Below the pieces are notes generated by a model. That model did not search any database, was not told the DNA's origin, and worked only from the letters and a program-made list of their open reading frames with translations. Shown here piece after piece: positions 1 to 64,000 of a DNA stretch of 64,000 nt (positions within the stretch are counted from its first letter, which is position 1; every line of letters begins with the position of its first letter). This stretch comes from Caulobacter zeae. GTDB taxonomy: Bacteria > Pseudomonadota > Alphaproteobacteria > Caulobacterales > Caulobacteraceae. The position numbers were made by a program, and so were the translations under genes. The stretch covers positions 1 to 64,000 of the forward strand of contig NZ_PJRS01000033.1 in assembly GCF_002858925.1 (NCBI RefSeq). Reading direction: 5' to 3'.

Positions 1-1
1 C

Positions 2-202
2 CTCTCGCCGATGCCGGGCCTGGTCGTCTCCATGGACGTCGAGGTCGGCCGCCAGGTCCGCGAGGGCGAGGTCGTCTGCGTCCTCGAGGCCATGAAGATG
101 CAGAACATCCTGCGCGCCGAGCGCGACGCCGTCGTCAAGGCCGTCAACGCCAAGGCCGGAGATCCGGTGGCCGCCGACCAGGTGCTCGTGGAGTTCCAGT
201 GA
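2..202 (+). CDS. Biotin carboxyl carrier domain, C-terminal end of an acyl-CoA (probably propionyl-CoA) carboxylase alpha subunit; 5' end outside window
   Basis: The frame is open from the window edge to TGA at 200-202, so only about 66 residues are visible. They hold the biotin-attachment motif EAMKMQN; the lysine between the two methionines carries biotin, and 34 residues follow it to the C terminus, the usual layout when a biotinyl domain closes a carboxylase alpha subunit. The wording around the lysine (MKMQNILRAERD) is closest in my recollection to propionyl-CoA carboxylase alpha, which carboxylates propionyl-CoA with a beta subunit. A 3-methylcrotonyl-CoA or other acyl-CoA carboxylase cannot be excluded because the biotin carboxylase domain is not in the window. 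Confidence 0.85.
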   Translation, partial: LSPMPGLVVSMDVEVGRQVREGEVVCVLEAMKMQNILRAERDAVVKAVNAKAGDPVAADQVLVEFQ

Positions 203-303
203 GCCTTCCCGACCTCGCCATCCCCGGTCCACGGACAAAGGCGGCGCTTGCGCTGGCCGAACGCCGCCGCCGGGCCCAGACGACCATTCGCAAGGGAGTT
301 CAG

Positions 304-687
304 ATGCAAGCCGTCCACACCGCCCCATCGAAGACCAGCGCCGCCACGGCCGCCCCGCGTTTTTCGCTGCGCTCCTCCGAGCTGCCGATCGGCGTGGTGG
401 CCGAACAGCTGGGCCTCACCTTGCGGGCCATTCGTCACTACGAGGAGATGGGGCTGATCGCCTGCGGGCGCGGCCCCAAGAACGTCCGCACCCTGGGCCA
501 GTCGGCGCGGGCCCGGCTGGCGGCCATCGCCGATCTCAAGGCGCTGGGTCTGCCGATCTCGGAGATCGTCGACCTGCTGGGCCCGGACGGCGCCTGCCCT
601 GATCGGCTGAAGGCGCGGCTGCGGGCGCAGCTGGAGGCGCTGGACGCGCGGCGGAGCGCGATCGCGGGGTATCTGTCGGGGCTTTAG
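304..687 (+). CDS. MerR-family transcriptional regulator
   Basis: A 127-residue protein with an N-terminal winged-helix MerR domain: residues around IGVVAEQLGLTLRAIRHYEEMGLI are the canonical helix-turn-helix and wing start (quoted in part: AIRHYEEMGLI). A C-terminal coiled-coil segment follows. The ATG at 304 is preferred because AAGGGAG lies 5-10 bases upstream; an in-frame GTG at 199 overlaps the carboxylase stop codon (GTGA) and would add 35 low-complexity residues. It follows the carboxylase gene directly and may regulate branched-chain or propionate metabolism like LiuR-type MerR proteins, but that is inference from position. No effector-binding cysteines for metal are apparent. Confidence 0.85.
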   Translation: MQAVHTAPSKTSAATAAPRFSLRSSELPIGVVAEQLGLTLRAIRHYEEMGLIACGRGPKNVRTLGQSARARLAAIADLKALGLPISEIVDLLGPDGACPDRLKARLRAQLEALDARRSAIAGYLSGL

Positions 688-692
688 CCAAA

Positions 693-831
693 CTCCTCCC
701 CCTCTGGGGGAGGCGGCCGAAGGCCGGTGGGGGGACGTTTTCAGCGACCGAGGCGCCGAAAAGTCAGCAACCACTCCCCCCTCCGTCGGCTTCGCCGACA
801 CCTCCCCCACAGGGGGAGGATCTTCAATCTA
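693..831. repeat. Intergenic palindromic repeat, family A copy 1
   Basis: Two hairpin arms separated by about 50 bases: a left arm of CTCCCCC-N3-GGGGGAGG followed by the small palindrome GGCCGAAGGCC, and a right arm with GTCGGCTTCGCCGAC followed by CCTCCCCCACAGGGGGAGG. It fills the gap between two convergent genes (MerR and the VWA protein). The same design recurs near 3592, 23966, 24631 and 33058. Confidence 0.85.
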
Positions 832-2007
832 CCCCCGCACCAGTTCCCGCATCGCCTTGTCCAGCCCGTCGATGGTCAGGGGGAACATGCGGTCGTTCAT
901 CAGTTGCTTCATGACCCCGATCGACTGGGTGTAGTCCCAGTGGCGCTCGGGCGTGGGATTAAGCCAGACGCAGCTCTGGTAGATGTCGGTGACCCGGCTC
1001 ATCCAGATCGCGCCGGGCTCTTCGTTCCAGTGCTCGACGCTGCCGCCCGGATAGGTGATCTCGTAGGGGCTCATCGTGGCGTCGCCGACGAAGATCACCT
1101 TGTAGTCGGCCGGGAACTTGTGAAGCACATCCCAGGTGGGGACCTTCTCGGTGTGCCGGCGCTTGTTGTCCTTCCACACGCCTTCGTAGAGGCAGTTGTG
1201 GAAGTAGTAGAACTCCAGGTTCTTGAATTCGGTCTTGGCCGCCGAGAACAGCTCCTCGCAGAGCTTGATATGGCCGTCCATCGAGCCGCCGATGTCGAAG
1301 AAGATCAGCACCTTGATGGCGTTGCGGCGCTCGGGGCGCAGCTGGATGTCGAGATAGCCCTTCTCGGCCGTGCCGCGGATCGTGCCGTTCAGGTCCAGTT
1401 CCTCGGCCGCGCCCGTGCGGGCGAACTTGCGCAGGCGGCGCAGCGCCACCTTGATGTTGCGCGTGCCCAGTTCGACGCTGTCGTCGAGGTTCTTGTACTC
1501 GCGCTTGTCCCAGACCTTCACGGCCCGGCCGTGGCGACCCTTGTCCTGGCCGATGCGCACGCCTTCGGGGTTGTAGCCGTTGTTGCCGAAGGGACTGGTG
1601 CCGCCCGAGCCGATCCACTTGTTGCCGCCCTGGTGGCGCTCCTTCTGCTCGGCCAGGCGCTCGCGCAGGGTCTCCATCAGCTTCTCGAAGCCGCCCAGGG
1701 CCTCGATCTGGGCCTTCTCCTCGTCGGTGAGGAACTTCTCAGTCAGGGCTTTCAGCCACTCTTCCGGGATGTCGGCCGTGACCCCCTCGCCCACCGTCTC
1801 CAGCCCCTTGAAGACGTGGCCGAACACGCGGTCGAACTTGTCGAGATTCTTCTCGTCCTTCACCAGGCTGGCGCGCGACAGGAAGTAGAAGTCGTCGATC
1901 GAGCGATCGATCACGCCCTTGTCCAGCGCCTCCATCAAGAGGAGGTACTCGCGCAGGGACACCGGCACCTTGGCCTGGCGCAGCTCGGAGAAGAAACGAA
2001 GGAACAT
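829..2007 (-). CDS. VWA domain-containing CoxE-like protein
   Basis: About 392 residues. The C-terminal half is a von Willebrand A-like domain as in CoxE-type proteins; its metal-ion-dependent adhesion site reads FFDIGGSMDGH, where the usual DxSxS is DxGxS, so the first serine is replaced by glycine. The N-terminal half is charged and helical. CoxE proteins typically work with a MoxR AAA+ ATPase to mature metalloenzymes or remodel complexes; no MoxR gene is adjacent here. The ATG at 2007 (MFLRFFSEL) starts the conserved part; an ATG at 2094 in the same frame would add 29 residues of poor quality. It runs divergently from the MFS transporter. Confidence 0.82.
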   Translation of the reverse strand: MFLRFFSELRQAKVPVSLREYLLLMEALDKGVIDRSIDDFYFLSRASLVKDEKNLDKFDRVFGHVFKGLETVGEGVTADIPEEWLKALTEKFLTDEEKAQIEALGGFEKLMETLRERLAEQKERHQGGNKWIGSGGTSPFGNNGYNPEGVRIGQDKGRHGRAVKVWDKREYKNLDDSVELGTRNIKVALRRLRKFARTGAAEELDLNGTIRGTAEKGYLDIQLRPERRNAIKVLIFFDIGGSMDGHIKLCEELFSAAKTEFKNLEFYYFHNCLYEGVWKDNKRRHTEKVPTWDVLHKFPADYKVIFVGDATMSPYEITYPGGSVEHWNEEPGAIWMSRVTDIYQSCVWLNPTPERHWDYTQSIGVMKQLMNDRMFPLTIDGLDKAMRELVRG

Positions 2008-2135
2008 TGCAGGGATCTCGAACGTCTGTTTGGCAAGATGAAGCCTTCCGCCCTCCGACGCAACGGCGGCCGCTCCCGCGCTCGTGAACGGCATGTGGTT
2101 GAAGCCTGGCCAGGAGGGGCGTAACCCCCTCGTCC

Positions 2136-3587
2136 GTGTCCGACCTTGCTTCAGATCCCCGCCAGCCGCCCCTCTCCGAAACCGAGACGGGAGAGGCGCC
2201 GATCTCGCCCTGGACTACCCGCCTCGTCTCGCTGGCCGTCGCCAGCGCGCTCCTGATGGAGTTCATCGACTCCACGGCCCTGTCGACCGCCCTGCCGCGC
2301 CTCGCCCAGGCCTTCTCGGCCGACCCCATCCACCTGAAGCTGGCCCTGACCTCCTACATCCTGGCCCTGGCGGTCTTCACCCCGGCCAGCGGCTGGGCGG
2401 CCCAGCGCTATGGCGCGCGGCGAGTGTTCCTGATCGCCATGCTGGTCTTCCTGGCCGGCTCGGCGCTGTGCGGCCTGTCGCAGAACCTCGGCCAGCTGGT
2501 CGCCGCCCGCATCGTGCAAGGCATAGGCGGGGCGATGATGACGCCGGTGGCGCGGTTGATCGTCGTGGGCTCGACGCCCAAGGACAAGCTGATCAGCGCC
2601 ATGGGCTGGTTCACCATGCCGGCCATGGTCGGACCGCTGATCGGCCCGCCGATCGCCGGCTTCGTACTGTCGGTGGCCGACTGGCCGTGGATCTTCTACC
2701 TGAACCTGCCGATCGGCGTGATCGGGGCGATCGCCGTGCGCCGCTTCGTGCCCAAGGGCGCGCCAGACCCTGAGGCCGGGCGCTTCGACACACAGGGCTT
2801 CGTGATGAGCGCCATCGCCCTGTCGGGCCTGATCGGCCTGGCCGAGACAGCGGGCCTTTCCCTGCTGCCGCCGCTGGTGCAGGCGCTGCTGCTGGCCGTG
2901 TCGCTGGGCGCGGGCTGGCTGTACCTGAAGCACTGCCGAGCCCAGGCCAAGCCGATCCTGGACCTGACCTTGCTGCGCTATCCGACCTTCCGGGCCAGCC
3001 TGGTAGGCGGAACCTTCGTTCGCTTAGGCATCGGCGCCAGCCCGTTCCTGATGCCGTTGCTGCTGCAGGTCGCCTTGGGCTGGAGCCCGCTGAAGGCCAG
3101 CGGCGTGACCATCGCCACGGGCCTGGGCGTGCTGGTCGCCCGCCCCTTCGCAGGCGCCCTGCTCAAGCGCTACGGCTTCCGCACGGCGCTGGCGGTGTTC
3201 GTGGCCGCAACCGCCCTGATGACCGCCGTGCCGGGCTTCTTTACGGCCTCCACGCCGATGTGGCTGATGATCGCCCTGCTGCTGGTCGGCGGCTTTGCAC
3301 GGTCGAGCCAGTTCATCGCCGCCAACACCATTGCCTATGCCGACGTGCCCCAGCCGCGCGTGGCGGCCGCCTCGACCCTGGCGGCGGTCAGCCAGCAGGT
3401 GGGCTTGGCCCTGGGGGTCAGCTTCGGCGGCCTGATGCTGCACCTGACGCGCGGCGCGGGCGACCACGCCCTGACGCCGCAGAGCTTCGTCTGGCCGTTC
3501 GTGGCCATCGGCGTGGTCACGCTGCTGGCCCTGCCGGTCTACCTGCGGCTCGACAAGGACGCGGGGGCCAGTTTGAGCGGAAGATAG
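2136..3587 (+). CDS. MFS transporter, DHA2 (EmrB/QacA-like) drug exporter
   Basis: A 483-residue very hydrophobic protein with a pattern compatible with 14 transmembrane helices, the DHA2 size class. The segment LMEFIDSTALSTALPRLA is a DHA2 helix-1 signature (usual form D-x-T-x-V-N-x-A-L-P), and GWAAQRYGARRVFL is the helix 2-3 loop motif A. Such proteins use the proton gradient to export hydrophobic drugs across the inner membrane. The GTG start at 2136 has an AGGAGGGG ribosome site at 2112-2119, a little far upstream. The gene is single, divergent from the VWA gene and convergent with the dehydrogenase. Substrate cannot be told. Confidence 0.88.
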   Translation: MSDLASDPRQPPLSETETGEAPISPWTTRLVSLAVASALLMEFIDSTALSTALPRLAQAFSADPIHLKLALTSYILALAVFTPASGWAAQRYGARRVFLIAMLVFLAGSALCGLSQNLGQLVAARIVQGIGGAMMTPVARLIVVGSTPKDKLISAMGWFTMPAMVGPLIGPPIAGFVLSVADWPWIFYLNLPIGVIGAIAVRRFVPKGAPDPEAGRFDTQGFVMSAIALSGLIGLAETAGLSLLPPLVQALLLAVSLGAGWLYLKHCRAQAKPILDLTLLRYPTFRASLVGGTFVRLGIGASPFLMPLLLQVALGWSPLKASGVTIATGLGVLVARPFAGALLKRYGFRTALAVFVAATALMTAVPGFFTASTPMWLMIALLLVGGFARSSQFIAANTIAYADVPQPRVAAASTLAAVSQQVGLALGVSFGGLMLHLTRGAGDHALTPQSFVWPFVAIGVVTLLALPVYLRLDKDAGASLSGR

Positions 3588-3591
3588 AGAA

Positions 3592-3720
3592 CCTCCCCCG
3601 TGGGGGAGGCGGCCGAAGGCCGGTGGAGGGCCATTCTCAGCTGCTGCCGTGTTGGCTGACGCAGCAACAACTCCCCCCACCGATCGCTTCGCGATCACCT
3701 CCCCCACAGGGGGAGGTTCC
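3592..3720. repeat. Intergenic palindromic repeat, family A copy 2
   Basis: Same architecture as the copy at 693-831: CCTCCCCC-GTG-GGGGAGG plus GGCCGAAGGCC on the left, and ATCGCTTCGCGAT followed by CCTCCCCCACAGGGGGAGG on the right. The small inner palindrome of the right arm differs in sequence (GATCGCTTCGCGATC rather than GTCGGCTTCGCCGAC) but keeps complementarity, which suggests the RNA or DNA hairpin is what matters. It sits between convergent genes. Confidence 0.85.
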
Positions 3721-3727
3721 GTGACGA

Positions 3728-4789
3728 TCAGGAACGCGCCGCCGCGATCCGGGCCCGGGCGATCTCGTCGGCGACCAGGTTGGCCGGGCGCTTTTCGGCC
3801 AGCGACTGGTCGAGCACCTCGCCCAGGGTCAGGGCCAGGCGGTCGAGCTTGGTCGCCACCCACTCCGGATCAAAGCTGCCGCCCGCTTCCAGGGCGCGGA
3901 TCTCGGCGGCTACGTTGATGATGCCGCCGCCGTTGATGACGTAGTCCGGGGCGTAGAGGATGCCGCGATCGAACACGGTCTGGCCGATCATGGCGTCGGC
4001 CAGTTGGTTGTTGGCGCCGCCGGCGATGACCTTGACCTTCAGGCGCGGCAGGGTCGCAGCCGAGATCGCGCCGCCCAGGGCGCAGGGGGCAAAGACATCG
4101 GCTTCGACGTCGAAGATGGCGTCGGTCGGTACGATCTGCGCGCCCGTCTTGGCGGCCACTTCGTTCAGGGCCACCTGGTTGACGTCGGCGATGATCAGCT
4201 GGGCGCCGGCGGCGTGAAGCTTTTCTGCCAGATAGGCGCCGACATGGCCGACGCCCTGGATGGCGACCTTCACGCCCGTCAGGTCGCGGCCCAGGGCGCG
4301 CTCGACGCACAGGCGCACGCCGCGGAACACGCCCTCGGCGGTGACCGGCGAGGGATCGCCCGAGGCGGCCGCGTGGCCTTCCAGGCCGGCGACGTATCGG
4401 GTGGTCTTGCGGGTGCTTTCCAGGTCGGCCGGCGAGACGCCGACGTCCTCGGCCGTCCAGTACGAACCGCCCAGGCTGTCGACCGCGCGGCCGAAGGCCT
4501 CGAACAGTTCCGGCGTCTTTTGCCGGCGGCTGTCGCCGATAATCACGGCCTTGCCGCCGCCGAAGTCGAGGTCGGCCATGGCGTTCTTGTACGACATGCC
4601 GCGCGACAGGCGCAGGGCGTCGGTCAGGGCCGCCTCGCTGCTGGCGTAGTCCCACATGCGGCAGCCGCCGGCGGCCGGGCCGCGGGCGGTGGAGTGGATG
4701 GCGATGATCGACTTGAGGCCCGTCTTTTCGTCGTAGAACGAGTGGACGCCTTCATGCCCTTCGAAATCGGGCAGATCGAACAAGGTCAT
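3728..4789 (-). CDS. Leu/Glu/Phe/Val dehydrogenase family protein (leucine/phenylalanine dehydrogenase-like)
   Basis: 353 residues. Oxidative deamination of branched-chain or aromatic amino acids with NAD+ is the family reaction. The N-terminal substrate domain shows GGCRMW, GMSYKNA (substrate-binding and catalytic lysine region) and DFGGGKAVI; the C-terminal Rossmann domain shows IQGVGHVGAYLAEKL ending in an acidic strand (IIAD), consistent with NAD. Length matches leucine and phenylalanine dehydrogenases (about 350-370) rather than glutamate dehydrogenase. The ATG at 4789 begins the conserved region (MTLFDLPDF). It is monocistronic. Substrate preference cannot be assigned from sequence alone. 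Confidence 0.85.
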   Translation of the reverse strand: MTLFDLPDFEGHEGVHSFYDEKTGLKSIIAIHSTARGPAAGGCRMWDYASSEAALTDALRLSRGMSYKNAMADLDFGGGKAVIIGDSRRQKTPELFEAFGRAVDSLGGSYWTAEDVGVSPADLESTRKTTRYVAGLEGHAAASGDPSPVTAEGVFRGVRLCVERALGRDLTGVKVAIQGVGHVGAYLAEKLHAAGAQLIIADVNQVALNEVAAKTGAQIVPTDAIFDVEADVFAPCALGGAISAATLPRLKVKVIAGGANNQLADAMIGQTVFDRGILYAPDYVINGGGIINVAAEIRALEAGGSFDPEWVATKLDRLALTLGEVLDQSLAEKRPANLVADEIARARIAAARS

Positions 4790-4932
4790 TGCCGTGGGCC
4801 TCGCCTCAGCCTGGAAAACAGTGCGCCGGGGTGTACGCCGCCCCGAGCGCCGCCGCAAGGATCACTTTATCGGCCTTTTGTCACATCAGCCGATGATCGT
4901 TCATATCGCACTGCAATATACCAGACGTTCGA

Positions 4933-5967
4933 CTAGCGTCCGGCCGGAACACCCTGAACTTTGACGACATTCGGCGCGGTCGGCGCACCCGGGATCGGCG
5001 GCGCGCCCGACGGCAGGTCGGCCTGCGGGTCCTTCAGGAACGCGGCCGCGTCGCGCCAGACGACTTCAGCCTGCTTGTCGACCAGCAGCAGGTGGTAGCC
5101 GTTGGCGTAGAAGGCCGAACGATCGTCGGGCTTCAGGCGGCGGGCGGCCTGCTTCGTCGGCTCCTCGGGGATGATCTCGTCACGCGCGCCGTAGAAGTAG
5201 GCGACCGGGACCCGCACCTTGCCCAGCGACGCCCAGGCCCGCTCCATCAGGCCGACAAGGCCATAGAGGGTGTCAGACCGCGCGCCCCAGATCATCAGCG
5301 GGTCGCGGCCCATGCGCCGCAGCTCTTCCATGTTGTCGGTCGGCAGCACCTTCTGCACCAGCCATTCGGGCGGCTTGACCACCCAGCTGCGGGCGGTGTG
5401 GGCGCTGATCCACAGGCTGGTCTTGTAGGGCAGAGGCTGGGCCGACCAGCCCCAGACGGCCGGGGCGAAAAGGAGGAGACTGTCGGCGGCCGGCGGATTG
5501 TCGGTGGCCATGGCGGCGATGGCGAGACCACCGCCCATGCTGACTCCGGCCAGCGAGACCTTGGCCCCGGGATGCGCCTCGCGCGCCAGCGAAACCAGGG
5601 TGCGGACGTCCTCGATCATCAGGTCGGTCGAAGCCCAGACGCCACGACGCGGCGAGCGGCCAAAGCCGCGCAGGTCCAGCGCATAGGTGGCGATGCCCTG
5701 CCCCGCCCACCAGTCGGCGGCCAGATGATAGGCGTTGGAGTAGTCGTTCATGCCGTGCAGGCCGACCACCACATGGGTGACCTGCCCGTCCTGCGGCAGC
5801 CAGCGCTTGAGGCCCAGCTTGGCGCCGTCGAAGGCGACCATCCAGTCGTCCTGCAGCCGCGCGCCGCGCAGGCCGAGCGGCGCGAGGGCGGGGCGCTGGG
5901 TGATGGGGGCGCAGGCGGCGGCGAGGCCCGAAGCCCCGACGGTGAGGAGGAGGCTCCGGCGGTTCAT
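4933..5967 (-). CDS. Alpha/beta hydrolase lipoprotein (monoacylglycerol-lipase-like)
   Basis: 344 residues. The N terminus has a twin-arginine-like MNRRSLLLTVG start and a lipobox LAAAC, so the product is probably a lipid-anchored envelope protein. The hydrolase fold has nucleophile elbow GVSMGG, acid in YGARDEIIP and histidine in GYHLLL, the order expected of the Ser-Asp-His triad; the Serine_hydrolase/lysophospholipase (Hydrolase_4) group is the best match. A proline-rich tail of about 25 residues follows. The start overlaps the stop of the upstream glycosylase gene by four bases (ATGA), so the two are translationally coupled. Substrate unknown. Confidence 0.85.
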   Translation of the reverse strand: MNRRSLLLTVGASGLAAACAPITQRPALAPLGLRGARLQDDWMVAFDGAKLGLKRWLPQDGQVTHVVVGLHGMNDYSNAYHLAADWWAGQGIATYALDLRGFGRSPRRGVWASTDLMIEDVRTLVSLAREAHPGAKVSLAGVSMGGGLAIAAMATDNPPAADSLLLFAPAVWGWSAQPLPYKTSLWISAHTARSWVVKPPEWLVQKVLPTDNMEELRRMGRDPLMIWGARSDTLYGLVGLMERAWASLGKVRVPVAYFYGARDEIIPEEPTKQAARRLKPDDRSAFYANGYHLLLVDKQAEVVWRDAAAFLKDPQADLPSGAPPIPGAPTAPNVVKVQGVPAGR

Positions 5968-6548
5968 GTCCCCAGAATGCCCGCGACACGGCGGCGAAGA
6001 TAGGGCGTGACCTCGTCCTCGAACCATGGATTGCGCTTGAGCCAGGCGGTGTTGCGCCACGAGGGGTGCGGCAGGGGCAGAACGCCTTGGGCGGCGTATT
6101 CGCTCCAGGCGGCCACGGTCTCGGTCATGGAGGGCTTCATCGCATCGCCCAGCGCCCAGGCCTGGGCGTAGCCGCCGACTAGCAGCGTCAGCTCGACATT
6201 CGGCAGTTGGTCCAAAAGATCCTTGCGCCACAAGGCGGCGCAGCGGGGCGGAGGTGGATAGTCTCCGCCCTTGGGATTGGTCCCCGGAAAGCAGAAGGCC
6301 ATGGCCGCCACGCCGATCTCGGGCCGGTCGTAGAAGGTGTCGCGATCGACGCCCATCCACTGGCGCAGGCGGTTGCCCGAGGGATCGTTGAACGGCAGGC
6401 CGGTCTCGTGCACCAGCCGTCCCGGCGCCTGGCCGCAGATCAAGAGGCGCGTCCCCTCGCCCACCCGCACCACCGGACGCGGCTCGGGGATCTCGCCGAC
6501 ACAGGCCCGGCAGGCGCGGATCTCGGAAAGCAGGGCGTCGAGCGACAT
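5964..6548 (-). CDS. Uracil-DNA glycosylase superfamily protein (iron-sulfur type)
   Basis: 194 residues. It contains the superfamily motif 1 GQAPGRLVHETGLPFND and motif 2 PLPHPSWRN, used to bind the flipped base and the phosphate backbone. Four cysteines (CRAC near the N terminus, and a pair 17 residues apart in the middle) are arranged like the [4Fe-4S] ligands of family 4/5 enzymes. The role is presumably removal of uracil or other deaminated bases from DNA; whether it is catalytically active is not shown. It is first in a two-gene unit with the alpha/beta hydrolase. Confidence 0.82.
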   Translation of the reverse strand: MSLDALLSEIRACRACVGEIPEPRPVVRVGEGTRLLICGQAPGRLVHETGLPFNDPSGNRLRQWMGVDRDTFYDRPEIGVAAMAFCFPGTNPKGGDYPPPPRCAALWRKDLLDQLPNVELTLLVGGYAQAWALGDAMKPSMTETVAAWSEYAAQGVLPLPHPSWRNTAWLKRNPWFEDEVTPYLRRRVAGILGT

Positions 6549-6587
6549 GGCCGGCAGTTAAGACGCCGCCGGCCGCGCGCCAAGGGG

Positions 6588-7697
6588 TCAGGTCGCAGCG
6601 ACCTCGACGAGGACCGACACCGGGACGAACTCGGCCGTGTGCTGCACGGCCAGGCCCATGTCGACCCGCAGCTTGCCTTGCCCCATGTAGGGCCCGTTGT
6701 TGCTCATGTCGCAGACGACATAGAACGACTCCGCAGCCTTGGCGCCGATCAGGCCGCCGGCCTTCCAGATGTCGGTCAGGAAAGCCGACACCTGCGCCTG
6801 CACCGTCACGAACAGCGCCGGCGACGGGGCTTCGATCGCCGCCCAGGCGAGGCCTGCCTCGACGCTGTCCTCGATATGATCGACCAGTCGCCGCGCGGGC
6901 ACGTAGCGGAACGTGTCGCTGCCCCACGAGAGGGTCCGCACGCCCCAGATGACGGCGTCATGGCCCGGGAAGCTTCGGAGCGCATTGAGCCCTCGCGCCG
7001 ACAGCGCCGCGTTGTCGCCGTCGGTCAGGAAGCGCTGCGGAACGCCGCTGGCGAAGTCGGCGCGGATGCCGGCCGGCGCGGTCCAGACGCCGTCCTTGCG
7101 GTCGGTGCGCGCCCAGATGCCGGCGACAGCTCCGCCGGAGGGACGCGGGCCGCCCTCGTCGAGCAGGCGCGAGACATAGCAGGCCGTGCGCGACTGCTGC
7201 GGTTCGGAGAAGTAGCCGAGCGCGTCGACCGTCATCTCGTCGATCTTGGCGGTCGCCCAGACGGCCGGGGCCTCGAGGATCATCATCGCTTCGCGCTCGA
7301 GCACGAAGGCCGCGGCGGTCTCGCGGGCGAAGACCGGGACATCGCCCTCGATCTGGTCGGGCGACAGGTAGAGGATGTTGAACGGCGTCTTCTTCAGTAC
7401 GGCCAGGGCGCTGTCCAGGGCGGCCTGGGTGGTGGCGTCCCCTGGCAGGCGAACGATCACCGCGGCCTCGCCGCCGTTCGCGAAGAAGTCGGCCACGGCC
7501 AGGGTCAGGGGATAGGCCCGATCAGCCGGGCCATAGGCGGCTTCGAAGGCCGCCTGGCGATCGACGGGCGCGGCGACGCCCGCCGGACCATGGCCGGTCC
7601 GACCGACGAAGGCCGTCACCGCCGTGGGCAGGCCCAAGATCGGCTGCACCGGGGCGATCTCCTGGACGTACACGCCCGGGGTCTTCAGTTGCGACAT
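6588..7697 (-). CDS. Phage tail sheath-like protein, orphan
   Basis: 369 residues, beginning with TPGVYVQEI, the hallmark start of contractile tail sheath subunits, followed by LPTAVTAFVGRT. The C-terminal part (GLIGAKAAESFYVVCD, then a long amphipathic strand region) matches the sheath C-terminal domain. Sheath proteins polymerise around a tail tube and contract to drive injection. No tube, baseplate, spike, terminase or AAA+ ATPase gene is next to it, which is odd for a phage or injection system. GGAGTA lies 6 bases before the ATG at 7697. GC content and codon use look like the neighbours. It may be a domesticated remnant or serve a distant locus. Confidence 0.8.
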   Translation of the reverse strand: MSQLKTPGVYVQEIAPVQPILGLPTAVTAFVGRTGHGPAGVAAPVDRQAAFEAAYGPADRAYPLTLAVADFFANGGEAAVIVRLPGDATTQAALDSALAVLKKTPFNILYLSPDQIEGDVPVFARETAAAFVLEREAMMILEAPAVWATAKIDEMTVDALGYFSEPQQSRTACYVSRLLDEGGPRPSGGAVAGIWARTDRKDGVWTAPAGIRADFASGVPQRFLTDGDNAALSARGLNALRSFPGHDAVIWGVRTLSWGSDTFRYVPARRLVDHIEDSVEAGLAWAAIEAPSPALFVTVQAQVSAFLTDIWKAGGLIGAKAAESFYVVCDMSNNGPYMGQGKLRVDMGLAVQHTAEFVPVSVLVEVAAT

Positions 7698-7757
7698 CGA
7701 AGCTACTCCATACTCGACGTCGCAACCTCCGATAGCCAAGCCGGACTTGGCAAGGCT

Positions 7758-8414
7758 TCAGGCGGCCTCGGGCGGCGCAAAGGCCGCCAGCAACGCTTCC
7801 TCGCCGGCGATCAGGGCGGCATAGGCCGGCCGGGCCAGGATGGCGTCGGTAAAGGTCTTGGTGCGCGGCCAGCGCGACAGGTCGAGCTTGAGGTGGCGCA
7901 GGTTGGCGAACGGGCTGGCCACGGCGATGTCGGCCAGGGTCAGGCGGTCCTCGAGCAGGAAGCCGCCGGCGTCCGGCACGATGCGCTCCAGATAGTCGAG
8001 GGCCGGCGGCAGGTCCTCGGCCTCGGCCTTGGCGGCCACGGCCTCGTCGCCGGGCCGGCGCATGAAGCGCGGCGCGACGATGCGGTTGAAGAAGATCTTG
8101 CCGCCCGCCGCCACCAGGATGGTGTCGGCATATTCCTCGTACCAGACCGCCCGGGCGCGGGCGCGCGGCTCCGCCGGGATCAGGTTCGGCTCAGGATGCA
8201 GGGCTTCCAGATAGGTGATGATCGCCGTGGAGTCCGAGATGCGGAAATCGCCGTCCTGGAAGCCCGGGATCTTCCGGAACGGACTGCACTCGGCGAATTC
8301 GGGGTCGAGGGCTCCGGGCGGCGACACCCGGTTCTCCAGCTTCAGCCCCTTCTCGGCGCCGAAGGCCAGGGTCTTGCGCACATAGGGCGACAGGGACGAA
8401 CCGAAGACGATCAT
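7758..8414 (-). CDS. Glutathione S-transferase family protein
   Basis: 218 residues with an N-terminal thioredoxin-like domain (SSLSPYVRKTLAFGAEKG; the serine/tyrosine region is where glutathione is activated; IPGFQDGDFRISDSTAI holds the cis-proline and the glutathione-binding DS) and a helical C-terminal domain with the capping-box-like LTLADIAVASPF. It conjugates or reduces substrates with glutathione in the cytoplasm. It lacks the SSCSWRVR motif of maleylacetoacetate isomerase, so it is not the missing enzyme of the tyrosine pathway found further on. GGGGAGG precedes the ATG at 8414. Confidence 0.88.
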   Translation of the reverse strand: MIVFGSSLSPYVRKTLAFGAEKGLKLENRVSPPGALDPEFAECSPFRKIPGFQDGDFRISDSTAIITYLEALHPEPNLIPAEPRARARAVWYEEYADTILVAAGGKIFFNRIVAPRFMRRPGDEAVAAKAEAEDLPPALDYLERIVPDAGGFLLEDRLTLADIAVASPFANLRHLKLDLSRWPRTKTFTDAILARPAYAALIAGEEALLAAFAPPEAA

Positions 8415-8504
8415 GAGCGAACCTCCCCTGACATATTTGGGAGGCTCATAGTTCACCGAACAGGTTTCTTTTCAAGACCCACCTTTCGACGGGTCTTGAT
8501 GCGA

Positions 8505-8819
8505 TCAATCCTCGGCGGCGTCGGCCACGTCGTCAGCCCCATCTTCCACGTCGTCCGGGAAGCTGGTCGGATCGCCTTCCATCGGCAGGCGCAGGCGATA
8601 GACGCCCCGGAACTTCTCGGGATTGGCCGGCTTGTTGTGGCGCAGGATGACGATCTTGCCTTCCTTGGCCAATTCGACGGCGTCGGTGCGGATATGGCCC
8701 AGCAGGCGCTGCCAGCGCTCGGGCTGGATCGCCTTGGCCACCGACATCGGGTCGATGGACTTGCCGGCGGGCAGGCCGGCCAGTTGCGAGAGGATGGTGT
8801 CTTGGATCGGGGTGGTCAT
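8505..8819 (-). CDS. DUF3253 domain-containing protein
   Basis: 104 residues. The pattern of a conserved helix (SVAKAIQPERWQRLL), a basic beta hairpin (IVILRHNKPANPEKFRGVYRLRL) and an acidic tail is that of DUF3253, a small winged-helix-like family of unknown function. The C-terminal 20 residues are almost all Asp, Glu, Ala and Val. The start ATG at 8819 has no strong ribosome site. It is transcribed divergently from the thioesterase gene. I can offer no function. Confidence 0.75.
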   Translation of the reverse strand: MTTPIQDTILSQLAGLPAGKSIDPMSVAKAIQPERWQRLLGHIRTDAVELAKEGKIVILRHNKPANPEKFRGVYRLRLPMEGDPTSFPDDVEDGADDVADAAED

Positions 8820-8931
8820 GGGAAAGCCATGCCACGGTTCGGGCTTCGACGTAAGCGGGCGGCTTGCCTCGACGCGCCGCGGAGGCTTAGCTGAACCGCA
8901 ATAACAACGAGAAAGTACGGGAGCGCAGGGC

Positions 8932-9393
8932 ATGGACGGCGGCAACGAGATCGTCAGCGGGCCAAGGCTGATCGAGGACGGCGAGTGGGCCGGCTGGCGC
9001 ACCTGGGCCGGGCTCGATCCGTTCGAGGACCAGACCGGGCCGTTCTACTTCCGCGAGGACGACGGCAAGGTGCGCTGCGCCTTCCGCGCCGAGCCGCGCC
9101 ACATGAACGGCGGCGGCTTCATGCATGGCGGCTGCATGCTGACCTTCGCCGACTTCTCGCTGTTCGCCATCGCCTGGCGCGAGCTCGACAACGCCAAGGC
9201 CGTCACCGTCTCGCTGAACGGCGACTTCGTGGGCCCGGCCAAGGCCGGAGACCTGGTGGAGGCGACCGGCGAGGTGGTCCGCGCCGGCGGCTCGATGATC
9301 TTCGTGCGCGGCCTGCTGTCCACCGGCGGCCAGCCGATGCTGACCTTTTCCGGCGTGATCAAGAAGATCTGGACGATGGGCGGTCCGGCCTAG
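8932..9393 (+). CDS. PaaI-family hotdog-fold thioesterase
   Basis: 153 residues with the hotdog core: HMNGGGFMHGGCMLTFADFS contains the HGG loop and the acidic residue expected to polarise water, followed by the central strand (AVTVSLNGDFVGPAKAGD). Family members hydrolyse acyl-CoA, often phenylacetyl- or short-chain CoA esters, in the cytoplasm. The ATG at 8932 follows GGGAGCGCAGG. It is convergent with the membrane-anchored protein at 9403. Substrate unknown. Confidence 0.85.
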   Translation: MDGGNEIVSGPRLIEDGEWAGWRTWAGLDPFEDQTGPFYFREDDGKVRCAFRAEPRHMNGGGFMHGGCMLTFADFSLFAIAWRELDNAKAVTVSLNGDFVGPAKAGDLVEATGEVVRAGGSMIFVRGLLSTGGQPMLTFSGVIKKIWTMGGPA

Positions 9394-9402
9394 AGCGGGG
9401 CG

Positions 9403-10092
9403 TTACGCCCCGTCCGCCAGCCGCTTGGCCTGGGCCACCCAGGCGTCGCGCTCGGCGCGGCCCTTGAGGCTCAGGAGCTTGTCGAAGCTGTCGAGCTCGT
9501 CAGCGCTCCAGGCGGCGATCTGGCTGAAGCGGGTGACGCCGAGGTCGGCCAGCGAGGCGGCGAGCTTGGGACCGATGCCGACCAACAGGGTCAGGTCGTC
9601 GGCCGCGGCCTTGGCGGTCTCGACCAGCGGGGCTGCGGCCTTCTCGACGGTCTCGACCGGCGCGGCGACGGCCTCGACGACGGGCTCGGGATTGGTCTCG
9701 ACGACGGCTTCGACCACCTCGGCAGAAGCTTCGACGATGGCCGGCGGAACTTCGGCGGCGGCCTCGACAACCTCGGCGGTCGCCTTAGTCACGGTCTCGA
9801 TCACCGGCTCGGCCTCGGCCACGACGGCCTCAATCGCCTTCACCGGCGCTTCGACAAGAGCCGGCGCGGGCTCGTCGACAACGCCGCGCGACACCGGCTC
9901 GGGCGCGATGGCGATCAGGGCTTCGAGGTTCACCGCCTCGCGCCAGCGGTTGGACCACCACCACCAGGCGGCCCCTGCCGCGGCCGCGCCGCCGAACACC
10001 GCCCACAGGGGCGATGCCGCGCCCAGCAGCACGTTTGTCGAAGGGGTCTGGGAATTTTCGGAAGACGAGGGCGGGAAGGACGAGGAAACCAT
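9403..10092 (-). CDS. Membrane-anchored protein with Ala/Glu/Val-rich stalk and C-terminal helix-hairpin-helix-like domain
   Basis: 229 residues in three parts. Residues 25-46 form one transmembrane segment ending WWWW. The middle (about 65-165) is a low-complexity run of Glu-Ala-Val repeats, probably an extended helix. The last 65 residues (LLVGIGPKLAASLADLGV, then FSQIAAW and FDKLLSLKGRAER) are a tandem helix-hairpin-helix module like that seen at the end of NuoE-type and other predicted DNA-binding proteins. The arrangement suggests a membrane tether for a nucleic-acid-binding head, but no function is established. It stands alone, convergent with the thioesterase. Confidence 0.7.
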   Translation of the reverse strand: MVSSSFPPSSSENSQTPSTNVLLGAASPLWAVFGGAAAAGAAWWWWSNRWREAVNLEALIAIAPEPVSRGVVDEPAPALVEAPVKAIEAVVAEAEPVIETVTKATAEVVEAAAEVPPAIVEASAEVVEAVVETNPEPVVEAVAAPVETVEKAAAPLVETAKAAADDLTLLVGIGPKLAASLADLGVTRFSQIAAWSADELDSFDKLLSLKGRAERDAWVAQAKRLADGA

Positions 10093-10176
10093 GGCCGTTC
10101 ACTCCGTCGATCGAGATTGTGCGGCGCAGCATAGCATGGAACGCCGTTTCGCAAGCGCAAAAATGCTACCCTTGCG

Positions 10177-11457
10177 TCAGCCTCCCAGAAGCATCGAGCA
10201 GGCCGCGCCCGCCAAGGTCATGACCGCAACCAGGGCCAGGATCGGCAGCCGCATGGCGAAGGTCAGGCCGCAGGCGAGCGCCACCAAGCCTAGGGCCGTA
10301 GGATCGAGGCTGACGAGGTCGGGCAACGTCGCCCGAAACGGCCCCCAGGCCGCCTCGTTCCCGGTCCGAAACAGCAAGTGAACGGCGAACCACAAGGCCA
10401 GGCTCGCGATCACCCCGACCACCGCCGCGCCGACCCACGACAGCGCCGCCGCCGCCCGAGCGTGGCCGCGCAGGCGCTCGACGAATGGCCCGCCGGCGAA
10501 GATCCACAGGAACGACGGCGCGAAGGTCGCCCAGGCCGCCATGAGTCCGCCCAGCACGGCCATAGGCCAGGCCAGGGCCGGATCGGCGTCGCGCCAGGCG
10601 GCGACGAAGCCGACGAAGACGAACACCAGCACCAGCGGCCCCGGCGTGGTCTCGGCCAGGCCCAGGCCGTCCAGCATCTGGCCCGGCGTCAGCCAGCCAA
10701 GCTCGCCCGACACCTGGCCCACATAGGCCAAGGCGGCGTAGGCGCCGCCGAAGCTGACCACCGCCAGGCCGCTGAAGGCCGCGCCGATCTGGGCCAGGGC
10801 CGAGCCCGGCGCGAGCAGGAAGGCCAGGGCCACGGGACCCAGCCAGACGGCCAGGCAGACCAGCGCCGCCCTCCCCGCGCCGTTCAACGGCGGGGCCTCG
10901 ACATCGGCCGCGATCGGCCCGCCTCGCGCGCCCCACAGCCAGCCGCCCAGGCCGGCGACCAGGATCACCAGTGGAAACGGCGCGATGGTGCAGGTCAGGG
11001 CCAGGAAGGCGAGGATCGCCGCGACGGCGCCGGCCCGTCCACGCGCCGCGCGTCCCGCCATGCGCAGCAGGGCCTGCAACACCAGCGCCACCACGGCCGC
11101 CTTCAGCCCCAGCAGCACCGGCGCGGCCCAGCGCGCCTGGCCGTGGACGACATACAGCGCCGACAGGCCCAGCATGGCCAAGAGGCCCGGCAGCACGAAC
11201 AGCAGCCCCGCCGCCAGGCCGCCGCGCACGCCGTGCAGCCGCCAGCCCAGCCAGGTGGCCAGTTGCTGGGCCTCGGGTCCCGGCAACAACATGCAGAAGC
11301 TCAAGGCATGGGCGAAGCGGTCCTCGTCGACCCACCCGCGCCGTTCGACCACTTCCCGATGCAGAAGGGCGATCTGCCCGGCCGGTCCGCCAAAGCCCAG
11401 GCAGCCGACCTTCAGCCATACGGCGCAGGCCTGCCTGAAGCTGGGCGCGCCGCTCAC
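10177..11457 (-). CDS. chrA: Chromate transporter, two-domain ChrA
   Basis: 426 residues in two homologous hydrophobic halves, as in long-chain CHR transporters. The N-terminal half carries the family signature GFGGPAGQIALLHREVV and MLLPGPEAQQLA; the second half repeats it in degenerate form (SFGGAYAALAYVGQ, ETTPGPLVLV). ChrA extrudes chromate from the cytoplasm, driven by the membrane potential. No chrB regulator is adjacent. The start codon at 11457 lies beside the stop of rlmJ (11462), so the two minus-strand genes are tightly packed and may be cotranscribed. Confidence 0.92.
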   Translation of the reverse strand: MSGAPSFRQACAVWLKVGCLGFGGPAGQIALLHREVVERRGWVDEDRFAHALSFCMLLPGPEAQQLATWLGWRLHGVRGGLAAGLLFVLPGLLAMLGLSALYVVHGQARWAAPVLLGLKAAVVALVLQALLRMAGRAARGRAGAVAAILAFLALTCTIAPFPLVILVAGLGGWLWGARGGPIAADVEAPPLNGAGRAALVCLAVWLGPVALAFLLAPGSALAQIGAAFSGLAVVSFGGAYAALAYVGQVSGELGWLTPGQMLDGLGLAETTPGPLVLVFVFVGFVAAWRDADPALAWPMAVLGGLMAAWATFAPSFLWIFAGGPFVERLRGHARAAAALSWVGAAVVGVIASLALWFAVHLLFRTGNEAAWGPFRATLPDLVSLDPTALGLVALACGLTFAMRLPILALVAVMTLAGAACSMLLGG

Positions 11458-11461
11458 GTGA

Positions 11462-12286
11462 TCAGGCGCGCCAGACGCGGGCCGCCGCGCCGGGCTCGCC
11501 CAGGCGCTCGGCCAGGAAGGTGGTTATCTCGCTGACCTTCGGCTCGATCGAGGCCGGGGCGCCGACCAGCACCATGGCGCTGCCGTTCATCTTCATCGGG
11601 TCTCGCAGGGGCCGCAGGCGAAGCTCGGCCACTAGCGCGTCATCGGTGACGTTTTCTAGCGCGCGGATGAAGGCGTCGAAGGTTTCCAGGTCCTTCAGCG
11701 GCGTCCAGATCGCCAGAACCGCGTCCGGATCGACCTTGCGCACCGCCCGCACCGTGGCCACGCACTGGGCGTAGTCGTCGGGACGCTCGAACGGTGGATC
11801 GATCAGCACGAAGGTGCGCCCGCCGCGTCCGGCGCGCGCCTCGGCCGTGGCGTAGCCGTCGGCCTTCAGGGCCTGGGTGAAGGCGTAGGGCCCAAGCACC
11901 TTGCGCAGCTGGTCGAAGTCGTCGTCGCGCAGTTCGCAGGCGGTGTAGCGGTCACTGCGCCGCAGGGCGCGGGCGATCAGCAGCGGCGAGCCGGGATAGA
12001 GCGGCGCGTCGGCCGCGCCGACGTTCAGTTCCTCCACCGCCTTCAGCAGCGGCCCGAACGGCGCGGGCGCATCGCCCTCGGCCAGCAGCCGGCCGATGCC
12101 GGCGGCCGCTTCCTTGGATTTCTGGGCCATGTCGCCGCGCAGGTCATAGGCGCCGGCGCCCGCATGGGTGTCGATCACCGCCAGCGGCGACTCGTCGACA
12201 GTCAGGGCCTCGAGCAGGGCCAGCAGGATCGCGTGCTTCTGCAGGTCGGCGAAGTTGCCGGCGTGAAAGGCGTGGCGGTAGTTCAT
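11462..12286 (-). CDS. rlmJ: 23S rRNA (adenine(2030)-N6)-methyltransferase RlmJ
   Basis: 274 residues. The start MNYRHAFHAGNFADLQKH is the diagnostic opening of RlmJ. The S-adenosylmethionine site includes IDTHAGAGAYD, and the N6-adenine methyltransferase motif IV is IDPPFERPDD (DPPF). The enzyme methylates A2030 of 23S rRNA. GGGAGC lies just upstream of the ATG at 12286. Length is close to the E. coli enzyme (280). Confidence 0.95.
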   Translation of the reverse strand: MNYRHAFHAGNFADLQKHAILLALLEALTVDESPLAVIDTHAGAGAYDLRGDMAQKSKEAAAGIGRLLAEGDAPAPFGPLLKAVEELNVGAADAPLYPGSPLLIARALRRSDRYTACELRDDDFDQLRKVLGPYAFTQALKADGYATAEARAGRGGRTFVLIDPPFERPDDYAQCVATVRAVRKVDPDAVLAIWTPLKDLETFDAFIRALENVTDDALVAELRLRPLRDPMKMNGSAMVLVGAPASIEPKVSEITTFLAERLGEPGAAARVWRA

Positions 12287-12382
12287 CGAAGCTCCCTGGA
12301 ACGGACGAACCCTCTACCACGTTGGCCGGGATTGGGTTGGGAGCGAACGCATGACCCGGCATTTTTCCGCCTTCGGCGCGCG

Positions 12383-13402
12383 GTGAGCGCCGTGGCCCGC
12401 GACACCAACGAGGCCCAGGCCGCCGAAAAAGTCCTGCTGGCCTATGTCAACGACCAGGAACAGGGCCTGACCCGTCTCGGCAAGCCCGGCCGGTTCGCCT
12501 ATGCCGACGCCGATGGCCGGCCGATCAAGGACGCCGCGACGCTGGAGCGGATCCGCGCCCTGGCCATCCCGCCGGCGTGGACGAGCGTGTGGATCTGCCC
12601 AGATCCCAACGGCCATATCCAGGCGGTCGGCCGCGACCAGAAGGGCCGCAAGCAGTATCGTTATCACCCCGACTGGCGGGCCGACCGCGACGCGCGCAAG
12701 TACGAACGCATGGCCGCCTTCGGCCGCGCCCTGCCCCGCCTTCGCAAGCGCGTCGAGGCCGACCTCTCCCGTCGCGGCCTGCCGCGCGAGAAGGTGCTGG
12801 CCGCCGTGGTGCGCCTCTTGGAACTGACCCTGATCCGGGTCGGCAACGACGAATACGCCAGGACCAACAAGAGCTTTGGCCTCACCACCATGCAGAAGCG
12901 CCACCTGAAGCTGGCCGGCGGCGGGGCGGTGTTCGAGTTCAGGGGCAAGAGCGGCAAGGTCCATCGGACAGGGTTTCGCGACCAACGCCTGGCGCGCATC
13001 GTGCGCGCCTGCCAGGACCTGCGCGGCCAGCGCCTGTTCCAGTATCTCGGCGAGGACGGCCAGCGTCGCACGATCGAGAGCCATGACGTCAACGACTACA
13101 TCCGCGCCGTCGCCGGCGAGGACTTCTCGGCCAAGGACTTCCGCACCTGGTACGGCTCGCTGGCGGCCCTCGAGGCGTTGAGCCAGCAGCCCGCCCCAGC
13201 GACGAAGACCGAGGCGAAGAAGGCGCTGAACCTCTGCATCAAGGCGGTGGCCGGCCTGCTGGGCAACACGCCCGCCGTCTGCCGCGCCGCCTACATCCAT
13301 CCCCGCGTGCTCGAGGCCTTCGAGGCCAGCGCCCTGACCAGACGTCGAGCGAGGTCGGCAAGGGCGCGGGAACTGGCCCTGCTGAGGCTAGTGGCCGCCT
13401 AG
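12383..13402 (+). CDS. DNA topoisomerase IB (poxvirus/bacterial type)
   Basis: 339 residues. Features of bacterial topoisomerase IB: DNA-binding N-terminal domain with RYHPDWRADRDARKYERM; catalytic domain with RVGNDEYARTNKSFGLTTM (first catalytic Arg), the GKSGKVH lysine hairpin, FSAKDFRTWYGS (second Arg and Trp) and a C-terminal AAYIHPRVLEAF that holds the nucleophilic tyrosine. It relaxes supercoils through a 3'-phosphotyrosyl intermediate. The GTG at 12383 is the best start; upstream sequence in the same frame belongs to the divergent rlmJ region. It overlaps the WYL-regulator stop by four bases tail to tail. Confidence 0.93.
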   Translation: MSAVARDTNEAQAAEKVLLAYVNDQEQGLTRLGKPGRFAYADADGRPIKDAATLERIRALAIPPAWTSVWICPDPNGHIQAVGRDQKGRKQYRYHPDWRADRDARKYERMAAFGRALPRLRKRVEADLSRRGLPREKVLAAVVRLLELTLIRVGNDEYARTNKSFGLTTMQKRHLKLAGGGAVFEFRGKSGKVHRTGFRDQRLARIVRACQDLRGQRLFQYLGEDGQRRTIESHDVNDYIRAVAGEDFSAKDFRTWYGSLAALEALSQQPAPATKTEAKKALNLCIKAVAGLLGNTPAVCRAAYIHPRVLEAFEASALTRRRARSARARELALLRLVAA

Positions 13403-14382
13403 CTCCGCCGATGCGCCGCCAGCGCCTTTTCCAGTTCCTCGATCATCCTGTGCTTCAGGCTCTCGGGCGAGACGATCTCCAACGCGTCGCCCCAGGTGAA
13501 CAGGTGCCAGGCCAGTTCCAGCATGCCGCTGGCCCGGAAAGCCACGGTGACCACCCCGTCCGGCCCTTGCGTCACGACCTGGTTCGAATGGAAACGCCAG
13601 CGCAGGGCGTCCTCGGCCCGTTCGGCCCTGATGCGCAGGACCACGTCCTCGATCTCGCCGTGATAGATGCCGAAGCTCTCGTCGGCGAAGGCCTGCAACG
13701 AGAAATCGGCCGGCGGCGACGCCGGCTTGTCCAGCGCCGCCACCTCGCTCATTCGGTCCAGGCGGAAAGTGCGCGGGCGCGGGCTCTGCCCCTCCAGCGA
13801 CACCAGATAATTGCTGCGCCCGAACAGAATGCCCAGCGGCGTCACCGTGCGCGTGCGCCCCGGCTGGCTGCCGCCCTCATAGCGGAACGACAGCGCCGTC
13901 AGCCCCTTCACCGCCGAGCGGATCTCGGCCAGCACGCCCTGGTCCTCGAACGGGCGCGGACCGGCGTGGACTGCGATGGTCTCGGCCTGGACCAGCGCCT
14001 CGACATCGGGGGCCACACGCCGACGGGCCGAGCCTTTCAGCGCCGACAGCAGCTTGCCTTCCAGCGCATAGAGGGCGGAGGCCCGCGCTTCGGCGCCTGC
14101 GGCGGCGTTGGAGTCGGCCGCCGTGCGCAGCGCCGCCAGCTCCTCGGCGGTCGGGGTCTGGAACAGGCTGTCCAGGCCTGACGGAATGCGGAAACGACGG
14201 GTGGGCGGATCCTCGATCGCTTCCATCTGCGGGAAGGCCGACCACACCGCGTCGCGCATGCGCTCGGCGGTCCGCCGTCCCACCTCCATCGCCTCGGCCA
14301 TCTCGTCCAAAGTCAGCCCCTCGGAGGAACTGGCCAGCCGGCGGGCCAGGTCGAGCAGCTTCGTCGCCTTCTCATGTCTCAT
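13399..14382 (-). CDS. WYL-domain transcriptional regulator (YafY/PafC-like)
   Basis: 327 residues: an N-terminal helix-turn-helix (LTLDEMAEAMEVGRRTAERMRDAV), then a WYL domain around residues 150-225 (PLGILFGRSNYLVSLE with FRLDRMSEV) and a C-terminal WCX-type beta region. WYL proteins sense nucleic-acid or other ligands and often regulate DNA-damage or defence genes. No target can be named from context; the neighbours are topoisomerase IB (convergent) and a small hypothetical gene (divergent). Confidence 0.87.
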   Translation of the reverse strand: MRHEKATKLLDLARRLASSSEGLTLDEMAEAMEVGRRTAERMRDAVWSAFPQMEAIEDPPTRRFRIPSGLDSLFQTPTAEELAALRTAADSNAAAGAEARASALYALEGKLLSALKGSARRRVAPDVEALVQAETIAVHAGPRPFEDQGVLAEIRSAVKGLTALSFRYEGGSQPGRTRTVTPLGILFGRSNYLVSLEGQSPRPRTFRLDRMSEVAALDKPASPPADFSLQAFADESFGIYHGEIEDVVLRIRAERAEDALRWRFHSNQVVTQGPDGVVTVAFRASGMLELAWHLFTWGDALEIVSPESLKHRMIEELEKALAAHRRS

Positions 14383-14456
14383 TCCGGATCATTACGACCG
14401 TTTTTGACGCAACGCACGTGGAAAAGGGAGCATCGCAATCGTTCGGAGAAACCGAC

Positions 14457-14801
14457 ATGAGCCGCCTCGCCTGCCAGCCCTGGCACGTTCGTCCGGTCAG
14501 CGCCGCGATGATCTCGGCCGTGCTGGCCTTCGCCGACATCCACCGCGACATGGGTGGCGGCCGCACCCTGATGCGCCTGAGCCCCGAGCGCGCGACCAAG
14601 GCAGACGTGATCCTGCTCCTGGGCGGCGACGCCGAGCGGGCCACCGATGTCGGGCTGGTGTGGAACGACCGCGAGGACCAGCTGGTGCGGGTGATCGACG
14701 ACGCGGCCCTGCGCGAAACCCGCCTGGCGGCCTGGGAAGAGGCCTTCGACCTCTTCGACGCCGAAGACCACGAACCCGAACCGGCCCGTCTCTGCGCGTG
14801 A
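14457..14801 (+). CDS. Small conserved-looking hypothetical protein
   Basis: 114 residues, no signal or transmembrane segment. It has a central hydrophobic core (VILLLGGDAERATDVGLVW) and an acidic tail. GGAGAAAC lies 6-13 bases before the ATG at 14457; an in-frame ATG at 14418 is possible but has no better site. It is followed by a hairpin terminator, supporting a real transcript. Not recognised. Confidence 0.6.
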   Translation: MSRLACQPWHVRPVSAAMISAVLAFADIHRDMGGGRTLMRLSPERATKADVILLLGGDAERATDVGLVWNDREDQLVRVIDDAALRETRLAAWEEAFDLFDAEDHEPEPARLCA

Positions 14802-14846
14802 CCATTCCGGCGCCGCGCGCCCAGGATAAATTGAATCTTCGAATGT

Positions 14847-14880
14847 GAAAGCCGGGCCGTCAGTCCGGCTTTCATCGTTT
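14847..14880 (+). terminator. Rho-independent terminator after the small hypothetical gene
   Basis: GAAAGCCGG (14847-14855) pairs perfectly with CCGGCTTTC (14865-14873) around a 9-base loop, followed by ATCGTTT. It ends the gene at 14801 and separates it from the flagellin. The rest of the 14802-15118 gap holds the flagellin promoter region discussed separately. Confidence 0.7.
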
Positions 14881-14978
14881 CCGGCAAGGGTTCCAGAGAC
14901 TAGGCGAACAGCCGGGAATCCAAGGGCGACACACCGCCGCCCAGCTCGATTCAGCCGGACGGGCTGCATCAATCTCGG

Positions 14979-15044
14979 TTAACAACCGATTACAGTAAAC
15001 GCAGCGGTAACCGCGACATTTTCACTCAATGTCAAGAAGATTGC
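14979..15044 (+). promoter_or_regulatory. Candidate flagellin promoter region (CtrA-like and weak sigma-54-like motifs)
   Basis: TTAA-N7-TTAC at 14979-14993 is a one-mismatch CtrA box. TGTCAA-N5-TTGC at 15030-15044 has the spacing of a sigma-54 -24/-12 element but lacks the critical GG (TGTC instead of TGGC). Caulobacter flagellins are known class IV, sigma-54 dependent genes, so a promoter of that kind is expected here; the sequence supports it only weakly. The resulting 5' leader would be about 60 bases. Confidence 0.3.
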
Positions 15045-15118
15045 GAAACATTGCAGTGGGGCAAAAAGCCCTCCGACCGTCAAAATGACGTCGGACACCT
15101 CAAGAAGGAGTCTTCGTA

Positions 15119-15940
15119 ATGGCGCTGAACAGCATCAACACGAACTCGGGGGCGATGATCGCCCTGCAGAACCTGAACTCGACCAACAGCGAGCTCGGTG
15201 TCACCCAACAGCGGATCAACACCGGCAAGAAGATCGGCTCCGCCAAGGACAACGGCGCCATCTGGGCCACCGCCAAGAACCAGTCGGCCACCTCGTCCTC
15301 GATCAACGCCGTGAAGGACTCGCTGCAACGCGGTCAGTCCACCATCGACGTCGCCCTGGCCGCCGGCGACACGGTGACCGACCTGCTCGGCAAGATGAAG
15401 GAAAAGGCCCTGGCCGCTTCCGACACCTCGCTGAACACCGCGTCGTTCAACGCGCTGAAGGCTGACTTCAACTCGCTGCGCGACCAGATCACCAAGGCCG
15501 TCTCGAACGCCAAGTTCAACGGCGCCAGCATCATCGACGGCAAGACCACCAAGCTGACCTACCTGGCCAACTCGGACGGCTCGGGCATCACCGTGAACTC
15601 CAAGACCCTGTCGCTGGCCGGCATCGGTCTGAGCACCACGACCACCTTCACGACCGCCGCCGCGGCCAAGACGATGATCACCACCATCGACACGGCCCTG
15701 CAAACGGCGACCAACAAGCTGGCCTCGCTGGGCACCAGCTCGACGGGCCTGGACACCCACCTGAACTTCGTCGGCAAGCTGCAAGACAGCCTCGACGCCG
15801 GCGTGGGCAACCTGATCGACGCCGACTTGGCCAAGGAAAGCGCCAAGCTCCAAGCCCTGCAAACCAAGCAGCAGCTGGGCATCCAGGCGCTCTCGATCGC
15901 CAACCAGTCGTCGAGCTCGATCCTGAGCCTGTTCCGCTAA
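15119..15940 (+). CDS. Flagellin (FljK/FljM-like)
   Basis: 273 residues, typical for Caulobacter flagellins. The N-terminal D0/D1 region ([32 protein letters not shown]) and C-terminal region ([20 protein letters not shown]) are nearly those of the Caulobacter alpha/beta flagellins, with a short, Thr/Ser/Ala-rich middle and no D2/D3 expansion. Subunits are exported through the flagellar type III apparatus and polymerise into the filament. AGAAGGAG sits 6-13 bases before the ATG. No flaF, flbT, hook or other flagellar gene is nearby, so this is an isolated extra flagellin copy like fljMNO of C. crescentus. Confidence 0.95.
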
Positions 15941-15964
15941 GCGGACCCGACGATCAAGACTACC

Positions 15965-15989
15965 GGGGCGGGCCGCCTTGGCCCGCCCC
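15965..15989 (+). terminator. Flagellin terminator hairpin
   Basis: GGGGCGGGCC (15965-15974) and GGCCCGCCCC (15980-15989) form a perfect 10-bp stem with a 5-base loop, 25 bases after the flagellin stop. The following sequence (ACTCTTCG) has only a weak T-tract, but the stem is very stable. Confidence 0.7.
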
Positions 15990-16145
15990 ACTCTTCGCGC
16001 CGAGGCGCGACGGGCTCGAGCACCGCTCGCCCGAAAAACCCTCAATAAGTGTATTTTTGCGCACTGCGGCCAGAAGGCGCACGCGGCATTCACGTCGGGA
16101 AGTCGACATTGCGTCGACCGCCACAGCGCCGACGATGGAAAGCCG

Positions 16146-17567
16146 ATGACCCAGTTCTGTAGCCTCCAGATCTTCAACATGACGCCGTATGACGCCGATC
16201 TCAGCCTCAGCCTGATGGAGCGCCATAACTGGGAACCGCCCTACGATCGCACGCCCATGCAGTTTCAGGGCGCCCGCGTCGCCCCGTTCAGCTCCACCGA
16301 ACTCCTTCCGCTGCACATCGCCGACGACACCAAGACGGCGGAGTTTCGACTGAACTTCGCGATCGGCTACGGACAGGTCGGCACGATCGGCGACGGCTGG
16401 GCGCCGATCAAAGGGGTCGGCGAGCAGACCAAGAAGTTCTTAGACGCCGGTGAACGTAAGGGCTACCTGCCGACATTCGGCTCGGCCGCAGGCGACTTCC
16501 GGGTGCTCGAGGTGGAATACGGCACCGGAGAGGACGAGAACGACCGCCACCTGGCCATTGCCATCATCCCGCGCATCGACGCCAAGACCTGGATGTCCAG
16601 GCTGCCGGACGAAACGATGCTCCGCGACCTCACCCTGCCGGGGGCCCATGACGCGGGCACCGCCGCCGACATCATCGACCTGAGCCGCTGCCAGGACCTG
16701 ACCATCGCCGAGCAACTGGACGCGGGCGTCCGCTACTTCGACATCCGCCTGACGCCCTACTACCCGCTCCAGATCTGCCACGGACTGTCGCGCACCGGGA
16801 AGTTCTTCGAAAAGGACTGCGCCGCGCCAATGGCCGAGTTCCTGCGTGATCGCGGTCCGGAAGAAACGATCGTGCTCTGCGTCAATTCGGAGGTCGACGA
16901 CAATCCTCTCGAGAACTTTCACGACAACCTGATCGGGCTTCTGGAGCGGTCGCTGAGCGACACCTTCCAGACGCCCGGCGCCGGCCTCCGGCGCCTGGAA
17001 GCCGGCCAGATCCAGCTTCCCCTGAAAGAGCTGAGAGGCAAGATCGTCCTTCTGCGCCGCTACCCGCTCCAGAGCGGCGGCAACCCGATATACGCGCCGC
17101 TAAGCGGCATCCAGATGATACGGTTCACCGACAAGGGCGGCACGAACCGTTACCCCTGGCCCCAGAACTCCGACACCTTCGCGGAACTCAAGCTGAAGGG
17201 CGAAACCGGCGTCAACTACCAGCTCGACCACTACAAGCCCAGCGATCCTTATCTTCAGGCCTACGCGATCCAGGACAACTACGAGAAACAGACCCAGGAC
17301 GCCAAGACCGCCTATGTTCAACAGTATTCCGACGTCGCCCGGACGGAATATAGCGGCACCTGGTTCATCAACTTCCTGAGCCTGGCCGGCCCCGAGACCC
17401 CGCGCGGCTATGCGACGGGGTTCAAGAACATCAACGCCCGGATCTTCCAGTACATCGTGCAGGCTGGCGTCGGTCGCTATGGAACCCTGCCTCTGGATTT
17501 CGTCAGCGACCCCGAAGGCCTGCTCGACCTGATGATCGCCAGCAACCAGAAGCTCTTCGTCCGGTAA
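16146..17567 (+). CDS. Phosphatidylinositol-specific phospholipase C-like phosphodiesterase
   Basis: 473 residues. Residues 150-330 are a PI-PLC X domain: WMSRLPDETMLRDLTLPGAHDAGT-type opening (LPGAHDAGT gives the first catalytic His, about 168), LDAGVRYFDIRL, and ICHGL with the second His at about 212. The spacing resembles bacterial PI-PLC (His32/His82). These enzymes cleave phosphoinositide-type phosphodiesters to cyclic phosphates. An N-terminal domain of about 145 residues is unrecognised and there is no signal peptide. The C-terminal 140 residues complete the barrel with WFINFLSLAG. GGAAAG precedes the ATG at 16146. The real lipid or headgroup substrate is unknown. Confidence 0.85.
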   Translation: MTQFCSLQIFNMTPYDADLSLSLMERHNWEPPYDRTPMQFQGARVAPFSSTELLPLHIADDTKTAEFRLNFAIGYGQVGTIGDGWAPIKGVGEQTKKFLDAGERKGYLPTFGSAAGDFRVLEVEYGTGEDENDRHLAIAIIPRIDAKTWMSRLPDETMLRDLTLPGAHDAGTAADIIDLSRCQDLTIAEQLDAGVRYFDIRLTPYYPLQICHGLSRTGKFFEKDCAAPMAEFLRDRGPEETIVLCVNSEVDDNPLENFHDNLIGLLERSLSDTFQTPGAGLRRLEAGQIQLPLKELRGKIVLLRRYPLQSGGNPIYAPLSGIQMIRFTDKGGTNRYPWPQNSDTFAELKLKGETGVNYQLDHYKPSDPYLQAYAIQDNYEKQTQDAKTAYVQQYSDVARTEYSGTWFINFLSLAGPETPRGYATGFKNINARIFQYIVQAGVGRYGTLPLDFVSDPEGLLDLMIASNQKLFVR

Positions 17568-17588
17568 GCGAGCGGCCGGCTCCGGCGC

Positions 17589-18155
17589 CTAGCGCGCCGG
17601 GGCCGGTCCCAGCGTCTTGCCCATCCGCGCCAGCGGCACGTCATAGCCCTTGGAGGTCGGCGCGGTGAAAGGCTCGATCAGCGTGTAGCCGCAGGCCTCG
17701 TACAGCGGCACGCCGCCCATGGTCGCGGCCATCTCGGCGCGGGTGAAGCCCTCGCCGGCCGCCGCCTGCTCGCAGGCCGCCAGGATCATCCGGCCCACGC
17801 CTTTGCGCACGTGGTCGGGGTGGGTGTACATCGCCCGCACCCGGGCGGCGTCGCGCGCCGGGTCCAGCATGGCTGCGTCGCGGCCGGCCGAATGATCGCC
17901 GCCGAACAGGGTGGCGCGCCGGCTCCAGCCGCCGCAGCCGGCGATCTCGCCCCCGTCTTCGTTCGAAAAATCCTCGACCACGAAATAGGTGCCGTCGGCG
18001 ATCAACTGGCTGTCCAGGCCCATGACCTCGAACGAGGCCTCCACGCCCTCCGGCGGCAGGAACGGCGTCAGCAGCTCGGCGATCGCCGCGTTCATCAACG
18101 CCGTCAGGACGGGGATGTCTTCCGGCTTGGCCAGACGCAGGGTCAGATCGCTCAT
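17589..18155 (-). CDS. GNAT-family N-acetyltransferase
   Basis: 188 residues with a GNAT core: the acetyl-CoA loop is VRAMYTHPDHVRKGVGRMIL (V-x-P-x-x-R/G pattern), followed by ACEQAAAGEGF and the beta-bulge region VPLYEACGYTLIE. It transfers an acetyl group to a small molecule or protein amine. The ATG at 18155 begins the conserved SDLTLRLAKPEDIPVL. It is divergent from the cytochrome gene. Substrate unknown. Confidence 0.85.
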   Translation of the reverse strand: MSDLTLRLAKPEDIPVLTALMNAAIAELLTPFLPPEGVEASFEVMGLDSQLIADGTYFVVEDFSNEDGGEIAGCGGWSRRATLFGGDHSAGRDAAMLDPARDAARVRAMYTHPDHVRKGVGRMILAACEQAAAGEGFTRAEMAATMGGVPLYEACGYTLIEPFTAPTSKGYDVPLARMGKTLGPAPAR

Positions 18156-18285
18156 GTGACCGACATAGCCCCCTGGCGCATGGGCGCAAGACCGTCCTTC
18201 CCCCGCGAGCGCTATCTCCTGGCGGGCGGCCTCGGCTAACCTGCTCTCGACGGAGCCGACGCCGTCGAGTCGCCGAGAAGACCTG

Positions 18286-18648
18286 ATGTTTCGCAACACC
18301 GCTTTCACCGCCCTGGTCCTGGCCGGGGCCTTCCTGCCGGCCGCCTCGGCCCTGGCCGCGCCGCCTGGCCAGACGCTCTACGCCGACAACTGCGCCGCCT
18401 GCCACCAGGTGAGCGGCAAGGGCGTCAAGGGCGCCTATCCGACCCTGGCCGGCGCGCCCCTGGTCCAGGGCGACGCCAAGCCCCTGCTGAGCATCGTGCT
18501 GAACGGCAAGAACGAGATGCCCGGCTTCAGGGACGACCTTTCCGACGCCGACCTCGCCGACCTGCTAACCTATGTGCGCACCGCGTGGGGCAACAAGGGC
18601 AAGGCCGTCACCCCAGCCGAGGTCGCCGCCGCGCGTCGGCGTAAATAG
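18286..18648 (+). CDS. Small periplasmic class I cytochrome c
   Basis: 120 residues. A signal peptide (MFRNTAFTALVLAGAF ending ALAAPP) is followed by a monohaem cytochrome domain: haem attachment CAACH at about residue 38, and the Met ligand in EMPGF near residue 81. A basic tail (AAARRRK) ends the protein. It presumably shuttles electrons in the periplasm. No oxidase or dehydrogenase partner is adjacent. Confidence 0.9.
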   Translation: MFRNTAFTALVLAGAFLPAASALAAPPGQTLYADNCAACHQVSGKGVKGAYPTLAGAPLVQGDAKPLLSIVLNGKNEMPGFRDDLSDADLADLLTYVRTAWGNKGKAVTPAEVAAARRRK

Positions 18649-18687
18649 CCGCGCGGCCGCCCGAGAACTTTTTTCGGGAAGAAGTGA

Positions 18688-18724
18688 TGACAACGTTGTC
18701 ACGAGCGACGGAAGCCGCTATACA
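18688..18724 (+). promoter_or_regulatory. Sigma-70 promoter with an overlapping LacI-type palindrome, driving the small RNA
   Basis: TTGTCA (18696-18701) and TATACA (18719-18724) are separated by exactly 17 bases, a strong housekeeping promoter by alphaproteobacterial standards. The -35 is embedded in the perfect 14-bp palindrome TGACAACGTTGTCA (18688-18701), whose central CG is typical of LacI-family operators. Transcription would start near 18731. No LacI-family gene is in the window. Confidence 0.65.
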
Positions 18725-18730
18725 GGTCCT

Positions 18731-18798
18731 GCCCTTCCTGGGCGTTTCCTCCCAATTCACTGGGCCGCCTTCTTCTCCTGGAGGGCGGCTTTTCTTTT
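18731..18798 (+). ncRNA. Candidate trans-acting small RNA with CU-rich (anti-Shine-Dalgarno) loops, mmgR/suhB-like
   Basis: The promoter at 18696-18724 would start a 68-base RNA. It has a 5' hairpin GCCC-TTCCT-GGGC (18731-18743), a single-stranded GTTTCCTCCC segment (18744-18753), and a terminator stem GCCGCC (18764-18769) with GGCGGC (18784-18789), extended by G-U pairs to a TCTCCT loop, followed by TTTTCTTTT. CCTCC and CTCCT in unpaired positions can pair with ribosome-binding sites. From memory the UUUCCUCCC segment resembles the alphaproteobacterial mmgR/suhB (alpha-r8) sRNA family; that assignment is inference. There is no open reading frame in it. Confidence 0.65.
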
Positions 18799-18806
18799 GC
18801 CCGCGA

Positions 18807-19181
18807 TCAGGCCGTCCGGACCTTGCCGTCCTCGACGATCACCGGCCAGAGCGTCAGCCGCCCGCCCGCGCACGGCCCGCCCAGGCAGGCGCCGTCTTCC
18901 ACGGCGAACACCGCCCCATGCCACGAGCAGGCGATCATGCCGCCGTCCGGCGTCAGGTACTGGTCCAGCTGCTGCGCCAGCGGCAGGCCCGCGTGCGGGC
19001 AGCGGTCGACATAGCCGAACACCGCCTCGCCCCGCCGCACCACGAAGCCGTGGAAGCGGTTCTCGCCGATCTGCAGCACGTAGTTGCGCGCCGCACCGTC
19101 GGCGATCAGGTCAAGCGGGCCGAGATTGATCCCGGCCCGCGTCGACCAGACGCGTCCAACCGCTGCGACCTCGTCCGTCAA
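18807..19181 (-). CDS. Rieske [2Fe-2S] ferredoxin-like protein in the tyrosine catabolic operon
   Basis: 124 residues. CPHAG and CSWHGAVF give the C-x-H...C-x2-H ligands of a Rieske cluster. It is a soluble ferredoxin-type domain without a membrane anchor or oxygenase domain. Translation probably starts at TTG 19181, which overlaps the fumarylacetoacetase stop by four bases (TTGA); no ATG or GTG fits the start of the domain. The coupling argues that it acts with the tyrosine pathway, perhaps as an electron carrier, but its partner is not evident. Confidence 0.83.
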   Translation of the reverse strand: MTDEVAAVGRVWSTRAGINLGPLDLIADGAARNYVLQIGENRFHGFVVRRGEAVFGYVDRCPHAGLPLAQQLDQYLTPDGGMIACSWHGAVFAVEDGACLGGPCAGGRLTLWPVIVEDGKVRTA

Positions 19182-20182
19182 ACCCGCTCGACCGTCTGCT
19201 CGATGGCGCCGAAGATGGTGTGGCCCTTGGCGTCCTTCATCTCGATGCGGACCGTGTCGTCGCCCAGCAGGAACGGCGTCTGGGGCGCGCCGTGCAGGAT
19301 GGTCTCGACGGTGCGCACCTCGGCCAGGCACGAGTAGCCCAGCCCGCCCTGCGCGATCGGCTTGCCCGGACCGCCGTCGGCGTCGCGGTTCGAAACCGTG
19401 CCCGAGCCGACGATGGTGCCGGCCGACAAGGCCCGGGTCTTGGCCGCGTGGGCCACCAGGGTCCCGAAGTCGAAGGTCATGTCGACCCCGGCGTCAGCGC
19501 GGCCGAAGTCCTTGCCGTTGAGTTCGATCAGCAGCGCGCCGTGCAACTTGCCGTCTTTCCAGCCCGCTAGGGCCTCGGGCGACACCGCCACCGGCGAAAA
19601 GGCGCTGGCCGGCTTGGACTGCACGAAGCCGAAGCCCTTGGCCAATTCGCCCGGGATCAGGTTGCGCAGGGAGACGTCGTTGCACAGCATGACCAGACGG
19701 ATGGCCTCCAGGGCCTCCTCGCGGCTGGCGCCCAGCGGCACGTCGCCGACGATCACCGCCACCTCGCCCTCCAGGTCGCAGCCCCAGGCCGCGTCGGCCA
19801 GGGGAATGGTGTCGCGGGGAGCCAGGAAACCGTCCGACGCGCCCTGGTACATCAAGGGATCGGTCCAGAAACTGTCGGGCATCTCGGCGCCGCGCGCCTT
19901 GCGCACCAGCTGCACGTGATTGACGTAGGCGCTGCCGTCCACCCACTGATAGGCGCGCGGCAGCGGGCTCAGCGCATCATGCTCGTGAAAGCGCTCCTTG
20001 GGCACGCCGCCGTGCTCGAGGCTCTCGGCCAGCCCGCGCAGCAAGGGCTCACAGCGCTCCCAGTCGTCGAGCGCGGCCTGCAGTGTCGGCGCGATCGTCC
20101 CGGCGTCGGTGCACCAGGCCACGTCGTTCGACACCACGACCAGCCGGCCGTCGCGGCCGCCCTTCAGAGACGCGAGCTTCAT
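19178..20182 (-). CDS. Fumarylacetoacetate hydrolase (fumarylacetoacetase)
   Basis: 334 residues. The last step of tyrosine breakdown: fumarylacetoacetate to fumarate and acetoacetate, in the cytoplasm. The two-domain short bacterial form is seen, with an N-terminal cap (MKLASLKGGRDGRLVVVS) and a FAH catalytic domain with the metal-binding DLEGEVAVIVGD and NDVSLRNLIPGE, and the glycine-rich GTIVGSGTVSN. AGAGGAAG precedes the ATG at 20182. It is downstream of hmgA by 25 bases and overlaps the Rieske gene. Confidence 0.92.
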   Translation of the reverse strand: MKLASLKGGRDGRLVVVSNDVAWCTDAGTIAPTLQAALDDWERCEPLLRGLAESLEHGGVPKERFHEHDALSPLPRAYQWVDGSAYVNHVQLVRKARGAEMPDSFWTDPLMYQGASDGFLAPRDTIPLADAAWGCDLEGEVAVIVGDVPLGASREEALEAIRLVMLCNDVSLRNLIPGELAKGFGFVQSKPASAFSPVAVSPEALAGWKDGKLHGALLIELNGKDFGRADAGVDMTFDFGTLVAHAAKTRALSAGTIVGSGTVSNRDADGGPGKPIAQGGLGYSCLAEVRTVETILHGAPQTPFLLGDDTVRIEMKDAKGHTIFGAIEQTVERV

Positions 20183-20207
20183 TCGGCGCTTCCTCTTCTT
20201 GTTCTGG

Positions 20208-21485
20208 TTACGGCAGGCGGGCCTTGGGGAACCCGTCCCAGCACGCATCATAGTCGGCCTGAAGCGCGCGATGCTCCAGCGCGAACTTCGTAGGGGCGAT
20301 CACCCAGCGGCTCTCGAACATGAAGGCCAGGGTGTTGTCGATCTTGTGCGGGCCAAGCTCGGCCTCAGTGGCCTTGCGATGGCTGGCCACGTCCGGCCCG
20401 TGATCGCTCATGCAGTTGTGCAAGGACGCGCCGCCGGGGGCGAAGCCGCCCTCCTTGGCGTCGTAGGCGCCGTGCACCAGCCCCATGAACTCGCTCATCA
20501 CATTGCGGTGGAACCAGGGCGGACGGAAAGTGTGCTCGGCCACCATCCAGCGTGGCGGGAAGATCACGAAGTCCACGTTCGCCGTCCCCGGCGTGTCGCT
20601 GGGCGAGGTCAGCACCGTGAAGATCGACGGATCGGGATGGTCGTAGCTGACCGTGTTGATGGTGTTGAACCGCGCCAGGTCATAGCGGTACGGCGCGAGG
20701 TTGCCGTGCCAGGCCACCACGTCCAGCGGGCTGTGATCCCACTGCGCGCTCCACAGCTTGCCCTGGAACTTCTGGATTACCTGCGTCGGCGCATCGACAT
20801 CCTCGAAGGCCGCGACGGGGGTCTCGAAATCGCGCGGATTGGCCAGGCCGTTGGAGCCGATTGGCCCCAGTTCCGGCAGGCGCAAGGCCGCCCCGTAGTT
20901 CTCGCAGACATAGCCGCGCGAGGGCCCGTCGACTTCGACGCGGAAGCGCACGCCGCGCGGGATCACCGCGATGTGGCCGGGACCAGCCTTCAGGCGGCCC
21001 ATCTCGGTCACCAGGGTCAGCACGCCCTGCTGCGGCACGATCAGGAGCTCGCCATCGGCGTCGTAGAACACCCGATCCTTCATCGAGGCGTTGGCCAGAT
21101 ACAGGTGCACGCCCATGCCGGCCTGTGCCGCCACGTCGCCATTGCCGGCCAGCGTCATCAGGCCGTCGACGAAGTCGGTCGGCTCTGCGGGAATTTCGAT
21201 CGGGCTCCAGCGCAGGCGGTTGGGCGTGACCGGCCCGTCGAAAACGCTGCTCAGGCGCGGTTGCTCATACAGCACGTAAGGCCCGTGCCCGGCGCTGGGC
21301 CGCAGGCGGTAAAGCCAGCTCCTGCGATTCTCGTGCCGGGGCGCGGTGAAGGCCGTACCCGACAGTTGCTCGGCATAGAGGCCGAACGGCACGTGCTGCG
21401 GCGAGTTCTGTCCCACCGGCAAGGCGCCGGTCACGGCCTCGGTGGCGAAGTGGGCGCCGAAGCCGGTCTGGTAGCGGAGGTCCAT
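20208..21485 (-). CDS. hmgA: Homogentisate 1,2-dioxygenase
   Basis: 425 residues, close to the usual 430. It opens the ring of homogentisate with O2 to give maleylacetoacetate, using Fe(II). The family is clear from [29 protein letters not shown], the cupin-like [15 protein letters not shown] (with H-x5-Y), [20 protein letters not shown] (iron-ligand His region) and [15 protein letters not shown]. It lies between hpd and the fumarylacetoacetase, with a family B repeat in the gap to hpd. Loss of this enzyme typically causes brown pyomelanin from homogentisate. Confidence 0.96.
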
Positions 21486-21520
21486 GGTTGGGTCCTTGGA
21501 TCGTTCAGCGCGGAGCGATC

Positions 21521-21606
21521 GTCCTCGCCCTTCGACAGGCTCAGGGTGAGGACGAATGCAGGTCTCGCAGTAAACACCTCATCCTGAGCTTGTCGAAGGA
21601 GAGGTG
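21521..21606. repeat. Intergenic inverted repeat, family B copy 1
   Basis: Arms CCTTCGACAGGCTCAGG (from 21528) and CCTGAGCTTGTCGAAGG (to 21599) are inverted around about 40 unrelated bases. The same arms recur at 29543-29636 and 56966-57056. This copy separates hpd and hmgA inside an operon, so it would be transcribed and could form a long hairpin in the mRNA. Confidence 0.85.
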
Positions 21607-21613
21607 TGGGCCC

Positions 21614-22675
21614 TCAGGCGTCGACGGTGATCACGCCGCGGCGGATCTGGTCCAGCTCGATGCTCTCGAACAGGGCCTGGAAGTTGCCGTTGCCGAAGCC
21701 CTCGTTGCCCTTGCGCTGGATGATCTCGAAGAAGATCGGACCGAACAGGTTCTCGGTGAAGATCTGCAGCAGCAGGCCCTCGTCGCCGACATTGCCGTCG
21801 ATGAGGATGCGGTTCTTACGCAGGCGCTCCAGGTCCTCGCCGTGGCCGGGCACGCGCTTGTCGACCAGCTCGTAATAGGTCTCGATGGTGTCCTGAAGTT
21901 TGACGCCACGGGCGCGCAGGCGCTCGACGGTGTCGTAGATATTCTCCGTCGTCAGGGCCAGGTGCTGGATCCCCTCGCCGTTGTACTGGCGAATGAACTC
22001 CTCGATCTGGCTCTTGTCGTCCTGGCTTTCGTTCAGCGGGATGCGGATGGCCTTGTCGGGCGCGATCATCGCCTGGCTGAACAGGCCCGTGGCTTGGCCC
22101 TTGATGTCGAAGTACTTCTGCTCCTCGAAGCCAAAGACCTGGTTGTAGAAGGTCGACCAGGTGCGCATCTGGCCGCGCTTGACGTTGTGGGTCAGGTGGT
22201 CGAGCAAATCGAGGCCCACCGAATTGGCGGCTTCGGCCTCGGCCGCGCCGGGAACGGCGGTCCAGGCGTCGTAGATGCTGCCCTCGCCTTCGACGAGATA
22301 GAGCAAGCTGCCGCCGATGCCTTCCAGCACCTTTGCGTCCGCGCCCAGCACCGAGCGCGAGGCGTCAGCGGCCGTCGCCCCGCGCGCCAGCGCCTCTTCG
22401 AAAGCCTGGTCTGCGTTGTCGACGCGGAAGGCCATGCCGTTGGCCGACGGGCCATGGGCGGCGCGGAAGTCGGCGACCTGGCCGGCGGCTTCTTCGTTGA
22501 CCAGCAGGTTGATGCGGCCCTGCTTGTAGCGGGTCACGGCCTTGGTCGGATGGGTGCTGGCGGGCACGAAGCCCAGTTGCTCGATGATCGCCTTCATCGC
22601 CGCCGGATCAGGGCTGGTGAATTCGACGAACTCGAAGCCATTCAGGCCGAGGGGGTTGTCGGACGTGACGGGCAT
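21614..22675 (-). CDS. hpd: 4-hydroxyphenylpyruvate dioxygenase
   Basis: 353 residues. It converts 4-hydroxyphenylpyruvate to homogentisate. Two vicinal-oxygen-chelate domains are present; the second carries the 2-His-1-Glu iron site: the His of DHLTHNV, the His of IQHLALTT and the Glu of FFEIIQRKG. NPLGLNGFEFVEF at the N terminus is typical of the bacterial enzyme. It is 30 bases downstream of the aminotransferase gene, so product flow and gene order agree. Confidence 0.96.
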   Translation of the reverse strand: MPVTSDNPLGLNGFEFVEFTSPDPAAMKAIIEQLGFVPASTHPTKAVTRYKQGRINLLVNEEAAGQVADFRAAHGPSANGMAFRVDNADQAFEEALARGATAADASRSVLGADAKVLEGIGGSLLYLVEGEGSIYDAWTAVPGAAEAEAANSVGLDLLDHLTHNVKRGQMRTWSTFYNQVFGFEEQKYFDIKGQATGLFSQAMIAPDKAIRIPLNESQDDKSQIEEFIRQYNGEGIQHLALTTENIYDTVERLRARGVKLQDTIETYYELVDKRVPGHGEDLERLRKNRILIDGNVGDEGLLLQIFTENLFGPIFFEIIQRKGNEGFGNGNFQALFESIELDQIRRGVITVDA

Positions 22676-22705
22676 GCGGGCCTCCCTAAGGCTCGTGATG
22701 TTCTC

Positions 22706-23818
22706 TTACGGAACCAGCGCGGCCGGCAGGCCGGCGATCAGGCGGTCGTTGTCGGCCGGTCGGCCGATGGTGATGCGCACCCAGCCGCCCTTCACGGGCG
22801 TCGGGCGCACGATGAGCCCTTCGTGCAACAAACGCATGGCGGTGGCTTCGGGGCCAGCCGGCGTGCGCAGGAAGACGAAATTGGCTTCCGAGCGGGTGTA
22901 TTCGACGCCCATCTCGTCCAGCGCCGCCTCGACGCGGGCGCGCTCGGACAGGGTCAGGGCGACGGTCGAGGCCAGGTGCTCGCGGTCCTCCCAGGCGGCC
23001 AGGGCGGCGGCCTGGCTGACGGCGGTGACGTTGAACGGCGGGCGCAGGCGGTCGAGATAGGCGATCAGCTCTTCCGAGGAGGCGATGCCGTAGCCCACCC
23101 GCATGCCGGCCAGGCCATAGGCCTTGGAGAAAGTGCGCGCGGCGATCCACGGGCCGCCCCAGGCCTCCAGCACGGCCAGCATGTCGTAGGCCTCGTAGTA
23201 TTCGCGATAGGCCTCGTCGACGAACACCAGGGTGGTCTTCGGGGTCGCGGCCAGCACCATCTCGACGGCTTCCTTCGACAGGGCGTTGCCGGTCGGGTTG
23301 TTGGGGGTGCAGAGGATCAGCAGCTTGGGCCCCTTGGCCGCCGCGGCGGCCACGGCGGGGACGTCGAGGTCGAAATTGGCCAGGCGCGGCACATCGACGA
23401 TCGCCGCCTCGGCGCAGCGGGCGAAGATGTCGTAGGCCGGGAAGGTCGGCGAGGAGAGCAGGATCGTATCGCCCGGCGCCAGCACGGCGCGGAACACGTA
23501 GTCGATCAGGGCTTCGGAGCCCGGCGACACCACCAGACGGCCCGCGGGCACGCCCAGGCGCTGGCCGATGGCGGCGCGCAGGGTCTCGCAATAGGGGTCG
23601 GGATAGATCTGCGGCTCGGCCACGGCGGCCATCACCGCGTCGGCGACCCTGGGGCTGGCGCCCAGCAGGTTCTCGTTGCTGGCCAGCTTGGCGAAGTCCG
23701 ACAGGCCCGTGCGGCGACCGGCCTCGGCTAGGGTCATGCCGGCCTTGTACGCCACGACGCCGTCGAGGGCGGCGCGCATCGGCGCGGCGGCTTGAGGCTT
23801 GCGATCGAGAACCAGCAT
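22706..23818 (-). CDS. HisC-type aminotransferase, probably the aromatic (tyrosine) aminotransferase of the operon
   Basis: 370 residues, fold type I PLP enzyme of the histidinol-phosphate aminotransferase family: SNENLLG, SPGSEALIDYVFR (phosphate cup), CTPNNPTGNA, DEAYREYY and the PLP lysine in FSKAYGLAGMRVGY. The family also contains aromatic aminotransferases. Its place at the head of an operon with hpd, hmgA and fumarylacetoacetase makes tyrosine to 4-hydroxyphenylpyruvate the likely reaction; a histidine-biosynthesis role is less likely here. The ATG at 23818 starts MLVLDRKPQ. Confidence 0.85.
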   Translation of the reverse strand: MLVLDRKPQAAAPMRAALDGVVAYKAGMTLAEAGRRTGLSDFAKLASNENLLGASPRVADAVMAAVAEPQIYPDPYCETLRAAIGQRLGVPAGRLVVSPGSEALIDYVFRAVLAPGDTILLSSPTFPAYDIFARCAEAAIVDVPRLANFDLDVPAVAAAAAKGPKLLILCTPNNPTGNALSKEAVEMVLAATPKTTLVFVDEAYREYYEAYDMLAVLEAWGGPWIAARTFSKAYGLAGMRVGYGIASSEELIAYLDRLRPPFNVTAVSQAAALAAWEDREHLASTVALTLSERARVEAALDEMGVEYTRSEANFVFLRTPAGPEATAMRLLHEGLIVRPTPVKGGWVRITIGRPADNDRLIAGLPAALVP

Positions 23819-23910
23819 GACGGCCGCTCCGGGAGTCGGGGATACGGACGTCAGGATAGGTCGGGTGCAGAGACGCGTTGTGGCGATGATGACCGACCTT
23901 AACGCTCTAC

Positions 23911-23927
23911 GGGTCATTTTATGACCC
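23911..23927 (-). promoter_or_regulatory. Candidate Lrp/AsnC operator upstream of the tyrosine operon
   Basis: GGGTCATTTTATGACCC is a perfect palindrome (arms GGGTCAT/ATGACCC, spacer TTT) located 93-109 bases before the aminotransferase start. AT-rich centre and flanking dyad fit Lrp/AsnC sites, and the regulator gene lies just upstream at 24106-24576. The pairing of the two is inference. Confidence 0.55.
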
Positions 23928-23965
23928 AAATCCCGCCAATCCGACAGACGGCCCGCCGTTAGGAA

Positions 23966-24095
23966 ACCTCCCTCTGTGTGGGGGGGGAGGCCGAAGGCCG
24001 GCGGGAGGAGATTTTCAGTTTCCGCGATGCTGGAAGGCTCGCAGTCACGCCCCCCACCGATCGCTACGCGATCGCCTCCCCCCACAGGGGGAGGC
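23966..24095. repeat. Intergenic palindromic repeat, family A copy 3
   Basis: Left arm with CCTCCCTCTG-GGGGGGGAGG and GGCCGAAGGCC, right arm with GATCGCTACGCGATC and CCTCCCCCCACAGGGGGAGG. It lies between the Lrp/AsnC regulator and the operon it probably controls, both on the minus strand, so it is not confined to convergent gene ends. Confidence 0.8.
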
Positions 24096-24105
24096 TCCTT
24101 ACCCC

Positions 24106-24576
24106 CTACTCCAGATAGTCCAGCGGCAGGGCCGTGGAGTCCTTGATCGTCTCCAGCACGAAGCTCGACTGGATGTCCTTGACCGCCGGCATCTTCAGCA
24201 GGCGCTTCATCGTGAACTCGGCATAGGCGTCGAGGTTGGGCGCCACCACCCGCAGCAGGTAGTCGTAGCTGCCGGTCATGGCGTGGCAGCCCACCACCAG
24301 GGGCTCACGCAGGATCGCCTCCTTGAAGGCCTCGGCGGCGGCTTCGTTGTGACGGTCGACGGCGACCTCGACATAGGCCAGCAGGTCGAGTTTCGCCTTT
24401 CGCCGGTCCAGCAGCGCCACATAGCCGCTGATCAGGCCCGCGGCCTCCAGCTGCTTGACGCGGCGCAGGCACGGGCTGGGCGACAGCCCCACCCTATCGG
24501 CCAGCTCCACATTGGTGACCCCGCTGTCGCGTTGCAGGACGTCGAGGATCTTCTTGTCGGTGCGAGTGAGCTTCAT
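24106..24576 (-). CDS. Lrp/AsnC-family transcriptional regulator
   Basis: 156 residues: an N-terminal helix-turn-helix (VTNVELADRVGLSPSPCLRRVKQLEAAGLI) quoted by its core LSPSPCLRRVKQLE, and a C-terminal RAM ligand domain (VVGCHAMTGSYDYLLRVV). Such proteins form octamers that respond to amino acids. It lies directly upstream of, and in the same direction as, the tyrosine catabolic operon, so a tyrosine- or phenylalanine-responsive role is likely. Two family A repeats flank it. Confidence 0.92.
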   Translation of the reverse strand: MKLTRTDKKILDVLQRDSGVTNVELADRVGLSPSPCLRRVKQLEAAGLISGYVALLDRRKAKLDLLAYVEVAVDRHNEAAAEAFKEAILREPLVVGCHAMTGSYDYLLRVVAPNLDAYAEFTMKRLLKMPAVKDIQSSFVLETIKDSTALPLDYLE

Positions 24577-24630
24577 CGTGACCGGATCGGGTGATTTGCC
24601 GGCAGTATATGACGACTTGGCTCTGCAATC

Positions 24631-24770
24631 CTCCCCCAGAAGGGGGAGGCGGCCTTGCTCCTCCCCCGAGAAACGGGGAGGTGGCGCGCTGCGAATACGC
24701 AGCGTGACGGAGGGGGCGCGTGACAGAGCTCCGGGCTTGAACTCGCCCCCTCCCCCGCAAGCGGGGGAGG
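24631..24770. repeat. Intergenic palindromic repeat, family A copy 4 (divergent, compound)
   Basis: CCTCCCCCAGAAGGGGGAGG, then CTCCTCCCCCGAGAAACGGGGAGG, and about 70 bases later CTCCCCCGCAAGCGGGGGAGG. It is a three-hairpin variant of the family. It fills most of the gap between the Lrp/AsnC gene and the end of ftsZ; nothing else is seen in that 286-base gap except the ftsZ terminator. Confidence 0.75.
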
Positions 24771-24808
24771 ATAAAAAGCAAAACGCCCGGGACCAGAGGG
24801 ACCCGGGC
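24771..24808 (-). terminator. Rho-independent terminator of ftsZ
   Basis: Read on the minus strand, GCCCGGG (24808-24802) and CCCGGGC (24791-24785) pair across a 10-base loop that itself can add pairs, followed by GTTTTGCTTTTT (24784-24771 region). It is 55-90 bases after the ftsZ stop. Confidence 0.85.
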
Positions 24809-24862
24809 GCTTCGACTTACGCGGTACGCTTACTGTTACGCTTACTGGTACTAACTCGGTGT

Positions 24863-26416
24863 TCAGTTGGCCAGGCGACGCAGGAACGACGGGATCTCAA
24901 GATCCTCGCCGTCGTCGGCCTGGGGCGGATCGATCGGCTGAAGCTGCGGGCGGGCCGAACCGGTCTGGCGGGCCTGCGGCTGCGGGGCCGGCTCGTAGCG
25001 TTGCTGGCGACCGCCGCCGAACAGGCTCATCCAGCCGCCGCTCTTCTGCTGACGGCGATCCTCGTAGTGATCGCTGTATAGCGGCTCGTCATCGGCTTCG
25101 GCGACCATCGGGTCGACGATGCGGGTGACGCGCGGCGCGGGGGCCGGCTCATAGACCGGTTCCGGCTCATAGGCGGCTTCCGGCTGGGCGTAGAGGTCGG
25201 CCTGGGCGTGCGGCTGCGGGGCCGGCTCGTAGGCCGGTTCCGGATAGGCCGTGGCGGTCGGGCGCTCGATCGGACGGGCCTCGTAGCGCGAACCCGGGCG
25301 GATTTCCGGCTGGGCCGGAGCCTGGGCGACCGGCTGCGGGGCCGGGGCGGGTTGCGGCGCCGGTTGCGGGGCGGGACGCGAGGTCTCGGCCAGCAACGGC
25401 GGGGCATGGGTGTTGCGGGCGGCCGGCTTGGGCTCGATCTGCTGGATCGAGGCGCCGTCCATGCCGGTGGCGACCACCGACACGCGGATCACGCCGTCCA
25501 GCGACGGGTCGAAGGCCGCGCCGAAGATGATGTTGGCTTCCGCATCGACCTGGTCCGAGATCGCGTTGGCGGCCTCGTCCACTTCGAGCAGGGTCATGTC
25601 CATGCCGCCGGTCACGTTGACCAGCACGGCCTTGGCGCCCTTCAGCGAGACTTCGTCGAGCAGCGGGTTGGCGATGGCGTTCTGAGCGGCCATCAGGGCG
25701 CGGTCTTCGCCGGTGCCCTCGCCGGTGCCCATCATCGCCTTGCCCATCTCGGTCATGACCGTGCGGACGTCGGCGAAGTCGAGGTTGATCAGGCCCGGCA
25801 GGACCATCAGGTCGGTGATCGAACGAACGCCCGAGTGCAGAACCTGGTCGGCCATGCCGAAGGCTTCGGCGAAGGTCGTGCGCTCGTTGGCGACGCGGAA
25901 CAGGTTCTGGTTCGGGATGACGATCAGGGTGTCGACGTAGCGTTGCAGCTCCTGGATGCCGGCGTCGGCCAGGCGCATGCGGTGACGGCCTTCGAAGTGG
26001 AAGGGCTTGGTCACCACGCCAACGGTCAGGATGCCGCGCTCACGGGCGCACTTGGCGATGATCGGGGCCGCGCCGGTGCCGGTGCCGCCGCCCATGCCGG
26101 CGGTGATGAACACCATGTGAGCGCCTTCCAGGTGCTCGCCGATCTCGGGGAAGCTTTCCTCGGCGGCGCTCATGCCCACTTCGGGGTGCGCGCCGGCGCC
26201 CAGGCCCTGCGTGATCTGCACGCCGAGCTGGATGCGACGGTCGGTCTTGGCGAACTGGAGCTGTTGGGCGTCCGTGTTGGCGACGACGAACTCAACACCC
26301 TCGAGGCCCGCCTCGATCATGTTGTTCACGGCGTTGCCGCCCGCGCCGCCAACGCCGAAGACCACGATGCGCGGCTTCAGCTCGGTGGTGCGCGGCGCCG
26401 AAAGAGAAATAGCCAT
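24863..26416 (-). CDS. ftsZ: Cell division protein FtsZ
   Basis: 517 residues, similar to the long Caulobacter FtsZ (about 508). The GTPase domain has the tubulin signature GGGTGTG at residues 109-115 and NTDAQQL; the T7 synergy-loop region is [11 protein letters not shown]. After residue 320 comes a long disordered Pro/Ala/Gln-rich linker (about 180 residues) and the conserved C-terminal peptide [11 protein letters not shown], which binds FtsA and other partners. FtsZ polymerises with GTP into the division ring. The ATG at 26416 begins MAISLSAP. It is transcribed after ftsA but has its own regulated upstream region of 429 bases. Confidence 0.98.
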
Positions 26417-26845
26417 GGGGACCCTCGCGTCCTTACGCCGAATTCGCCAAATCAACCGACCGCAAGTCGGTAACGCCTCGACGATCGGGTTAACAGAACA
26501 ACCACCATCGTTAACTGGCGGTTAAAGCCATAATCTGAGTCGGCTGCAGGTCGATCCCGCTTAACCCGAAAAAAGCGAGTTATCCAAAGGAATTGCTCGG
26601 AACTCCTTGGTTTACAAGCGGGGCCGGAACCCTTGTGCGGCGGAACGCCGCTGGCCTGTTTTTTGCGTCCAGCCCCTCGGATTCGGGGGAGCGAAACTAC
26701 ACTGTTTGGCCATTCAGGCACTTAGAAAGTTAAACGACAGGGTTAATTCACCCATCGGGCGAGCCGGGTGATTTGGTCCGGACGCACGAGAACGCCCCGC
26801 CCTTTCGGGCGAGGCGCTGATCAATTCTCGCGTTGAGGCGTCGAC
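26417..26845 (-). promoter_or_regulatory. ftsA-ftsZ intergenic region with CtrA, GANTC and DnaA-like sites
   Basis: This 429-base gap holds a perfect CtrA box TTAA-N7-TTAA (26511-26525), additional TTAA half-sites (GTTAAC at 26489-26494, CTTAAC near 26560), two GANTC sites that CcrM would methylate (26537-26541, 26680-26684), and TTATCCAAA at 26580-26588, one base from a consensus DnaA box. In C. crescentus CtrA represses and DnaA/CcrM promote ftsZ transcription, so the array fits cell-cycle control. A hairpin after ftsA (CGCC-x-CGCCC at 26793-26802 with GGGCG-x-GGCG at 26807-26816) may attenuate read-through; it lacks a T-tract. No gene is seen. Confidence 0.75.
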
Positions 26846-28171
26846 CTAGAGGTTGTCGCGCAGCCAGGCGGCGGCCTTGGCCACCGGCGAGGCGTTGGGG
26901 TCCATCGGGCGCTTGCGCACCTGGCCGCCGCTGAGGGTCTTGGGCGAGACCACCTCGCGCGGGCCAAAAGCCGTGCGATGCAGCACGCCGGCGGCGGCGC
27001 AGAAGGCCGGACCCGAGGCGGCGTCGGCCAGATGCGGCACCCGCCGCGGACGACCCAGACGCACCGGACGGTCGAACACCCGCACGGCCACTTCCCGCAC
27101 GCCGGCCAGTTGGCTGGCGCCGCCGGTCAGGACGATGCCCGCCCCCGGCTCCACCGGCGCGCCCGAGGCCTTCAGGCGCTCGCGCAGCAGCTCCAGCGTC
27201 TCTTCGACGCGCGGCTGGATAATGCCCTTGAGCAGGGAGCGCGGCGCGATCACCGGACCCGCGCCCGGATCGTCGCCCCGCGGCGGAGCCTCGATCATCT
27301 CGCGATCCTCGTTGGCCGAGGCGATGGCGCTGCCGTGCAGGGTCTTGATGCGCTCGGCGCCGGCGACCGAGGTCTGCAGGCCGCGGGCGATGTCTTGCGT
27401 GACGTGCCCGCCGCCGACGGCCAGGCTGTCGACGTGGCACAGGGCGCCGTTGTTGAACACCGCCACAGAGGTCGAGCCGCCGCCCATGTCGATGCAGACG
27501 GCGCCGAGGTCCATCTCGTCCTCTTCCAGGGCCGCCAGGGCCGAGGCGAAGGGCGCGGCGACGATGCCTTCGAACGACAGGTGGGCGCGTTCCACGCAGT
27601 GGGCCAGGGTGTGGAAGATGTTCTCGTTGACCGAGACGACCAGCAGCTCAAGGCCGAGCGACCGGCCGAACATGGCGCGCGGGTCGCGGATGCCCTTCTG
27701 GCCGTCGACCGACCAGGCGATCGGCAGCAGGTGCACCGGCTTGCGGCCCGGCAGGCGCACCTGGGCAAGGGCCGAGGAAATGGCGCGCGACAGGTCGCCG
27801 TCCGCGATCGGACGGGCGCCCAGCGAAACCTGGGTCTGGACGCGGTGGCTGGCCAGCTGGCCGCCGGCCGTGCAGACCGATACGCCCTGGACGCTGACGC
27901 CGGCGACCGTCTCGGCGCGCTCAACAGCTTGGGCGATAGCCTGGGCGGCCTCGTCCAGATTGACGATCGCCCCGCCGCGCACGCCGCGCGACTGCACGTA
28001 GCCGACCCCGGCGGTCGTCAGGGTGCGGTTGTCGCGGTGGACGCCATCCGCCTTCATGATGAAGCACGTGACTTTCGACGCCCCCAGGTCCACGGCCGCG
28101 ACCGCGGGCTGACGCACGAGCGTCGCCTTCAGGCCATCACGGGCCTGTCTCCGGTCCTCAAGTCGCGACAT
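26846..28171 (-). CDS. ftsA: Cell division protein FtsA
   Basis: 441 residues. An actin/Hsp70-fold ATPase: phosphate 1 loop AAVDLGASKVTCFIM, SHI-type 1C subdomain after GVSVCTAGGQLAS, phosphate 2 IDMGGGSTSVAVF and adenosine motif VLTGGASQLAGV. The C-terminal amphipathic helix (VAKAAAWLRDNL) is the membrane-targeting sequence that anchors FtsZ filaments. An insertion of about 20 residues (IEAPPRGDDPGAGPV) lies before the adenosine motif. The ATG at 28171 is chosen; an in-frame GTG four codons upstream (28183) is also possible. It follows ftsQ by 33 bases. Confidence 0.96.
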   Translation of the reverse strand: MSRLEDRRQARDGLKATLVRQPAVAAVDLGASKVTCFIMKADGVHRDNRTLTTAGVGYVQSRGVRGGAIVNLDEAAQAIAQAVERAETVAGVSVQGVSVCTAGGQLASHRVQTQVSLGARPIADGDLSRAISSALAQVRLPGRKPVHLLPIAWSVDGQKGIRDPRAMFGRSLGLELLVVSVNENIFHTLAHCVERAHLSFEGIVAAPFASALAALEEDEMDLGAVCIDMGGGSTSVAVFNNGALCHVDSLAVGGGHVTQDIARGLQTSVAGAERIKTLHGSAIASANEDREMIEAPPRGDDPGAGPVIAPRSLLKGIIQPRVEETLELLRERLKASGAPVEPGAGIVLTGGASQLAGVREVAVRVFDRPVRLGRPRRVPHLADAASGPAFCAAAGVLHRTAFGPREVVSPKTLSGGQVRKRPMDPNASPVAKAAAWLRDNL

Positions 28172-28204
28172 GGTCAGGGTCACCTCAGTCCATCATTTCT
28201 GTTC

Positions 28205-29110
28205 TTACGCCCCGTTGGCCACCGGCTGCCCGGGCAGCACGGAGTCTCGGGGCCGGATCGCCACCATCTCGGGATCGCGCAGGTCGATGCGCGCAAAACC
28301 GAGATCGAGGATGCGTTGCCGCTGGTCCAGTTGATCCAATTGAATCAACGCGGATTCTTCGTCAATGGCCGGCAGCTGGATCAGCGAGCCATCTTTCAAT
28401 CGCAGGTCCCAGCGGCGGTCGTCGACGCGCACCAGCGCTTCCAGACGATCGCGCAGGCGCGGCCGCGCGTTGACCGCCGGCAGGATGTTCCCCGCAGCCT
28501 GGTCGGCGCCCTGCCCCACCACCAGCGGCAGGTGCGGGAAGCGCGCGGCGTCGGCCTCGCGGATGATGCGCCCCTCGGCGTCGATCACCTTCAAACGGCC
28601 CGAGTGCTGCCACACGGCCAGGGCCGGGCGTTCTTCGACGGCGATCATCACGGTGTCGGGCAACAGGCGCACGACCTTGGCCGACTTCACCCAGCCCACG
28701 CCTTCGACGCGGGACTTCAGGTCGACCAGGTCCATGCCGAGCGTCGGCTGGTCCTGATAGAGGCCGCTGGCCTTCAGGATGTCGGCCTGGGCCGTGGCCG
28801 AGGCGCCGGTCACGTGCACGGCCTTCAGCTTGAAGCCCAGGTTGGCGAACTCGCCGTCGACGCCGTGGACCATGGCCTGGCCCAGGCGCTCGGCGCGGTG
28901 GCCGGTGGCCAGGGTGACGACCAGGGCGAGCGCCAGCGCGCCGCCCGCCACGCCCAGGGCCAGGCTCGGCGACACCCCGACCCCGCCGCGCGCGGCATGC
29001 AGCTTCCCCGCCGGCTGTTGCTGAGCCGGGCGAGCCTTGTTCGGACTTGCGGGCGCTTCGGCCCGGGGGCGCGCTGGCTTGCGCGGTCCCCCCCGCACTG
29101 CCGCGGGCAT
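28205..29110 (-). CDS. ftsQ: Cell division protein FtsQ
   Basis: 301 residues: a basic, Pro/Ala-rich cytoplasmic tail (about 1-45), one transmembrane helix (SLALGVAGGALALALVVTL), then a periplasmic POTRA domain (KAVHVTGASATAQADIL) and the beta domain (VKSAKVVRLLPDTVMIAVEERPALAVW) that binds FtsB/FtsL. It is the first gene of ftsQ-ftsA-ftsZ here. In C. crescentus ddl and the mur genes come immediately before ftsQ; here they do not. Confidence 0.95.
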   Translation of the reverse strand: MPAAVRGGPRKPARPRAEAPASPNKARPAQQQPAGKLHAARGGVGVSPSLALGVAGGALALALVVTLATGHRAERLGQAMVHGVDGEFANLGFKLKAVHVTGASATAQADILKASGLYQDQPTLGMDLVDLKSRVEGVGWVKSAKVVRLLPDTVMIAVEERPALAVWQHSGRLKVIDAEGRIIREADAARFPHLPLVVGQGADQAAGNILPAVNARPRLRDRLEALVRVDDRRWDLRLKDGSLIQLPAIDEESALIQLDQLDQRQRILDLGFARIDLRDPEMVAIRPRDSVLPGQPVANGA

Positions 29111-29643
29111 AAGCGTCCTCCACCATCAGACACTAGAAAAACGGAACCCTTGAGCGCCTCTCCGATCCCGACCGTCGTTCGACGACGGGGCGAGTCCGGG
29201 CAAAGCGCCTACGGAGGCGTAGAAAGGCCCGAAGGTCGTTAATGCCGGGATAACGAAGAGCCCGCCGCGTTACGGCTCGGCAACCAAGACGCGCACCATT
29301 CTGGGACAGACGTTAACGCCTCGCCGCCTTGCGCCATCAGGGTTTACGGCGCGTTTTCCCTGCCTGGGCGGGGCTTTTGGGCCCGATGATGCGGCGCCGC
29401 AAATCTGTGGATGAGCACATAAAGTATGAACGGCCGCGCTTTGCGGCGTTTTGACTCACCCAAGGGTCGCGGCGACGCGCCGCACGCGCGGGGAGTGTTT
29501 CCTGAAAGCGCGTTGCCTGAAGCGCCTTGAATGTCAGCGCGTGGTCCTCGTCCTTCGACAGGCTCAGGATGAGGACCAAATTGCGGGCCGTGCAGTAGAG
29601 AACCTCACCCTGAGCCTGTCGAATGGCGAGGTTCTCGAAGGTC
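29111..29643. other. 533-base region upstream of ftsQ without a gene
   Basis: It contains a one-mismatch CtrA box (TTAA-N7-ATAA at 29239-29253; reading TTAT-N7-TTAA on the ftsQ strand), a GTTAAC half-site near 29310, two GANTC sites (29192-29196 and 29453-29457) and the family B repeat at 29543-29636. These are compatible with a cell-cycle promoter for ftsQA, which is CtrA-activated in C. crescentus. The stretch 29320-29540 shows no coding signal or structure that I could recognise; no ddl remnant was found. Confidence 0.5.
29543..29636. repeat. Intergenic inverted repeat, family B copy 2
   Basis: CCTTCGACAGGCTCAGG (29552-29568) faces CCTGAGCCTGTCGAATGG (29609-29626), with outer GGTCCTCG/CGAGGTTC also partly complementary. 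One base of the right arm is changed (GAATGG for GAAGG). It lies just after the peptidase stop codon and before the ftsQ promoter region. Confidence 0.8.
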
Positions 29644-31044
29644 TCAGTGCCGCGCCTGCGCAGGCGCGGCCGCGCCCAGGGCGCGGAAGTCGATGTCGCT
29701 GTCGGCCACGAGGTAGATGAAGCTCGTCCAGGCGGCAACATTCTGGGCCAGCTGGATCGGGTCCACCTTGTCCAGGGTGTCGTCGGCGGTGTGGTGGTAG
29801 TCGAAGTAGCGGCTGGCGTCCTGGTTCAGGTTCACCACCGGCACGCCCGCGCCCTCGATGCCGCCGATGTCGGCGCCGCCGTGCGCGGCCGGGTTCTTGT
29901 CGAAATAGATCTTCAGCGGGCTGAGCGTCTGGATCGCCGCCTTCATGGCCGGATGACCTTCCGAGCCCTTGGGCAGTTGCAGGCTGTAGATGCGGTCGGC
30001 GCCCGTGTCGCTCTCGCCGGCCAGGACCAGCTTTTCCAGGTTGGACTTGTTGGCCGCGAGGAAGGCGTCGGACGAGCCGCCGCTTTCTTCCGAGCCCCAC
30101 ATCACCACCCGGATGGTGCGCTTGGGATGCTTGGGCAGCTCGCCAATCAGCTTGGCCGCGGCCGTGGTGATGGCGATGCCGGCCGCGTCGTCGAAAGCGC
30201 CGGTGCCGACGTCCCAGCTGTCGAGGTGGCCGCCGATGACGATCACCTCGTCGGGCTTTTCCGAGCCCTTGATGTCGGCCGAGATGTTCCAGGCCACGTC
30301 GCCGGCGTCGAGGGTCGAGGCCAGCTTCAGCTTGATGCGCAGCGGGCCCTTCTTGGCCAGGCGCTCGAGCTGCTCGGCCTCCGGCACGCCCAGGGCGGCG
30401 GCGGGAATGGTGACGACGTCGGCGCCGTTGGTGGTCACGCCGGTGTGCGGCACGGTCGAGCTGGAGGTCGAGACCGAGCGGATCAGCAGGGCCACGGCCC
30501 CGCGCTTGGCGGCCTCGACCGGACCGGCGCGACGCGAGATGCCGGCGATCCCATAGCCGGCGCCGTCCTGGGCGCGGACCATCGGCTGGGTGATGACGAC
30601 GATCTTGCCCTTGATGGCGCTGGCCGGCGCGGCGACCATTTCGGCATAGGTGGAGAACAGCGCCACCTCGGCCTCGATGCCTTCGGCCAGCGTCGGGATC
30701 GTGCGGCCCAGGCCCACGATCGACAGCTTCATCGGATAGGGCGCAACCAGCTCGGCGCTTTCTTCACCGCGCGTCCAGGACGGCTTGGCGAACTGGTCGA
30801 CCTTGATGTTGGTGAAGCCCAGGGCCTTGAACTTGGCCACGCCCCAGTCCTTGGCGCGCTCCATGCCCGGCGAGCCGACGAGGCGCGGGCCGATGTTGGT
30901 GGTCAGGTCCTCGGTGATGTCCCAGGCCAGGCGATCGTTCAGGGCCTTGTCGCGCAGCGCCTCGGCGGTCTTGACGTCCTGGGCGTGTGCGACGCCTGCG
31001 AGCAGGGCGGAAGCGGCGACGGCGGTCAGCAGGCTGCGGAACAT
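29644..31044 (-). CDS. Secreted M28-family zinc aminopeptidase with PA insert
   Basis: 466 residues. The signal peptide MFRSLLTAVAASALLAGVAHA is followed by a PA (protease-associated) domain between about 125 and 260 and an M28 catalytic domain. The zinc ligands and catalytic acids are visible: GGHLDSWDVGTGAFDDAAG (His, Asp, bridging Asp), SEESGG (general base and ligand Glu), ESDTGADR (Asp) and YHHTADDT (last His). The product probably trims peptides in the periplasm or outside. It takes the place upstream of ftsQ where ddl is found in C. crescentus. Confidence 0.92.
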   Translation of the reverse strand: MFRSLLTAVAASALLAGVAHAQDVKTAEALRDKALNDRLAWDITEDLTTNIGPRLVGSPGMERAKDWGVAKFKALGFTNIKVDQFAKPSWTRGEESAELVAPYPMKLSIVGLGRTIPTLAEGIEAEVALFSTYAEMVAAPASAIKGKIVVITQPMVRAQDGAGYGIAGISRRAGPVEAAKRGAVALLIRSVSTSSSTVPHTGVTTNGADVVTIPAAALGVPEAEQLERLAKKGPLRIKLKLASTLDAGDVAWNISADIKGSEKPDEVIVIGGHLDSWDVGTGAFDDAAGIAITTAAAKLIGELPKHPKRTIRVVMWGSEESGGSSDAFLAANKSNLEKLVLAGESDTGADRIYSLQLPKGSEGHPAMKAAIQTLSPLKIYFDKNPAAHGGADIGGIEGAGVPVVNLNQDASRYFDYHHTADDTLDKVDPIQLAQNVAAWTSFIYLVADSDIDFRALGAAAPAQARH

Positions 31045-31156
31045 GAGCAGGATTCTCCCCTAAGAGGCAGCTGTCATAGCACTGCTCTCCCGGTGGAGAA
31101 CCCCGCCCTGCGCCCACTTTTGTCAGCAGCCGTCAGCCAGGGCGAAAATCGCCCGG

Positions 31157-32242
31157 TCAGGGACGAGGCGCCGCGCCGAACAGCTTGTCGGCGAACAGAT
31201 CCAGCGCCTTCTGCGACAGGTCGGTGTTGTTGAGGATCACGACGGTGTCGCCGGTGTCGAGCCTGTGGCCCAGCACCGAACGGTAGCCGGCCGTGCGCCC
31301 GGTCTCCCACCCCGCCAGCTTGACCTGGCCGTCGATGGTCAGGCTCCGCACCCGGCCGCCCAGCGCATAGTCCTGCTCGGGCACGAGGATCGTGGTCAGG
31401 GCCTTGCGGGAGGCCTCGGACAGGAACGGCGTGTCGAAGACGATATGTGCGGCGACCAGCAGGTCGTCGACCGTGCTGAAGTAGCCGCCGCTGGCGGCCA
31501 TGACGTCCATGCGTGGATTGGCGCGCCGCGCCAGTGGCGGGCCGGCATAGTAGGAGACGGCGACGCCCGGCTCGGCGTCGACGCCGAGGCCCGCGCGGGT
31601 ATGACCCATCTTCAGCGGATCGGTCGTCAGTTCCTTCACCAACGCCAGGAACGGCTTGCCGGTCACGGCCTCGACGATGGCGCTGACCACGAACCAGTTG
31701 ACGGGATGGTAGTCAAACCTCGTCCCCGGCGGAAACAGCGGGTCGCCCTGGGCGAAGGCCTTCACGGACTCGGCCGCCGACAGGTTCTTCTTCAGAAGCT
31801 CCGGATCGGCCTTCAGGGCAGGCATGAAACCATTGGGAATGCCGCTGGTGTTGGACAGCAAGTGAGCCAGGGTCACCGTCTTGCCGGTGTCGGGCCGCTG
31901 CTCCGGCAGCCAGGTGATGATCGGCGCGTCGAGGGACAGCTTGCCCTGCTCCACCAGACGCAGCACCGCGATGGTCGTCAGCCACTTCGAGATCGACGCC
32001 ACGCAATAGACCGTGTCGCGGACGGCGGGCTTTCCCGCCTCGATGTCAGCCATGCCGAAGGCGCGGACATAGGACGCCCTGCCCTTGCGGCCGATCATCA
32101 CCACGCCCTGGAACTTCTGCTCGGCGACGAAGGCGTCGACCACCGGGTTGTCGGCGCCCAGCCTGGCCGGGGCGGCCAGGGACAGGCCCGGCGCGGCGCA
32201 CAGCGCCCCGGCGGCGGCGAACAGGCCGCGACGATCGATCAT
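31157..32242 (-). CDS. Exported serine hydrolase of the beta-lactamase / class C PBP family
   Basis: 361 residues. The N terminus MIDRRGLFAAAG with a hydrophobic stretch and AAP/LAAP suggests a Tat-type signal. The catalytic SxxK is SISK in VYCVASISKWLTT, and HLLSNTSGIPNG is the usual class C landmark. The second motif region reads FDYHPVNWFVVSAIVE, so the customary YxN is distorted (Y-H-P-V-N). A true beta-lactamase function is unlikely; esterase or D,D-peptidase-like activity is more usual for this family. It follows in the same direction as the M28 peptidase, 112 bases upstream of it. Confidence 0.87.
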   Translation of the reverse strand: MIDRRGLFAAAGALCAAPGLSLAAPARLGADNPVVDAFVAEQKFQGVVMIGRKGRASYVRAFGMADIEAGKPAVRDTVYCVASISKWLTTIAVLRLVEQGKLSLDAPIITWLPEQRPDTGKTVTLAHLLSNTSGIPNGFMPALKADPELLKKNLSAAESVKAFAQGDPLFPPGTRFDYHPVNWFVVSAIVEAVTGKPFLALVKELTTDPLKMGHTRAGLGVDAEPGVAVSYYAGPPLARRANPRMDVMAASGGYFSTVDDLLVAAHIVFDTPFLSEASRKALTTILVPEQDYALGGRVRSLTIDGQVKLAGWETGRTAGYRSVLGHRLDTGDTVVILNNTDLSQKALDLFADKLFGAAPRP

Positions 32243-32391
32243 CGTAAAACTCCCCACACACCGCCGCCCCCAGCGATGGCGGCGACCCTGGCGCAGCGCG
32301 ACGCCCAAGTCCCGTTAAGCTTTGGCAATGAGCGAACATTGGCATTCGACCAGAAGCGCTCTAGGTCTGGTGGGGACTTCAGGAGACCCCG

Positions 32392-33054
32392 ATGCCCAAG
32401 CCGACGGTCGAACCGGCCGCCGACATCCCGCTCGACGCCAAGCTGCGGCCGACCCAGGCCCGCGCCCAGGACACCTACGAGGTGGTGCTGGCCACCGCCG
32501 GCGAACTGCTGATCGAGTCCGGCTTCGAGCAACTGACCACCAACGCCATCTGCAAGCGCGCCGGCCTGACCCCGCCGGCGCTCTATCGCTACTTTCCCAA
32601 CAAGTACGCGATCCTGAAGGAGCTGGGCGACCGGCTGATGCGGCTGCAGGACGAGGCCGTGTTCGCATGGATGGAGGCCGGCGGCCTGGAGGGCGAGACC
32701 GCCAGCGAACGCGTGGCCAAGACCGCCGCCCTGCTGACCGACGTCATCGACATGACCCGCCGCTTTCCCGGCGGCGCGGCCATCGGCCGGGCCCTGCGCG
32801 CCGTGCCCATGCTCCAGCAGCTCCGCTTCGCCTCGCGCGACATGGTCGCCGGCCAGTTCGGCGAGGTGCTGACCGCCCGCTTCCCCTCGGTCTCGCCGCT
32901 CAGGATACGCACAGCCACCCGCATGATGGTCGAACTGACCTACGCCGCCACCGAGATGGCGGTGGAGGAGCCCGGGCAGGACGCCCGCGCCCTGGCCGAA
33001 GAGATCGGGCGGCTGTTCGACTGCTATTTCGAGACGTTCGACGCGGTGCTCTGA
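32392..33054 (+). CDS. TetR-family transcriptional regulator
   Basis: 220 residues. The N-terminal helix-turn-helix is TNAICKRAGLTPPALYRYFPNKY, with core LTPPALYRYFPNK, a textbook TetR recognition helix. The ligand domain is helical and unrecognised. It is followed in the same direction by an FAD oxidase and a D-threonine-aldolase-like gene whose promoter carries a palindrome of TetR-operator type; local regulation of that pair is the likely role. Confidence 0.92.
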   Translation: MPKPTVEPAADIPLDAKLRPTQARAQDTYEVVLATAGELLIESGFEQLTTNAICKRAGLTPPALYRYFPNKYAILKELGDRLMRLQDEAVFAWMEAGGLEGETASERVAKTAALLTDVIDMTRRFPGGAAIGRALRAVPMLQQLRFASRDMVAGQFGEVLTARFPSVSPLRIRTATRMMVELTYAATEMAVEEPGQDARALAEEIGRLFDCYFETFDAVL

Positions 33055-33057
33055 GAT

Positions 33058-33179
33058 CCTCCCCCTCTGGGGGAGGTGGCCCGGAGGGCCGGAGGGGGGC
33101 CGTTCTCAGCTTCCGCCGACTTCGCAGCCACTCCCCTCTCCGTCGGCTTCGCCGACACCTCTCCCACAGGGAGAGGGTG
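33058..33179. repeat. Intergenic palindromic repeat, family A copy 5
   Basis: CCTCCCCCTCTGGGGGAGG with GGCCCGGAGGGCC on the left, GTCGGCTTCGCCGAC and CCTCTCCCACAGGGAGAGG on the right. Compensating changes keep both stems paired (CTCTCCC with GGGAGAG). It lies between two genes read in the same direction. Confidence 0.83.
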
Positions 33180-33207
33180 CTGAAAACGCCACTCCGATAA
33201 CACCGAC

Positions 33208-33235
33208 TTGCAATAACGATAGTTTTTACTATCGT
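33208..33235 (+). promoter_or_regulatory. Promoter with TetR-type operator before the oxidase/aldolase pair
   Basis: A perfect inverted repeat ACGATAGT-TTTT-ACTATCGT occupies 33216-33235. A -35-like TTGCAA (33208-33213) and -10-like TATCGT (33230-33235) are 16 bases apart, so the operator covers the spacer and -10 and binding would block polymerase. The ATG of the oxidase is 26 bases further on. The TetR gene upstream is the obvious candidate regulator. Confidence 0.6.
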
Positions 33236-33261
33236 CAGTCCATCGCAGCGGGGGAACGCCG

Positions 33262-34536
33262 ATGGAGGGCTGGAAGAACTGGTCGGGCAGCGTCACAGCG
33301 ACGCCGAGCAGGATAGCCCGGCCACGCACGGTCGAGGAGCTGTCAGGCCTGGTGCGCGAGGCCGACAAGGTGCGCGTCGTGGGCGCCGGCCACTCGTTCA
33401 TGCCGCTGTGCGAGACCGACGGCCTGCTGCTGAACCTGTCTGACCTGGAAGGCGCCGTCGAGATCGCGCCCGACCGCAAGACCGTCTGGGCCCCCGCCGG
33501 CTGGAGCCTCAAGCGCCTGACCGCCGCGCTCTGGGCCGAGGGCCTGTCGCTGATCAACCAGGGCGACATCAATCCCCAGTCGCTGGCCGGGGCGACGGCC
33601 ACCGGCACCCACGGCACCGGGGCTGAGCTCGGCAGCCTTTCGACCCAGGCCTGCGGCTTCAGGCTGATGACCGCCGACGGCCGCCTCGTCGAGTGCGGCC
33701 CCGAGCTGGAGCCCGAGCTCTACAAGGCCCAGCGCGTCTCGCTCGGCCTACTGGGCGTGGCCGTCGCCATCCGCATCAACGTCATCCCGGCCTACTGCCT
33801 GGAAGAGCGTGTCAGCCGGATGCCGCTCGCCGAGGTCGCCGAGCGCCTCGATGAACTGGCGACCGCGACCCGGCACATGGAGTTCTGGGTTTTTCCCTAT
33901 AGCGACGACGTCATCTTCAAGACCCTGCACCCCGTCGCGCCCGAAGCCGCCGACGAGACCCTGGGCAAGAGCGGCGAAGGCGACGAGGACACCTTCCGCA
34001 CGATCTGCGACCTGTGCGCCGCCCTGCCCGTCCTGACCGCGCCGTTGCAAAAGCTGATGATGAAGGTCGCCGGCAGGCCCGCCCGTCGCGCCGGACCGGC
34101 CCATGAGGTCTTCCCCTCCGAGCGGAACGTCCGCTTCGAGGAGATGGAGTATGAGATGCCGCGCGCCGCCGGCCTGCCCACCCTGAAGGCGGCCATGGCC
34201 CACATCCGCAAGCGCCGCCTGCCGATCACCTTCCCGTTCGAGTTCCGCCTGGTGGCCGGCGACGACATCTGGATGAGCCCGTTCAACATCGGCGCGGGCG
34301 CCTCGATCTCGTTCCACCAGTACGCCAAGATGCCCTGGCGGCCGGCCTTCGCCGAGATGGAGGCCGTGCTGGCCGACAGCGGCGGTCGACCGCACTGGGC
34401 CAAGCGCCATACCCTCACCCCCGCCGACGTCCACCGCCTCTATCCCCGCGCCGGAGACTTCCTGCGGGTGAGAAAGGCGTGGGACCCCGCCGGCAAGTTC
34501 GCCAACGCCCACCTGACCCAGCTGCTGGGGATCTGA
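33262..34536 (+). CDS. FAD-dependent oxidoreductase, D-arabinono-1,4-lactone oxidase family
   Basis: 424 residues. The N-terminal FAD-binding domain has VRVVGAGHSFMPLCET and the substrate-side glycine cluster GATATGTHGTG; the C-terminal region is the aldonolactone/alditol oxidase domain ending GKFANAHLTQLL. Relatives oxidise sugar lactones or alditols and pass electrons to O2. A gap of only 3 bases separates it from the D-threonine-aldolase-like gene, so they are one operon; the combined pathway is not obvious. Confidence 0.87.
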   Translation: MEGWKNWSGSVTATPSRIARPRTVEELSGLVREADKVRVVGAGHSFMPLCETDGLLLNLSDLEGAVEIAPDRKTVWAPAGWSLKRLTAALWAEGLSLINQGDINPQSLAGATATGTHGTGAELGSLSTQACGFRLMTADGRLVECGPELEPELYKAQRVSLGLLGVAVAIRINVIPAYCLEERVSRMPLAEVAERLDELATATRHMEFWVFPYSDDVIFKTLHPVAPEAADETLGKSGEGDEDTFRTICDLCAALPVLTAPLQKLMMKVAGRPARRAGPAHEVFPSERNVRFEEMEYEMPRAAGLPTLKAAMAHIRKRRLPITFPFEFRLVAGDDIWMSPFNIGAGASISFHQYAKMPWRPAFAEMEAVLADSGGRPHWAKRHTLTPADVHRLYPRAGDFLRVRKAWDPAGKFANAHLTQLLGI

Positions 34537-34539
34537 TCC

Positions 34540-35688
34540 ATGAGCGACATCGCCCTGCATGCCGGCCTCGTCGGCCAGCCCGGTTCCCGTGAACAGCTGA
34601 ACACCCCGGTCCTGGTGGTCGACCGGGCGGTCCTTGAGGCCAACATCGCGACCATGGCCGCCTTCGCCGCCGCCAAGGGCCTGAAGCTTCGACCGCACGC
34701 AAAGACCCACAAGAGCGCCAACATCGCCCGCCTACAGCTGGCGGCCGGCGCCGTGGGCCTGTGCTGCGCCAAGATCGGCGAGGCCGAGGCCCTGGCGGCG
34801 CAAGGCGTCTCCATCGGTCTTCTGATCACCTCGCCCGTCGTGTCCGCCCCCGCCATCGCCCGGCTGGTCGCGCTGAACCTGACGACCGAAGGCCTCAAGG
34901 TCGTCGTCGACCACCCCGACAACGTCGCCGCCCTGGGCGCGGCGGCGAGCGCGAGCGGCAAGCCGCTGGAGGTGCTGATCGACCTGGATCCCGGCATCCA
35001 CCGTACGGGCGTGGCCTCGCCGCAGGCCGCCGTCGCCCTGCTCGAGGCGATCAGGGGCCAGGCCGGACTCAGTTATGCCGGCCTGCAATGCTATTGCGGC
35101 GTCCAGCAGCACATCGAGGCCTTCGACGTCCGCAAGACGGCCCTGGAGGACCGCGGGGCCTACATCCGCGAGGTGATCGACGCCCTGACCGCCGCCGGCG
35201 GCGCGCCGGCCATAATCAGCGGCTCGGGCACCGGTTCGCACCGCATCGACGCCGAACTTGGCCTGTTCACCGAGTTTCAGGTCGGTTCCTACGTCTTCAT
35301 GGACGACCAGTACCTGGCCTGCGACCTGGCTGGCGAAGGCACGAACGCCAGTCCCTACCAGCGCTCGCTGTTCATCGACGCCCGCGTGGTCAGCGCCAAC
35401 AGCCCCGGCATGGTCACGGTCGACGCCGGCTTCAAGGCCATGTCCACCGACGCCGATCCGCCCCAGGTCGTGGCCGGCGCCCCGGAAGGCTCGCGCTACT
35501 TCTTCATGGGCGACGAGCACGGGGCGCTGGTTCCGTCGTCCGGCTCGCCCCCGCCCCTGGGCGCCCGCGTGACCCTGGCCGCGCCGCACTGCGACCCGAC
35601 CGTCAACCTCTACGACGCCTATCACGTGGTCGAGGGCGACACGCTGGTGGCCATCTGGCCGGTCACGGCGCGCGGGCGGTCGCGGTAA
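34540..35688 (+). CDS. D-threonine aldolase / D-serine dehydratase-like PLP enzyme
   Basis: 382 residues, fold type III (alanine-racemase-like barrel plus DSD-like C-terminal domain). The PLP lysine lies in RPHAKTHKS (about residue 55), the barrel includes IDLDPGIHRTGV, and the C-terminal metal site is APHCDPTVNLYD (His and Cys two residues apart, as in D-serine dehydratase and D-threonine aldolase). Such enzymes cleave D-beta-hydroxy-alpha-amino acids to glycine plus aldehyde. It is coupled to the FAD oxidase and under the same putative TetR control. Confidence 0.88.
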   Translation: MSDIALHAGLVGQPGSREQLNTPVLVVDRAVLEANIATMAAFAAAKGLKLRPHAKTHKSANIARLQLAAGAVGLCCAKIGEAEALAAQGVSIGLLITSPVVSAPAIARLVALNLTTEGLKVVVDHPDNVAALGAAASASGKPLEVLIDLDPGIHRTGVASPQAAVALLEAIRGQAGLSYAGLQCYCGVQQHIEAFDVRKTALEDRGAYIREVIDALTAAGGAPAIISGSGTGSHRIDAELGLFTEFQVGSYVFMDDQYLACDLAGEGTNASPYQRSLFIDARVVSANSPGMVTVDAGFKAMSTDADPPQVVAGAPEGSRYFFMGDEHGALVPSSGSPPPLGARVTLAAPHCDPTVNLYDAYHVVEGDTLVAIWPVTARGRSR

Positions 35689-35718
35689 CAGTCCACCCTG
35701 GCCTTCAGAAAAACCGCT

Positions 35719-35747
35719 TTGGCGTCGGGCGCGTTGAAGACTATCCA
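35719..35747 (+). promoter_or_regulatory. Candidate promoter of the ceramide operon
   Basis: TTGGCG (35719-35724) and TATCCA (35742-35747) with a 17-base spacer lie 29-57 bases before the LptC-like start. It is the only reasonable promoter in the 87-base gap. No regulator site is recognised. Confidence 0.35.
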
Positions 35748-35775
35748 TGGCGTCCGTTCTGGATCGTCCGCCCGC

Positions 35776-36390
35776 ATGACCACCGCCGCCCTCTCCGTCG
35801 CTCCCGCCAAGAAGCCCCGCCGCAACCGGCGTCGGCGCTCGGCGCGCTGGGCGCGCGCGGGCCTGCTGGTGCTGGCGGTCGGCGTCTCCGGCGTGGTGAT
35901 CGGCCAGACGACCTTGCGCATGCTCGACACCCACAACGCCTCCAAGGTCGCCGCCGCCGCGCCGCTGGCCATGGACAATCCGCGCTTCACCGGCGCGATG
36001 CGCGACGGCCGCGCCTTCCTGATCACCGCCCGCCGCGCCGAGCGCGACGCGGCCGATCCCAACAAGGTCAAGCTGGTCGAGCCGACCCTGGTCCGCGGAT
36101 ACGGCGCGCCCGACGCCAGCAAGGTGACCTCCAAGGACGGGATCTACCAGGAAGCCCAGAATATCCTGGTGCTGACTCAGGACGTGAAGATCGACAACGG
36201 CCAGGGCTACCAGTTCGCCTCGCAGGAAGCCCGCATCGACACCAAGACCGGCGAGGTCGTCGGCGGCGCGCCGGTGGCCGGCGCCGGCCCGCGCGGCAAT
36301 GTCAGCGCCGACAGCTACAGCGTCAGCGACAAAGGCGATCGCGTGATCTTCAAGGGCCGCGTCCGCACCCGCGTCCAGCCCACCAACTAG
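35776..36390 (+). CDS. LptC-like bitopic periplasmic lipid-transport protein
   Basis: 204 residues: a very basic cytoplasmic start (KKPRRNRRRRSARW), one transmembrane helix (about 28-48) and a periplasmic domain. From residue 65 the LptC/OstA-type beta-jellyroll pattern appears: NPRFTGAMRDGRAFLITA, VTSKDGIYQEAQNILVLTQDVKI, SQEARIDTKTGEVVGG, VSADSYSVSDKGDRVIFKG. LptC takes lipid from LptB2FG and hands it to LptA. It is first in the ceramide operon, not with the usual lptA/lptB genes, so a role in sphingolipid export is likely. No clear ribosome site precedes the ATG at 35776; the next gene starts 12 bases after its stop. Confidence 0.8.
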   Translation: MTTAALSVAPAKKPRRNRRRRSARWARAGLLVLAVGVSGVVIGQTTLRMLDTHNASKVAAAAPLAMDNPRFTGAMRDGRAFLITARRAERDAADPNKVKLVEPTLVRGYGAPDASKVTSKDGIYQEAQNILVLTQDVKIDNGQGYQFASQEARIDTKTGEVVGGAPVAGAGPRGNVSADSYSVSDKGDRVIFKGRVRTRVQPTN

Positions 36391-36402
36391 GCCCCTCGAC
36401 CG

Positions 36403-37563
36403 ATGACCGGCCTCGGCCTCCTGGACCAGCAGCGCAGCCGCGCGACGCGCGTGTGCTTCCTCTATATCGCCCAGCCGCACCAGGTCTGGCACAGCCTGTC
36501 GATCGCCGTGGCCATGGCCCGCGCCTGGCCGGAGATCCGGGTCGAGATCGCCGCCACCTCGGCCGGCCACCTCGACTACATCCAGGGCATGCTCGATGGC
36601 CTGGGCGGGGCGCCGATCACCCTGCGCCTGCTGCCGCCGGCCTGGCTGCGTCGGCTGTCCAAGAATGCTCCGCCGCCCAAGGCCCTGATGCTGGCGCTGA
36701 ACGCGGGCAGGCTGGCGGCATACGACGCCGTCGTCACGCCCGAACGCACCACCGCCCTGCTGCGCAAGCTGGGCGTGCGTCGCACCGCCCTCGTCTACAC
36801 CCAGCACGGCGCCGGCGATCGCGGCGGTCCGTTCGAGCCCCGCCTGCGGGTCTTCGACCTGGTGATGGCCGCCGGTCCCAAGCAGCGCGACCGGATGATC
36901 GACGAGGGCTGGGTCCGCCCCGAGGCCTGCGCCATGGTGGGCTACCCGAAGTTCGACCTGGTCGACGCCCTGCCGCCCAGCGCCACCCCGGCCTTCGCCA
37001 AGGCCCTGCCGACCGTGGTCTACAACCCGCACTTCCATGAGACCCTGGGCTCGTGGAGCGCCTTTGGCCTGTCGATCCTCGAGCAGTTCGCTGCCGACGA
37101 GCGGTTCAACCTTATCTTCGCCCCGCACGTGCGACTGTTCGAGACCGCCTCGGAGGCCGACCGCCGCGCGGTCGCGAGCTTCGAGGGCCACCCGCGCATC
37201 CATCTCGACCTCGGCGGCCCGGCCGCCTTCGACATGACCTACACCCGCCAAGCCCACCTCTATCTCGGCGACGTCTCCAGCCAGGTCTACGAGTTCCTGC
37301 GCACGCCAAAGCCCTGCCTGTTCCTCAACCCCAGCCACGCCGACTGGACGGGCGACGAGAGCTTCCATCACTGGCTGTACGGCCCGGTGCGCGAGACGGC
37401 CAACGGGATCTGCGACGCGGTCAGCGCCGCCATCGCCGGGCACGGCGACTTCCTGGAGGTGCAGAAGACGGGCGTGGCCCAGACCTTCGACCTCACCTCC
37501 GTCCCCTCGTCGCAGCGCGCCGCGCGCGCCATCGTCGACCGCCTGGCCGTCCTCGACCGATGA
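36403..37563 (+). CDS. CDP-glycerol:glycerophosphotransferase-like (TagB/TagF family) enzyme
   Basis: 386 residues with the GT-B-like fold of the CDP-glycerol glycerophosphotransferase family: CFLYIAQPHQVWHSL at the N terminus, QHGAGDRG in the middle (TQHGAGD), YNPHFHETLGSW, the nucleotide-binding HVRLFE and DVSSQVYEFL near the C terminus with FLNPSHADW. Family members transfer glycerol-phosphate from CDP-glycerol. In a ceramide locus the natural inference is headgroup addition or elongation of a ceramide-phospho(poly)glycer-type lipid. Its stop overlaps the flippase start (ATGA). Donor and acceptor are not proven by sequence. Confidence 0.78.
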   Translation: MTGLGLLDQQRSRATRVCFLYIAQPHQVWHSLSIAVAMARAWPEIRVEIAATSAGHLDYIQGMLDGLGGAPITLRLLPPAWLRRLSKNAPPPKALMLALNAGRLAAYDAVVTPERTTALLRKLGVRRTALVYTQHGAGDRGGPFEPRLRVFDLVMAAGPKQRDRMIDEGWVRPEACAMVGYPKFDLVDALPPSATPAFAKALPTVVYNPHFHETLGSWSAFGLSILEQFAADERFNLIFAPHVRLFETASEADRRAVASFEGHPRIHLDLGGPAAFDMTYTRQAHLYLGDVSSQVYEFLRTPKPCLFLNPSHADWTGDESFHHWLYGPVRETANGICDAVSAAIAGHGDFLEVQKTGVAQTFDLTSVPSSQRAARAIVDRLAVLDR

Positions 37564-38993
37564 GCGACGCGCCCACGAAAGATGCGTCCCCCAAGGACGC
37601 GGCCTCTAAAGACGCGACGAAGGTCAATCCCCTGGCCAGGATGCTGGCCAATGTCGGCGCCCTGCTGAGCGGGCGCGGACTGAACGCCATTGTCGGCTTG
37701 GCCTATATCGCGGTCACGACCCGCAGCCTCGGCATCGAGGTCTTCGGCTTCCTCACCCTTATCAACGCCTTCGCACAGGCGCTTGGCGAGATGGCCAAGT
37801 TCCAGTCCTGGCAGACCGTCGTGCAATACGGCGCCAAGCCCTTGATGGACGGCGACCGCAAGACCTTCCAGCAGGTGATGCGCTTTGCCCTGGTGCTCGA
37901 CGGCATCGGCGCTGTGGCCGGCGTCGCCATCGGCGTGGCCGGCAGCCTGCTGTTCAGCCACTACATGGGCTGGCCCGACGAGCTCGCGCCGGAGGCGGCG
38001 CTCTACTGCCTGTCGATCGGCGTCATGACCTCGGCCACGGGCGTGGGCCTGCTGCGCCTGTTCGACCGTTTCCGCATGCTGGCCGCCGAGCAGGTGGTCT
38101 CGTCCATCGTGCGCCTGATCGGCTGCGCGATCGCCGCGGCGACGGAAGCGCCGATCGAGATGTTCCTGCTGGCCTGGGCGGCCGGCACGGTGGCCTCGTT
38201 CCTCTATGTCGCCATCATCGCCGTCTGGAGCCTGCTGCAGCGCGGCCTGCTGGACGGCTTCAGCCTCTTTGGCCCGCTCGGCGTCGGCCTGCCGGGCGTC
38301 TGGCGCTTCGCCTGGGCGACCAATTTCAGCAGCACCATCGAGGTCGGCTTCACCCACGTCCTGACCCTGGCCATCGGCGCGCTGGTCGGCCCGGCGCCCG
38401 CCGCCATGTGGCGGGTCGGCCGGCAGGTGGCCGACGGCATGGCCAAGCCCGCGCGCCTGATGCTGCCCGCCCTGCATCCCGAGTTCGCCCGCCTGCGCGC
38501 CCAGAAGGACGACGCGGCCATGCTGCGCCTGGCCCGCCAGATCGCCCTGATCGGCGGCGGCGTCGCCGGCGTGCTGCTGCTGGTCTGCCTGCTGGCCGGT
38601 CCCTGGCTGCTGACCGTGATCATGGGCGCGGAATACGCCTCGGCCGCCGGCATCATGAGCTGGCAGGTCGCCGCCGCCGCGATCAGCATCATGGCCCTTC
38701 CGATCGAGCCTATGCTGGTCTCGATGCATGCGGCGGGCGCCGCCCTGCGCGTGCGCATCGTCGTCATCGCCATCTACTTCGCCGCCCTCGTGCCGCTGCT
38801 GCAGATCTTCGACCTGACCGGCGCCGGCGCGGCCCTGGTCCTGGCCTCGACCTGCATGGCGATCGGCATGTTCATCACCCTCCGGTCGCGTCTCGCCGCG
38901 GAAGCCGCCGCCGAGCGCGAGGACAAAAGCGCCGTCATGCTTGAACAGACTTGCGCGGAACCCCTGAACGAGCGCAAAGGCGATCCGCAATGA
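37560..38993 (+). CDS. Wzx/MATE-type lipid flippase (polysaccharide-biosynthesis transporter family)
   Basis: 477 residues with about 12-14 hydrophobic segments and the MOP-family start GLNAIVGLAYIAVTTRSLG, VFGFLTLINAFA; a 25-residue Lys/Asp/Ser-rich leader precedes it. Proteins of this family flip lipid-linked intermediates across the inner membrane. Here the gene overlaps both neighbours by four bases, between the CDP-glycerol transferase and the acyl-ACP synthetase, so ceramide lipids or their precursors are the probable cargo. Confidence 0.82.
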   Translation: MSDAPTKDASPKDAASKDATKVNPLARMLANVGALLSGRGLNAIVGLAYIAVTTRSLGIEVFGFLTLINAFAQALGEMAKFQSWQTVVQYGAKPLMDGDRKTFQQVMRFALVLDGIGAVAGVAIGVAGSLLFSHYMGWPDELAPEAALYCLSIGVMTSATGVGLLRLFDRFRMLAAEQVVSSIVRLIGCAIAAATEAPIEMFLLAWAAGTVASFLYVAIIAVWSLLQRGLLDGFSLFGPLGVGLPGVWRFAWATNFSSTIEVGFTHVLTLAIGALVGPAPAAMWRVGRQVADGMAKPARLMLPALHPEFARLRAQKDDAAMLRLARQIALIGGGVAGVLLLVCLLAGPWLLTVIMGAEYASAAGIMSWQVAAAAISIMALPIEPMLVSMHAAGAALRVRIVVIAIYFAALVPLLQIFDLTGAGAALVLASTCMAIGMFITLRSRLAAEAAAEREDKSAVMLEQTCAEPLNERKGDPQ

Positions 38994-40702
38994 ATACGCC
39001 CACCGCTTCCGGCAGGACCGTCCGTCTCGCCGACTTCCCGACCCTGACCGCCGCCCTGGACTTCGCCGCGACCGGCGAGACCGGGATCAACCTGCATTCG
39101 CTGCGCGGCGAACTGGTCGAGGCCCTCAGCTACGCCGCCCTGCGCGAGCAGGCCCAGGGCCTGGCCCGCCGCCTGCTGGCCGCCGGCTCCAAGGTGGGCG
39201 ACAGCGTCGCCCTGATCGCCGAGACCGACGGCGACTTCGTGCGCGCCTTCTTCGCCTGCCAGTACGCCGGCCTGGTGCCCGCCCCCCTGCCCCTGCCCGC
39301 CCCGCTGGGCGGTCGCGAGGCCTATATCGAGCAGATCGGCCGCATGTGCGCCTCGGCTCACGCCAGGATCCTGATCGGCCCGTCCGGCATGGCCGAGTGG
39401 CTGAAGCAGATCGGCGACGCCGCCGGCCTCGACTTCGCCGCCCCGCTGTCTGAGCTGCCGGAAGACGCCGGCGCGGCCCTGCCCGAAATCACGCCCGAGC
39501 ATCCCTGCTATCTTCAGTTCTCGTCGGGCAGCACCCGCTTCCCGACCGGCGTGCTGGTGACGCACAAGGCCCTGATGGCCAACGCCGTGGCCATCACCCG
39601 CGACGGCCTGCAGGTGAAGCCGGAAGACCGCGCGGTCTCGTGGCTGCCGCTCTATCACGACATGGGCCTGATCGGCTTCCTGCTGAGCCCGCTGACCAGC
39701 CAGATGAGCGTTGACCTGCTGCCCACCGGCGCCTTCGTGCGCCGGCCGCTGCTGTGGCTCGACCTGATCAGCCGCAACGGCGGCACGATCGCCTACAGCC
39801 CGACCTTCGGCTACGAGCTGTGCGCCCGCCGCGCCGAGGCCGCTTCGATCGACCACCTGGACCTGTCGCGCTGGCGCAGCGCGGGCCTTGGCGGCGACAT
39901 GATCCGCACCGCGCCCGTCGAGGCCTTTGCGGAACGGTTCGCCGCCGTCGGCTTCTCGGAAAAGGCCTATGTGGCCAGCTACGGCATGGCCGAGGCGACC
40001 CTGGCCCTCTCCATGGCCCCGCTGGGCAAGGGCCTGCGCGTCGAGATCCTCGACATCGAACGCCTGGAGCGCGACGACCTGGCCGTCACGGTCGGCGCCG
40101 ACGCGCCCCGCGCCCGGGCCTTCGCCCGCTGCGGTCCGGCCCTGCCCCACCACCAGCTCGAAGTGCGCGACGCCGGCGGCAAGCCGGTGGCCGAGCGCCA
40201 TGTCGGCCGCATCTTCGCCAAGGGCCCCAGCCTGATGGGCGGCTATTTCGAGCAGCCGGAGGAGACCGCCCGCGTGCTCGACGCCGACGGCTGGCTCGAC
40301 ACCGGCGACCTCGGCTTCCTAGTCGAGGGCGAGATCGTCATCACCGGCCGCGCCAAGGACCTGATCATCCTCAACGGCCGCAACATCTGGCCGCAGGACC
40401 TGGAATGGACCGCCGAGCGCGAGGTCCCCGGCCTGCGCAGCGGCGACGTGGCCGCCTTCTCCGTTCCCGGAGACGCGGCGGAAGAAGAGATCGTCACCAT
40501 CCTGGTCCAGGCCCGCGGCGGCGACGCCGACAGCCGCGCGGCTTTGGTCGACACGGTGGCCGGCGTGCTGCGTTCGCGCCACGGCGTCGAGACCCAGGTC
40601 AAGCTGGTCGGCGCCCACGCCCTGCCCCAGACCTCGTCGGGCAAGCTCAGCCGCTCCAAGGCCAAGGCCGCCTATCTGGCCGGCGCCTACGAGCGCGCCT
40701 GA
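38990..40702 (+). CDS. aasR: Fatty acyl-ACP synthetase / acyl-AMP ligase for sphingolipid synthesis
   Basis: 570 residues, ANL superfamily of the FAAL type: P-loop-like LQFSSGSTRFPTGV, A4 motif region WLPLYHDMGLIG (typical of fatty acyl-AMP ligases), YGMAEATLAL, DTGDLGFLVEGEIVITGRAKDLIIL and the C-terminal TSSGKLSRSKAK, with the adenylation lysine. It should activate a fatty acid with ATP and load it on the dedicated ACP two genes on. From established work on C. crescentus, an acyl-ACP synthetase (AasR) at this place feeds serine palmitoyltransferase. Starts within the flippase stop (ATGA). Confidence 0.88.
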   Translation: MNTPTASGRTVRLADFPTLTAALDFAATGETGINLHSLRGELVEALSYAALREQAQGLARRLLAAGSKVGDSVALIAETDGDFVRAFFACQYAGLVPAPLPLPAPLGGREAYIEQIGRMCASAHARILIGPSGMAEWLKQIGDAAGLDFAAPLSELPEDAGAALPEITPEHPCYLQFSSGSTRFPTGVLVTHKALMANAVAITRDGLQVKPEDRAVSWLPLYHDMGLIGFLLSPLTSQMSVDLLPTGAFVRRPLLWLDLISRNGGTIAYSPTFGYELCARRAEAASIDHLDLSRWRSAGLGGDMIRTAPVEAFAERFAAVGFSEKAYVASYGMAEATLALSMAPLGKGLRVEILDIERLERDDLAVTVGADAPRARAFARCGPALPHHQLEVRDAGGKPVAERHVGRIFAKGPSLMGGYFEQPEETARVLDADGWLDTGDLGFLVEGEIVITGRAKDLIILNGRNIWPQDLEWTAEREVPGLRSGDVAAFSVPGDAAEEEIVTILVQARGGDADSRAALVDTVAGVLRSRHGVETQVKLVGAHALPQTSSGKLSRSKAKAAYLAGAYERA

Positions 40703-40703
40703 G

Positions 40704-41675
40704 GTGGCCAGGACGGACGTGGAAGGTCCGGGACCCAGCGTCGTCGCCGTCACCGGCGCGACCGGCTTCCTGGGCCAGCACCTCGTCCGCGCCATCGCCG
40801 AACGGGGCCTTGTCCCCCGCATCCTGTCGCGCCGCGATCCGGTCTCGCCGTTCTGGCGCGGGATCGAGCCGCAGGTGGTGCTGGGCGACCTCGCCCGCCC
40901 CGAGGCGCTGGCCCGCCTGTGCGACGGCGCCGACGTCGTCATCCACCTGGCCGGCCTGATCAAGGCCGCCGACCGCGCCGCCTTCGACAAGGTCAACGTC
41001 GACGGCGCGCGAGCCGTGGCGCAGGCCGCGGCCAAAGCCGGCGCCCGCTTCGTGCTGGTCTCCAGCCTCGCCGCCCGCGAACCCCAGCTTTCCGACTACG
41101 CCGCCAGCAAGCGCGCCGGCGAGGAAGCCGTACTGGCGATCGCGCCCGAGGCGCTGGTCATCCGCCCGCCGGCCATCTACGGCCCTGGCGACCGCGAGAC
41201 CGTCGGCCTGTTTTCCGCCGCCCAGGCCAGCCGCGTCCTGCCGGTGCTGTCGCCCGCCTCACGCGTGGCGATGATCGAGGTGCGCGACGCCGCCGCCCAG
41301 ATCCTCGACCTGGTCGCGAGCGGCCGCGCGGGCCTGGCCTCGATCTGCGACGCCCGACCCGACGGCTATGCCTGGAGCGAGATCATGACCGCCGCCGCGA
41401 CGGCTGTCGGCGCGCCGCCGCCTCGCCTGCTGCGCGTGCCCGAAGGCCTGATCCGACTGGCCGGAGGCGTCGCCGAAGTGGCGAGTAAAATCTCAGGACA
41501 ACCATCGGTGTTCGGATCGGGCAAAGCGCGCGAACTGTCGCATGCAGATTGGGCGTTTTTGGCTGATCGGTCCCTTGCGTCGTCGCCGAGTCGTCACGAT
41601 GTTGCCCGCGGCTTCGGCGAAACCGTCGACTGGTATCGGTCGGCCGGGTGGTTGTCGAAAAAATACAGCGACTAG
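40704..41675 (+). CDS. cerR: Ceramide reductase CerR (NAD-dependent epimerase/dehydratase family)
   Basis: 323 residues, extended short-chain dehydrogenase: nucleotide motif GATGFLG at residues 18-24, and the active-site Y133-x3-K137 in DYAASK, with the Ser at VSSLAA upstream. In bacterial ceramide synthesis this protein reduces the 3-keto group, and in Caulobacter it is thought to act on the oxidised ceramide after N-acylation. The GTG start at 40704 is one base after the aasR stop. It is followed by a 79-base gap before the ACP, where a second promoter may lie. Confidence 0.88.
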   Translation: MARTDVEGPGPSVVAVTGATGFLGQHLVRAIAERGLVPRILSRRDPVSPFWRGIEPQVVLGDLARPEALARLCDGADVVIHLAGLIKAADRAAFDKVNVDGARAVAQAAAKAGARFVLVSSLAAREPQLSDYAASKRAGEEAVLAIAPEALVIRPPAIYGPGDRETVGLFSAAQASRVLPVLSPASRVAMIEVRDAAAQILDLVASGRAGLASICDARPDGYAWSEIMTAAATAVGAPPPRLLRVPEGLIRLAGGVAEVASKISGQPSVFGSGKARELSHADWAFLADRSLASSPSRHDVARGFGETVDWYRSAGWLSKKYSD

Positions 41676-41754
41676 TTCAATTGTGGCAGATATCTGACAG
41701 AGACACTGTTACGGTGCGGTCACAGTGCTTTGACGGGGGCGTCTGGCGTTTGGC

Positions 41755-42006
41755 ATGGATACAGTGACAGATCTAAGTTTGCGTGAGATCGGGCTGGCGA
41801 CGAGCAAGGTGCTCGGCCGCACGGTCGAGGTGACGAACGACACCCACATCGGCCGCGACCTGGCAGTGGATTCCCTCGCCCTGATGAACATCGTGATGGA
41901 GCTCGAAGATTCCTTCGACATCTCCATCCCGCTCGATCGCCTCGCCGCGGTGGAAACCGCCGGCGACCTCTCCAAACTGATCAACGATCTCCGAACCAAG
42001 GCTTGA
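41755..42006 (+). CDS. acpR: Dedicated acyl carrier protein for sphingolipid synthesis
   Basis: 83 residues. The phosphopantetheine serine is S40 in AVDSLALMN (DSL). The rest fits the four-helix acidic ACP fold. It ends three bases before spt, so the carrier and the condensing enzyme are co-translated. It is known in C. crescentus and other alphaproteobacteria that a specialised ACP supplies the acyl chain to serine palmitoyltransferase in place of CoA. Confidence 0.93.
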   Translation: MDTVTDLSLREIGLATSKVLGRTVEVTNDTHIGRDLAVDSLALMNIVMELEDSFDISIPLDRLAAVETAGDLSKLINDLRTKA

Positions 42007-42009
42007 CCG

Positions 42010-43224
42010 ATGGGTCTGTTCGACAAGCACCTGGCCTATCGCGACGCGTACAAGGCCATCCAGCAAGCGGGCGCCGACCCGTTCACCGTCCGTTTCGACG
42101 CCGTGGTCTCGCCGACCGAGGGCGTTGTCGAGGGGCGTCCCACGATCCTGCTGGGCACCAACAACTATCTGGGCCTGACCTTTGACGAGAAGGCGATCGC
42201 CGCCTCGGTCAAGGCCGTCCAGGAACGTGGCACCGGCACCACCGGTTCCCGCATCGCTAACGGCAGCTTCGAGGCCCACGTGGCCCTGGAGACAGCGCTG
42301 GCCGAGTTCTACGGCCGCAAGCACGCCATGGTGTTCACCACCGGCTACCAGGCCAATCTCGGCGTGCTGTCGACCCTGGTCGGCCGCGGCGACCACCTGA
42401 TCCTCGACGCCGACAGCCACGCCTCGATCTACGACGGCTCGCGCCTGGGCCACGCCGAGGTCATCCGCTTCCGCCACAACGACCCTGAAGACCTGGCCAA
42501 GCGCCTGCGTCGCCTCAAGGACGTCCCGGGCGAGCGCCTGATCGTCGTCGAAGGCATCTATTCGATGATCGGCGATACCGCGCCGCTCAAGGAAATCGCC
42601 GCCGTAAAGCGCGAGATGGGCGGCTACCTGCTGGTCGACGAAGCCCACTCGATGGGCGTGCTCGGCGCCACCGGCCGCGGCCTGGCCGAAGCCGCGGGCG
42701 TGGAAGACGACGTCGACTTCATCGTCGGCACCTTCTCCAAGAGCCTGGGCGCCATCGGCGGCTTCTGCGTGTCGAACCTCGACGACTTCGACGTCATGCG
42801 CGTGATCTGCCGTCCGTACATGTTCACCGCCTCGCTGCCGCCGGCCGTGGTCGCCTCGACCTTGGTGGCGCTGGAGCAGATGATCGCCAAGCCGCAGCTG
42901 CGCGAACAGCTCAACAGCAACGCCTGCCGCCTGTACGACGGCCTGACCGCGCTTGGCTTCGTCACCGGCCCGGCCGCCAGCCCGATCGTCGCGGCCACCA
43001 TGCCCGACGTCGAGCGCGCCATCGCCATGTGGAACGGCCTGCTGCAATCGGGCGTCTACCTGAACCTCGCCCTGCCGCCGGCCACGCCCGACAGCCGCCC
43101 GCTGCTGCGCGCCAGCATCAGCGCCGCCCACACCCACGAGCAGATCGACCAGGTCCTCAAGATGTTCGCCGAGGTCGGCACGGCGCTTGGCGTCATCGAC
43201 GGCCAGCAGCGCGCCTTCGCTTAA
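42010..43224 (+). CDS. spt: Serine palmitoyltransferase
   Basis: 404 residues, alpha-oxoamine synthase family (PLP, fold type I). The PLP lysine is K244 in TFSKSLGAIGGF; H137 stacks on the ring (DADSHASIYDG), and D210/H213 (LVDEAHSMG) contact the cofactor. GTTGSRIANGS and YGRKHAMVFTTGYQAN are typical. It condenses serine with acyl-ACP to 3-ketosphinganine, the first committed step of sphingolipid synthesis. Other family members (KBL, BioF, HemA) are possible on sequence alone, but the acpR-aasR-cerR-cerS context settles it. A strong terminator follows. Confidence 0.95.
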   Translation: MGLFDKHLAYRDAYKAIQQAGADPFTVRFDAVVSPTEGVVEGRPTILLGTNNYLGLTFDEKAIAASVKAVQERGTGTTGSRIANGSFEAHVALETALAEFYGRKHAMVFTTGYQANLGVLSTLVGRGDHLILDADSHASIYDGSRLGHAEVIRFRHNDPEDLAKRLRRLKDVPGERLIVVEGIYSMIGDTAPLKEIAAVKREMGGYLLVDEAHSMGVLGATGRGLAEAAGVEDDVDFIVGTFSKSLGAIGGFCVSNLDDFDVMRVICRPYMFTASLPPAVVASTLVALEQMIAKPQLREQLNSNACRLYDGLTALGFVTGPAASPIVAATMPDVERAIAMWNGLLQSGVYLNLALPPATPDSRPLLRASISAAHTHEQIDQVLKMFAEVGTALGVIDGQQRAFA

Positions 43225-43250
43225 AGGCAGGCGCACCGCTGGAAGAACAA

Positions 43251-43279
43251 AGCCCCGGCCGTAAGGTCCGGGGCTTTTT
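43251..43279 (+). terminator. Terminator of the ceramide operon
   Basis: AGCCCCGG (43251-43258) pairs with CCGGGGCT (43268-43275), extended inward by CC/GG around GTAA, and is followed by a T-tract ending at 43279. It stands between the convergent spt and cpgA genes. Confidence 0.92.
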
Positions 43280-43285
43280 CTTTGC

Positions 43286-44200
43286 TCAGCGCTCTCTCGC
43301 CCTGCGCCATTTCCACAGGCCCAGCAGGATGCCCGGCGCGGCCAGGACCGGATGGCGCTCGCGCCAGGGGGTCAGTTCGACCTTGAAGCCGGTGTGGCGC
43401 TCGATCTTCCAGGCGGCGTAGCGGGCCGCGCCCTGGAAGGTGAAGGCGGCCTTGATCAGGCGGGCCACGTTCAGCGACTTGCCGAGGTTGCGCCGCAGCC
43501 GCCAGGCGGCTTTCAGGCGCTTGCGCTCGATCGCCGACATCTGCGGCGCAGGCCGCCCCTCGCCGTCTAAGCGGCCGTCGTCGGCCCAGCAGGCCGGCAG
43601 CAGGCGCTGGTAGTGCGCGGGATCAAAGGCCAGGATCGAGGCCTCGCGCCCAGCCTTCTCGACCCGGAACTCGGCGGCGTAGGTCTCCTGGAACAGCGCC
43701 GTCCAATAGGCCTCGGGCGGCCCGTCCTCGGGCCCCAGGGCGGTGGCGAAACGGGCGGCGGTGCGGGCGGCGCGGCGCACGGCCTCGACCACCGCCTCGC
43801 GCGCGACCTCGTCGGCGGCCCAGACCAGGCCCGAGGGCTGTACGAAACGGGTCCACAGGGTGGTGTCGATCCCCCTGCCCTTCACCGCCTGTGAGAAGCG
43901 CGACAGGGTCATGGAGGCGACCTTGGCCCGCAGGGTCCCCCCCTCGTGCTCCAGTTCGTGATAGCTGACGTCGGGCCACAGGATGCGGGTGGCCACGCCG
44001 CGCAGGCCGCGCGGCGGCCGCTCGGTGAGCACGTAGAAGTCCAGCACGCCCGACAGGTCGCCGGTGCGCAGGATCGAGCCGTAGAACAGCACCGCCTGGG
44101 CGGTCGGAAACAGGCCCGTCAGGTGTTCGGCGAAGGCGCAGATCGGCGCCGGGATCGACTGCGCCAGCTCGGCCTCGACCAGCGGCCGGACCGCGCTCAT
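43286..44200 (-). CDS. cpgA: CpgA-like nucleotidyltransferase-superfamily protein of ceramide headgroup synthesis
   Basis: 304 residues. The only recognisable motif is a polymerase-beta-type nucleotidyltransferase signature, FYGSILRTGDLSGVLDFYVL; here the usual second motif D-h-D-h is V-L-D-F, so one of the two metal-binding aspartates is missing. The C-terminal half is basic (KRLKAAWRLRRNLGK) and may sit on the membrane. It is the last gene of a three-gene minus-strand unit with cpgB and cpgC, overlapping cpgB by four bases. In C. crescentus cpgABC at this place is required for the anionic ceramide phosphoglycerate lipid; the exact reaction of CpgA is not known to me. Confidence 0.75.
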   Translation of the reverse strand: MSAVRPLVEAELAQSIPAPICAFAEHLTGLFPTAQAVLFYGSILRTGDLSGVLDFYVLTERPPRGLRGVATRILWPDVSYHELEHEGGTLRAKVASMTLSRFSQAVKGRGIDTTLWTRFVQPSGLVWAADEVAREAVVEAVRRAARTAARFATALGPEDGPPEAYWTALFQETYAAEFRVEKAGREASILAFDPAHYQRLLPACWADDGRLDGEGRPAPQMSAIERKRLKAAWRLRRNLGKSLNVARLIKAAFTFQGAARYAAWKIERHTGFKVELTPWRERHPVLAAPGILLGLWKWRRARER

Positions 44201-45108
44201 CCGACCACGAACCGCAACGGCGCGCCCAGGGCCAGGGCCAGCTTGCCGCCCTCGAACACCTCGCCGTCGAGCACGAAATCGAACTGGCCGGAGGCGTAGA
44301 GCGCCGCCGGGTCGCGTCGGCGATAGCCGCGCGCCTCGAGGATCGGCTTGTCCTTGCCCGACAGCACCGTGGGCACCATGCGCAGCAGCCGCTTGGGCGG
44401 GGCGTCGACGTCGAGCACCTTCAGCCCCTCGCGCGGCGGACCGAACGGCTTGAGATTGAACGGCAGGCGCTTGAGGGCGGTAGCCAGCAGCACGAAGCGC
44501 TCGCCTTCGGGCTGGACCTCGCCGTCCATGGCCACCTTCACGGCTACGCCCTGGCGCCACTGGTCGCGCGCGCCGCCGAACAGCGCGCCCAGCGTGGCGC
44601 CGGCCAGGGTCACGGCCACCGACAGGCTCTGGAACACGCCCATGCGGTTGACGCGCTTGGACAGCGCCGTGGCCCGCACCAAGGCCCCCAGGCCGAAGAA
44701 GAAGCCCCGCAGCGGCGGACGGCCGTCGGCGAAACGCACCTCCAGCGGGGCTCGGATCTTGATGCGCGGTTCGGCCTGGGCCGCGGCGGCCAGGGCCTCC
44801 TCCAGCCGCCAGTCGCGCGGCGCGCCCAGGTCGATGGCCAGCACGTTGGTCTTGCCCGACGGCAGGATCGCCAGCATCGGCATGTCGTCGCCGAAGGTCG
44901 ACGGCGTCAGGCCCAGCACGTCGCGCACCGTGCCGTCGCCGCCGTCGATGACCAGCAGGTCGATCCTGTCCTCTGCAAAGCGGGCCAGTTCCTCGCCCAG
45001 CGCCTCGCGCGTCGCCGGCTCGACCACGCGCACGCCCTCGGGGGTCGGCGCATGCACCCGGCCCTGGTTGGCGTGACTGCGCGGGTTACGGACGACGCCG
45101 ACGCGCAT
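44197..45108 (-). CDS. cpgB: Ceramide kinase CpgB (diacylglycerol-kinase family)
   Basis: 303 residues. The lipid-kinase catalytic domain has GGDGT at residues 56-60 and LPSGKTNVLAIDLG, the ATP-site NxG/GTxN region; the C-terminal beta-sandwich ends FDFVLDGEVFEGG. It phosphorylates the primary hydroxyl of ceramide with ATP; a bacterial ceramide kinase from this position is established in C. crescentus. The ATG at 45108 overlaps the cpgC stop (TGATG); a GTG one codon earlier (45111) is also possible. Confidence 0.88.
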   Translation of the reverse strand: MRVGVVRNPRSHANQGRVHAPTPEGVRVVEPATREALGEELARFAEDRIDLLVIDGGDGTVRDVLGLTPSTFGDDMPMLAILPSGKTNVLAIDLGAPRDWRLEEALAAAAQAEPRIKIRAPLEVRFADGRPPLRGFFFGLGALVRATALSKRVNRMGVFQSLSVAVTLAGATLGALFGGARDQWRQGVAVKVAMDGEVQPEGERFVLLATALKRLPFNLKPFGPPREGLKVLDVDAPPKRLLRMVPTVLSGKDKPILEARGYRRRDPAALYASGQFDFVLDGEVFEGGKLALALGAPLRFVVG

Positions 45109-46232
45109 CACCGCGACAGCCAGGACTGGATCGAGCCCTTGGGGGCCAGGGCGCCCTGCACGATCTGAAGGGCGTGGACGAGGAAGCAGATCGCCGTCCA
45201 GACCGCCACCAGCACGAAGCCGATGTCCGGGCGGCCGACCAGCACGCTGCCGGTCAGCAGGATCAGGTTCGGGTTGCGACGGGCCGTGATCAGCCGGAAG
45301 AAGCTGTCGAACGGCCGCCAGGCGTGCATCTCAAGCTTGAAGAGGGCCAGGAATATGCCCTCCTCGACCCGCTGGGCCACATAGCCGCCGACCACGATGG
45401 CCAGCAGCCACGGCGCATAGGGCATCGACAGGCCGACGGCGAACACGCCGACATACCAGGCCCACCACCAGAACGGCGGGTGCACCAGGTCGATGCCGTG
45501 GTCGAAGACATTGCCCCACTTGGACGAGGTCAGGGTCACCCGAGCCAGCTTGCCGTCGACGGTGTCGAGGAAGGTCATGATCCAGGCGCAGGCCAGGCCC
45601 CAGCCGAACTGGCCGCGCCAGAACAGCACGAAGGCGGCGATGGTCAGCAGGAAGCCGATGAAGGTCACCTGGTTGGGCGTCATCTTCGCGAGAGCGCACC
45701 AGCGGGTGACGATCCGCGCCGGGGTCGGCCAGACGTACTTGGTGACGAGGTCGGTGACGCCCTTGTACGAGCCCTGGAACAGGCGCTTCTCGACGGCCCG
45801 CACGCTGTCCTTGGTCAGGCGCTCCAGAACCGGCGGCTCGCGCTTGCGCAGGGCGCTGTTGTAGGCCGAGCCCAGCTCCAGCGCTGTCAGGCGCACAAAG
45901 CGCGCATCGACGGCCGAAGGATCCTGTCCCGCCGCCAGGGCCGCGATCGCGGCTTCGGCGACCTCGGCCGGGGCGTTCACCGCTGTCGGGGCGCCGGCGT
46001 CGTCGACCAGAACCGCCCACGGGCGGCCAACCAGGGCCTTGATCAGCGACTCGTCGAACACCCAGCCGGCGTGCACGGCGATCGCGTCGCCGCCCAGCCC
46101 AGCGCCTTCAGAGACGCCGATCCGGCGATAGATGCGCGACAGCCGCTCGCCCGAGGTCATGCCCCAGATCCGCGCCTCGCTGTCGCCCACCGTCACGGCG
46201 CGCGAAGCGACTGGATTGATTTCGCCGGTCAC
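45108..46232 (-). CDS. cpgC: CDP-alcohol phosphatidyltransferase-family protein CpgC with degenerate nucleotidyltransferase-like N-terminal part
   Basis: 374 residues. Residues about 160-360 form a CDP-alcohol transferase membrane domain with the complete motif D226-G-x2-A-R-x8-G240-x3-D244-x3-D248. The first 130 residues resemble the middle of NTP-transferase proteins (RIWGMTSGERLSRIYRRIGV) but lack the GxGxR nucleotide loop, so this domain is probably inactive or structural, as in some inositol-phosphate cytidylyltransferase fusions. It should move an alcohol-phosphate or lipid-phosphate moiety between CDP-linked and lipid acceptors. It is the first gene of the cpg unit and divergent from the phosphoesterase. 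Confidence 0.85.
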   Translation of the reverse strand: MTGEINPVASRAVTVGDSEARIWGMTSGERLSRIYRRIGVSEGAGLGGDAIAVHAGWVFDESLIKALVGRPWAVLVDDAGAPTAVNAPAEVAEAAIAALAAGQDPSAVDARFVRLTALELGSAYNSALRKREPPVLERLTKDSVRAVEKRLFQGSYKGVTDLVTKYVWPTPARIVTRWCALAKMTPNQVTFIGFLLTIAAFVLFWRGQFGWGLACAWIMTFLDTVDGKLARVTLTSSKWGNVFDHGIDLVHPPFWWWAWYVGVFAVGLSMPYAPWLLAIVVGGYVAQRVEEGIFLALFKLEMHAWRPFDSFFRLITARRNPNLILLTGSVLVGRPDIGFVLVAVWTAICFLVHALQIVQGALAPKGSIQSWLSR

Positions 46233-46310
46233 CGGTACTTAAACCCCTTGAAAGCCGAGGCGATTGATAAGCAGCTTCGCCGAAATTCGCCACAATCGCG
46301 CCGGTCCCTC

Positions 46311-47201
46311 TTGTCGATATTCCGCCTCGCCCATCTGTCGGACCCTCACCTGCCGCCGCCGCCGGGCGCGTTCGGCTGGCGTGACCTCGCGTCCAAGCGG
46401 CTGCTGAGCCGCATCGCCTGGCGTCGAAAGCACAAGATCCACCGTCCCGAAGTCCTCGACGCCCTGGTCGCCGACCTGAAGGCCCACGCTCCAGACCATG
46501 TGGCGATCACCGGCGATCTCACCAACTTCGCCTCGCCCGTCGAGATCGCGGCGGCCACGCGCTGGTTGCAAAGCTTGGGCCCCGCCGAGACGATCACCGT
46601 CAGCCCCGGCAACCACGACGCCCTGGTCGGCGAGACCGCCCAGGCCCGCTTCGCCCCCTGGACCGCCTGGCTGGGCGACGACGAGCAGGCCGCCTTCCCG
46701 CAGGTGCGGTTGCGCGGCCCCGTGGCGCTCTTCAACCTGTGTTCGGCCTTGCCCACCGCCCTGCATCTGGCCACCGGACGCCTCGGCGTCGAGCAGCTCG
46801 ACAAGCTCGACGCCCTGCTGGCCGACCCCGCCTTCGCCGACAGGTTCAAGGTCGTGATGCTGCACCATCCGCCGATCGCCGGCGCGGTCTCGGGCCGCAA
46901 GTCGCTGGACGATCAGGCCCCCCTGCGCGACGTCCTCGCCCGCCGCGGCGCCGACCTGGTGCTGCACGGGCACGCCCACGAATCGCTGACCGCGACCATT
47001 CCCGGCCCGGGCGGCCGGTCGATCCCCGTGCTGGGCGTGCCCTCGGCCTCGGCCTGGGTCGGCGGCCATTCGCCGGCCCGCTGGCACGCGCTGGAGATCG
47101 AGCAGCGTGAGAATGGCGGCTTTTCGCTGCGGGTCATCGCGCGCGGGCTCGATCCGGCCACGGGCGGGATCAGGGAGCTGGGCCGCTATTCGCTGATCTA
47201 G
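46311..47201 (+). CDS. Calcineurin-like metallophosphoesterase
   Basis: 296 residues. All five metallophosphatase blocks are present: HLSDPHL (D-x-H), ITGDLTN (GD), SPGNHD (GNH[DE]), MLHHPP (H) and LHGHAH (GHxH). Such enzymes cleave phosphomonoesters or phosphodiesters with two metal ions. It has no signal peptide. The start must be TTG at 46311 since no ATG or GTG lies before the first catalytic block. It is divergent from cpgC with a 78-base shared promoter gap, so a role in sphingolipid headgroup metabolism is plausible but unproven. Confidence 0.85.
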   Translation: MSIFRLAHLSDPHLPPPPGAFGWRDLASKRLLSRIAWRRKHKIHRPEVLDALVADLKAHAPDHVAITGDLTNFASPVEIAAATRWLQSLGPAETITVSPGNHDALVGETAQARFAPWTAWLGDDEQAAFPQVRLRGPVALFNLCSALPTALHLATGRLGVEQLDKLDALLADPAFADRFKVVMLHHPPIAGAVSGRKSLDDQAPLRDVLARRGADLVLHGHAHESLTATIPGPGGRSIPVLGVPSASAWVGGHSPARWHALEIEQRENGGFSLRVIARGLDPATGGIRELGRYSLI

Positions 47202-47211
47202 ACCCTCCCCC

Positions 47212-47697
47212 CTACTTCCCGTAGCGCATCCGCACCCGGATCGTGTTCTCCCCCGACTTCACGCTGATCCGCGCCGAATCGAAGGACGGCACGCCGAACC
47301 GCGACGGCGCGTCGTTGGAGAAGCCATAGCCCTCCGTCGGCAGGCCCACGGCGTTGCGGTCGAAGTCGTGGTTGCCGTTGGCGTCGTGATAGACCGCCAC
47401 GGCGTAGATGTCGGCCTTGGGCAGGTTGAAGCAGGCCTCAGTGGTCGGCGCGCTGGCCGGCACCCGCAGGCGCAGCAGCTTGCCGCGCGGCGCCAGGAAA
47501 CGACTGGGATCAGACGGATAGATCGTGACCGTCACCTCGCCGGTCTCCGACTTCAGGCGGCCGACCTCGACGGTCAGCCGCACGCCGGTGTCGCGACCCA
47601 CGCAATCCTGCCTGGCCGCCGCCGGCGTCGCCATCCCCAGCAGGCCCAGCAGCGTCCCTAGCGCCGCAAGGCCTGGAAGAACGGTTCGTGCTTCCAT
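47212..47697 (-). CDS. Exported DUF2141 protein
   Basis: 161 residues. A signal peptide (MEARTVLPGLAALGTLLGLLG ending AAARQ; quoted limit respected by its core LAALGTLLGLLG) precedes a beta-rich domain with AVAVYHDANGNHDFDRN and PTEGYGFSNDA, the hallmark of DUF2141. The family is periplasmic and of unknown function. It is convergent with the phosphoesterase and divergent from the HIT gene. Confidence 0.85.
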   Translation of the reverse strand: MEARTVLPGLAALGTLLGLLGMATPAAARQDCVGRDTGVRLTVEVGRLKSETGEVTVTIYPSDPSRFLAPRGKLLRLRVPASAPTTEACFNLPKADIYAVAVYHDANGNHDFDRNAVGLPTEGYGFSNDAPSRFGVPSFDSARISVKSGENTIRVRMRYGK

Positions 47698-47771
47698 GTA
47701 AAAGGCCGTGTCCCTATTGTCGCCCCGACGCGATCAGCGCCCGCAGACTCGCCTGAAGTATCGGTTGCCGC

Positions 47772-48209
47772 ATGCCCAATCCCACAGCCCTCGCATTCGG
47801 CTTCCCACGCTCGAAAGTGGCCGAGACCGACCACTGGTTGGTGCTTGTACGTCCCAAGCAGCCGACTTTCGGGTCTCTCGTCCTGGTATGCAAGGAACCC
47901 GTGCAGGCATTCTCCGATCTGAGCCCCGCCGCCTTCGCCGACATGCAGGTCGCCGTGGCCGGGATCGAGCGTGTCCTGAAGGCCAAGGTCGCCTACGAAA
48001 AGATCAACTACCTGATGCTGATGATGGTCGATCGCGACGTGCATTTCCACGTCCTGCCCCGCTACGAGGGCGCACGCGAACACGAGGGAACCAGCTTCCC
48101 TGACACCGGTTGGCCCGCCGCCCCGGCCCTCGGTTCGACCGTGGCGCTGGACGACGCCGCGGTCGAGCGCCTGGCCCAGGACTTCGCAGCCGCGTGGGCC
48201 GCCGCGTGA
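47772..48209 (+). CDS. HIT-family protein
   Basis: 145 residues, histidine triad fold. The active-site motif reads VHFHVLPRY, so the usual H-x-H-x-H-x-x is H-F-H-V-L: the third histidine is replaced by leucine, and the enzyme may be altered or use a different arrangement. HIT proteins hydrolyse nucleotidyl bonds (dinucleotides, nucleotide-phosphoramidates, CDP-linked lipids). It is the first gene of the HIT-lptF-lptG-cerS-nucleotidyltransferase operon and overlaps the LptF-like start by four bases (GTGA). Confidence 0.85.
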   Translation: MPNPTALAFGFPRSKVAETDHWLVLVRPKQPTFGSLVLVCKEPVQAFSDLSPAAFADMQVAVAGIERVLKAKVAYEKINYLMLMMVDRDVHFHVLPRYEGAREHEGTSFPDTGWPAAPALGSTVALDDAAVERLAQDFAAAWAAA

Positions 48210-49435
48210 GCAGGCTGAAGAAGAAGTTCGACGTGCGGCGCATCACGGCCATGGGCCTGATCGACCGCTACCTGCTGCGCCTGCTCGGCTGGCCGCTGGC
48301 CGGATGCCTGGGCCTGACCGTCGTCGCCCTGCTGCTCGAGCGGGTGCTGCGCCTGCTCGACTTGCTGTCGCAGAGCGCCGCGCGCTTCGACTACGTCACC
48401 CAGCTGGCGCTGAACCTCCTGCCCCACTACCTGGGCCTGGCCCTGCCGGTGGCGTTCTTCGTCGCCCTGTTCATCGTCATCAGCAAACTGTCGGACGGCT
48501 CGGAGATCGACGCCCTGCTGGCCGGCGGCCAGTCGCTGGAACGGATCGCCGCGCCCTTCGTCTGCGTGGGCCTGGCGCTCAGCATCTTCAGCATCGCGGT
48601 GTTCGGCTATGTCCAGCCCTACAGCCGCTACGCCTATCGCGCCGTGATGCACGCGGCGGTCAACGCCGGCTGGAACGGCCGCCTGTCCGGCGGGGCGTTC
48701 ATCGACGACGACGGCTCGCTGATGACCGCCGACGCCGCAGACCTGGCGGGCCAGAGCCTGACCCGCGTCTTCATCCGCCGTCCCGACGCCGCCGGCCACG
48801 AAGAGCTGATCACCGCCGCCAGCGCCACCTTGCAGGTCTCGGCCGACGGCAAGACGGTGACGATGCGCCTGAAGTCGGGCCGCCGCATCGGCAGCGATGC
48901 GCGGGGCAACTATCGCAGCCTGGCCTTCGACGACCTGACCACCGAGGCGCCGCTCAAGGCCGCCGCCAGCCTGCTGCGCGCCCGCGGCGGCGACGAGCGC
49001 GAGCTGACCCTGGGCGAGCTGCTGCGCCAGGCCAGGTCGCCCAACCCGGTCGTGCCCAAGGCCACCCTGATGGCCGAGTTCTACGGGCGCATCGCCCGCG
49101 CGGCCTTCCTGCCGTTCCTGCCGCTGCTGGCCTTCCCGCTGGGTCTGGCCGCCAAGCGCGGCAACCGCGCGCCCGGCCTGCTGCTGGCCGGGGTGCTGCT
49201 GCTGGCCTTCCAGCACAGCCTGCTGCTGGGCCAGAGCCTGGCCGAATCCGGCCGCATCGCTTCGCTGCCGGCCGTCGGCCTGCCGTTCCTGATCTTCACG
49301 GGCCTGGCGGTCTGGCTGTTCGTCGGCAGCCGCACGCGGCCCGGCGACACCCCGATCTCGCGCCTCGTCCTGGCCATGAGCGCCCAGTTCCGCCGCGCCC
49401 TCAAGCCGTTCCAGCGCAAGGAGCGCGCCGCATGA
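48206..49435 (+). CDS. LptF-like permease subunit (second copy type, sphingolipid locus)
   Basis: 409 residues of the LptF/LptG (YjgP/YjgQ) family: N-terminal helix pair (GLIDRYLLRLLGWPLAG), the SDGSEIDALLAGGQSLERI coupling-helix region that contacts LptB, a periplasmic beta-jellyroll domain (about 110-290) and three C-terminal helices. LptB2FG extracts LPS from the inner membrane. Located next to cerS rather than with the usual lptA-lptB or lptFG cluster, it is likely a paralogue for sphingolipid. The GTG at 48206 (GTGA overlap) is chosen; an ATG at 48251 would remove 15 basic residues. Confidence 0.85.
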   Translation: MSRLKKKFDVRRITAMGLIDRYLLRLLGWPLAGCLGLTVVALLLERVLRLLDLLSQSAARFDYVTQLALNLLPHYLGLALPVAFFVALFIVISKLSDGSEIDALLAGGQSLERIAAPFVCVGLALSIFSIAVFGYVQPYSRYAYRAVMHAAVNAGWNGRLSGGAFIDDDGSLMTADAADLAGQSLTRVFIRRPDAAGHEELITAASATLQVSADGKTVTMRLKSGRRIGSDARGNYRSLAFDDLTTEAPLKAAASLLRARGGDERELTLGELLRQARSPNPVVPKATLMAEFYGRIARAAFLPFLPLLAFPLGLAAKRGNRAPGLLLAGVLLLAFQHSLLLGQSLAESGRIASLPAVGLPFLIFTGLAVWLFVGSRTRPGDTPISRLVLAMSAQFRRALKPFQRKERAA

Positions 49436-50493
49436 AGCTGCAGCTCTACGTCCTGCGCACGGTCGCCACGCGCGTGCTCGGCGCCGTCCTGATCCTGATG
49501 GCCATCCTGCAGATCCTCGACCTGCTGGAAGTCACCACCGACATCCTCGACCGGGGCCTCGGCGTCGGCGGGGTGTTCTACTACGCCGCCCTGCGCGCCC
49601 CGGCCCTGTTCCAGCAGGTCGCCCCGCTGGCCGTGCTGGCCGGCGGCCTGTTCGCCTTCTCGCAGCTGGCCCGCGAGAACGCGGTCGTGGCCATGCGCGC
49701 CGCCGGCATCTCGGGCTACCGCATCGTCGCCATGGCCGTGCCCGTGGCGATCGCCGTGCTGGCGCTCGACGCCCTGTGCGCCCAGGTCGTGTCGCCGCGC
49801 ACCGACCCGACGCTCAGCGCCTGGTGGGCCGCAACCACGCCGGCCGCCGATCGCAAGGCCCCCGCCTCGCGCACCTTCCGGGCGGGGGAGGACCTGGTCA
49901 CCGCCAAGGAAGCCAGCGCCAACGGCGCGCGCCTGACCGAGCTGACCATTTATCGCCGCGACAAATCCGGCGCCCTGACCGAGCGCGTCGTCGCCCCGTC
50001 GGCGCAGTTCCAGGCCGGCGCCTGGCGCCTGCAATCGCCGGTGACCACCCGCTATCTGGGCGACCGCGTCGAGCCGATGACCGCCGCCTCGGCCACCTGG
50101 CCCACCGCCTTGCGTCCCGCCGACGTGCAGGCCCTGTTCGCCGACGCCCCGGCCCCGTCCGCCGCCTCGGCCCGCCGGGCGCTGGAGAACGGCGGCTCGG
50201 ACCGTCCGCAGAGCTTCTACGCCACCCGCCTGCAGACGGCCTTCTCGGGGCCGATCGCGGCGCTGGTCATGCTGCTGCTCAGCGCCCCCGTGGCCTGGGC
50301 CAACTTCCGCAGCGGCCAGGGCGCGGTGCTGCTGACCTCGGGCCTGGCCGCCGGGCTCGTCTTCCTGGTCGCCGACGGCCTGCTGTCGGCCCTGGGCGAA
50401 TCCGGCGCCCTGTCGCCGATCCTGGCCGCCTGGGCCGCCCCCGTCGTCTTCGCCGCCCTTGCCGTGCGCGCCTTCGTATCCCTGGAGGGATGA
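49432..50493 (+). CDS. LptG-like permease subunit (sphingolipid locus)
   Basis: 353 residues, second LptF/LptG family protein: YVLRTVATRVLGAVLILMAI, then LEVTTDILDRGLG, the coupling-helix region QLARENAVVAMRAAGISGYRI, a periplasmic domain (about 110-265) and three C-terminal helices. It starts at ATGA within the LptF-like gene, which is how heterodimeric LptFG pairs are usually encoded. No lptB ATPase gene is in the window, so the cell's LptB or another ABC ATPase would have to energise the pair. Confidence 0.85.
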   Translation: MKLQLYVLRTVATRVLGAVLILMAILQILDLLEVTTDILDRGLGVGGVFYYAALRAPALFQQVAPLAVLAGGLFAFSQLARENAVVAMRAAGISGYRIVAMAVPVAIAVLALDALCAQVVSPRTDPTLSAWWAATTPAADRKAPASRTFRAGEDLVTAKEASANGARLTELTIYRRDKSGALTERVVAPSAQFQAGAWRLQSPVTTRYLGDRVEPMTAASATWPTALRPADVQALFADAPAPSAASARRALENGGSDRPQSFYATRLQTAFSGPIAALVMLLLSAPVAWANFRSGQGAVLLTSGLAAGLVFLVADGLLSALGESGALSPILAAWAAPVVFAALAVRAFVSLEG

Positions 50494-51647
50494 TGCCTTT
50501 CGATTCCGCGGCCGAGGCCATCTCGGTCCTGCCCGTCCGCACGCCTGAAGAGCTCAAGCGCTTCATCGCCCTGCCCGCGCGCCTGAACGCCAAGGATCGA
50601 AGCTGGATCACCCCGCTGTTCCTGGAACGGACCGAGGCTCTGTCGCACAAGACCAACCCGTTCTTCCAGCACGCCGAGGTGCAGCTGTTCCTGGCCGTGC
50701 GCGGCGGCCGCGACGTCGGCCGGATCAGCGCCCAGATCGACGAGCTCACCCCGCAGAAGACCCCAGGTCGCCTGGACGGCCACTTCGGCCTGATCGCCGC
50801 CGAGGACGACGCCGAGGTCTTCGCCGCCCTGCTGCGTGCGGCCGAGGCCTGGCTGCGCGAACGCGGCCGCACCCACGTGATGGGTCCGTTCAACCTGTCG
50901 ATCAACGAGGAGGTCGGCCTGCTGGTCGACGGCTTCGACACCCCGCCGATGGTGATGATGGGCCACGATCCGGCTTATGCCGGCGGCCGCATCGAGGCGC
51001 AGGGCTACGACAAGGCCAAGGACATCTACGCCTACTACGCCCCCATGCAGGCCGACCTGCCGCCCGCCGTGCGCCGCCGCGCCGAGCGTCCGCCGGCCGA
51101 GGGCGTGGTGCTGCGCCAGCTCGACATGAGCCGCTACGACGAGGAAGTGGTCACCCTGACCGAGATCCTCAACGACGCCTGGAAGGACAACTGGGGCTTC
51201 ACCCCCACCACCGAGGCCGAGACCGCCCAGCTAGCCAAGGCCCTCAAGGCCGTGATCGACAAGCGCCTGACCTGGTTCGCCGAGATCGACGGCGAGGCGG
51301 CCGGCTTCCTGGTGTTCCTGCCCAACGTCAACGAGGCGATCCGCGATCTTGGCGGCAAGCTGCTGCCGTTCGGCTGGGCCAAGCTCCTGTGGCGACTGAA
51401 GGTTAAGCGCGTGAAGTCGGCCCGCATCCCGCTGATGGGGGTCAAGCGCAAGTTCTCCGAGAGCATCCGCGGCCGCATGCTGCCTTTCCAGATGATGCAC
51501 GCCGGCCGCACCTCGGCCATCGCGCTCGGCTACGAGCGGTTCGAGATCTCGTGGGTGCTGGAAGAGAACATGCCCATGCGCCGCATCGCCGAGTCCCTTG
51601 GCGCGCAGATCTACAAGACCTACCGGATCTACGAGAAGGCGCTGTGA
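50493..51647 (+). CDS. cerS: Bacterial ceramide synthase CerS (GNAT-fold N-acyltransferase)
   Basis: 384 residues. It belongs to the large GNAT-like family used by bacteria to N-acylate 3-ketosphinganine/sphinganine; it has a first domain (LFLAVRGGRDVGRISAQID; MGPFNLSINEEVGLLVDGFD) and a second acyl-CoA-fold domain (WFAEIDGEAAGFLVFLPNVNEAI; ISWVLEENMPMRRIAESLGA, quoted in parts). The ending MRRIAESLGAQIYKTYRIY is typical of the family. This position matches the C. crescentus bCerS gene. The GGAGG at 50484-50488 serves the ATG at 50493 (TGATG overlap with LptG stop). Confidence 0.88.
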   Translation: MPFDSAAEAISVLPVRTPEELKRFIALPARLNAKDRSWITPLFLERTEALSHKTNPFFQHAEVQLFLAVRGGRDVGRISAQIDELTPQKTPGRLDGHFGLIAAEDDAEVFAALLRAAEAWLRERGRTHVMGPFNLSINEEVGLLVDGFDTPPMVMMGHDPAYAGGRIEAQGYDKAKDIYAYYAPMQADLPPAVRRRAERPPAEGVVLRQLDMSRYDEEVVTLTEILNDAWKDNWGFTPTTEAETAQLAKALKAVIDKRLTWFAEIDGEAAGFLVFLPNVNEAIRDLGGKLLPFGWAKLLWRLKVKRVKSARIPLMGVKRKFSESIRGRMLPFQMMHAGRTSAIALGYERFEISWVLEENMPMRRIAESLGAQIYKTYRIYEKAL

Positions 51648-52405
51648 CCCAGAGCTTCAAGGCCCTGGTCCTGGCCGGCTCGCGGCCGGGCGAGATCGAC
51701 AGCGCCGCGGCCTATGCCGGCGTCTCGCACAAGGGCCTGATCACGCTGGAAGGCCGCACGCTGCTCGACCGCGTGCTCGACGCCGTGCAGACGGCGGGCG
51801 CGGAAGGGATCGGGGTCTCTACCTCCGACGCGGCCATCGTCTCGGCCTTGCCGGAAGGCGTCGCGGCCATCGCCGCCTCGACCGAAGGCCCCAGCCAGAG
51901 CGTACGCGAGGGCGCACAGGCCCTGGGCTTTCCGCTGCTGATTACCACCGTCGACCATGCGCTGCTGAAACCCGAGTGGATCACCCAGTTCCTGGCCGAC
52001 GCGCCGGCCGACGCCGACGTCTGCCTGATGCTGGCCCCGGAGGCGCGTGTGCGCGCCGCCGCTCCCGACACCAAGCGCACCTATCTGAAATTCCGCGACG
52101 GCCGTTTCTCGGGCTGCAACCTCTTCCTGTTCCGTAGCGCGGCCGCCCTGCCGGTCATCGCCCTGTGGCGGCGGGTCGAGCAGAACCGCAAGCAGCCCTG
52201 GAAGATCGCCGCCATGCTCGGCCCGGGCCTGCTGGTCCGCTACCTGCTGGGCCTTCTGACCCTGGACGAAGCCATCGCGCGCCTGGGCCTGCTGGCGGGC
52301 GTCAAGGCGGCGGCGGTGCGCGCCCAGGACGGCCTGGCGGCAGTGGACGTCGACAAGCCCGCCGACCTCGACCTGGTGCGCAGGATCGTCGGCGAGACGG
52401 TCTAA
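51644..52405 (+). CDS. MobA-like NTP-transferase domain protein in the ceramide synthase operon
   Basis: 253 residues. The Rossmann-like nucleotidyltransferase start reads ALVLAGSRPGE, where active enzymes have LAGGxGxR; the glycine-rich loop is modified but a dipeptide G-S-R-P-G remains. LLITTVDHALLKPEWI resembles the catalytic D-x-P/D region. It is the last gene of the operon (GTGA overlap with cerS). It could make or use a CDP-activated headgroup precursor together with CpgC, whose own nucleotidyltransferase-like part is degenerate. Function unproven. Confidence 0.72.
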   Translation: MTQSFKALVLAGSRPGEIDSAAAYAGVSHKGLITLEGRTLLDRVLDAVQTAGAEGIGVSTSDAAIVSALPEGVAAIAASTEGPSQSVREGAQALGFPLLITTVDHALLKPEWITQFLADAPADADVCLMLAPEARVRAAAPDTKRTYLKFRDGRFSGCNLFLFRSAAALPVIALWRRVEQNRKQPWKIAAMLGPGLLVRYLLGLLTLDEAIARLGLLAGVKAAAVRAQDGLAAVDVDKPADLDLVRRIVGETV

Positions 52406-52447
52406 GTCGGACCGACCTTCAGAAATTCCGACAATTTTCTACCGAGG

Positions 52448-52547
52448 TTCCCCGCGAAGGTGTTGTGTCCCGAGAGCTTGGCGAGGAGTTCGGCGGGAGC
52501 CTTGTGATCGAGGCATAGCAATCGGGACACAACACCTTCGCGGGGAA
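52448..52547. repeat. 100-bp element with perfect 26-bp inverted arms
   Basis: Bases 52448-52473 are the exact reverse complement of 52522-52547 (arms begin TTCCCCGCGAAGG), with a 48-base spacer. It starts 43 bases after the last gene of the cerS operon and could serve as a very strong transcript-end hairpin, or be a small non-autonomous mobile element. No transposase or target duplication was noticed. Confidence 0.85.
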
Positions 52548-52584
52548 GAACGGGTTTGGGGGCAGTGGTGGGGCGTCTGTCCGC

Positions 52585-52809
52585 CTAGCGCCAGTAGCCG
52601 TTGGCCGCCGCCACGGTGGCGAAGTTCACCGCCACCACGTGCGAGACGGCCGTCAGGGCCTGGGCGTCGTTCTCGTAGATCGCCCGCAACCGCGCGCGCA
52701 CCTCGTCGGAGGGTTGGGTCTTCTTGACCGCCATCCGAGAGAGCTTGATGGCGAGGTCATAGCCCTCCTCGGGCGTGGCGGTGATCAGGCTGGGAAGCCA
52801 GGCGGCCAT
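52585..52809 (-). CDS. Small hypothetical protein
   Basis: 74 residues, predicted largely helical (ATPEEGYDLAIKLSRMAVKK; VRARLRAIYENDAQALTAV), without signal peptide. The pattern suggests a real small protein: clear codon bias and no better alternative frame. Not recognised. Confidence 0.5.
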   Translation of the reverse strand: MAAWLPSLITATPEEGYDLAIKLSRMAVKKTQPSDEVRARLRAIYENDAQALTAVSHVVAVNFATVAAANGYWR

Positions 52810-52909
52810 TGGACGTCACTCACGTTCAGGATCCGGCCAGCCTAGGCGGCCCGGCGCGACGACGATTGGACGAAAAGCTCCGCCGTTCCGTCCAATCGTC
52901 GCCAAGACC

Positions 52910-53392
52910 TCAGGCGCTGAGCCTGACGATGACGCCCAGCCCCGCGGCCGCGACCGCCAGGGCGACCGGGATGGTCAGGATCTGGGCCAGGGCCGAGCCG
53001 GCGCTCACCCGGCCCGTCCAGGTCGACAAGCCCTCGCGCAGGAAATCGGCGAGGTCGGGTCGCGTTTCGACCTTCGGCTCCATGCGCAGGATCACCGCGG
53101 GCACGCCGAGATAGACCGCCAGGTAGACCGCGCAGACCCCCAGCATCAGGCCGACCTCGGCGTCGCCCAGGAAGGACAATGCGAACGTCCCGAGGATCGC
53201 ACCATAGGCGCCGACGATCATCCAGCCCACCGCCTTGGGCAGGTCGGGCGTCGAAGGCTCGGGCGCCTGGGGCGCATCGAGCACCGGTTCGACCACCGCC
53301 GGGGCCGTCCACTCGCGAGGCGCGGGCGGTTCCCAGGACGGGCCTTCATAGAAGGCGTAGGTCAGCGGCGTGGTGGTGGAGACATAGTCCAT
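52910..53392 (-). CDS. Hypothetical membrane protein beside flavohaemoglobin
   Basis: 160 residues: a Pro-rich soluble N terminus (about 50 residues), then three or four hydrophobic helices (AVGWMIVGAYGAILGTFALSF, MLGVCAVYLAVYLGVPAVIL, ILTIPVALAVAAAGLGVIV; each quoted by its core) with a basic/acidic loop. AAGGAG precedes the ATG at 53392. It lies 56 bases after hmp in the same direction, so it may share NsrR control. Not recognised. Confidence 0.65.
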   Translation of the reverse strand: MDYVSTTTPLTYAFYEGPSWEPPAPREWTAPAVVEPVLDAPQAPEPSTPDLPKAVGWMIVGAYGAILGTFALSFLGDAEVGLMLGVCAVYLAVYLGVPAVILRMEPKVETRPDLADFLREGLSTWTGRVSAGSALAQILTIPVALAVAAAGLGVIVRLSA

Positions 53393-53448
53393 GACAGGCT
53401 CCTTCGGCCGCTCTGCGGCCGGGTTCAGGGGAGGACGAGCACGCGCAC

Positions 53449-54660
53449 TCAGACGGCCAGGGCCTCGTCGGCCGGGCCGAAGAACTCGAAATGGATCCGC
53501 TCGGACGCCACCCCGGCCCGCGACAGCCCGCCGACGAAGGCCTTCAGGAAGGGACGCGGTCCGCACAGGAAGAAGTCCGCCGCCTCGAACGGGGTGTTGG
53601 CCTTCAGCCAGTCGACGGTGATCAGGCCGTCGTGGTCATGGGTGCGGCCGGCTTCGTCATTGGCCGCCGGCTGGGCGTAGAAGGTCGCCACCGTGGTCTT
53701 GCCATGCGCCTTGGCCAGGGCCCGGACGCGGCCGTCCATGGCGTGGCTGGCGCCGTCCAGCGCGCCGTGCACGAAGGCGGTCTCCAGCTCTGGATGCTTG
53801 TCGGCGATGGTCTCCAGCATGCTGACCATCGGCGTCAGCCCCACCCCGCCCGACAGCAGGACCACCGGCCGCTCTTGCGCCTGCGGCAGGAAGAAGTCGC
53901 CCGACGGCGGGGTCAGCAGGATGGTCGTGCCGACCTGCGCCACGTCGTGCAGGAAGCGCGAACCGCCCTGCCCGCCCTCCTCGCGCTTGACCGAGATGCG
54001 GTAGGCCGTCTGGCTGGGCGCGTTCGAGATCGTGTAGTTGCGGCGGATTTCGCCCTGGTCGGGCGTCGTCAGGCGCAGGGTCAGGTACTGGCCAGGCTTG
54101 TGCGGCAACACCTTGCCGCCATCCTTGGGCCGCAGCACGAACGAGGTGATCACCGCGCTCTCGACCGTGCGCTCGGCGATCTCGAAGGCGCGCCAGCCGT
54201 TCCAGCCGCCGTCGATCGCCTCGATGGCCTCACGGATGCCGTGCTCGCGCTCCTGCAACAGCCCGGCCAGGAACCAGTAGGCCTCGCCCCAGGCGGCCAG
54301 GATCTCCTCATTGACCGCCTCGCCCATCACCTCGGCGATGGCGCCCAGCAGAGCCTTGGCCACATAGGGATAGTGCTCGGGCAGCACGTGATAGCCGACG
54401 TGCTTCTGGGCCATGCGCTCGATCGCCGGGATCAGCGCCTCCAGGTTCTCGATGTTGAGGGCGTAGCCGACGATCGCCCCGGCCAGGGCGTGGTGCTGCT
54501 GACCGCTGGCCTGGTTGGCGTGGTTGAACAGCGCCTTGATGTGGTCGTCCTGGAAAAGCCGGGCGTACATCGCCCTGGTCACTTCGGTGGCGCGCGCGGC
54601 GACGGCCGGGGCCGTGGCCTTGACGTGCGCGATCGTCTCCGCGCTCAGCGGCTTGGGCAT
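53449..54660 (-). CDS. hmp: Flavohaemoglobin / nitric oxide dioxygenase
   Basis: 403 residues. The globin domain (1-140) has the proximal His at residue 87 (QKHVGYHVLPEHY); the FAD domain has RRNYTISNAPS (RxYS) and the NAD domain LLSGGVGLTPMVSM and FLCGPRPFLKA, ending FEFFGPADE. The enzyme oxidises NO to nitrate using O2 and NADH in the cytoplasm. It lies behind the truncated-haemoglobin fusion in a probable NsrR-controlled operon (33-base gap). Confidence 0.96.
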   Translation of the reverse strand: MPKPLSAETIAHVKATAPAVAARATEVTRAMYARLFQDDHIKALFNHANQASGQQHHALAGAIVGYALNIENLEALIPAIERMAQKHVGYHVLPEHYPYVAKALLGAIAEVMGEAVNEEILAAWGEAYWFLAGLLQEREHGIREAIEAIDGGWNGWRAFEIAERTVESAVITSFVLRPKDGGKVLPHKPGQYLTLRLTTPDQGEIRRNYTISNAPSQTAYRISVKREEGGQGGSRFLHDVAQVGTTILLTPPSGDFFLPQAQERPVVLLSGGVGLTPMVSMLETIADKHPELETAFVHGALDGASHAMDGRVRALAKAHGKTTVATFYAQPAANDEAGRTHDHDGLITVDWLKANTPFEAADFFLCGPRPFLKAFVGGLSRAGVASERIHFEFFGPADEALAV

Positions 54661-54693
54661 GGTCTTGCTCCTTGAAAGATCAGGTGTCGGGCG

Positions 54694-55353
54694 TCAGGCG
54701 GCGAGCGCGGGGTCGCGGTCGTAGAAGTCCACCTGCATGCGGATCGGCCCCAGCGGCTCGACCCGATGGATCTGTTGCGGCCGCACCAGGCCCGACACGC
54801 CGGGGCTCAGTTCGACCGACGGGATGTCGGCGTCGTCATAGTGCAGCACCAGCCGCCCCTCGATCAGGCGGATCACGCCCCAGACGCCGGCCCGCGTGCT
54901 GTGGTCGCGAAGCAGCCCCTCGGGCAGGGTCGTCTCGTCGAACACCGGGGTCGAGCGGTAGGGTGCGTCCGGCGCCGGCCGGCGGCTTTCCAGCGCGCTG
55001 TTCAGGTTCCGGGCCATGCGCTGGGCCTTCTCCTGAAGTTCGGCCGCGTGGCGGGGCGGAACGAAGGTGTTCGTCGCCTCGCGCCACAGCGCCAGCCAGC
55101 GGTCGAACATCTCTGGCTCGATCCGCTCCACATGCTTCATGTGCGCGGCCAGCGGGTTGCCCTTGTAGCGGGCCGAGGCGCGCATCACCGACGACCAGAA
55201 GTCGGCCAGCCGGTCGAGATGCTCGTCCCAGTCCTCCACCGCATCGGCGAAGACGGGGCCCAGTTGGGGATCCTGGCGCACGGCGGCGTAGAAGCTGGTC
55301 AGCAGCGCCGGCAGAACGGTGTCGTCGAAGTCGAAGACGGGGTTGGCGGACAT
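54694..55353 (-). CDS. Group III truncated haemoglobin fused to a DUF1971 (YeaR-like) cupin domain
   Basis: 219 residues in two domains. Residues 1-125 are a group III truncated haemoglobin (VLPALLTSFYAAVRQDPQLGPVF, WSSVMRASARYKGNPLAAHM; EMFDRWLALW; the proximal His is likely H71 or H74). Residues 134-213 are DUF1971 (VFDETTLPEGLLRDHSTRAGVWG; LSPGVSGLVRPQQIHRVEPLG), the domain of E. coli YeaR, which is nitrate/NO induced, and of the TehB N terminus. Both halves point to NO or reactive nitrogen handling. It is the first gene after the NsrR operator, before hmp. Confidence 0.85.
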   Translation of the reverse strand: MSANPVFDFDDTVLPALLTSFYAAVRQDPQLGPVFADAVEDWDEHLDRLADFWSSVMRASARYKGNPLAAHMKHVERIEPEMFDRWLALWREATNTFVPPRHAAELQEKAQRMARNLNSALESRRPAPDAPYRSTPVFDETTLPEGLLRDHSTRAGVWGVIRLIEGRLVLHYDDADIPSVELSPGVSGLVRPQQIHRVEPLGPIRMQVDFYDRDPALAA

Positions 55354-55367
55354 GAAGCCCTCAATTC

Positions 55368-55384
55368 ATTCATCTGGAATGCAT
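55368..55384. promoter_or_regulatory. NsrR-like operator, site 1
   Basis: ATTCATCTGGAATGCAT resembles the NsrR consensus (ATGCAT-N5-ATGCAT dyad) with a perfect right half (AATGCAT) and one change in the left half. It is 15 bases upstream of the truncated-haemoglobin start codon, where it would block the transcript or its promoter. Confidence 0.5.
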
Positions 55385-55404
55385 CTATTTCCACAGCCAA
55401 AAAC

Positions 55405-55421
55405 ATGCAATATGAATGCAT
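55405..55421. promoter_or_regulatory. NsrR-like operator, site 2
   Basis: ATGCAATATGAATGCAT is a close match to the NsrR dyad (left ATGCA, right ATGCAT with AT-rich centre). It sits between the divergent truncated-haemoglobin and nsrR genes, 37 bases before nsrR, so it could also autoregulate nsrR. Confidence 0.65.
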
Positions 55422-55457
55422 GATTTATCCGGCGCGCCGAACCCTTAAGGGCAGCCC

Positions 55458-55880
55458 ATGAAGCTCACCCGCTACACCGACTACGCGGTGCGCACGGTCA
55501 TCTACCTGGCCAACAACGACGGCCGCCTGGCCTCGATCGCCGAGATCGCCCGCGCCTACGACATCTCGCAGAACCACCTGATGAAGGTGGTGCAGCAGCT
55601 GGCCTCCGCCGGCTTCGTCGAGACGGTGCGCGGTCGCGGCGGCGGCCTGCGGCTGGCGCGTCCCGCCGATCAGGTCAATGTCGGCGCCCTGGTGCGCGAG
55701 ACCGAGGGCGGCTTCGACCTCGTCGACTGCTCGTCCTGCCTGGCCGCGCCGGGCTGCGGCCTGCCGCGAATGCTGGCCGAGGCGACGCGGGCCTTCCTGG
55801 CCGTGCTCGACGGCTACAGCGTCGCCGACATCTCTCGCCAGCCCGAGACCTTGCGCCACCTGTTCGCCCAGGCGAGCTGA
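55458..55880 (+). CDS. nsrR: NO-sensing Rrf2-family repressor NsrR
   Basis: 140 residues. The Rrf2 winged helix starts MKLTRYTDYAVRTVIYLA and includes ISQNHLMKVVQQLA and VRGRGGGLRLARP. The iron-sulfur ligands expected in NsrR are present as Asp8 and three cysteines, C91, C94 and C100; the first spacing (C-x2-C) is two residues shorter than in E. coli NsrR (C-x4-C). NO destroys the cluster and relieves repression. It is divergent from the trHb-DUF1971 and hmp genes across two candidate operators. Confidence 0.92.
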   Translation: MKLTRYTDYAVRTVIYLANNDGRLASIAEIARAYDISQNHLMKVVQQLASAGFVETVRGRGGGLRLARPADQVNVGALVRETEGGFDLVDCSSCLAAPGCGLPRMLAEATRAFLAVLDGYSVADISRQPETLRHLFAQAS

Positions 55881-56012
55881 GACCTTCCCGTCACAGCGCG
55901 ATAAAACACGGCGTTCGGCTTTGCATGCGGCGGCGGCCGGACCTATGTGCCGGCCCAGGCCGCCCTCTCCCATGACCGCGGCCACCTGTTTTCGTTTGCC
56001 GAAGTCTGTCCC

Positions 56013-56933
56013 GTGTCGTCTTTTCTCCGTCGCGCCGCCGCTCTGGGCGCCCTGCTCCTGCTGTCGGCCTGCGCCAGCGTCGATCTTCCCGCCTCGCCCA
56101 AGGCCGCGTTCAGCCGCAGCGCTTCCGGCGTCCTGTCCCAGGGCGTGACCTACTGGAGCGAGACGCGCGAAAACCCGCTGCGACAGGTGTATCACGTGGT
56201 GCAGCTGGACCTGGCCGATCCCAAGGTCGAGCTCTTCGTCTCGCCGCCCAATGACGGCGCGGGCCAGTACCACGCGCGCACCACCTCGGAATTCGTAACC
56301 GCCTCGGGCGCCCTGCTGGCCGTCAACGCCAGCTACTTCGTGCCGTTCAAGGCCGGCTCGCCGGGCGGCGAGGACTTCGTGCCGCACGCCGGCCAGCACG
56401 TGGATCCGGTGGGCAAGGTGATCGTCGGCGGCCGCGAGGTGGCCCCGCCGGACGATCCCGAGGTCGATCCGCGGGTCAACGCCATCCTCTGCATCCATCC
56501 ATCGTTCGTCGAGATCCGCTCGGGTGCCACCTGCCGCTGGGACGTGGTCGACGCGGTGGCCGCCGGCCCGGTGCTGCTGGTCGACGGCGCCGAGCGGTCA
56601 TTCCAGAACGCGGGCCCCAAGTACGCTCGCGACCGCCACCCGCGCACCGCCTTCGGCGTCTCGGCCGACGGCCGCACCGGCTGGCTGGTGGTGGTCGACG
56701 GACGCCAGTCCGTGCTGAGCGAAGGTGCGACCCTGACCGAACTGACCGCCTTCTTCCGCGATCTGGGCGCGGCCGACGCCATCAATCTCGACGGCGGCGG
56801 CTCGACCACCCTGGCGGTCGACGACGGCTTTGGCCGCCCGCGCGTGCTGAACTCGCCGATCCACACCGGCGTGCCCGGCCGCGAACGCCCGGTGGCCAAC
56901 CAGATCGGCGTGCGGGTGCTGAGCGCGCCCTAA
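56013..56933 (+). CDS. Phosphodiester glycosidase family lipoprotein (NAGPA-like)
   Basis: 306 residues. A lipoprotein signal (FLRRAAALGALLLLSAC, lipobox LSAC) is followed by an NAGPA-type domain: LLAVNASYFVPF, VVDAVAAGPVLLVDG, RHPRTAFGVSADGR, and AINLDGGGSTTLAVD, the diagnostic active-site loop. Relatives hydrolyse GlcNAc-1-phosphodiesters; bacterial members act on sugar-phosphate polymers in the envelope. The GTG at 56013 gives a proper signal; a GTG at 55947 is further upstream. Substrate here unknown. Confidence 0.87.
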   Translation: MSSFLRRAAALGALLLLSACASVDLPASPKAAFSRSASGVLSQGVTYWSETRENPLRQVYHVVQLDLADPKVELFVSPPNDGAGQYHARTTSEFVTASGALLAVNASYFVPFKAGSPGGEDFVPHAGQHVDPVGKVIVGGREVAPPDDPEVDPRVNAILCIHPSFVEIRSGATCRWDVVDAVAAGPVLLVDGAERSFQNAGPKYARDRHPRTAFGVSADGRTGWLVVVDGRQSVLSEGATLTELTAFFRDLGAADAINLDGGGSTTLAVDDGFGRPRVLNSPIHTGVPGRERPVANQIGVRVLSAP

Positions 56934-56965
56934 CACGGATCGACATTCGGTATATGAGACGAAAG

Positions 56966-57056
56966 CCTCGTCCTTCGACAGGCTCAGGATGAGGTTTTTC
57001 TACGAGCCCGGCCTATCAATGGTCCTCATCCTGAGCTTGTCGAAGGACGAGGACCA
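56966..57056. repeat. Intergenic inverted repeat, family B copy 3
   Basis: CCTTCGACAGGCTCAGGATG (from 56972) faces CATCCTGAGCTTGTCGAAGG (to 57046), and outer CCTCG/CGAGG bases extend the pairing. The loop of about 35 bases is unrelated to that of the other copies. It lies between two convergent genes. Confidence 0.85.
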
Positions 57057-57083
57057 CGCTCGAAGTTTGAATGCCGATCCGCC

Positions 57084-57521
57084 CTAGAACCCCGGCGACA
57101 GGAAGCTGGCCGCGACGTTGCTGAGCGGGCCCGGCCAGTCGACGAACACGATCGAGCCGGAGAGCGGGTCGCTCGACATCGACGGGAAACACAGGTTGAG
57201 CCTGAACTTCAGCAATTCGTCGCTGGTGCTGCTGGCCATGATCGACAGCGGAAAGCCGATGGCCGGGGCGTTGTCGTAGATGAACATCGCGCCGGTGAAC
57301 GGCGAGATCACCGGCGCGGCCGGATTGGGGAACGACAGCGTCCCCGTCACCGGAACCACCTCGCAGCGCGCGGTCGACGTCGCCTCGAGCGCGGCGTCGC
57401 TACTGGCGAGGCCCTTTCCCTCGGGGATTTCCAGGGTCAGCTCGTACTCGAAGCCCACCTGGCCGTCGGCCACGATGTCGGGCTTGTAGACCGTCAGCTT
57501 GAGGGTGTTGGCGTCGGGCAT
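57084..57521 (-). CDS. Hypothetical protein, beta-rich
   Basis: 145 residues without signal peptide. Alternating hydrophobic strands and many Gly/Pro/Ser residues suggest a small beta-sandwich (KLTVYKPDIVADGQVGF; RLNLCFPSMSSDPLSGSIVF). GGATGC lies before the ATG at 57521. Not recognised, and the context offers no clue. Confidence 0.6.
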   Translation of the reverse strand: MPDANTLKLTVYKPDIVADGQVGFEYELTLEIPEGKGLASSDAALEATSTARCEVVPVTGTLSFPNPAAPVISPFTGAMFIYDNAPAIGFPLSIMASSTSDELLKFRLNLCFPSMSSDPLSGSIVFVDWPGPLSNVAASFLSPGF

Positions 57522-57668
57522 GGCGCATCCTCGATCCATGGCGGCGCGACAAGCTCGCGCAACCTATGATCGCACCTGCGCATGACACATTCTTTGGAGG
57601 AACGACGAACGCCGCTCCTCGGACCAAGCTGGCGTGCCTGCCGAAAGAGCAGGCGCCGCTTCGCCGTT

Positions 57669-58430
57669 TCAGGCCGGAGTCGCCTCGGCCGCCGCCCAGC
57701 GCGCGGCCAGTTCGCGGTTCTTGGGCAGGTCTTCGGGGAAGTCCATCTCGGCCCAGTCCAGGCCCTGGATCGACCGCACGGCCACGGCGTCGTGGGCGCG
57801 GGCGATCTGGTCGATGGCCGACAGGTACCAGCGGCGCAGGCCCTCGGGCGTGCGCAGCGAGCGCTCGACGATGTCGGTGAACAGCGCCGCGCCTTCCGGC
57901 TCGAAGCGCAGGAAGCCGATCGACTCGGCGTCATAGGTGGTGATGGTCTTGCCGATCTCCCGCAGGGCGTCGCCCTCGGTGCGCACCTTCATGTCGTCGG
58001 AGTCGTAGCCGCCGTCCTTGCGGTCGATGGTCACCGTGATCGGCGCCGACGGCGCCGACAGCAGACGCTCGGCGATGGCCGGCTCGAACAGGGTGTCGCC
58101 GTTCAGCAGCAGGAACGAACCCTGCATCTCGCCGCGCGCCATCCACACCGAGGCCAGGTTGTCGCTGACGCTGTAGAACGGGTTGAAGATCGTGCGCAGG
58201 GTCAGGCCCGGCAGGCGCAGCTTGGCCAGCTCGGCCTCGACCAGGTCGGCGTTGAAGCCGGTGACGACCACCACCTCGGTGACGCCCGCGCGGTGCAGAT
58301 GGCGGATCTGCCATTCCAGGACCGAACGGCCCGACAGGTCCACCAGGCACTTGGGACGGGTGTCGGTCAGCGGCGACAGGCGCTTACCCTGTCCGGCGCT
58401 GAGGATGATGGCTTTGACCGGCGACTGCAT
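57669..58430 (-). CDS. Nucleotidyltransferase (sugar-phosphate/phosphocholine cytidylyltransferase-like)
   Basis: 253 residues. An intact NTP-transferase domain: IILSAGQGKRLSPLTDTRPKCLVDL holds the GxGxR-x-x-P-x-T loop and the KCLV/KPM lysine, LLLNGDTLF is the catalytic metal Asp, and FNPFYSVSDNLASVW is a hallmark of LicC/inositol-phosphate cytidylyltransferase relatives. It should activate a phosphorylated alcohol or sugar with CTP or another NTP. It is monocistronic. It may supply a CDP-activated donor for phospholipid or sphingolipid headgroups, but this is only inference. Confidence 0.85.
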   Translation of the reverse strand: MQSPVKAIILSAGQGKRLSPLTDTRPKCLVDLSGRSVLEWQIRHLHRAGVTEVVVVTGFNADLVEAELAKLRLPGLTLRTIFNPFYSVSDNLASVWMARGEMQGSFLLLNGDTLFEPAIAERLLSAPSAPITVTIDRKDGGYDSDDMKVRTEGDALREIGKTITTYDAESIGFLRFEPEGAALFTDIVERSLRTPEGLRRWYLSAIDQIARAHDAVAVRSIQGLDWAEMDFPEDLPKNRELAARWAAAEATPA

Positions 58431-58619
58431 GGCGAAAACTCGGACGCGCCGCGAAGAGGGCGGCGAAGACGGGGGTGAAAAGGGGCGAGAGCACGACTCG
58501 AAACGAGCCATATCAGCGCAGATCGTGCGCGACCATAGCCCTGGCAAGGCCCGGCCTTCCGCAAAACGCCGCTTGCGACAATGTGCGCGCGTCGGGCGTC
58601 GCCCGCCCCTCCCCCTTCC

Positions 58620-59414
58620 TCAGGCTTCCACGGTCGCCTTGTAGGGGTTCGCCGCAGCCGGATGCAGTCGCGCCTCGATCGCCTCGTCGAGGGCCGCCCG
58701 GAAGTCGAGCCTTCCGGCGTTGACCGGCTCGAACACCTCAAAGCTGACCGAGCACGGATCGCCGCCGGGGAACGGCGGATCGGGATTGTACTGGATCGAC
58801 AGCTGCGCCTGCTGCGAGGCCAGCTGCGCCTTCTCTTCCGCGTCCGGGCCGCCGGCCAGGTCGGTGACGATCGTCTGGACCATGAACAGCGACTCGTCGA
58901 TCGACGACGAGATCCCCGCCCCGGTGATGCGGTTGCCGTCCTTGACCCACCGCGGGCAGCCGTTGACCACCGTCACCTTGGGGAACAGCTTCAGGCACTC
59001 GATGAAGCCCCAGTGGGTGGTGGCCTTGTAGCCGTCCAGCAAACCGGCCGAGGCCAGCAGCAGGCCGCCCGTGCACACCGAGACCACGTAGCGCGCCTTA
59101 CCGGCCCGATCGCTCAGGAAGTCCAGCAGCGCCTGGTCGCCGATGGCGTCCTGCAGGCCGTTTCCGCCACCGGGCACGAACAGCATGTCGATGTGCGGGG
59201 CGGCGTCGTACTCGTACTGCGCCACGACCTTCAGCACGCCCGAGGTCTGGATCGGGTCGGTCGTCGCCGCCACGGTCGCCACCTGGATCGTGCGGTCGAT
59301 GACCTCGCCGTCGAAGAAGGCGAACACCTCGTGCGGGCCGGCGACGTCGAGGATGTCGACGCCCGGATAGAGCACGATGCCCACCGTGAACGGCGGCGCC
59401 GCCGGCGCGGTCAT
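58620..59414 (-). CDS. DJ-1/PfpI family protein (isonitrile-hydratase / GATase1-like)
   Basis: 264 residues. The class I glutamine amidotransferase-like fold has the nucleophile elbow VSVCTGGLLLA (Cys), the N-terminal strand GIVLYPGVDILDVAGPHEVF typical of the ThiJ/GlxA-like group, and TTHWGFIE. There is no AraC DNA-binding domain. About 75 extra C-terminal residues follow the domain. It overlaps the upstream hypothetical gene by four bases (ATGA) and probably belongs to the tyrosinase unit. Confidence 0.85.
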   Translation of the reverse strand: MTAPAAPPFTVGIVLYPGVDILDVAGPHEVFAFFDGEVIDRTIQVATVAATTDPIQTSGVLKVVAQYEYDAAPHIDMLFVPGGGNGLQDAIGDQALLDFLSDRAGKARYVVSVCTGGLLLASAGLLDGYKATTHWGFIECLKLFPKVTVVNGCPRWVKDGNRITGAGISSSIDESLFMVQTIVTDLAGGPDAEEKAQLASQQAQLSIQYNPDPPFPGGDPCSVSFEVFEPVNAGRLDFRAALDEAIEARLHPAAANPYKATVEA

Positions 59415-59824
59415 TGGGCCACCGCGATGAACGAGGCCGTCACGCCGGCCGGCTCGCCGTTGTGCGGCTTGGCCCGCACGATCGTGCCGACGATGGACGG
59501 AACCTGGTCCACGCCGTCCGGCCACATGTAGCCGGGCCAGCCGTAGTAGTCGTACTCCCAGCCGGCCGTCGGCGTGCCGTCACGGCCAAAGCCCCGGATG
59601 ACGATGGTGGTCGGCCCCTCGCATTCGGGATCGACCGTTCCCTTCAGGTCCAGCACGTAGCCGCCGCCCATGTCGAGCGTGCCCACGACGGTGCGCGGCG
59701 TCGGGGTCTCGAAGGTGAACACCCCCTCGCCGAAGATCAGGCTGAGCGCCGTCTGGGCGTTGTCGCCCACCAGCTCGGGATTGTTCAGGTAGCTGCGATA
59801 GGTCCACTTGCCGGCCAGGCTCAT
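59411..59824 (-). CDS. Hypothetical protein linked to the tyrosinase gene
   Basis: 137 residues, beta-rich and aromatic (GKWTYRSYLNN; WEYDYYGWPGYMWPDG), lipocalin-like in its alternation but without a recognised signature. It has no signal peptide. It lies 46 bases after tyrosinase and overlaps the DJ-1/PfpI gene, so it is probably cotranscribed with both. Not recognised. Confidence 0.65.
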   Translation of the reverse strand: MSLAGKWTYRSYLNNPELVGDNAQTALSLIFGEGVFTFETPTPRTVVGTLDMGGGYVLDLKGTVDPECEGPTTIVIRGFGRDGTPTAGWEYDYYGWPGYMWPDGVDQVPSIVGTIVRAKPHNGEPAGVTASFIAVAQ

Positions 59825-59870
59825 CGGGATCCTCCCCGTCCAGGTTTCGCGTCAGGTGTTCAGGCGCGCC

Positions 59871-61571
59871 TCAGTTGGCGTTGATGACGATGTCCAGCAC
59901 CTGCGGCGTGGCGGTCGTCGCGCCGGCGTCGGCGTGGTGGGCGTGCGGCGTCTCGGTCAGCAGCGGCTTGCCCGACAGGCGCACGAGCCGGATGTTCAGC
60001 CCCGACGGCGCGGCCGCCTCCAGCGTGCCCCGGGCCTTGGCCAGCTTGGCCAGGGGCGGCGACAGCGGCACGGTGAAGGTCACCGGCCGGGTGACCAGGT
60101 GTCGGCCGAACATCGACAGCGTGGTCACGAAGCCCGGCGACGCGGGGGTCACCGGCTGGCCTTCGGGCGTGTTGAGCACCACCGCCAGGTCGCCGCCGTG
60201 CTCGAAGGGCGGCAGGTCGACGGTGATCGTCGCCAGGAGGCTGGTTCCCTCGGGCTTGGCGGCCTGGGCCAGGACGGCGGCCGGCACGGCGACGTCGCCG
60301 GCGCCCAGGCTGGTCCCGGTCGGCGTCTTCAGCTTGGCGGCGTAGCGCGTCGGCGCGGCCGCGGCCTTCAGCTTGGGCGCGCCCAGCTTGGGCACGACGT
60401 TCTCGCCCGAGCCGGGCTCGTAGTCGTAATCGAACTCGCCGATCGTCTGGTAGGCCTTGGCCTTCTGCTTCTCGGGCGGCAGCGGCGCGCCGCCGGCGTC
60501 GGTGAAGAACAGGAACGGTTCGGACTGCCACCGCACCAGGTCGCCCTTGGGGTCGACATAGCTGGGATTGTCGGCCGGCAGGGTCGGATAGCCGAAGCCC
60601 TGCTGCTTGCGGGTCCACACATCCCAGATGCGGTCGATATTGGCGTGGTGCAGGAAGAACAGCGGGTCCACCGGCGACAGGTTCGACTGCATGAAGCCGT
60701 CGCCGTAGGTCGTGTTGCCCTGGTCGTCGGTCCAGATGCCGCCGACGCAGTTGTGCACCTTGTTGTGCGGCTGGCCTTCCATCACGCCGAAGCCGGTGAT
60801 GCTGCTGTGATAGTTCGACTTGGGGCTGGCGAAGCCGATGAAGTCGCGCGGCGACAGGGCGTCGTTCAGCATCCACGACGACACGGCGTTGTTGGTGATG
60901 GTGTCGAAGCCCGGGTTCTGGGGCGTCGAGCCGCGGGCGTTGGGCGGCGCGAAGAACATCGGCCCGCCCTTGGGTCCGATGTCGAACAGCAGGTCGGCCG
61001 GGAAGCGCAGGCCGCGGATCAGCAGCTGCTGGTTCTGGGCCTGGCTTAGGCCCGCCCAGAACTTCTCGAGCACCGGCCCGAAGGCCTTGTTGAAGGCGTC
61101 CAGGCTCTGGATGTAGGCGGAATTGTTGGGGTTCAGCACGCCCTCGAACATCGCCGCCGGCACCTTGGGGCTGGCGGTCCAGTCCCAATAGGGGAAGGCG
61201 AAGTCGGGGTCGCCGCTGAGCTGGCGCACGGTCTGCTCGAACCAGCCGACATAGCCGCGGTGCCAGACCACGAACCACCAGTTGCCGTGCGGGCAGTCGA
61301 CCGTGTGGGTCAAAGCGTGATTGTACCAGTTGTTCGGATGCTCGGGCGGCAGCTTGAGCATGATCTCGACGGCCTTGGCGTAGCTGGCCAGCGCTTTCTG
61401 CCCCTGAGGGCTGGCGACATTCCAGCGCCGCCAGCGGGCCTTCTTCGGGGCGGCGGGCTGCGCCAGGACCTGGCCGGCGGCCATGGCCCCCGCGACGGCG
61501 GCGGCGCCCGCCATCAGGTCGCGGCGCGACGGAGCGGAGAACAGGCGAGAGGCGGCGGGATCCTGGGTCAT
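59871..61571 (-). CDS. Tyrosinase-family type-3 copper oxidase, Tat-exported
   Basis: 566 residues. SRRDLMAGAAAVAGAMAAG is a twin-arginine signal. The type-3 copper centre is visible: CuA His in WYNHALTH, CPHGNWW and VWHRGYV; CuB His in PHNKVHNCVGG and FFLHHANIDRIW (the last is the classic tyrosinase CuB signature). A C-terminal extension of about 200 residues, Pro/Ala-rich and ending with HAHHAD, may cover the active site. It should oxidise phenols to quinones in the periplasm. It follows the multicopper oxidase gene by 104 bases. Confidence 0.93.
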   Translation of the reverse strand: MTQDPAASRLFSAPSRRDLMAGAAAVAGAMAAGQVLAQPAAPKKARWRRWNVASPQGQKALASYAKAVEIMLKLPPEHPNNWYNHALTHTVDCPHGNWWFVVWHRGYVGWFEQTVRQLSGDPDFAFPYWDWTASPKVPAAMFEGVLNPNNSAYIQSLDAFNKAFGPVLEKFWAGLSQAQNQQLLIRGLRFPADLLFDIGPKGGPMFFAPPNARGSTPQNPGFDTITNNAVSSWMLNDALSPRDFIGFASPKSNYHSSITGFGVMEGQPHNKVHNCVGGIWTDDQGNTTYGDGFMQSNLSPVDPLFFLHHANIDRIWDVWTRKQQGFGYPTLPADNPSYVDPKGDLVRWQSEPFLFFTDAGGAPLPPEKQKAKAYQTIGEFDYDYEPGSGENVVPKLGAPKLKAAAAPTRYAAKLKTPTGTSLGAGDVAVPAAVLAQAAKPEGTSLLATITVDLPPFEHGGDLAVVLNTPEGQPVTPASPGFVTTLSMFGRHLVTRPVTFTVPLSPPLAKLAKARGTLEAAAPSGLNIRLVRLSGKPLLTETPHAHHADAGATTATPQVLDIVINAN

Positions 61572-61675
61572 GGCGAGGACTCTCTTTTTCGGATCATGGA
61601 GACGCGCCGGCGCGAGCCCGGCGAAACGCGGAAAGCCGAGCGGCGCGACCCCGAAGGGCCGCGCCGGGCAGGTCG

Positions 61676-63775
61676 TCAGTGGTGGCCGTGGGAGACGCCG
61701 CCTGCGCCGTCGGGCAGCACGATCTGGACGTTCTGCATCATGCCCTGGTCCTCGTGGTCGAGGATGTGGCAGTGCAGGACGTACTCGCCGATGTAGCGCT
61801 GGTAGCGGGTCCGGACGATCAGGGTGTAGGGCAGGTAGGGACCGTTGTCGGTCTTCTGCACGCTCTTGACCCACAGGGTGTCCTTCCACGCGCCCTTCAG
61901 GCCCGGATATTGCGGGTCGGGCGGACCGGGGCCGAAGTCGTCGACCGCGCCGGGCGCGCTGACGTCCTTGCCGGCCGGATCCAGGATCTTGACGATCTGG
62001 AACGGGTTCACGTGGATGTGGAACGGGTGGCTGACGAACTCCGAACGCAGCTCCCACTCCTGGGCCGTGCCCAGCACCAGGGTGCGGTCGACGCGGTCGG
62101 GGGCGTAGGGACGCGGGGCGTAGTCCTGCGAGCCGACCTCGAACTGCACCGGCATGTTGGTGTTCTGGCCGGGAATGGCGATGTTGAAGAGCACCTTCTC
62201 GGTCTCCGAGCCCTTGATCTCGGCCTCGGTGATGGTCGGGTGCGGCACGAAGCGGGTCAGCTTCAGGCCGTTGCGCAGGTCGGCGACGACGCTGGCGCGC
62301 ACGTCCGGCGGCATCTGCACGTTGGCTGCAGCCACCAGCTCGTTGGTGACGAAGGCCGGGATGTCCTTGACCTCCTGGCCCGGCGTGACGCTGACCTTGC
62401 CCAAGAGGCGCGTGCCGACCGCGATGCTGTTGACCGTGGCGCTGGGCGCGGTGTCGGCGTCGAGCATGCAGTAGTTGCCCGCCTTGGGGAAAACCACCAG
62501 CAGATCGTTGCGATAGCCCGGCTGCAAGGTGACCACCGTGGCCTTGCGGGCCTGGGCGTCGGTCAGGCCGTCGTCGGCGACCACATAGAAGGGGACCGGC
62601 TCGCCGATGCAGTAGGTCTTCTGGAAGGCCGGGCCGTCGGCCGCCGCCAGGCGCTCCATGGCCGCGGGACCGCCGTCGGCCATCTTCACGAACTGCAACG
62701 AGATGGTGTCGCGCACGCCGGCGTGGATCATCCGCCAGCGGGCCAGCTCGCCCTGCTTTGCCGGCAGGGTGGCCAGCACCTGGCCGTTGATGCTGGTGTA
62801 GCGACCCGACTGCCCCCAGCTGCCCGGCCCGAAGCCGTTGCCGTTGGCGTCGCTGTAGAACTCGATCACGCCGGTGTCGCCCGGATCGCAGACCCACTCG
62901 ACCACGTTGCCCTTGGCGTCGGTCTTGACCTTGATGTTCCCGTCCTTGCCCAGGCACGCGTACTGGATCTGCTGGAACACCAGCAGCTTCTCGGGGATCG
63001 GGGCCCCGTTCTTGTAGAGCAGGGTGTCGAGGTCGCCGTTGGTCGCCAGGGTCGGCTTGCGGTCGCCCTTGATGACCAGGGCCCCGGCCATGCCGCTGGA
63101 GACCTGCAGCGCCGTCGAGCCGTGGCGGTGGGTGTGGTACCAGAAGGTGCCGGCCGGATGGTCGCGGGGGATGTTGTATTCGTACTCGAACTTCACCCCG
63201 GGATTAATCGACAGCAGCACGTTGTCGCTGTTGCCGGTGGGGCTGACCCACAGGCCGTGGCTGTGCAGGTTGGTGCCGTTGTAGCAGTGCGGCACGTTGA
63301 TCAGCCAGTTGGGGTCGGTGCAGCTGGGATCGGCCGGCAGCCTGTTGTCCAGCGCCACCCGCACCGTCTCGCCCGGCCGCGTCAGGATCGTCGGCGCCAC
63401 ATAGGGCGTGGTCGGCGAGACGTCGGTGCCGTTGTAGCTGCGCAGGTGGACCTTGTCGTAGCGGCCGTTGGCGGGATTGTAGAGCCGCCCGTCGGTGTAG
63501 ACGATGTTCAGCGCCAGGCGCTTGTCGGCGGTGATCGCCGCCGTCGACGGCGGGATGACATAGCTCTTGTCGCCCGAGGCCGTGCCGGTGATGGCCAGCA
63601 GGCTGGTGGTCGCCTTCTGGGCCGTTTCCTCGAGCGGCGCGCCGAGAACGCGGGGGTTGTCGACGATCCGGTCCTGCGCCAGGGCAGACCCCGCCTGCAC
63701 GGCGATCGCGGCCAGCGCCGCCCCTACCGCCAACATCACGCGCCCATCGCGCGCGCGCCAACCAGCACCGCTCAT
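61676..63775 (-). CDS. Multicopper oxidase (laccase-like), exported
   Basis: 699 residues. A signal peptide (VMLAVGAALAAIAVQAGSALA; core AVGAALAAIAVQAG) precedes three cupredoxin domains. Copper ligands: HSHGLW, WYHTHRHG, HPFHIHVNPF and the C-terminal HCHILDHEDQGM, which includes the type 1 Cys-His pair. It couples substrate oxidation to reduction of O2 to water. GGGGAGG lies before the ATG at 63775. It heads the copper-oxidase cluster with tyrosinase; both export signals place them in the same compartment. Confidence 0.94.
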   Translation of the reverse strand: MSGAGWRARDGRVMLAVGAALAAIAVQAGSALAQDRIVDNPRVLGAPLEETAQKATTSLLAITGTASGDKSYVIPPSTAAITADKRLALNIVYTDGRLYNPANGRYDKVHLRSYNGTDVSPTTPYVAPTILTRPGETVRVALDNRLPADPSCTDPNWLINVPHCYNGTNLHSHGLWVSPTGNSDNVLLSINPGVKFEYEYNIPRDHPAGTFWYHTHRHGSTALQVSSGMAGALVIKGDRKPTLATNGDLDTLLYKNGAPIPEKLLVFQQIQYACLGKDGNIKVKTDAKGNVVEWVCDPGDTGVIEFYSDANGNGFGPGSWGQSGRYTSINGQVLATLPAKQGELARWRMIHAGVRDTISLQFVKMADGGPAAMERLAAADGPAFQKTYCIGEPVPFYVVADDGLTDAQARKATVVTLQPGYRNDLLVVFPKAGNYCMLDADTAPSATVNSIAVGTRLLGKVSVTPGQEVKDIPAFVTNELVAAANVQMPPDVRASVVADLRNGLKLTRFVPHPTITEAEIKGSETEKVLFNIAIPGQNTNMPVQFEVGSQDYAPRPYAPDRVDRTLVLGTAQEWELRSEFVSHPFHIHVNPFQIVKILDPAGKDVSAPGAVDDFGPGPPDPQYPGLKGAWKDTLWVKSVQKTDNGPYLPYTLIVRTRYQRYIGEYVLHCHILDHEDQGMMQNVQIVLPDGAGGVSHGHH

Positions 63776-63874
63776 CGCAGCCTCCCCGAACAACGTTCCC
63801 CGAGGCTACATACTACCTAAGCGATACTACAGGTGAAGGCTAAATTTTTGTGATCTTTCGCACACGCAGCAGGC

Positions 63875-64000
63875 TCAACGCCAGGCGTAGTTGAAGCTGA
63901 CGCTGATCCGCTGCTCCTCGGCCTGGTTGGGCGTCACCTCGTGGCGCAGCCAGCTCTCCCACATCAGGATCGTGCCCGGCTCGGGCTGCACGTAGACGAA
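63875..64000 (-). CDS. C-terminal end of a 2-oxoglutarate/Fe(II)-dependent oxygenase-like protein (truncated by window edge)
   Basis: 41 codons read inward from the window edge to TGA (63877-63875). The sequence contains LMWESWLRHEVTPNQAEEQR followed by ISVSFNYAW: a late His and an Arg-x-Ser-x-Ser-Phe-Asn strand typical of the TIGR02466-type putative 2OG-Fe(II) oxygenases (H and R bind iron and 2-oxoglutarate). Only the last strand pair is visible, so the assignment is tentative. It lies upstream of the multicopper oxidase in the same direction. Confidence 0.65.
   Translation of the reverse strand, partial: FVYVQPEPGTILMWESWLRHEVTPNQAEEQRISVSFNYAWR

Follow-up and report, generated by a model that had tools for sequence, protein, structure and literature searches.

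Within the window (the whole 64,000-nucleotide stretch of Caulobacter zeae DNA that was analysed), the only Rfam match was to family RF00519 (suhB/mmgR, alpha-r8), at positions 18724-18804. The match spanned model positions 1-77, the full length of the model, and scored 55.1 bits (cmscan), where the curated Rfam gathering cut-off for RF00519 is 41 bits. A permissive local scan (301 bp, E <= 1) likewise listed RF00519 alone. From the match and the predicted fold, the gene was placed on the plus strand at 18730-18798, giving an RNA of about 69 nt whose start is predicted. The fold had an energy of -29.4 kcal/mol (z = -4.35), and none of 200 shuffled sequences folded as well. A product of this size, with a resemblance to mmgR/suhB RNAs, had been anticipated in the preliminary description of the stretch, and the covariance search bore out both points.

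The RNA was comprised of three elements. A weak 5' hairpin, GCCC-UUCCU-GGGC (18731-18743), was present in the RF00519 alignment, the fold and the orthologue alignment. It is followed by the single-stranded core UUUCCUCCC (18745-18753), the predicted anti-Shine-Dalgarno seed, located from the RF00519 alignment. At this place the family carries the 10-mer UUUCCUCCCU; the window copy reads UUUCCUCCCA, agreeing at nine of ten bases, with A instead of U at the tenth. Apart from that mismatched base the 10-mer was unpaired, the minimum free energy structure weakly pairing its last three C residues and the centroid structure leaving them free. The third element is the Rho-independent terminator that characterizes the suhB/mmgR family: a stem-loop at 18764-18789 (terminator scan, fold and orthologue alignment) followed by the U tract TTTTCTTTT (18790-18798), as the preliminary description had recognized. 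Its loop, UCUCCU (18774-18779; fold and orthologue alignment), is a possible second anti-Shine-Dalgarno site. Three pyrimidine-rich stretches had been said to carry CCTCC or CTCCT; this holds for the core and the terminator loop, while the 5' loop reads CUUCC.

Upstream, the promoter elements were found exactly where they had been described: a -35 element, TTGTCA (18696-18701), a spacer of exactly 17 bp and TATACA (18719-18724), the latter contained in the -10 element GCTATACA (18717-18724). Calling this promoter near-ideal was generous, as the two hexamers match the E. coli consensus at 5/6 and 4/6 positions. A sigma-70 consensus scan missed the sRNA promoter because its -10 ends in A, and the Caulobacter housekeeping promoter describes it better than the E. 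coli consensus does. Across 36 distinct sequences the -10 motif GCTATA was kept at 90% or more, and the region upstream was otherwise variable apart from this motif and a palindrome. That palindrome, which the preliminary description did not include, is the perfect 14-bp sequence TGACAACGTTGTCA (18688-18701), and its right arm is the -35 box. From its conservation and from an identical site at zwf, it is predicted to be a LacI-family (GluR) operator lying over the -35 box.

Sites matching TGACAACGTTGTCA with at most two mismatches numbered 29 in the host genome, against two for the reversed control. An exact copy directly precedes zwf of the zwf-pgl-edd-glk operon. One-mismatch sites precede a LacI-family gene (Pfam) that follows this operon, the position of gluR, and a ppdK-like gene; a two-mismatch site lies before a pykA-like gene. 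GluR (CC2053) is a LacI-type regulator with a predicted regulon, and glucose has been proposed to release it from DNA (PMC4052901). Judged by sequence, the placement of the palindromes reproduces that predicted regulon as far as it is described in the main text of PMC4052901, the window palindrome being the same as the zwf-pgl-edd-glk site and close to the other three. The sRNA gene thus has, within its promoter, a palindrome like those of zwf and gluR, and the operator over that promoter is most likely GluR's. A conserved repressor site in this position suggests that the sRNA is switched on by glucose; that GluR responds to glucose is, in turn, a prediction. The listed regulon consists of protein genes only, and the term 'small RNA' is absent from the main text of PMC4052901; an sRNA would be an addition to the predicted regulon. 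No report of an operator link for this sRNA was found in the main texts of the open-access literature subset, so that priority is not firmly claimable.

In other genomes, one with a single alpha-r8 copy (G019) had no TGACAACGTTGTCA-like sites at one mismatch or fewer, and one with no copy of the window type (G013) had only palindrome variants with a GCTG/CAGC arm. Two further perfect copies of TGACAACGTTGTCA were seen in the host genome. One (L157:3288-3301; G000:C9:65787-65800) lies at the start of an ORF that reads as a major-facilitator-type sugar transporter and may be one more member of this regulon. The other (L158:3206-3219; G000:C30:15705-15718) precedes a short stretch with no assignment and a carotenoid-oxygenase-like ORF, which is no obvious sugar gene.

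The palindrome of a real sRNA gene might instead be bound by another LacI-family protein, such as a BglR-type paralogue or a different sugar repressor, and the inducer would then not be glucose. Three Caulobacterales BglR paralogues of GluR with related sites have been described (PMC4052901), and similar palindromes were found near two other LacI-family genes (AGACAACGTTGTCT at L155 and TGTCAACGTTGTCA at L159). These near-palindromes differ, however, from the window 14-mer, which is exactly the zwf site, and binding by such a protein is considered rather unlikely, though it is the alternative that deserves the most weight.

Conservation of the palindrome was measured on two sets. In the first, loci of relatives were fetched through the neighbouring protein and then searched for the RNA core only, without use of the palindrome; the palindrome core ACAACGTTGTC was at the same place in all 14 of the 14 fahA-linked copies. 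In the second, a pattern search for palindrome and sRNA together gave matches at near-constant spacing in 43 of 75 Caulobacter genomes (reversed control, 0); every match of such a pattern contains the palindrome by design, and 14/14 is the unbiased figure. A similar RNA without the palindrome was found in one fragmentary genome (G016, locus L256). Since the right arm doubles as the -35 box, independent evidence for an operator comes from the left arm, TGACAAC, only. A constrained -35 region in front of a constitutive sRNA gene would explain the right arm, and the sibling RNA SisA has been described as nearly constitutive (PMC12559287). Such a constraint would not explain the left arm, which the promoter does not need and which was conserved while the flanks varied, both in the 36 sequences and in the unbiased 14-copy set; nor does it account for the recurrence of the same 14-mer before sugar genes. 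A palindrome that is promoter only is accordingly held to be improbable, and an operator for a LacI-family repressor is the preferred reading.

For the RNA itself, the block GGGCGUUUCCUCC, which includes UUUCCUCC, was invariant over 24 orthologues. In the terminator stem of these orthologues three pairs were changed on both sides and 98.7% of cells were paired, a modest covariation. The CUCCU-type terminator loop was kept in orthologues of the window copy and was absent from those sibling terminators that were inspected; the UCUCCU loop may be a second seed. The hairpin could in principle do no more than end transcription of the cytochrome c gene upstream, whose ORF lies on the same strand and ends at 18648, where a terminator would be useful, with no separate RNA being made. 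The covariance match is full-length, however, and takes in the 5' hairpin and the core; conserved -35 and -10 elements lie between the cytochrome c gene and the hairpin, the internal core is conserved, and homologous sRNA copies adjoin unrelated genes in the same genome, all of which makes a plain terminator very improbable. The terminator scan alone proves nothing, because 1.5 such sites were expected by chance in the 3.5 kb in which one was found; the strong evidence for an sRNA gene is the Rfam match together with the phylogeny. Assignment to the alpha-r15 (AbcR) family, the label given to the four C. crescentus siblings CCNA_R0014, R0133, R0143 and R0157 in PMC6561178, is scarcely credible, as the permissive Rfam scan contained no alpha-r15 match and PMC12559287 classes these four as alpha-r8. 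By homology the locus is a genuine sRNA gene that adds a member to the known MmgR/Sis (suhB) family; as an RNA it is ordinary, one more Sis/MmgR RNA.

The closest described relatives are these four RNAs of C. crescentus, named SisA-D, which are Hfq-bound and share the anti-Shine-Dalgarno core UUUCCUCCC(U) (PMC12559287); all four were enriched with Hfq (PMC11005374). SisA represses a broad set of mRNAs through pairing of its conserved 10-mer upstream of start codons (PMC12559287). This is the masking of ribosome-binding sites that the preliminary description had proposed for the window RNA, for which it would hold by analogy. CrfA, an RNA induced at carbon starvation, pairs with the 10-mer of the siblings and lowers or sponges the Sis RNAs (PMC12559287). 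The window copy shares with SisA-D the Rfam family, the genus and the layout of weak hairpin, anti-Shine-Dalgarno core and terminator. It differs in a core ending CCCA, whereas theirs ends CCCU, and in its CUCCU-type terminator loop; its orthologue is probably SisB, SisC or SisD. With MmgR of Sinorhizobium meliloti, the alpha-r8 founder, it has the Rfam family and the core in common. MmgR is the sole copy in that species and is linked to PHB accumulation, whereas the window copy is an extra one, located beside fahA and carrying a LacI-type operator.

Three alpha-r8 copies scored above the RF00519 cut-off in the host genome: the window copy, L001 and L002. At least one was present in almost every genome of the genus and the family. 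With the fumarylacetoacetase-like gene as anchor, the host was placed near C. radicis and C. endophyticus within Caulobacter. The window copy lies between the cytochrome c gene and the Rieske/fahA pair and not beside an N-formylglutamate amidohydrolase (FGase) gene, the arrangement of the founding copy, which is not required of extra alpha-r8 copies. L002 does adjoin the FGase gene, as sisA does in C. crescentus (PMC12559287). It carries CGACAACGTTGTCC (G000:C33:263053-263066) about 60 bp upstream of its RNA match; the same sequence was found in one other genome (G005, L185) and in no other SisA-type copy inspected.

L001 (G000:C43:79511-79589, minus strand; L167) follows a family-2 glycosidase gene, and its promoter carries TGGTAGCGCTAACT. 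In 30 of 75 Caulobacter genomes its orthologues have sites of the type TGTTAGCGCTA(A/C/T)CA, the spacing being near-constant. In the host genome the perfect form, TGTTAGCGCTAACA, is found between a LacI-family-like gene and a xylX-like gene (L295). From its translation we take the latter to be xylX, and the operator of the L001 type is presumably XylR-type.

Weaker RF00519 matches (L004-L007, 29-35 bits) were not counted as copies, as they mostly look like ordinary terminators. One of these, L004 (G000:C16:48754-48839), scored 34.5 bits, below the cut-off, and combines GCGTATCCTCCCT with a strong terminator directly behind an ORF; it may be a sibling that has diverged, or a terminator and nothing more.

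For the sis promoters of C. crescentus, PMC12559287 states, in the portion of its text available, that no motif is shared, and that portion mentions neither LacI nor XylR. The absence of a shared motif fits operators that differ copy by copy. From the operators described above we infer that alpha-r8 siblings sharing one targeting core may be wired to different sugar repressors. A fuller form of this idea, for which the odds appear evenly balanced, is that the window copy would be under GluR, L001 under an XylR-type operator and SisA broadly expressed, so that any available sugar would feed one mRNA-silencing programme, with CrfA resetting it at starvation. If true, this would help to account for the retention of several near-identical siblings, which PMC12559287 leaves unexplained. 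At least two copies seem to have promoters that respond to different sugars via LacI-family repressors, which amounts to a testable rule for that retention, and such sugar-by-sibling wiring would link silencing by these sRNAs with the Entner-Doudoroff and xylose regulons. The rule lends itself to a direct check in C. crescentus, a laboratory model for which sis deletions and probes have been published.

The reading favoured with good confidence for this locus is an autonomous gene for an Hfq-type, trans-acting alpha-r8 sRNA that represses by Shine-Dalgarno pairing, its promoter being under a LacI-family, most likely GluR, operator. Without glucose, GluR would cover the -35 box. With glucose, the predicted response is that GluR leaves the DNA and the sRNA is transcribed together with the Entner-Doudoroff genes. 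As the literature on its siblings suggests, the RNA would bind Hfq, expose UUUCCUCCC and pair with the Shine-Dalgarno regions of several mRNAs, repressing their translation as SisA does, and mRNAs with a Shine-Dalgarno sequence of the GGGAGGAAA type would be turned down while it is present. Once carbon is exhausted, a CrfA sponge, presumably present in this strain too, would remove the window RNA along with the other Sis RNAs.

A search of the genome for complements of the core (AGGGAGGAAACGC) returned mostly the sRNA copies and other sites, and a CrfA orthologue was not located by this core complement. Sites of the form GGGAGGAAA-N(2-9)-ATG occurred seven times in the host genome and not once in the reversed control. 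The best duplex among the 75 starts examined (-22.4 kcal/mol) involved the start of a gene for a tryptophan halogenase that lies within the GluR locus. Its ribosome-binding site, GGGGAGGAAACGCC-ATG (L152:13567-13583, G000:C21), is complementary to the sRNA core and was conserved in close relatives only. The tryptophan halogenase gene and the other GGGAGGAAA sites are candidate targets, to be taken as leads.

Follow-up and report, generated by a model that had tools for sequence, protein, structure and literature searches.

Among the closest described counterparts of the locus analyzed here is the CPG/CPG2 pathway of Caulobacter crescentus, which comprises CpgA-D, CC_1158 and CC_1153. CpgD makes CDP-glycerate and CpgA is proposed as its user (PMC12275187), an assignment repeated in a 2026 preprint (PMC13228409), while CC_1153 is needed for CPG2 in Caulobacter (PMC11324152). 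CCNA_01210-01226 are described as a sphingolipid biosynthesis and export cluster affecting phage infection (PMC13001222), and bacterial sphingolipids allow Caulobacter to survive without LPS (PMC12275187). The inner-membrane sphingolipid flippase was still unidentified in 2024 (PMC11087976). In PMC11324152, CC_1166 is named a potential flippase and CC_1167 is called probably unrelated, with cofitness values of 0.57 with spt and 0.54 with CC_1159. Literature searches on CC_1166-1168 or CCNA_01224-01226 returned this paper as the sole on-topic one among the matches listed, and searches for a sphingolipid CDP-glycerol transferase or for Lpt-type sphingolipid export found no other study.

Here we examine a stretch of 64,000 nucleotides from Caulobacter zeae, hereafter the window, with a focus on the CC_1167 counterpart, designated X, and the flippase gene that follows it. 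The assignment of X to the sphingolipid pathway is strong, and X probably finishes or modifies sphingolipids.

The sphingolipid locus of C. zeae

The gene order of the locus is that of CC_1168 to CC_1153 of C. crescentus (PMC11324152, Fig. 4 legend; Table 1), and it is on this order, rather than on the CB15 sequence, that X is equated with CC_1167. An LptC-like gene, X, the flippase, an acyl-AMP ligase, CerR, ACP and Spt are followed by CpgC, CpgB and CpgA on the opposite strand, and then by the phosphoesterase, HIT, LptF2/G2, CerS and N1153 genes. The sphingolipid cluster is complete, Spt, ACP, acyl-AMP ligase, CerR and CerS standing together with the Cpg genes; Spt was assigned by its NCBIfam cutoff and the other cluster genes by Pfam and order.

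As the initial annotation had proposed, X and the flippase overlap by four bases, an ATGA at 37560..37563 on the forward strand providing both the X stop and the flippase start, and the pair does lie between an LptC-related ORF and an acyl-activating gene. A 646-aa ORF from 37053 was ruled out as the flippase, the true start being the ATG within this ATGA. A second ATGA couples the flippase end to the start of the AMP-binding gene at 38990. The upstream ORF scores 59.9 bits with the Pfam LptC model and 33.3 bits with NCBIfam LptC_YrbK, under the cutoff of 38. Elsewhere in the window, an Rfam suhB/mmgR small RNA lies at 18724-18804 (55.1 bits, gathering score 41).

Table 1. Features of the sphingolipid locus, in window coordinates.
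Feature	Position	Strand	Remarks
LptC-related protein (LptC2)	35719..36390	+	Alternative start ATG at 35776; upstream of X
X, divergent TagB/TagF-type (Glyphos_transf-like) GT-B transferase	36403..37563	+	Predicted; ATG start; 386 aa, intact; CC_1167 ortholog by gene order
WzxE-like MOP flippase	37560..38993	+	477 aa, intact; CC_1166 ortholog by gene order
Fatty acyl-AMP ligase (AasR)	38990..40702	+	NF006624, 881.9 bits (cutoff 600)
NAD-dependent epimerase-family reductase, CerR	40704..41675	+	CerR by gene order
Acyl carrier protein (PP-binding)	41755..42006	+	
Serine palmitoyltransferase (Spt)	42010..43224	+	NF047599, 680 bits (cutoff 500)
CpgC (CC_1161)	43286..44200	-	By gene order; start inferred from alignment
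CpgB (ceramide kinase)	44197..45111	-	By gene order (PMC11324152); DAGK_cat
CpgA (CC_1159)	45108..46232	-	CDP-OH_P_transf
Calcineurin-like phosphoesterase (CC_1158)	46278..47201	+	Identity by gene order
HIT protein (CC_1157)	47772..48209		
ORF with LptG2 permease (PF03739) in C-terminal half	48304..50493	+	
N1153, NTP_transf_3 nucleotidyltransferase	51635..52405	+	CC_1153 by gene order
CpgD (CC_1152) homolog	57681..58424	-	74% identity with the Caulobacter copy adjoining N1153 in locus L122

Family and fold of X and of its partner flippase

The window X protein matched no Pfam or NCBIfam model at E≤0.1. At the same threshold, PF04464 (Glyphos_transf) was matched by 42 of 58 aligned relatives, as the only family widely matched among them, and one relative (L010) exceeded its cutoff (34.0 vs. 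22.1 bits). The label "CDP-glycerol-transferase-like" given by the initial annotation thus holds only at the family level, and finds no model match in the window protein itself.

The structural model of X is a two-domain GT-B protein (pLDDT 93.2). In VIA, a capsule synthesis multienzyme (Z 24.3) and TagF (Z 24.2) score highest, with UDP-GlcNAc 2-epimerase (Z 23.6) and TarL (Z 23.0) close behind. Since UDP-GlcNAc 2-epimerases head Foldseek's own ranking, and epimerase and TagF tie within one Z unit, the modeled fold alone does not appear to decide the class of X; the GT-B fold is shared with other GT-B families and is hence not specific for PF04464. The family profiles seem to discriminate better, PF04464 being found in 42 of the 58 relatives and an epimerase model in none. 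That X is a sugar-nucleotide 2-epimerase-like enzyme feeding a sphingolipid glycan would account for the Foldseek ranking and the Z of 23.6, yet none of the eight families found in the 58 members at E≤0.1 is represented by an epimerase model, and the conserved SS-type motif and PF04464 signatures make this reading very unlikely.

Several motifs are invariant across the 58 relatives, namely HGAGDR, Y-x-P-H, P-H and G-D-x-S-S-Q, which in X correspond to H135-GAGDR, H210, H242 and G289-D-x-SSQ, the last including D290-x-SS. These motifs resemble those of the PF04464 family. In profile alignments, the PH region of X pairs with Cps3D and the DvSSQ region with both Cps3D and TarL, and H135 would be the equivalent of TagF H444. 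Searched against solved structures, the A2 profile reached only Cps3D at E 0.012 and TarL at E 0.079, values at which unrelated chains also appear, and a single relative used as query returned nothing at E≤10. Taken together, profiles and model indicate that X is likely a TagF-type GT-B protein with divergent PF04464 signatures, in agreement with the enzyme type first proposed for it. Four homologs (L065, L069, L072 and L076) bear a C-terminal extension of about 180 aa, which gave no Pfam match in L072, the one tested.

The Wzx-type label proposed for the flippase was borne out, the window protein scoring 33.7 bits with PF01943 (cutoff 28.2), a family matched by 18 of 27 of its relatives. Its model (pLDDT 90.6) is closest to WzxE (Z 33.7, rmsd 3.3 over 406), followed by MurJ (Z 29.9).

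Co-occurrence and linkage with sphingolipid genes

In the order survey of 120 genomes, in which Spt-positive genomes were those with a match at E≤1e-100 as in the class survey, X was found in 11 of 36 Spt-positive and none of 84 Spt-negative genomes (Fisher p 5e-7, a value that, like our other Fisher p-values, overstates independence since the genomes are related). Two genomes of the same genus that lack X also lack Spt. In the class survey of 385 genomes, 11 had a strong X match (E<1e-90), 9 of them with Spt. Only 9 of the 49 Spt-positive genomes of the class carry X, which is therefore not a core step of sphingolipid synthesis. All such presence and absence calls depend on thresholds.

The two exceptions in the class survey are G482 and G241. 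In G482, a single contig holds tandem copies of X alongside genes for the flippase, N1153, LptF2/G2, phosphoesterase and a CpgB-like protein, and for a PLP enzyme that resembles Spt at just 34%; this complete-looking sphingolipid-type cluster (L123) perhaps serves a different lipid base. In G241, X lies near a contig end and the best PLP enzyme is 31% like Spt. Genomes G401 and G414, with partial matches to the A2 profile (E 1e-17 to 1e-19) and no Spt above 36%, were rejected as X genomes.

The flippase was surveyed likewise. At E≤1e-15 in the order survey, it was detected in 27 of 120 genomes, the sole Spt-negative match being the weakest of the 27 (25% identity). Absence from other sphingolipid producers, which the initial annotation had considered as an argument against its own proposal, is thus not observed: the flippase is present in 26 of 36 Spt-positive genomes and in 1 of 84 Spt-negative ones, a near-exclusive association that supports the predicted lipid-flippase role in the sphingolipid pathway. 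We conclude that this Wzx-like protein goes along with sphingolipid synthesis.

Genomic neighborhoods were compared for 88 X rows, made up of the best 80 of 576 and 8 others. At least one other sphingolipid-cluster gene lies in the fetched stretch in 52 of the 88, the flippase and HIT genes being left out of this score. On the X tree, a quick one with some long branches, the linked or unlinked label changes 8 times, vs. 27.9 after shuffling. X is linked in Caulobacter and Phenylobacterium, Belnapia and Siccirubricoccus, Azospirillum and Niveispirillum, as well as in Sphingopyxis, Sphingomonas oleivorans, Novosphingobium colocasiae and two other Caulobacterales families (f4 and f5), so that linked loci fall in several separate parts of the tree, with differing gene orders. 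Among the 36 unlinked rows, 34 correspond to 32 genomes, and Spt is found in all 32 (50-72% identity), which speaks against the unlinked copies belonging to another system, as they had seemed to do at first. The four-base overlap from X into the flippase is seen in 32 of 50 loci with both genes, and from the flippase into X in 4 of 50.

These distribution data contradict the "unrelated" label of CC_1167. A bystander status in the operon, as on the published map (PMC11324152), would fit the fact that most Spt-positive genomes lack X; however, Spt is present in 11 of 11, 32 of 32 and 9 of 11 X-positive genomes in the respective sets, linkage recurs in differing gene orders, the translational overlap is conserved, and the cofitness published in the same paper also speaks for a connection, so that we find this explanation scarcely credible. 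Polarity on the downstream aasR gene could be what lies behind the cofitness seen for CC_1167.

Outside the Caulobacter/Phenylobacterium block, 63 loci were inspected within 3 kb of X: the flippase was found in 16, N1153 in 13, HAD phosphatase, CerS and AasR in 6 each, CpgD and CerR in 4 each, CpgA and HIT in 3 each, and three other genes once each. The HAD-type phosphatase gene lies about 0.9 kb or less from X in L013, L014, L016, L017, L103 and L106, PF12710 having been tested in L013 and L103. The HIT protein CC_1157, called unrelated and without cofitness in PMC11324152, adjoins sphingolipid genes in the Belnapia, Azospirillum, Sphingopyxis and S. oleivorans loci.

Glycosyltransferase-like genes, as judged by eye from the sequences, lie beside X in Sphingobium and some other loci. 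X could itself be a glycosyltransferase that adds a sugar from a nucleotide sugar to ceramide or phosphoceramide, a possible but rather unlikely reading that draws on these neighbors (Sphingobium, G405 and the G042 paralog), on the occurrence of the GT-B fold in many glycosyltransferases and on weak GT4-like Pfam matches in 3-4 of 58 relatives. It is countered by PF04464 as the sole widely matched family, by the PH and D-x-SS motifs, which agree with Glyphos_transf members, and by the finding that, beyond Caulobacter and Phenylobacterium, the nearest enzyme gene to recur beside X is N1153 (13 of 63 loci).

Candidate donors and proposed role of X

The donor was addressed in a set of 80 genomes, consisting of 78 Spt-positive genomes plus G241 and G482, with six Spt-positive genomes left out; CpgD orthologs were called at E≤1e-50, the next best match being 1e-18. 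CpgA and CpgD share one identical presence pattern, with both in 36 genomes and neither in 44. This agreement favors CpgA as the enzyme that consumes CDP-glycerate, in support of the published idea. Among the 21 X-positive genomes, 13 have both and 8 have neither. The association of X with CpgD is weak (13 of 21 X-positive vs. 23 of 59 X-negative genomes, p 0.06). The flippase occurs in 19 of 21 X-positive vs. 21 of 59 X-negative genomes, and N1153 in 20 of 21 vs. 44 of 59, such that the genomes with X are almost a subset of those with the flippase, these of the genomes with N1153, and these in turn of the genomes with Spt. A late and optional step carried out by X would be expected to give such nesting. 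N1153 is present in each of the 40 flippase-positive genomes; the distance between the two is at most 3.5 kb in 21 of them and at most 20 kb in 31. In G022 and G086, the flippase and N1153 are present but X is absent; the flippase therefore does not need X.

The initial annotation suggested that X extends the phosphoglycerate headgroup. A CDP-glycerate-dependent transferase adding or extending phosphoglycerate on ceramide phosphoglycerate would be consistent with the TagF-type fold of X, with the CpgD step, likened by its authors to TagD/TagF (PMC12275187), with the cofitness of CC_1167 with CC_1159 (0.54; PMC11324152), and with the presence of CpgD no more than 3 kb from X in 4 of 96 loci. 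This proposal is nevertheless weakened by the 8 of 21 X-positive genomes devoid of both CpgA and CpgD, for which CDP-glycerate was dropped as the leading donor candidate. The shared CpgA/CpgD pattern and the weak X-CpgD association also speak against it, as does the cited prediction of the authors that genera without CC_1167 make CPG2 (PMC11324152), and we regard it as unlikely.

Among solved structures, the closest to N1153, a MobA-like nucleotidyltransferase, is that of the uncharacterized TTHA0179; CMP-Kdo synthetases and a 3-phosphoglycerate guanylyltransferase match it more weakly. X may use, or act beside, the product of N1153. N1153 has another role as well, since it also occurs without X. 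In the window, CpgD lies about 5 kb from N1153 (52405-57681), and the two are convergent neighbors in L121 and L122. CpgC contains an invariant nucleotidyltransferase-like motif, YGS-x-LR ... D-x-Y; profile searches of PDB and Pfam with CpgC gave nothing useful. CpgC may be similar to Tam41, in which case it would be a CTP:ceramide-phosphate enzyme.

From gene anatomy, fold, family signatures, co-occurrence and linkage, all computed, we infer the catalysis, donor, acceptor, sidedness and order of steps as follows. X rather probably acts as headgroup transferase in the synthesis of a hitherto undescribed phosphosphingolipid, at a step that precedes flipping. It would work on the cytoplasmic side of the inner membrane and attach to a phosphorylated ceramide lipid a small group supplied in nucleotide-activated form, most likely linked to CDP like the substrates of TagB/TagF; the donor would more likely be tied to N1153 than to CpgD. 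The dedicated WzxE-like flippase, whose translation begins at the overlapping start codon, would then turn the finished lipid to the periplasmic face, from which a second Lpt set (LptC2, LptF2 and LptG2) would carry it to the outer membrane. A bolder version, which we hold to be quite unlikely, is that X builds a ceramide-anchored, teichoic-acid-like headgroup or short polymer that is flipped by Wzx and exported by the second Lpt machine in Alphaproteobacteria; if true, it would be a sphingolipid counterpart of lipoteichoic acid or LPS, missed by ordinary lipid extraction. The analysis places a dismissed gene back in the sphingolipid pathway, provides the proposed flippase with a near-exclusive association with sphingolipid producers, and predicts a further lipid species in organisms without the known CPG2 enzymes.

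Three known systems come closest to this locus. The window shares its cluster and gene order with the CPG/CPG2 pathway of C. crescentus, whereas X also occurs without CpgA and CpgD in 8 of 21 X-positive genomes. With TagB, TagF and TarL, the CDP-glycerol or CDP-ribitol transferases of PF04464, X has in common the modeled fold and the motif order HG, PH, D-x-SS; X differs in that it is 386 aa long, lacks the extra domains of the polymerases and resides in a Gram-negative sphingolipid cluster, where its predicted acceptor is a ceramide lipid. Finally, the flippase shares its fold and Polysacc_synt models with WzxE/Wzx and MurJ of the MOP superfamily, but tracks Spt, and its predicted substrate is a phosphosphingolipid rather than an undecaprenyl-linked glycan.
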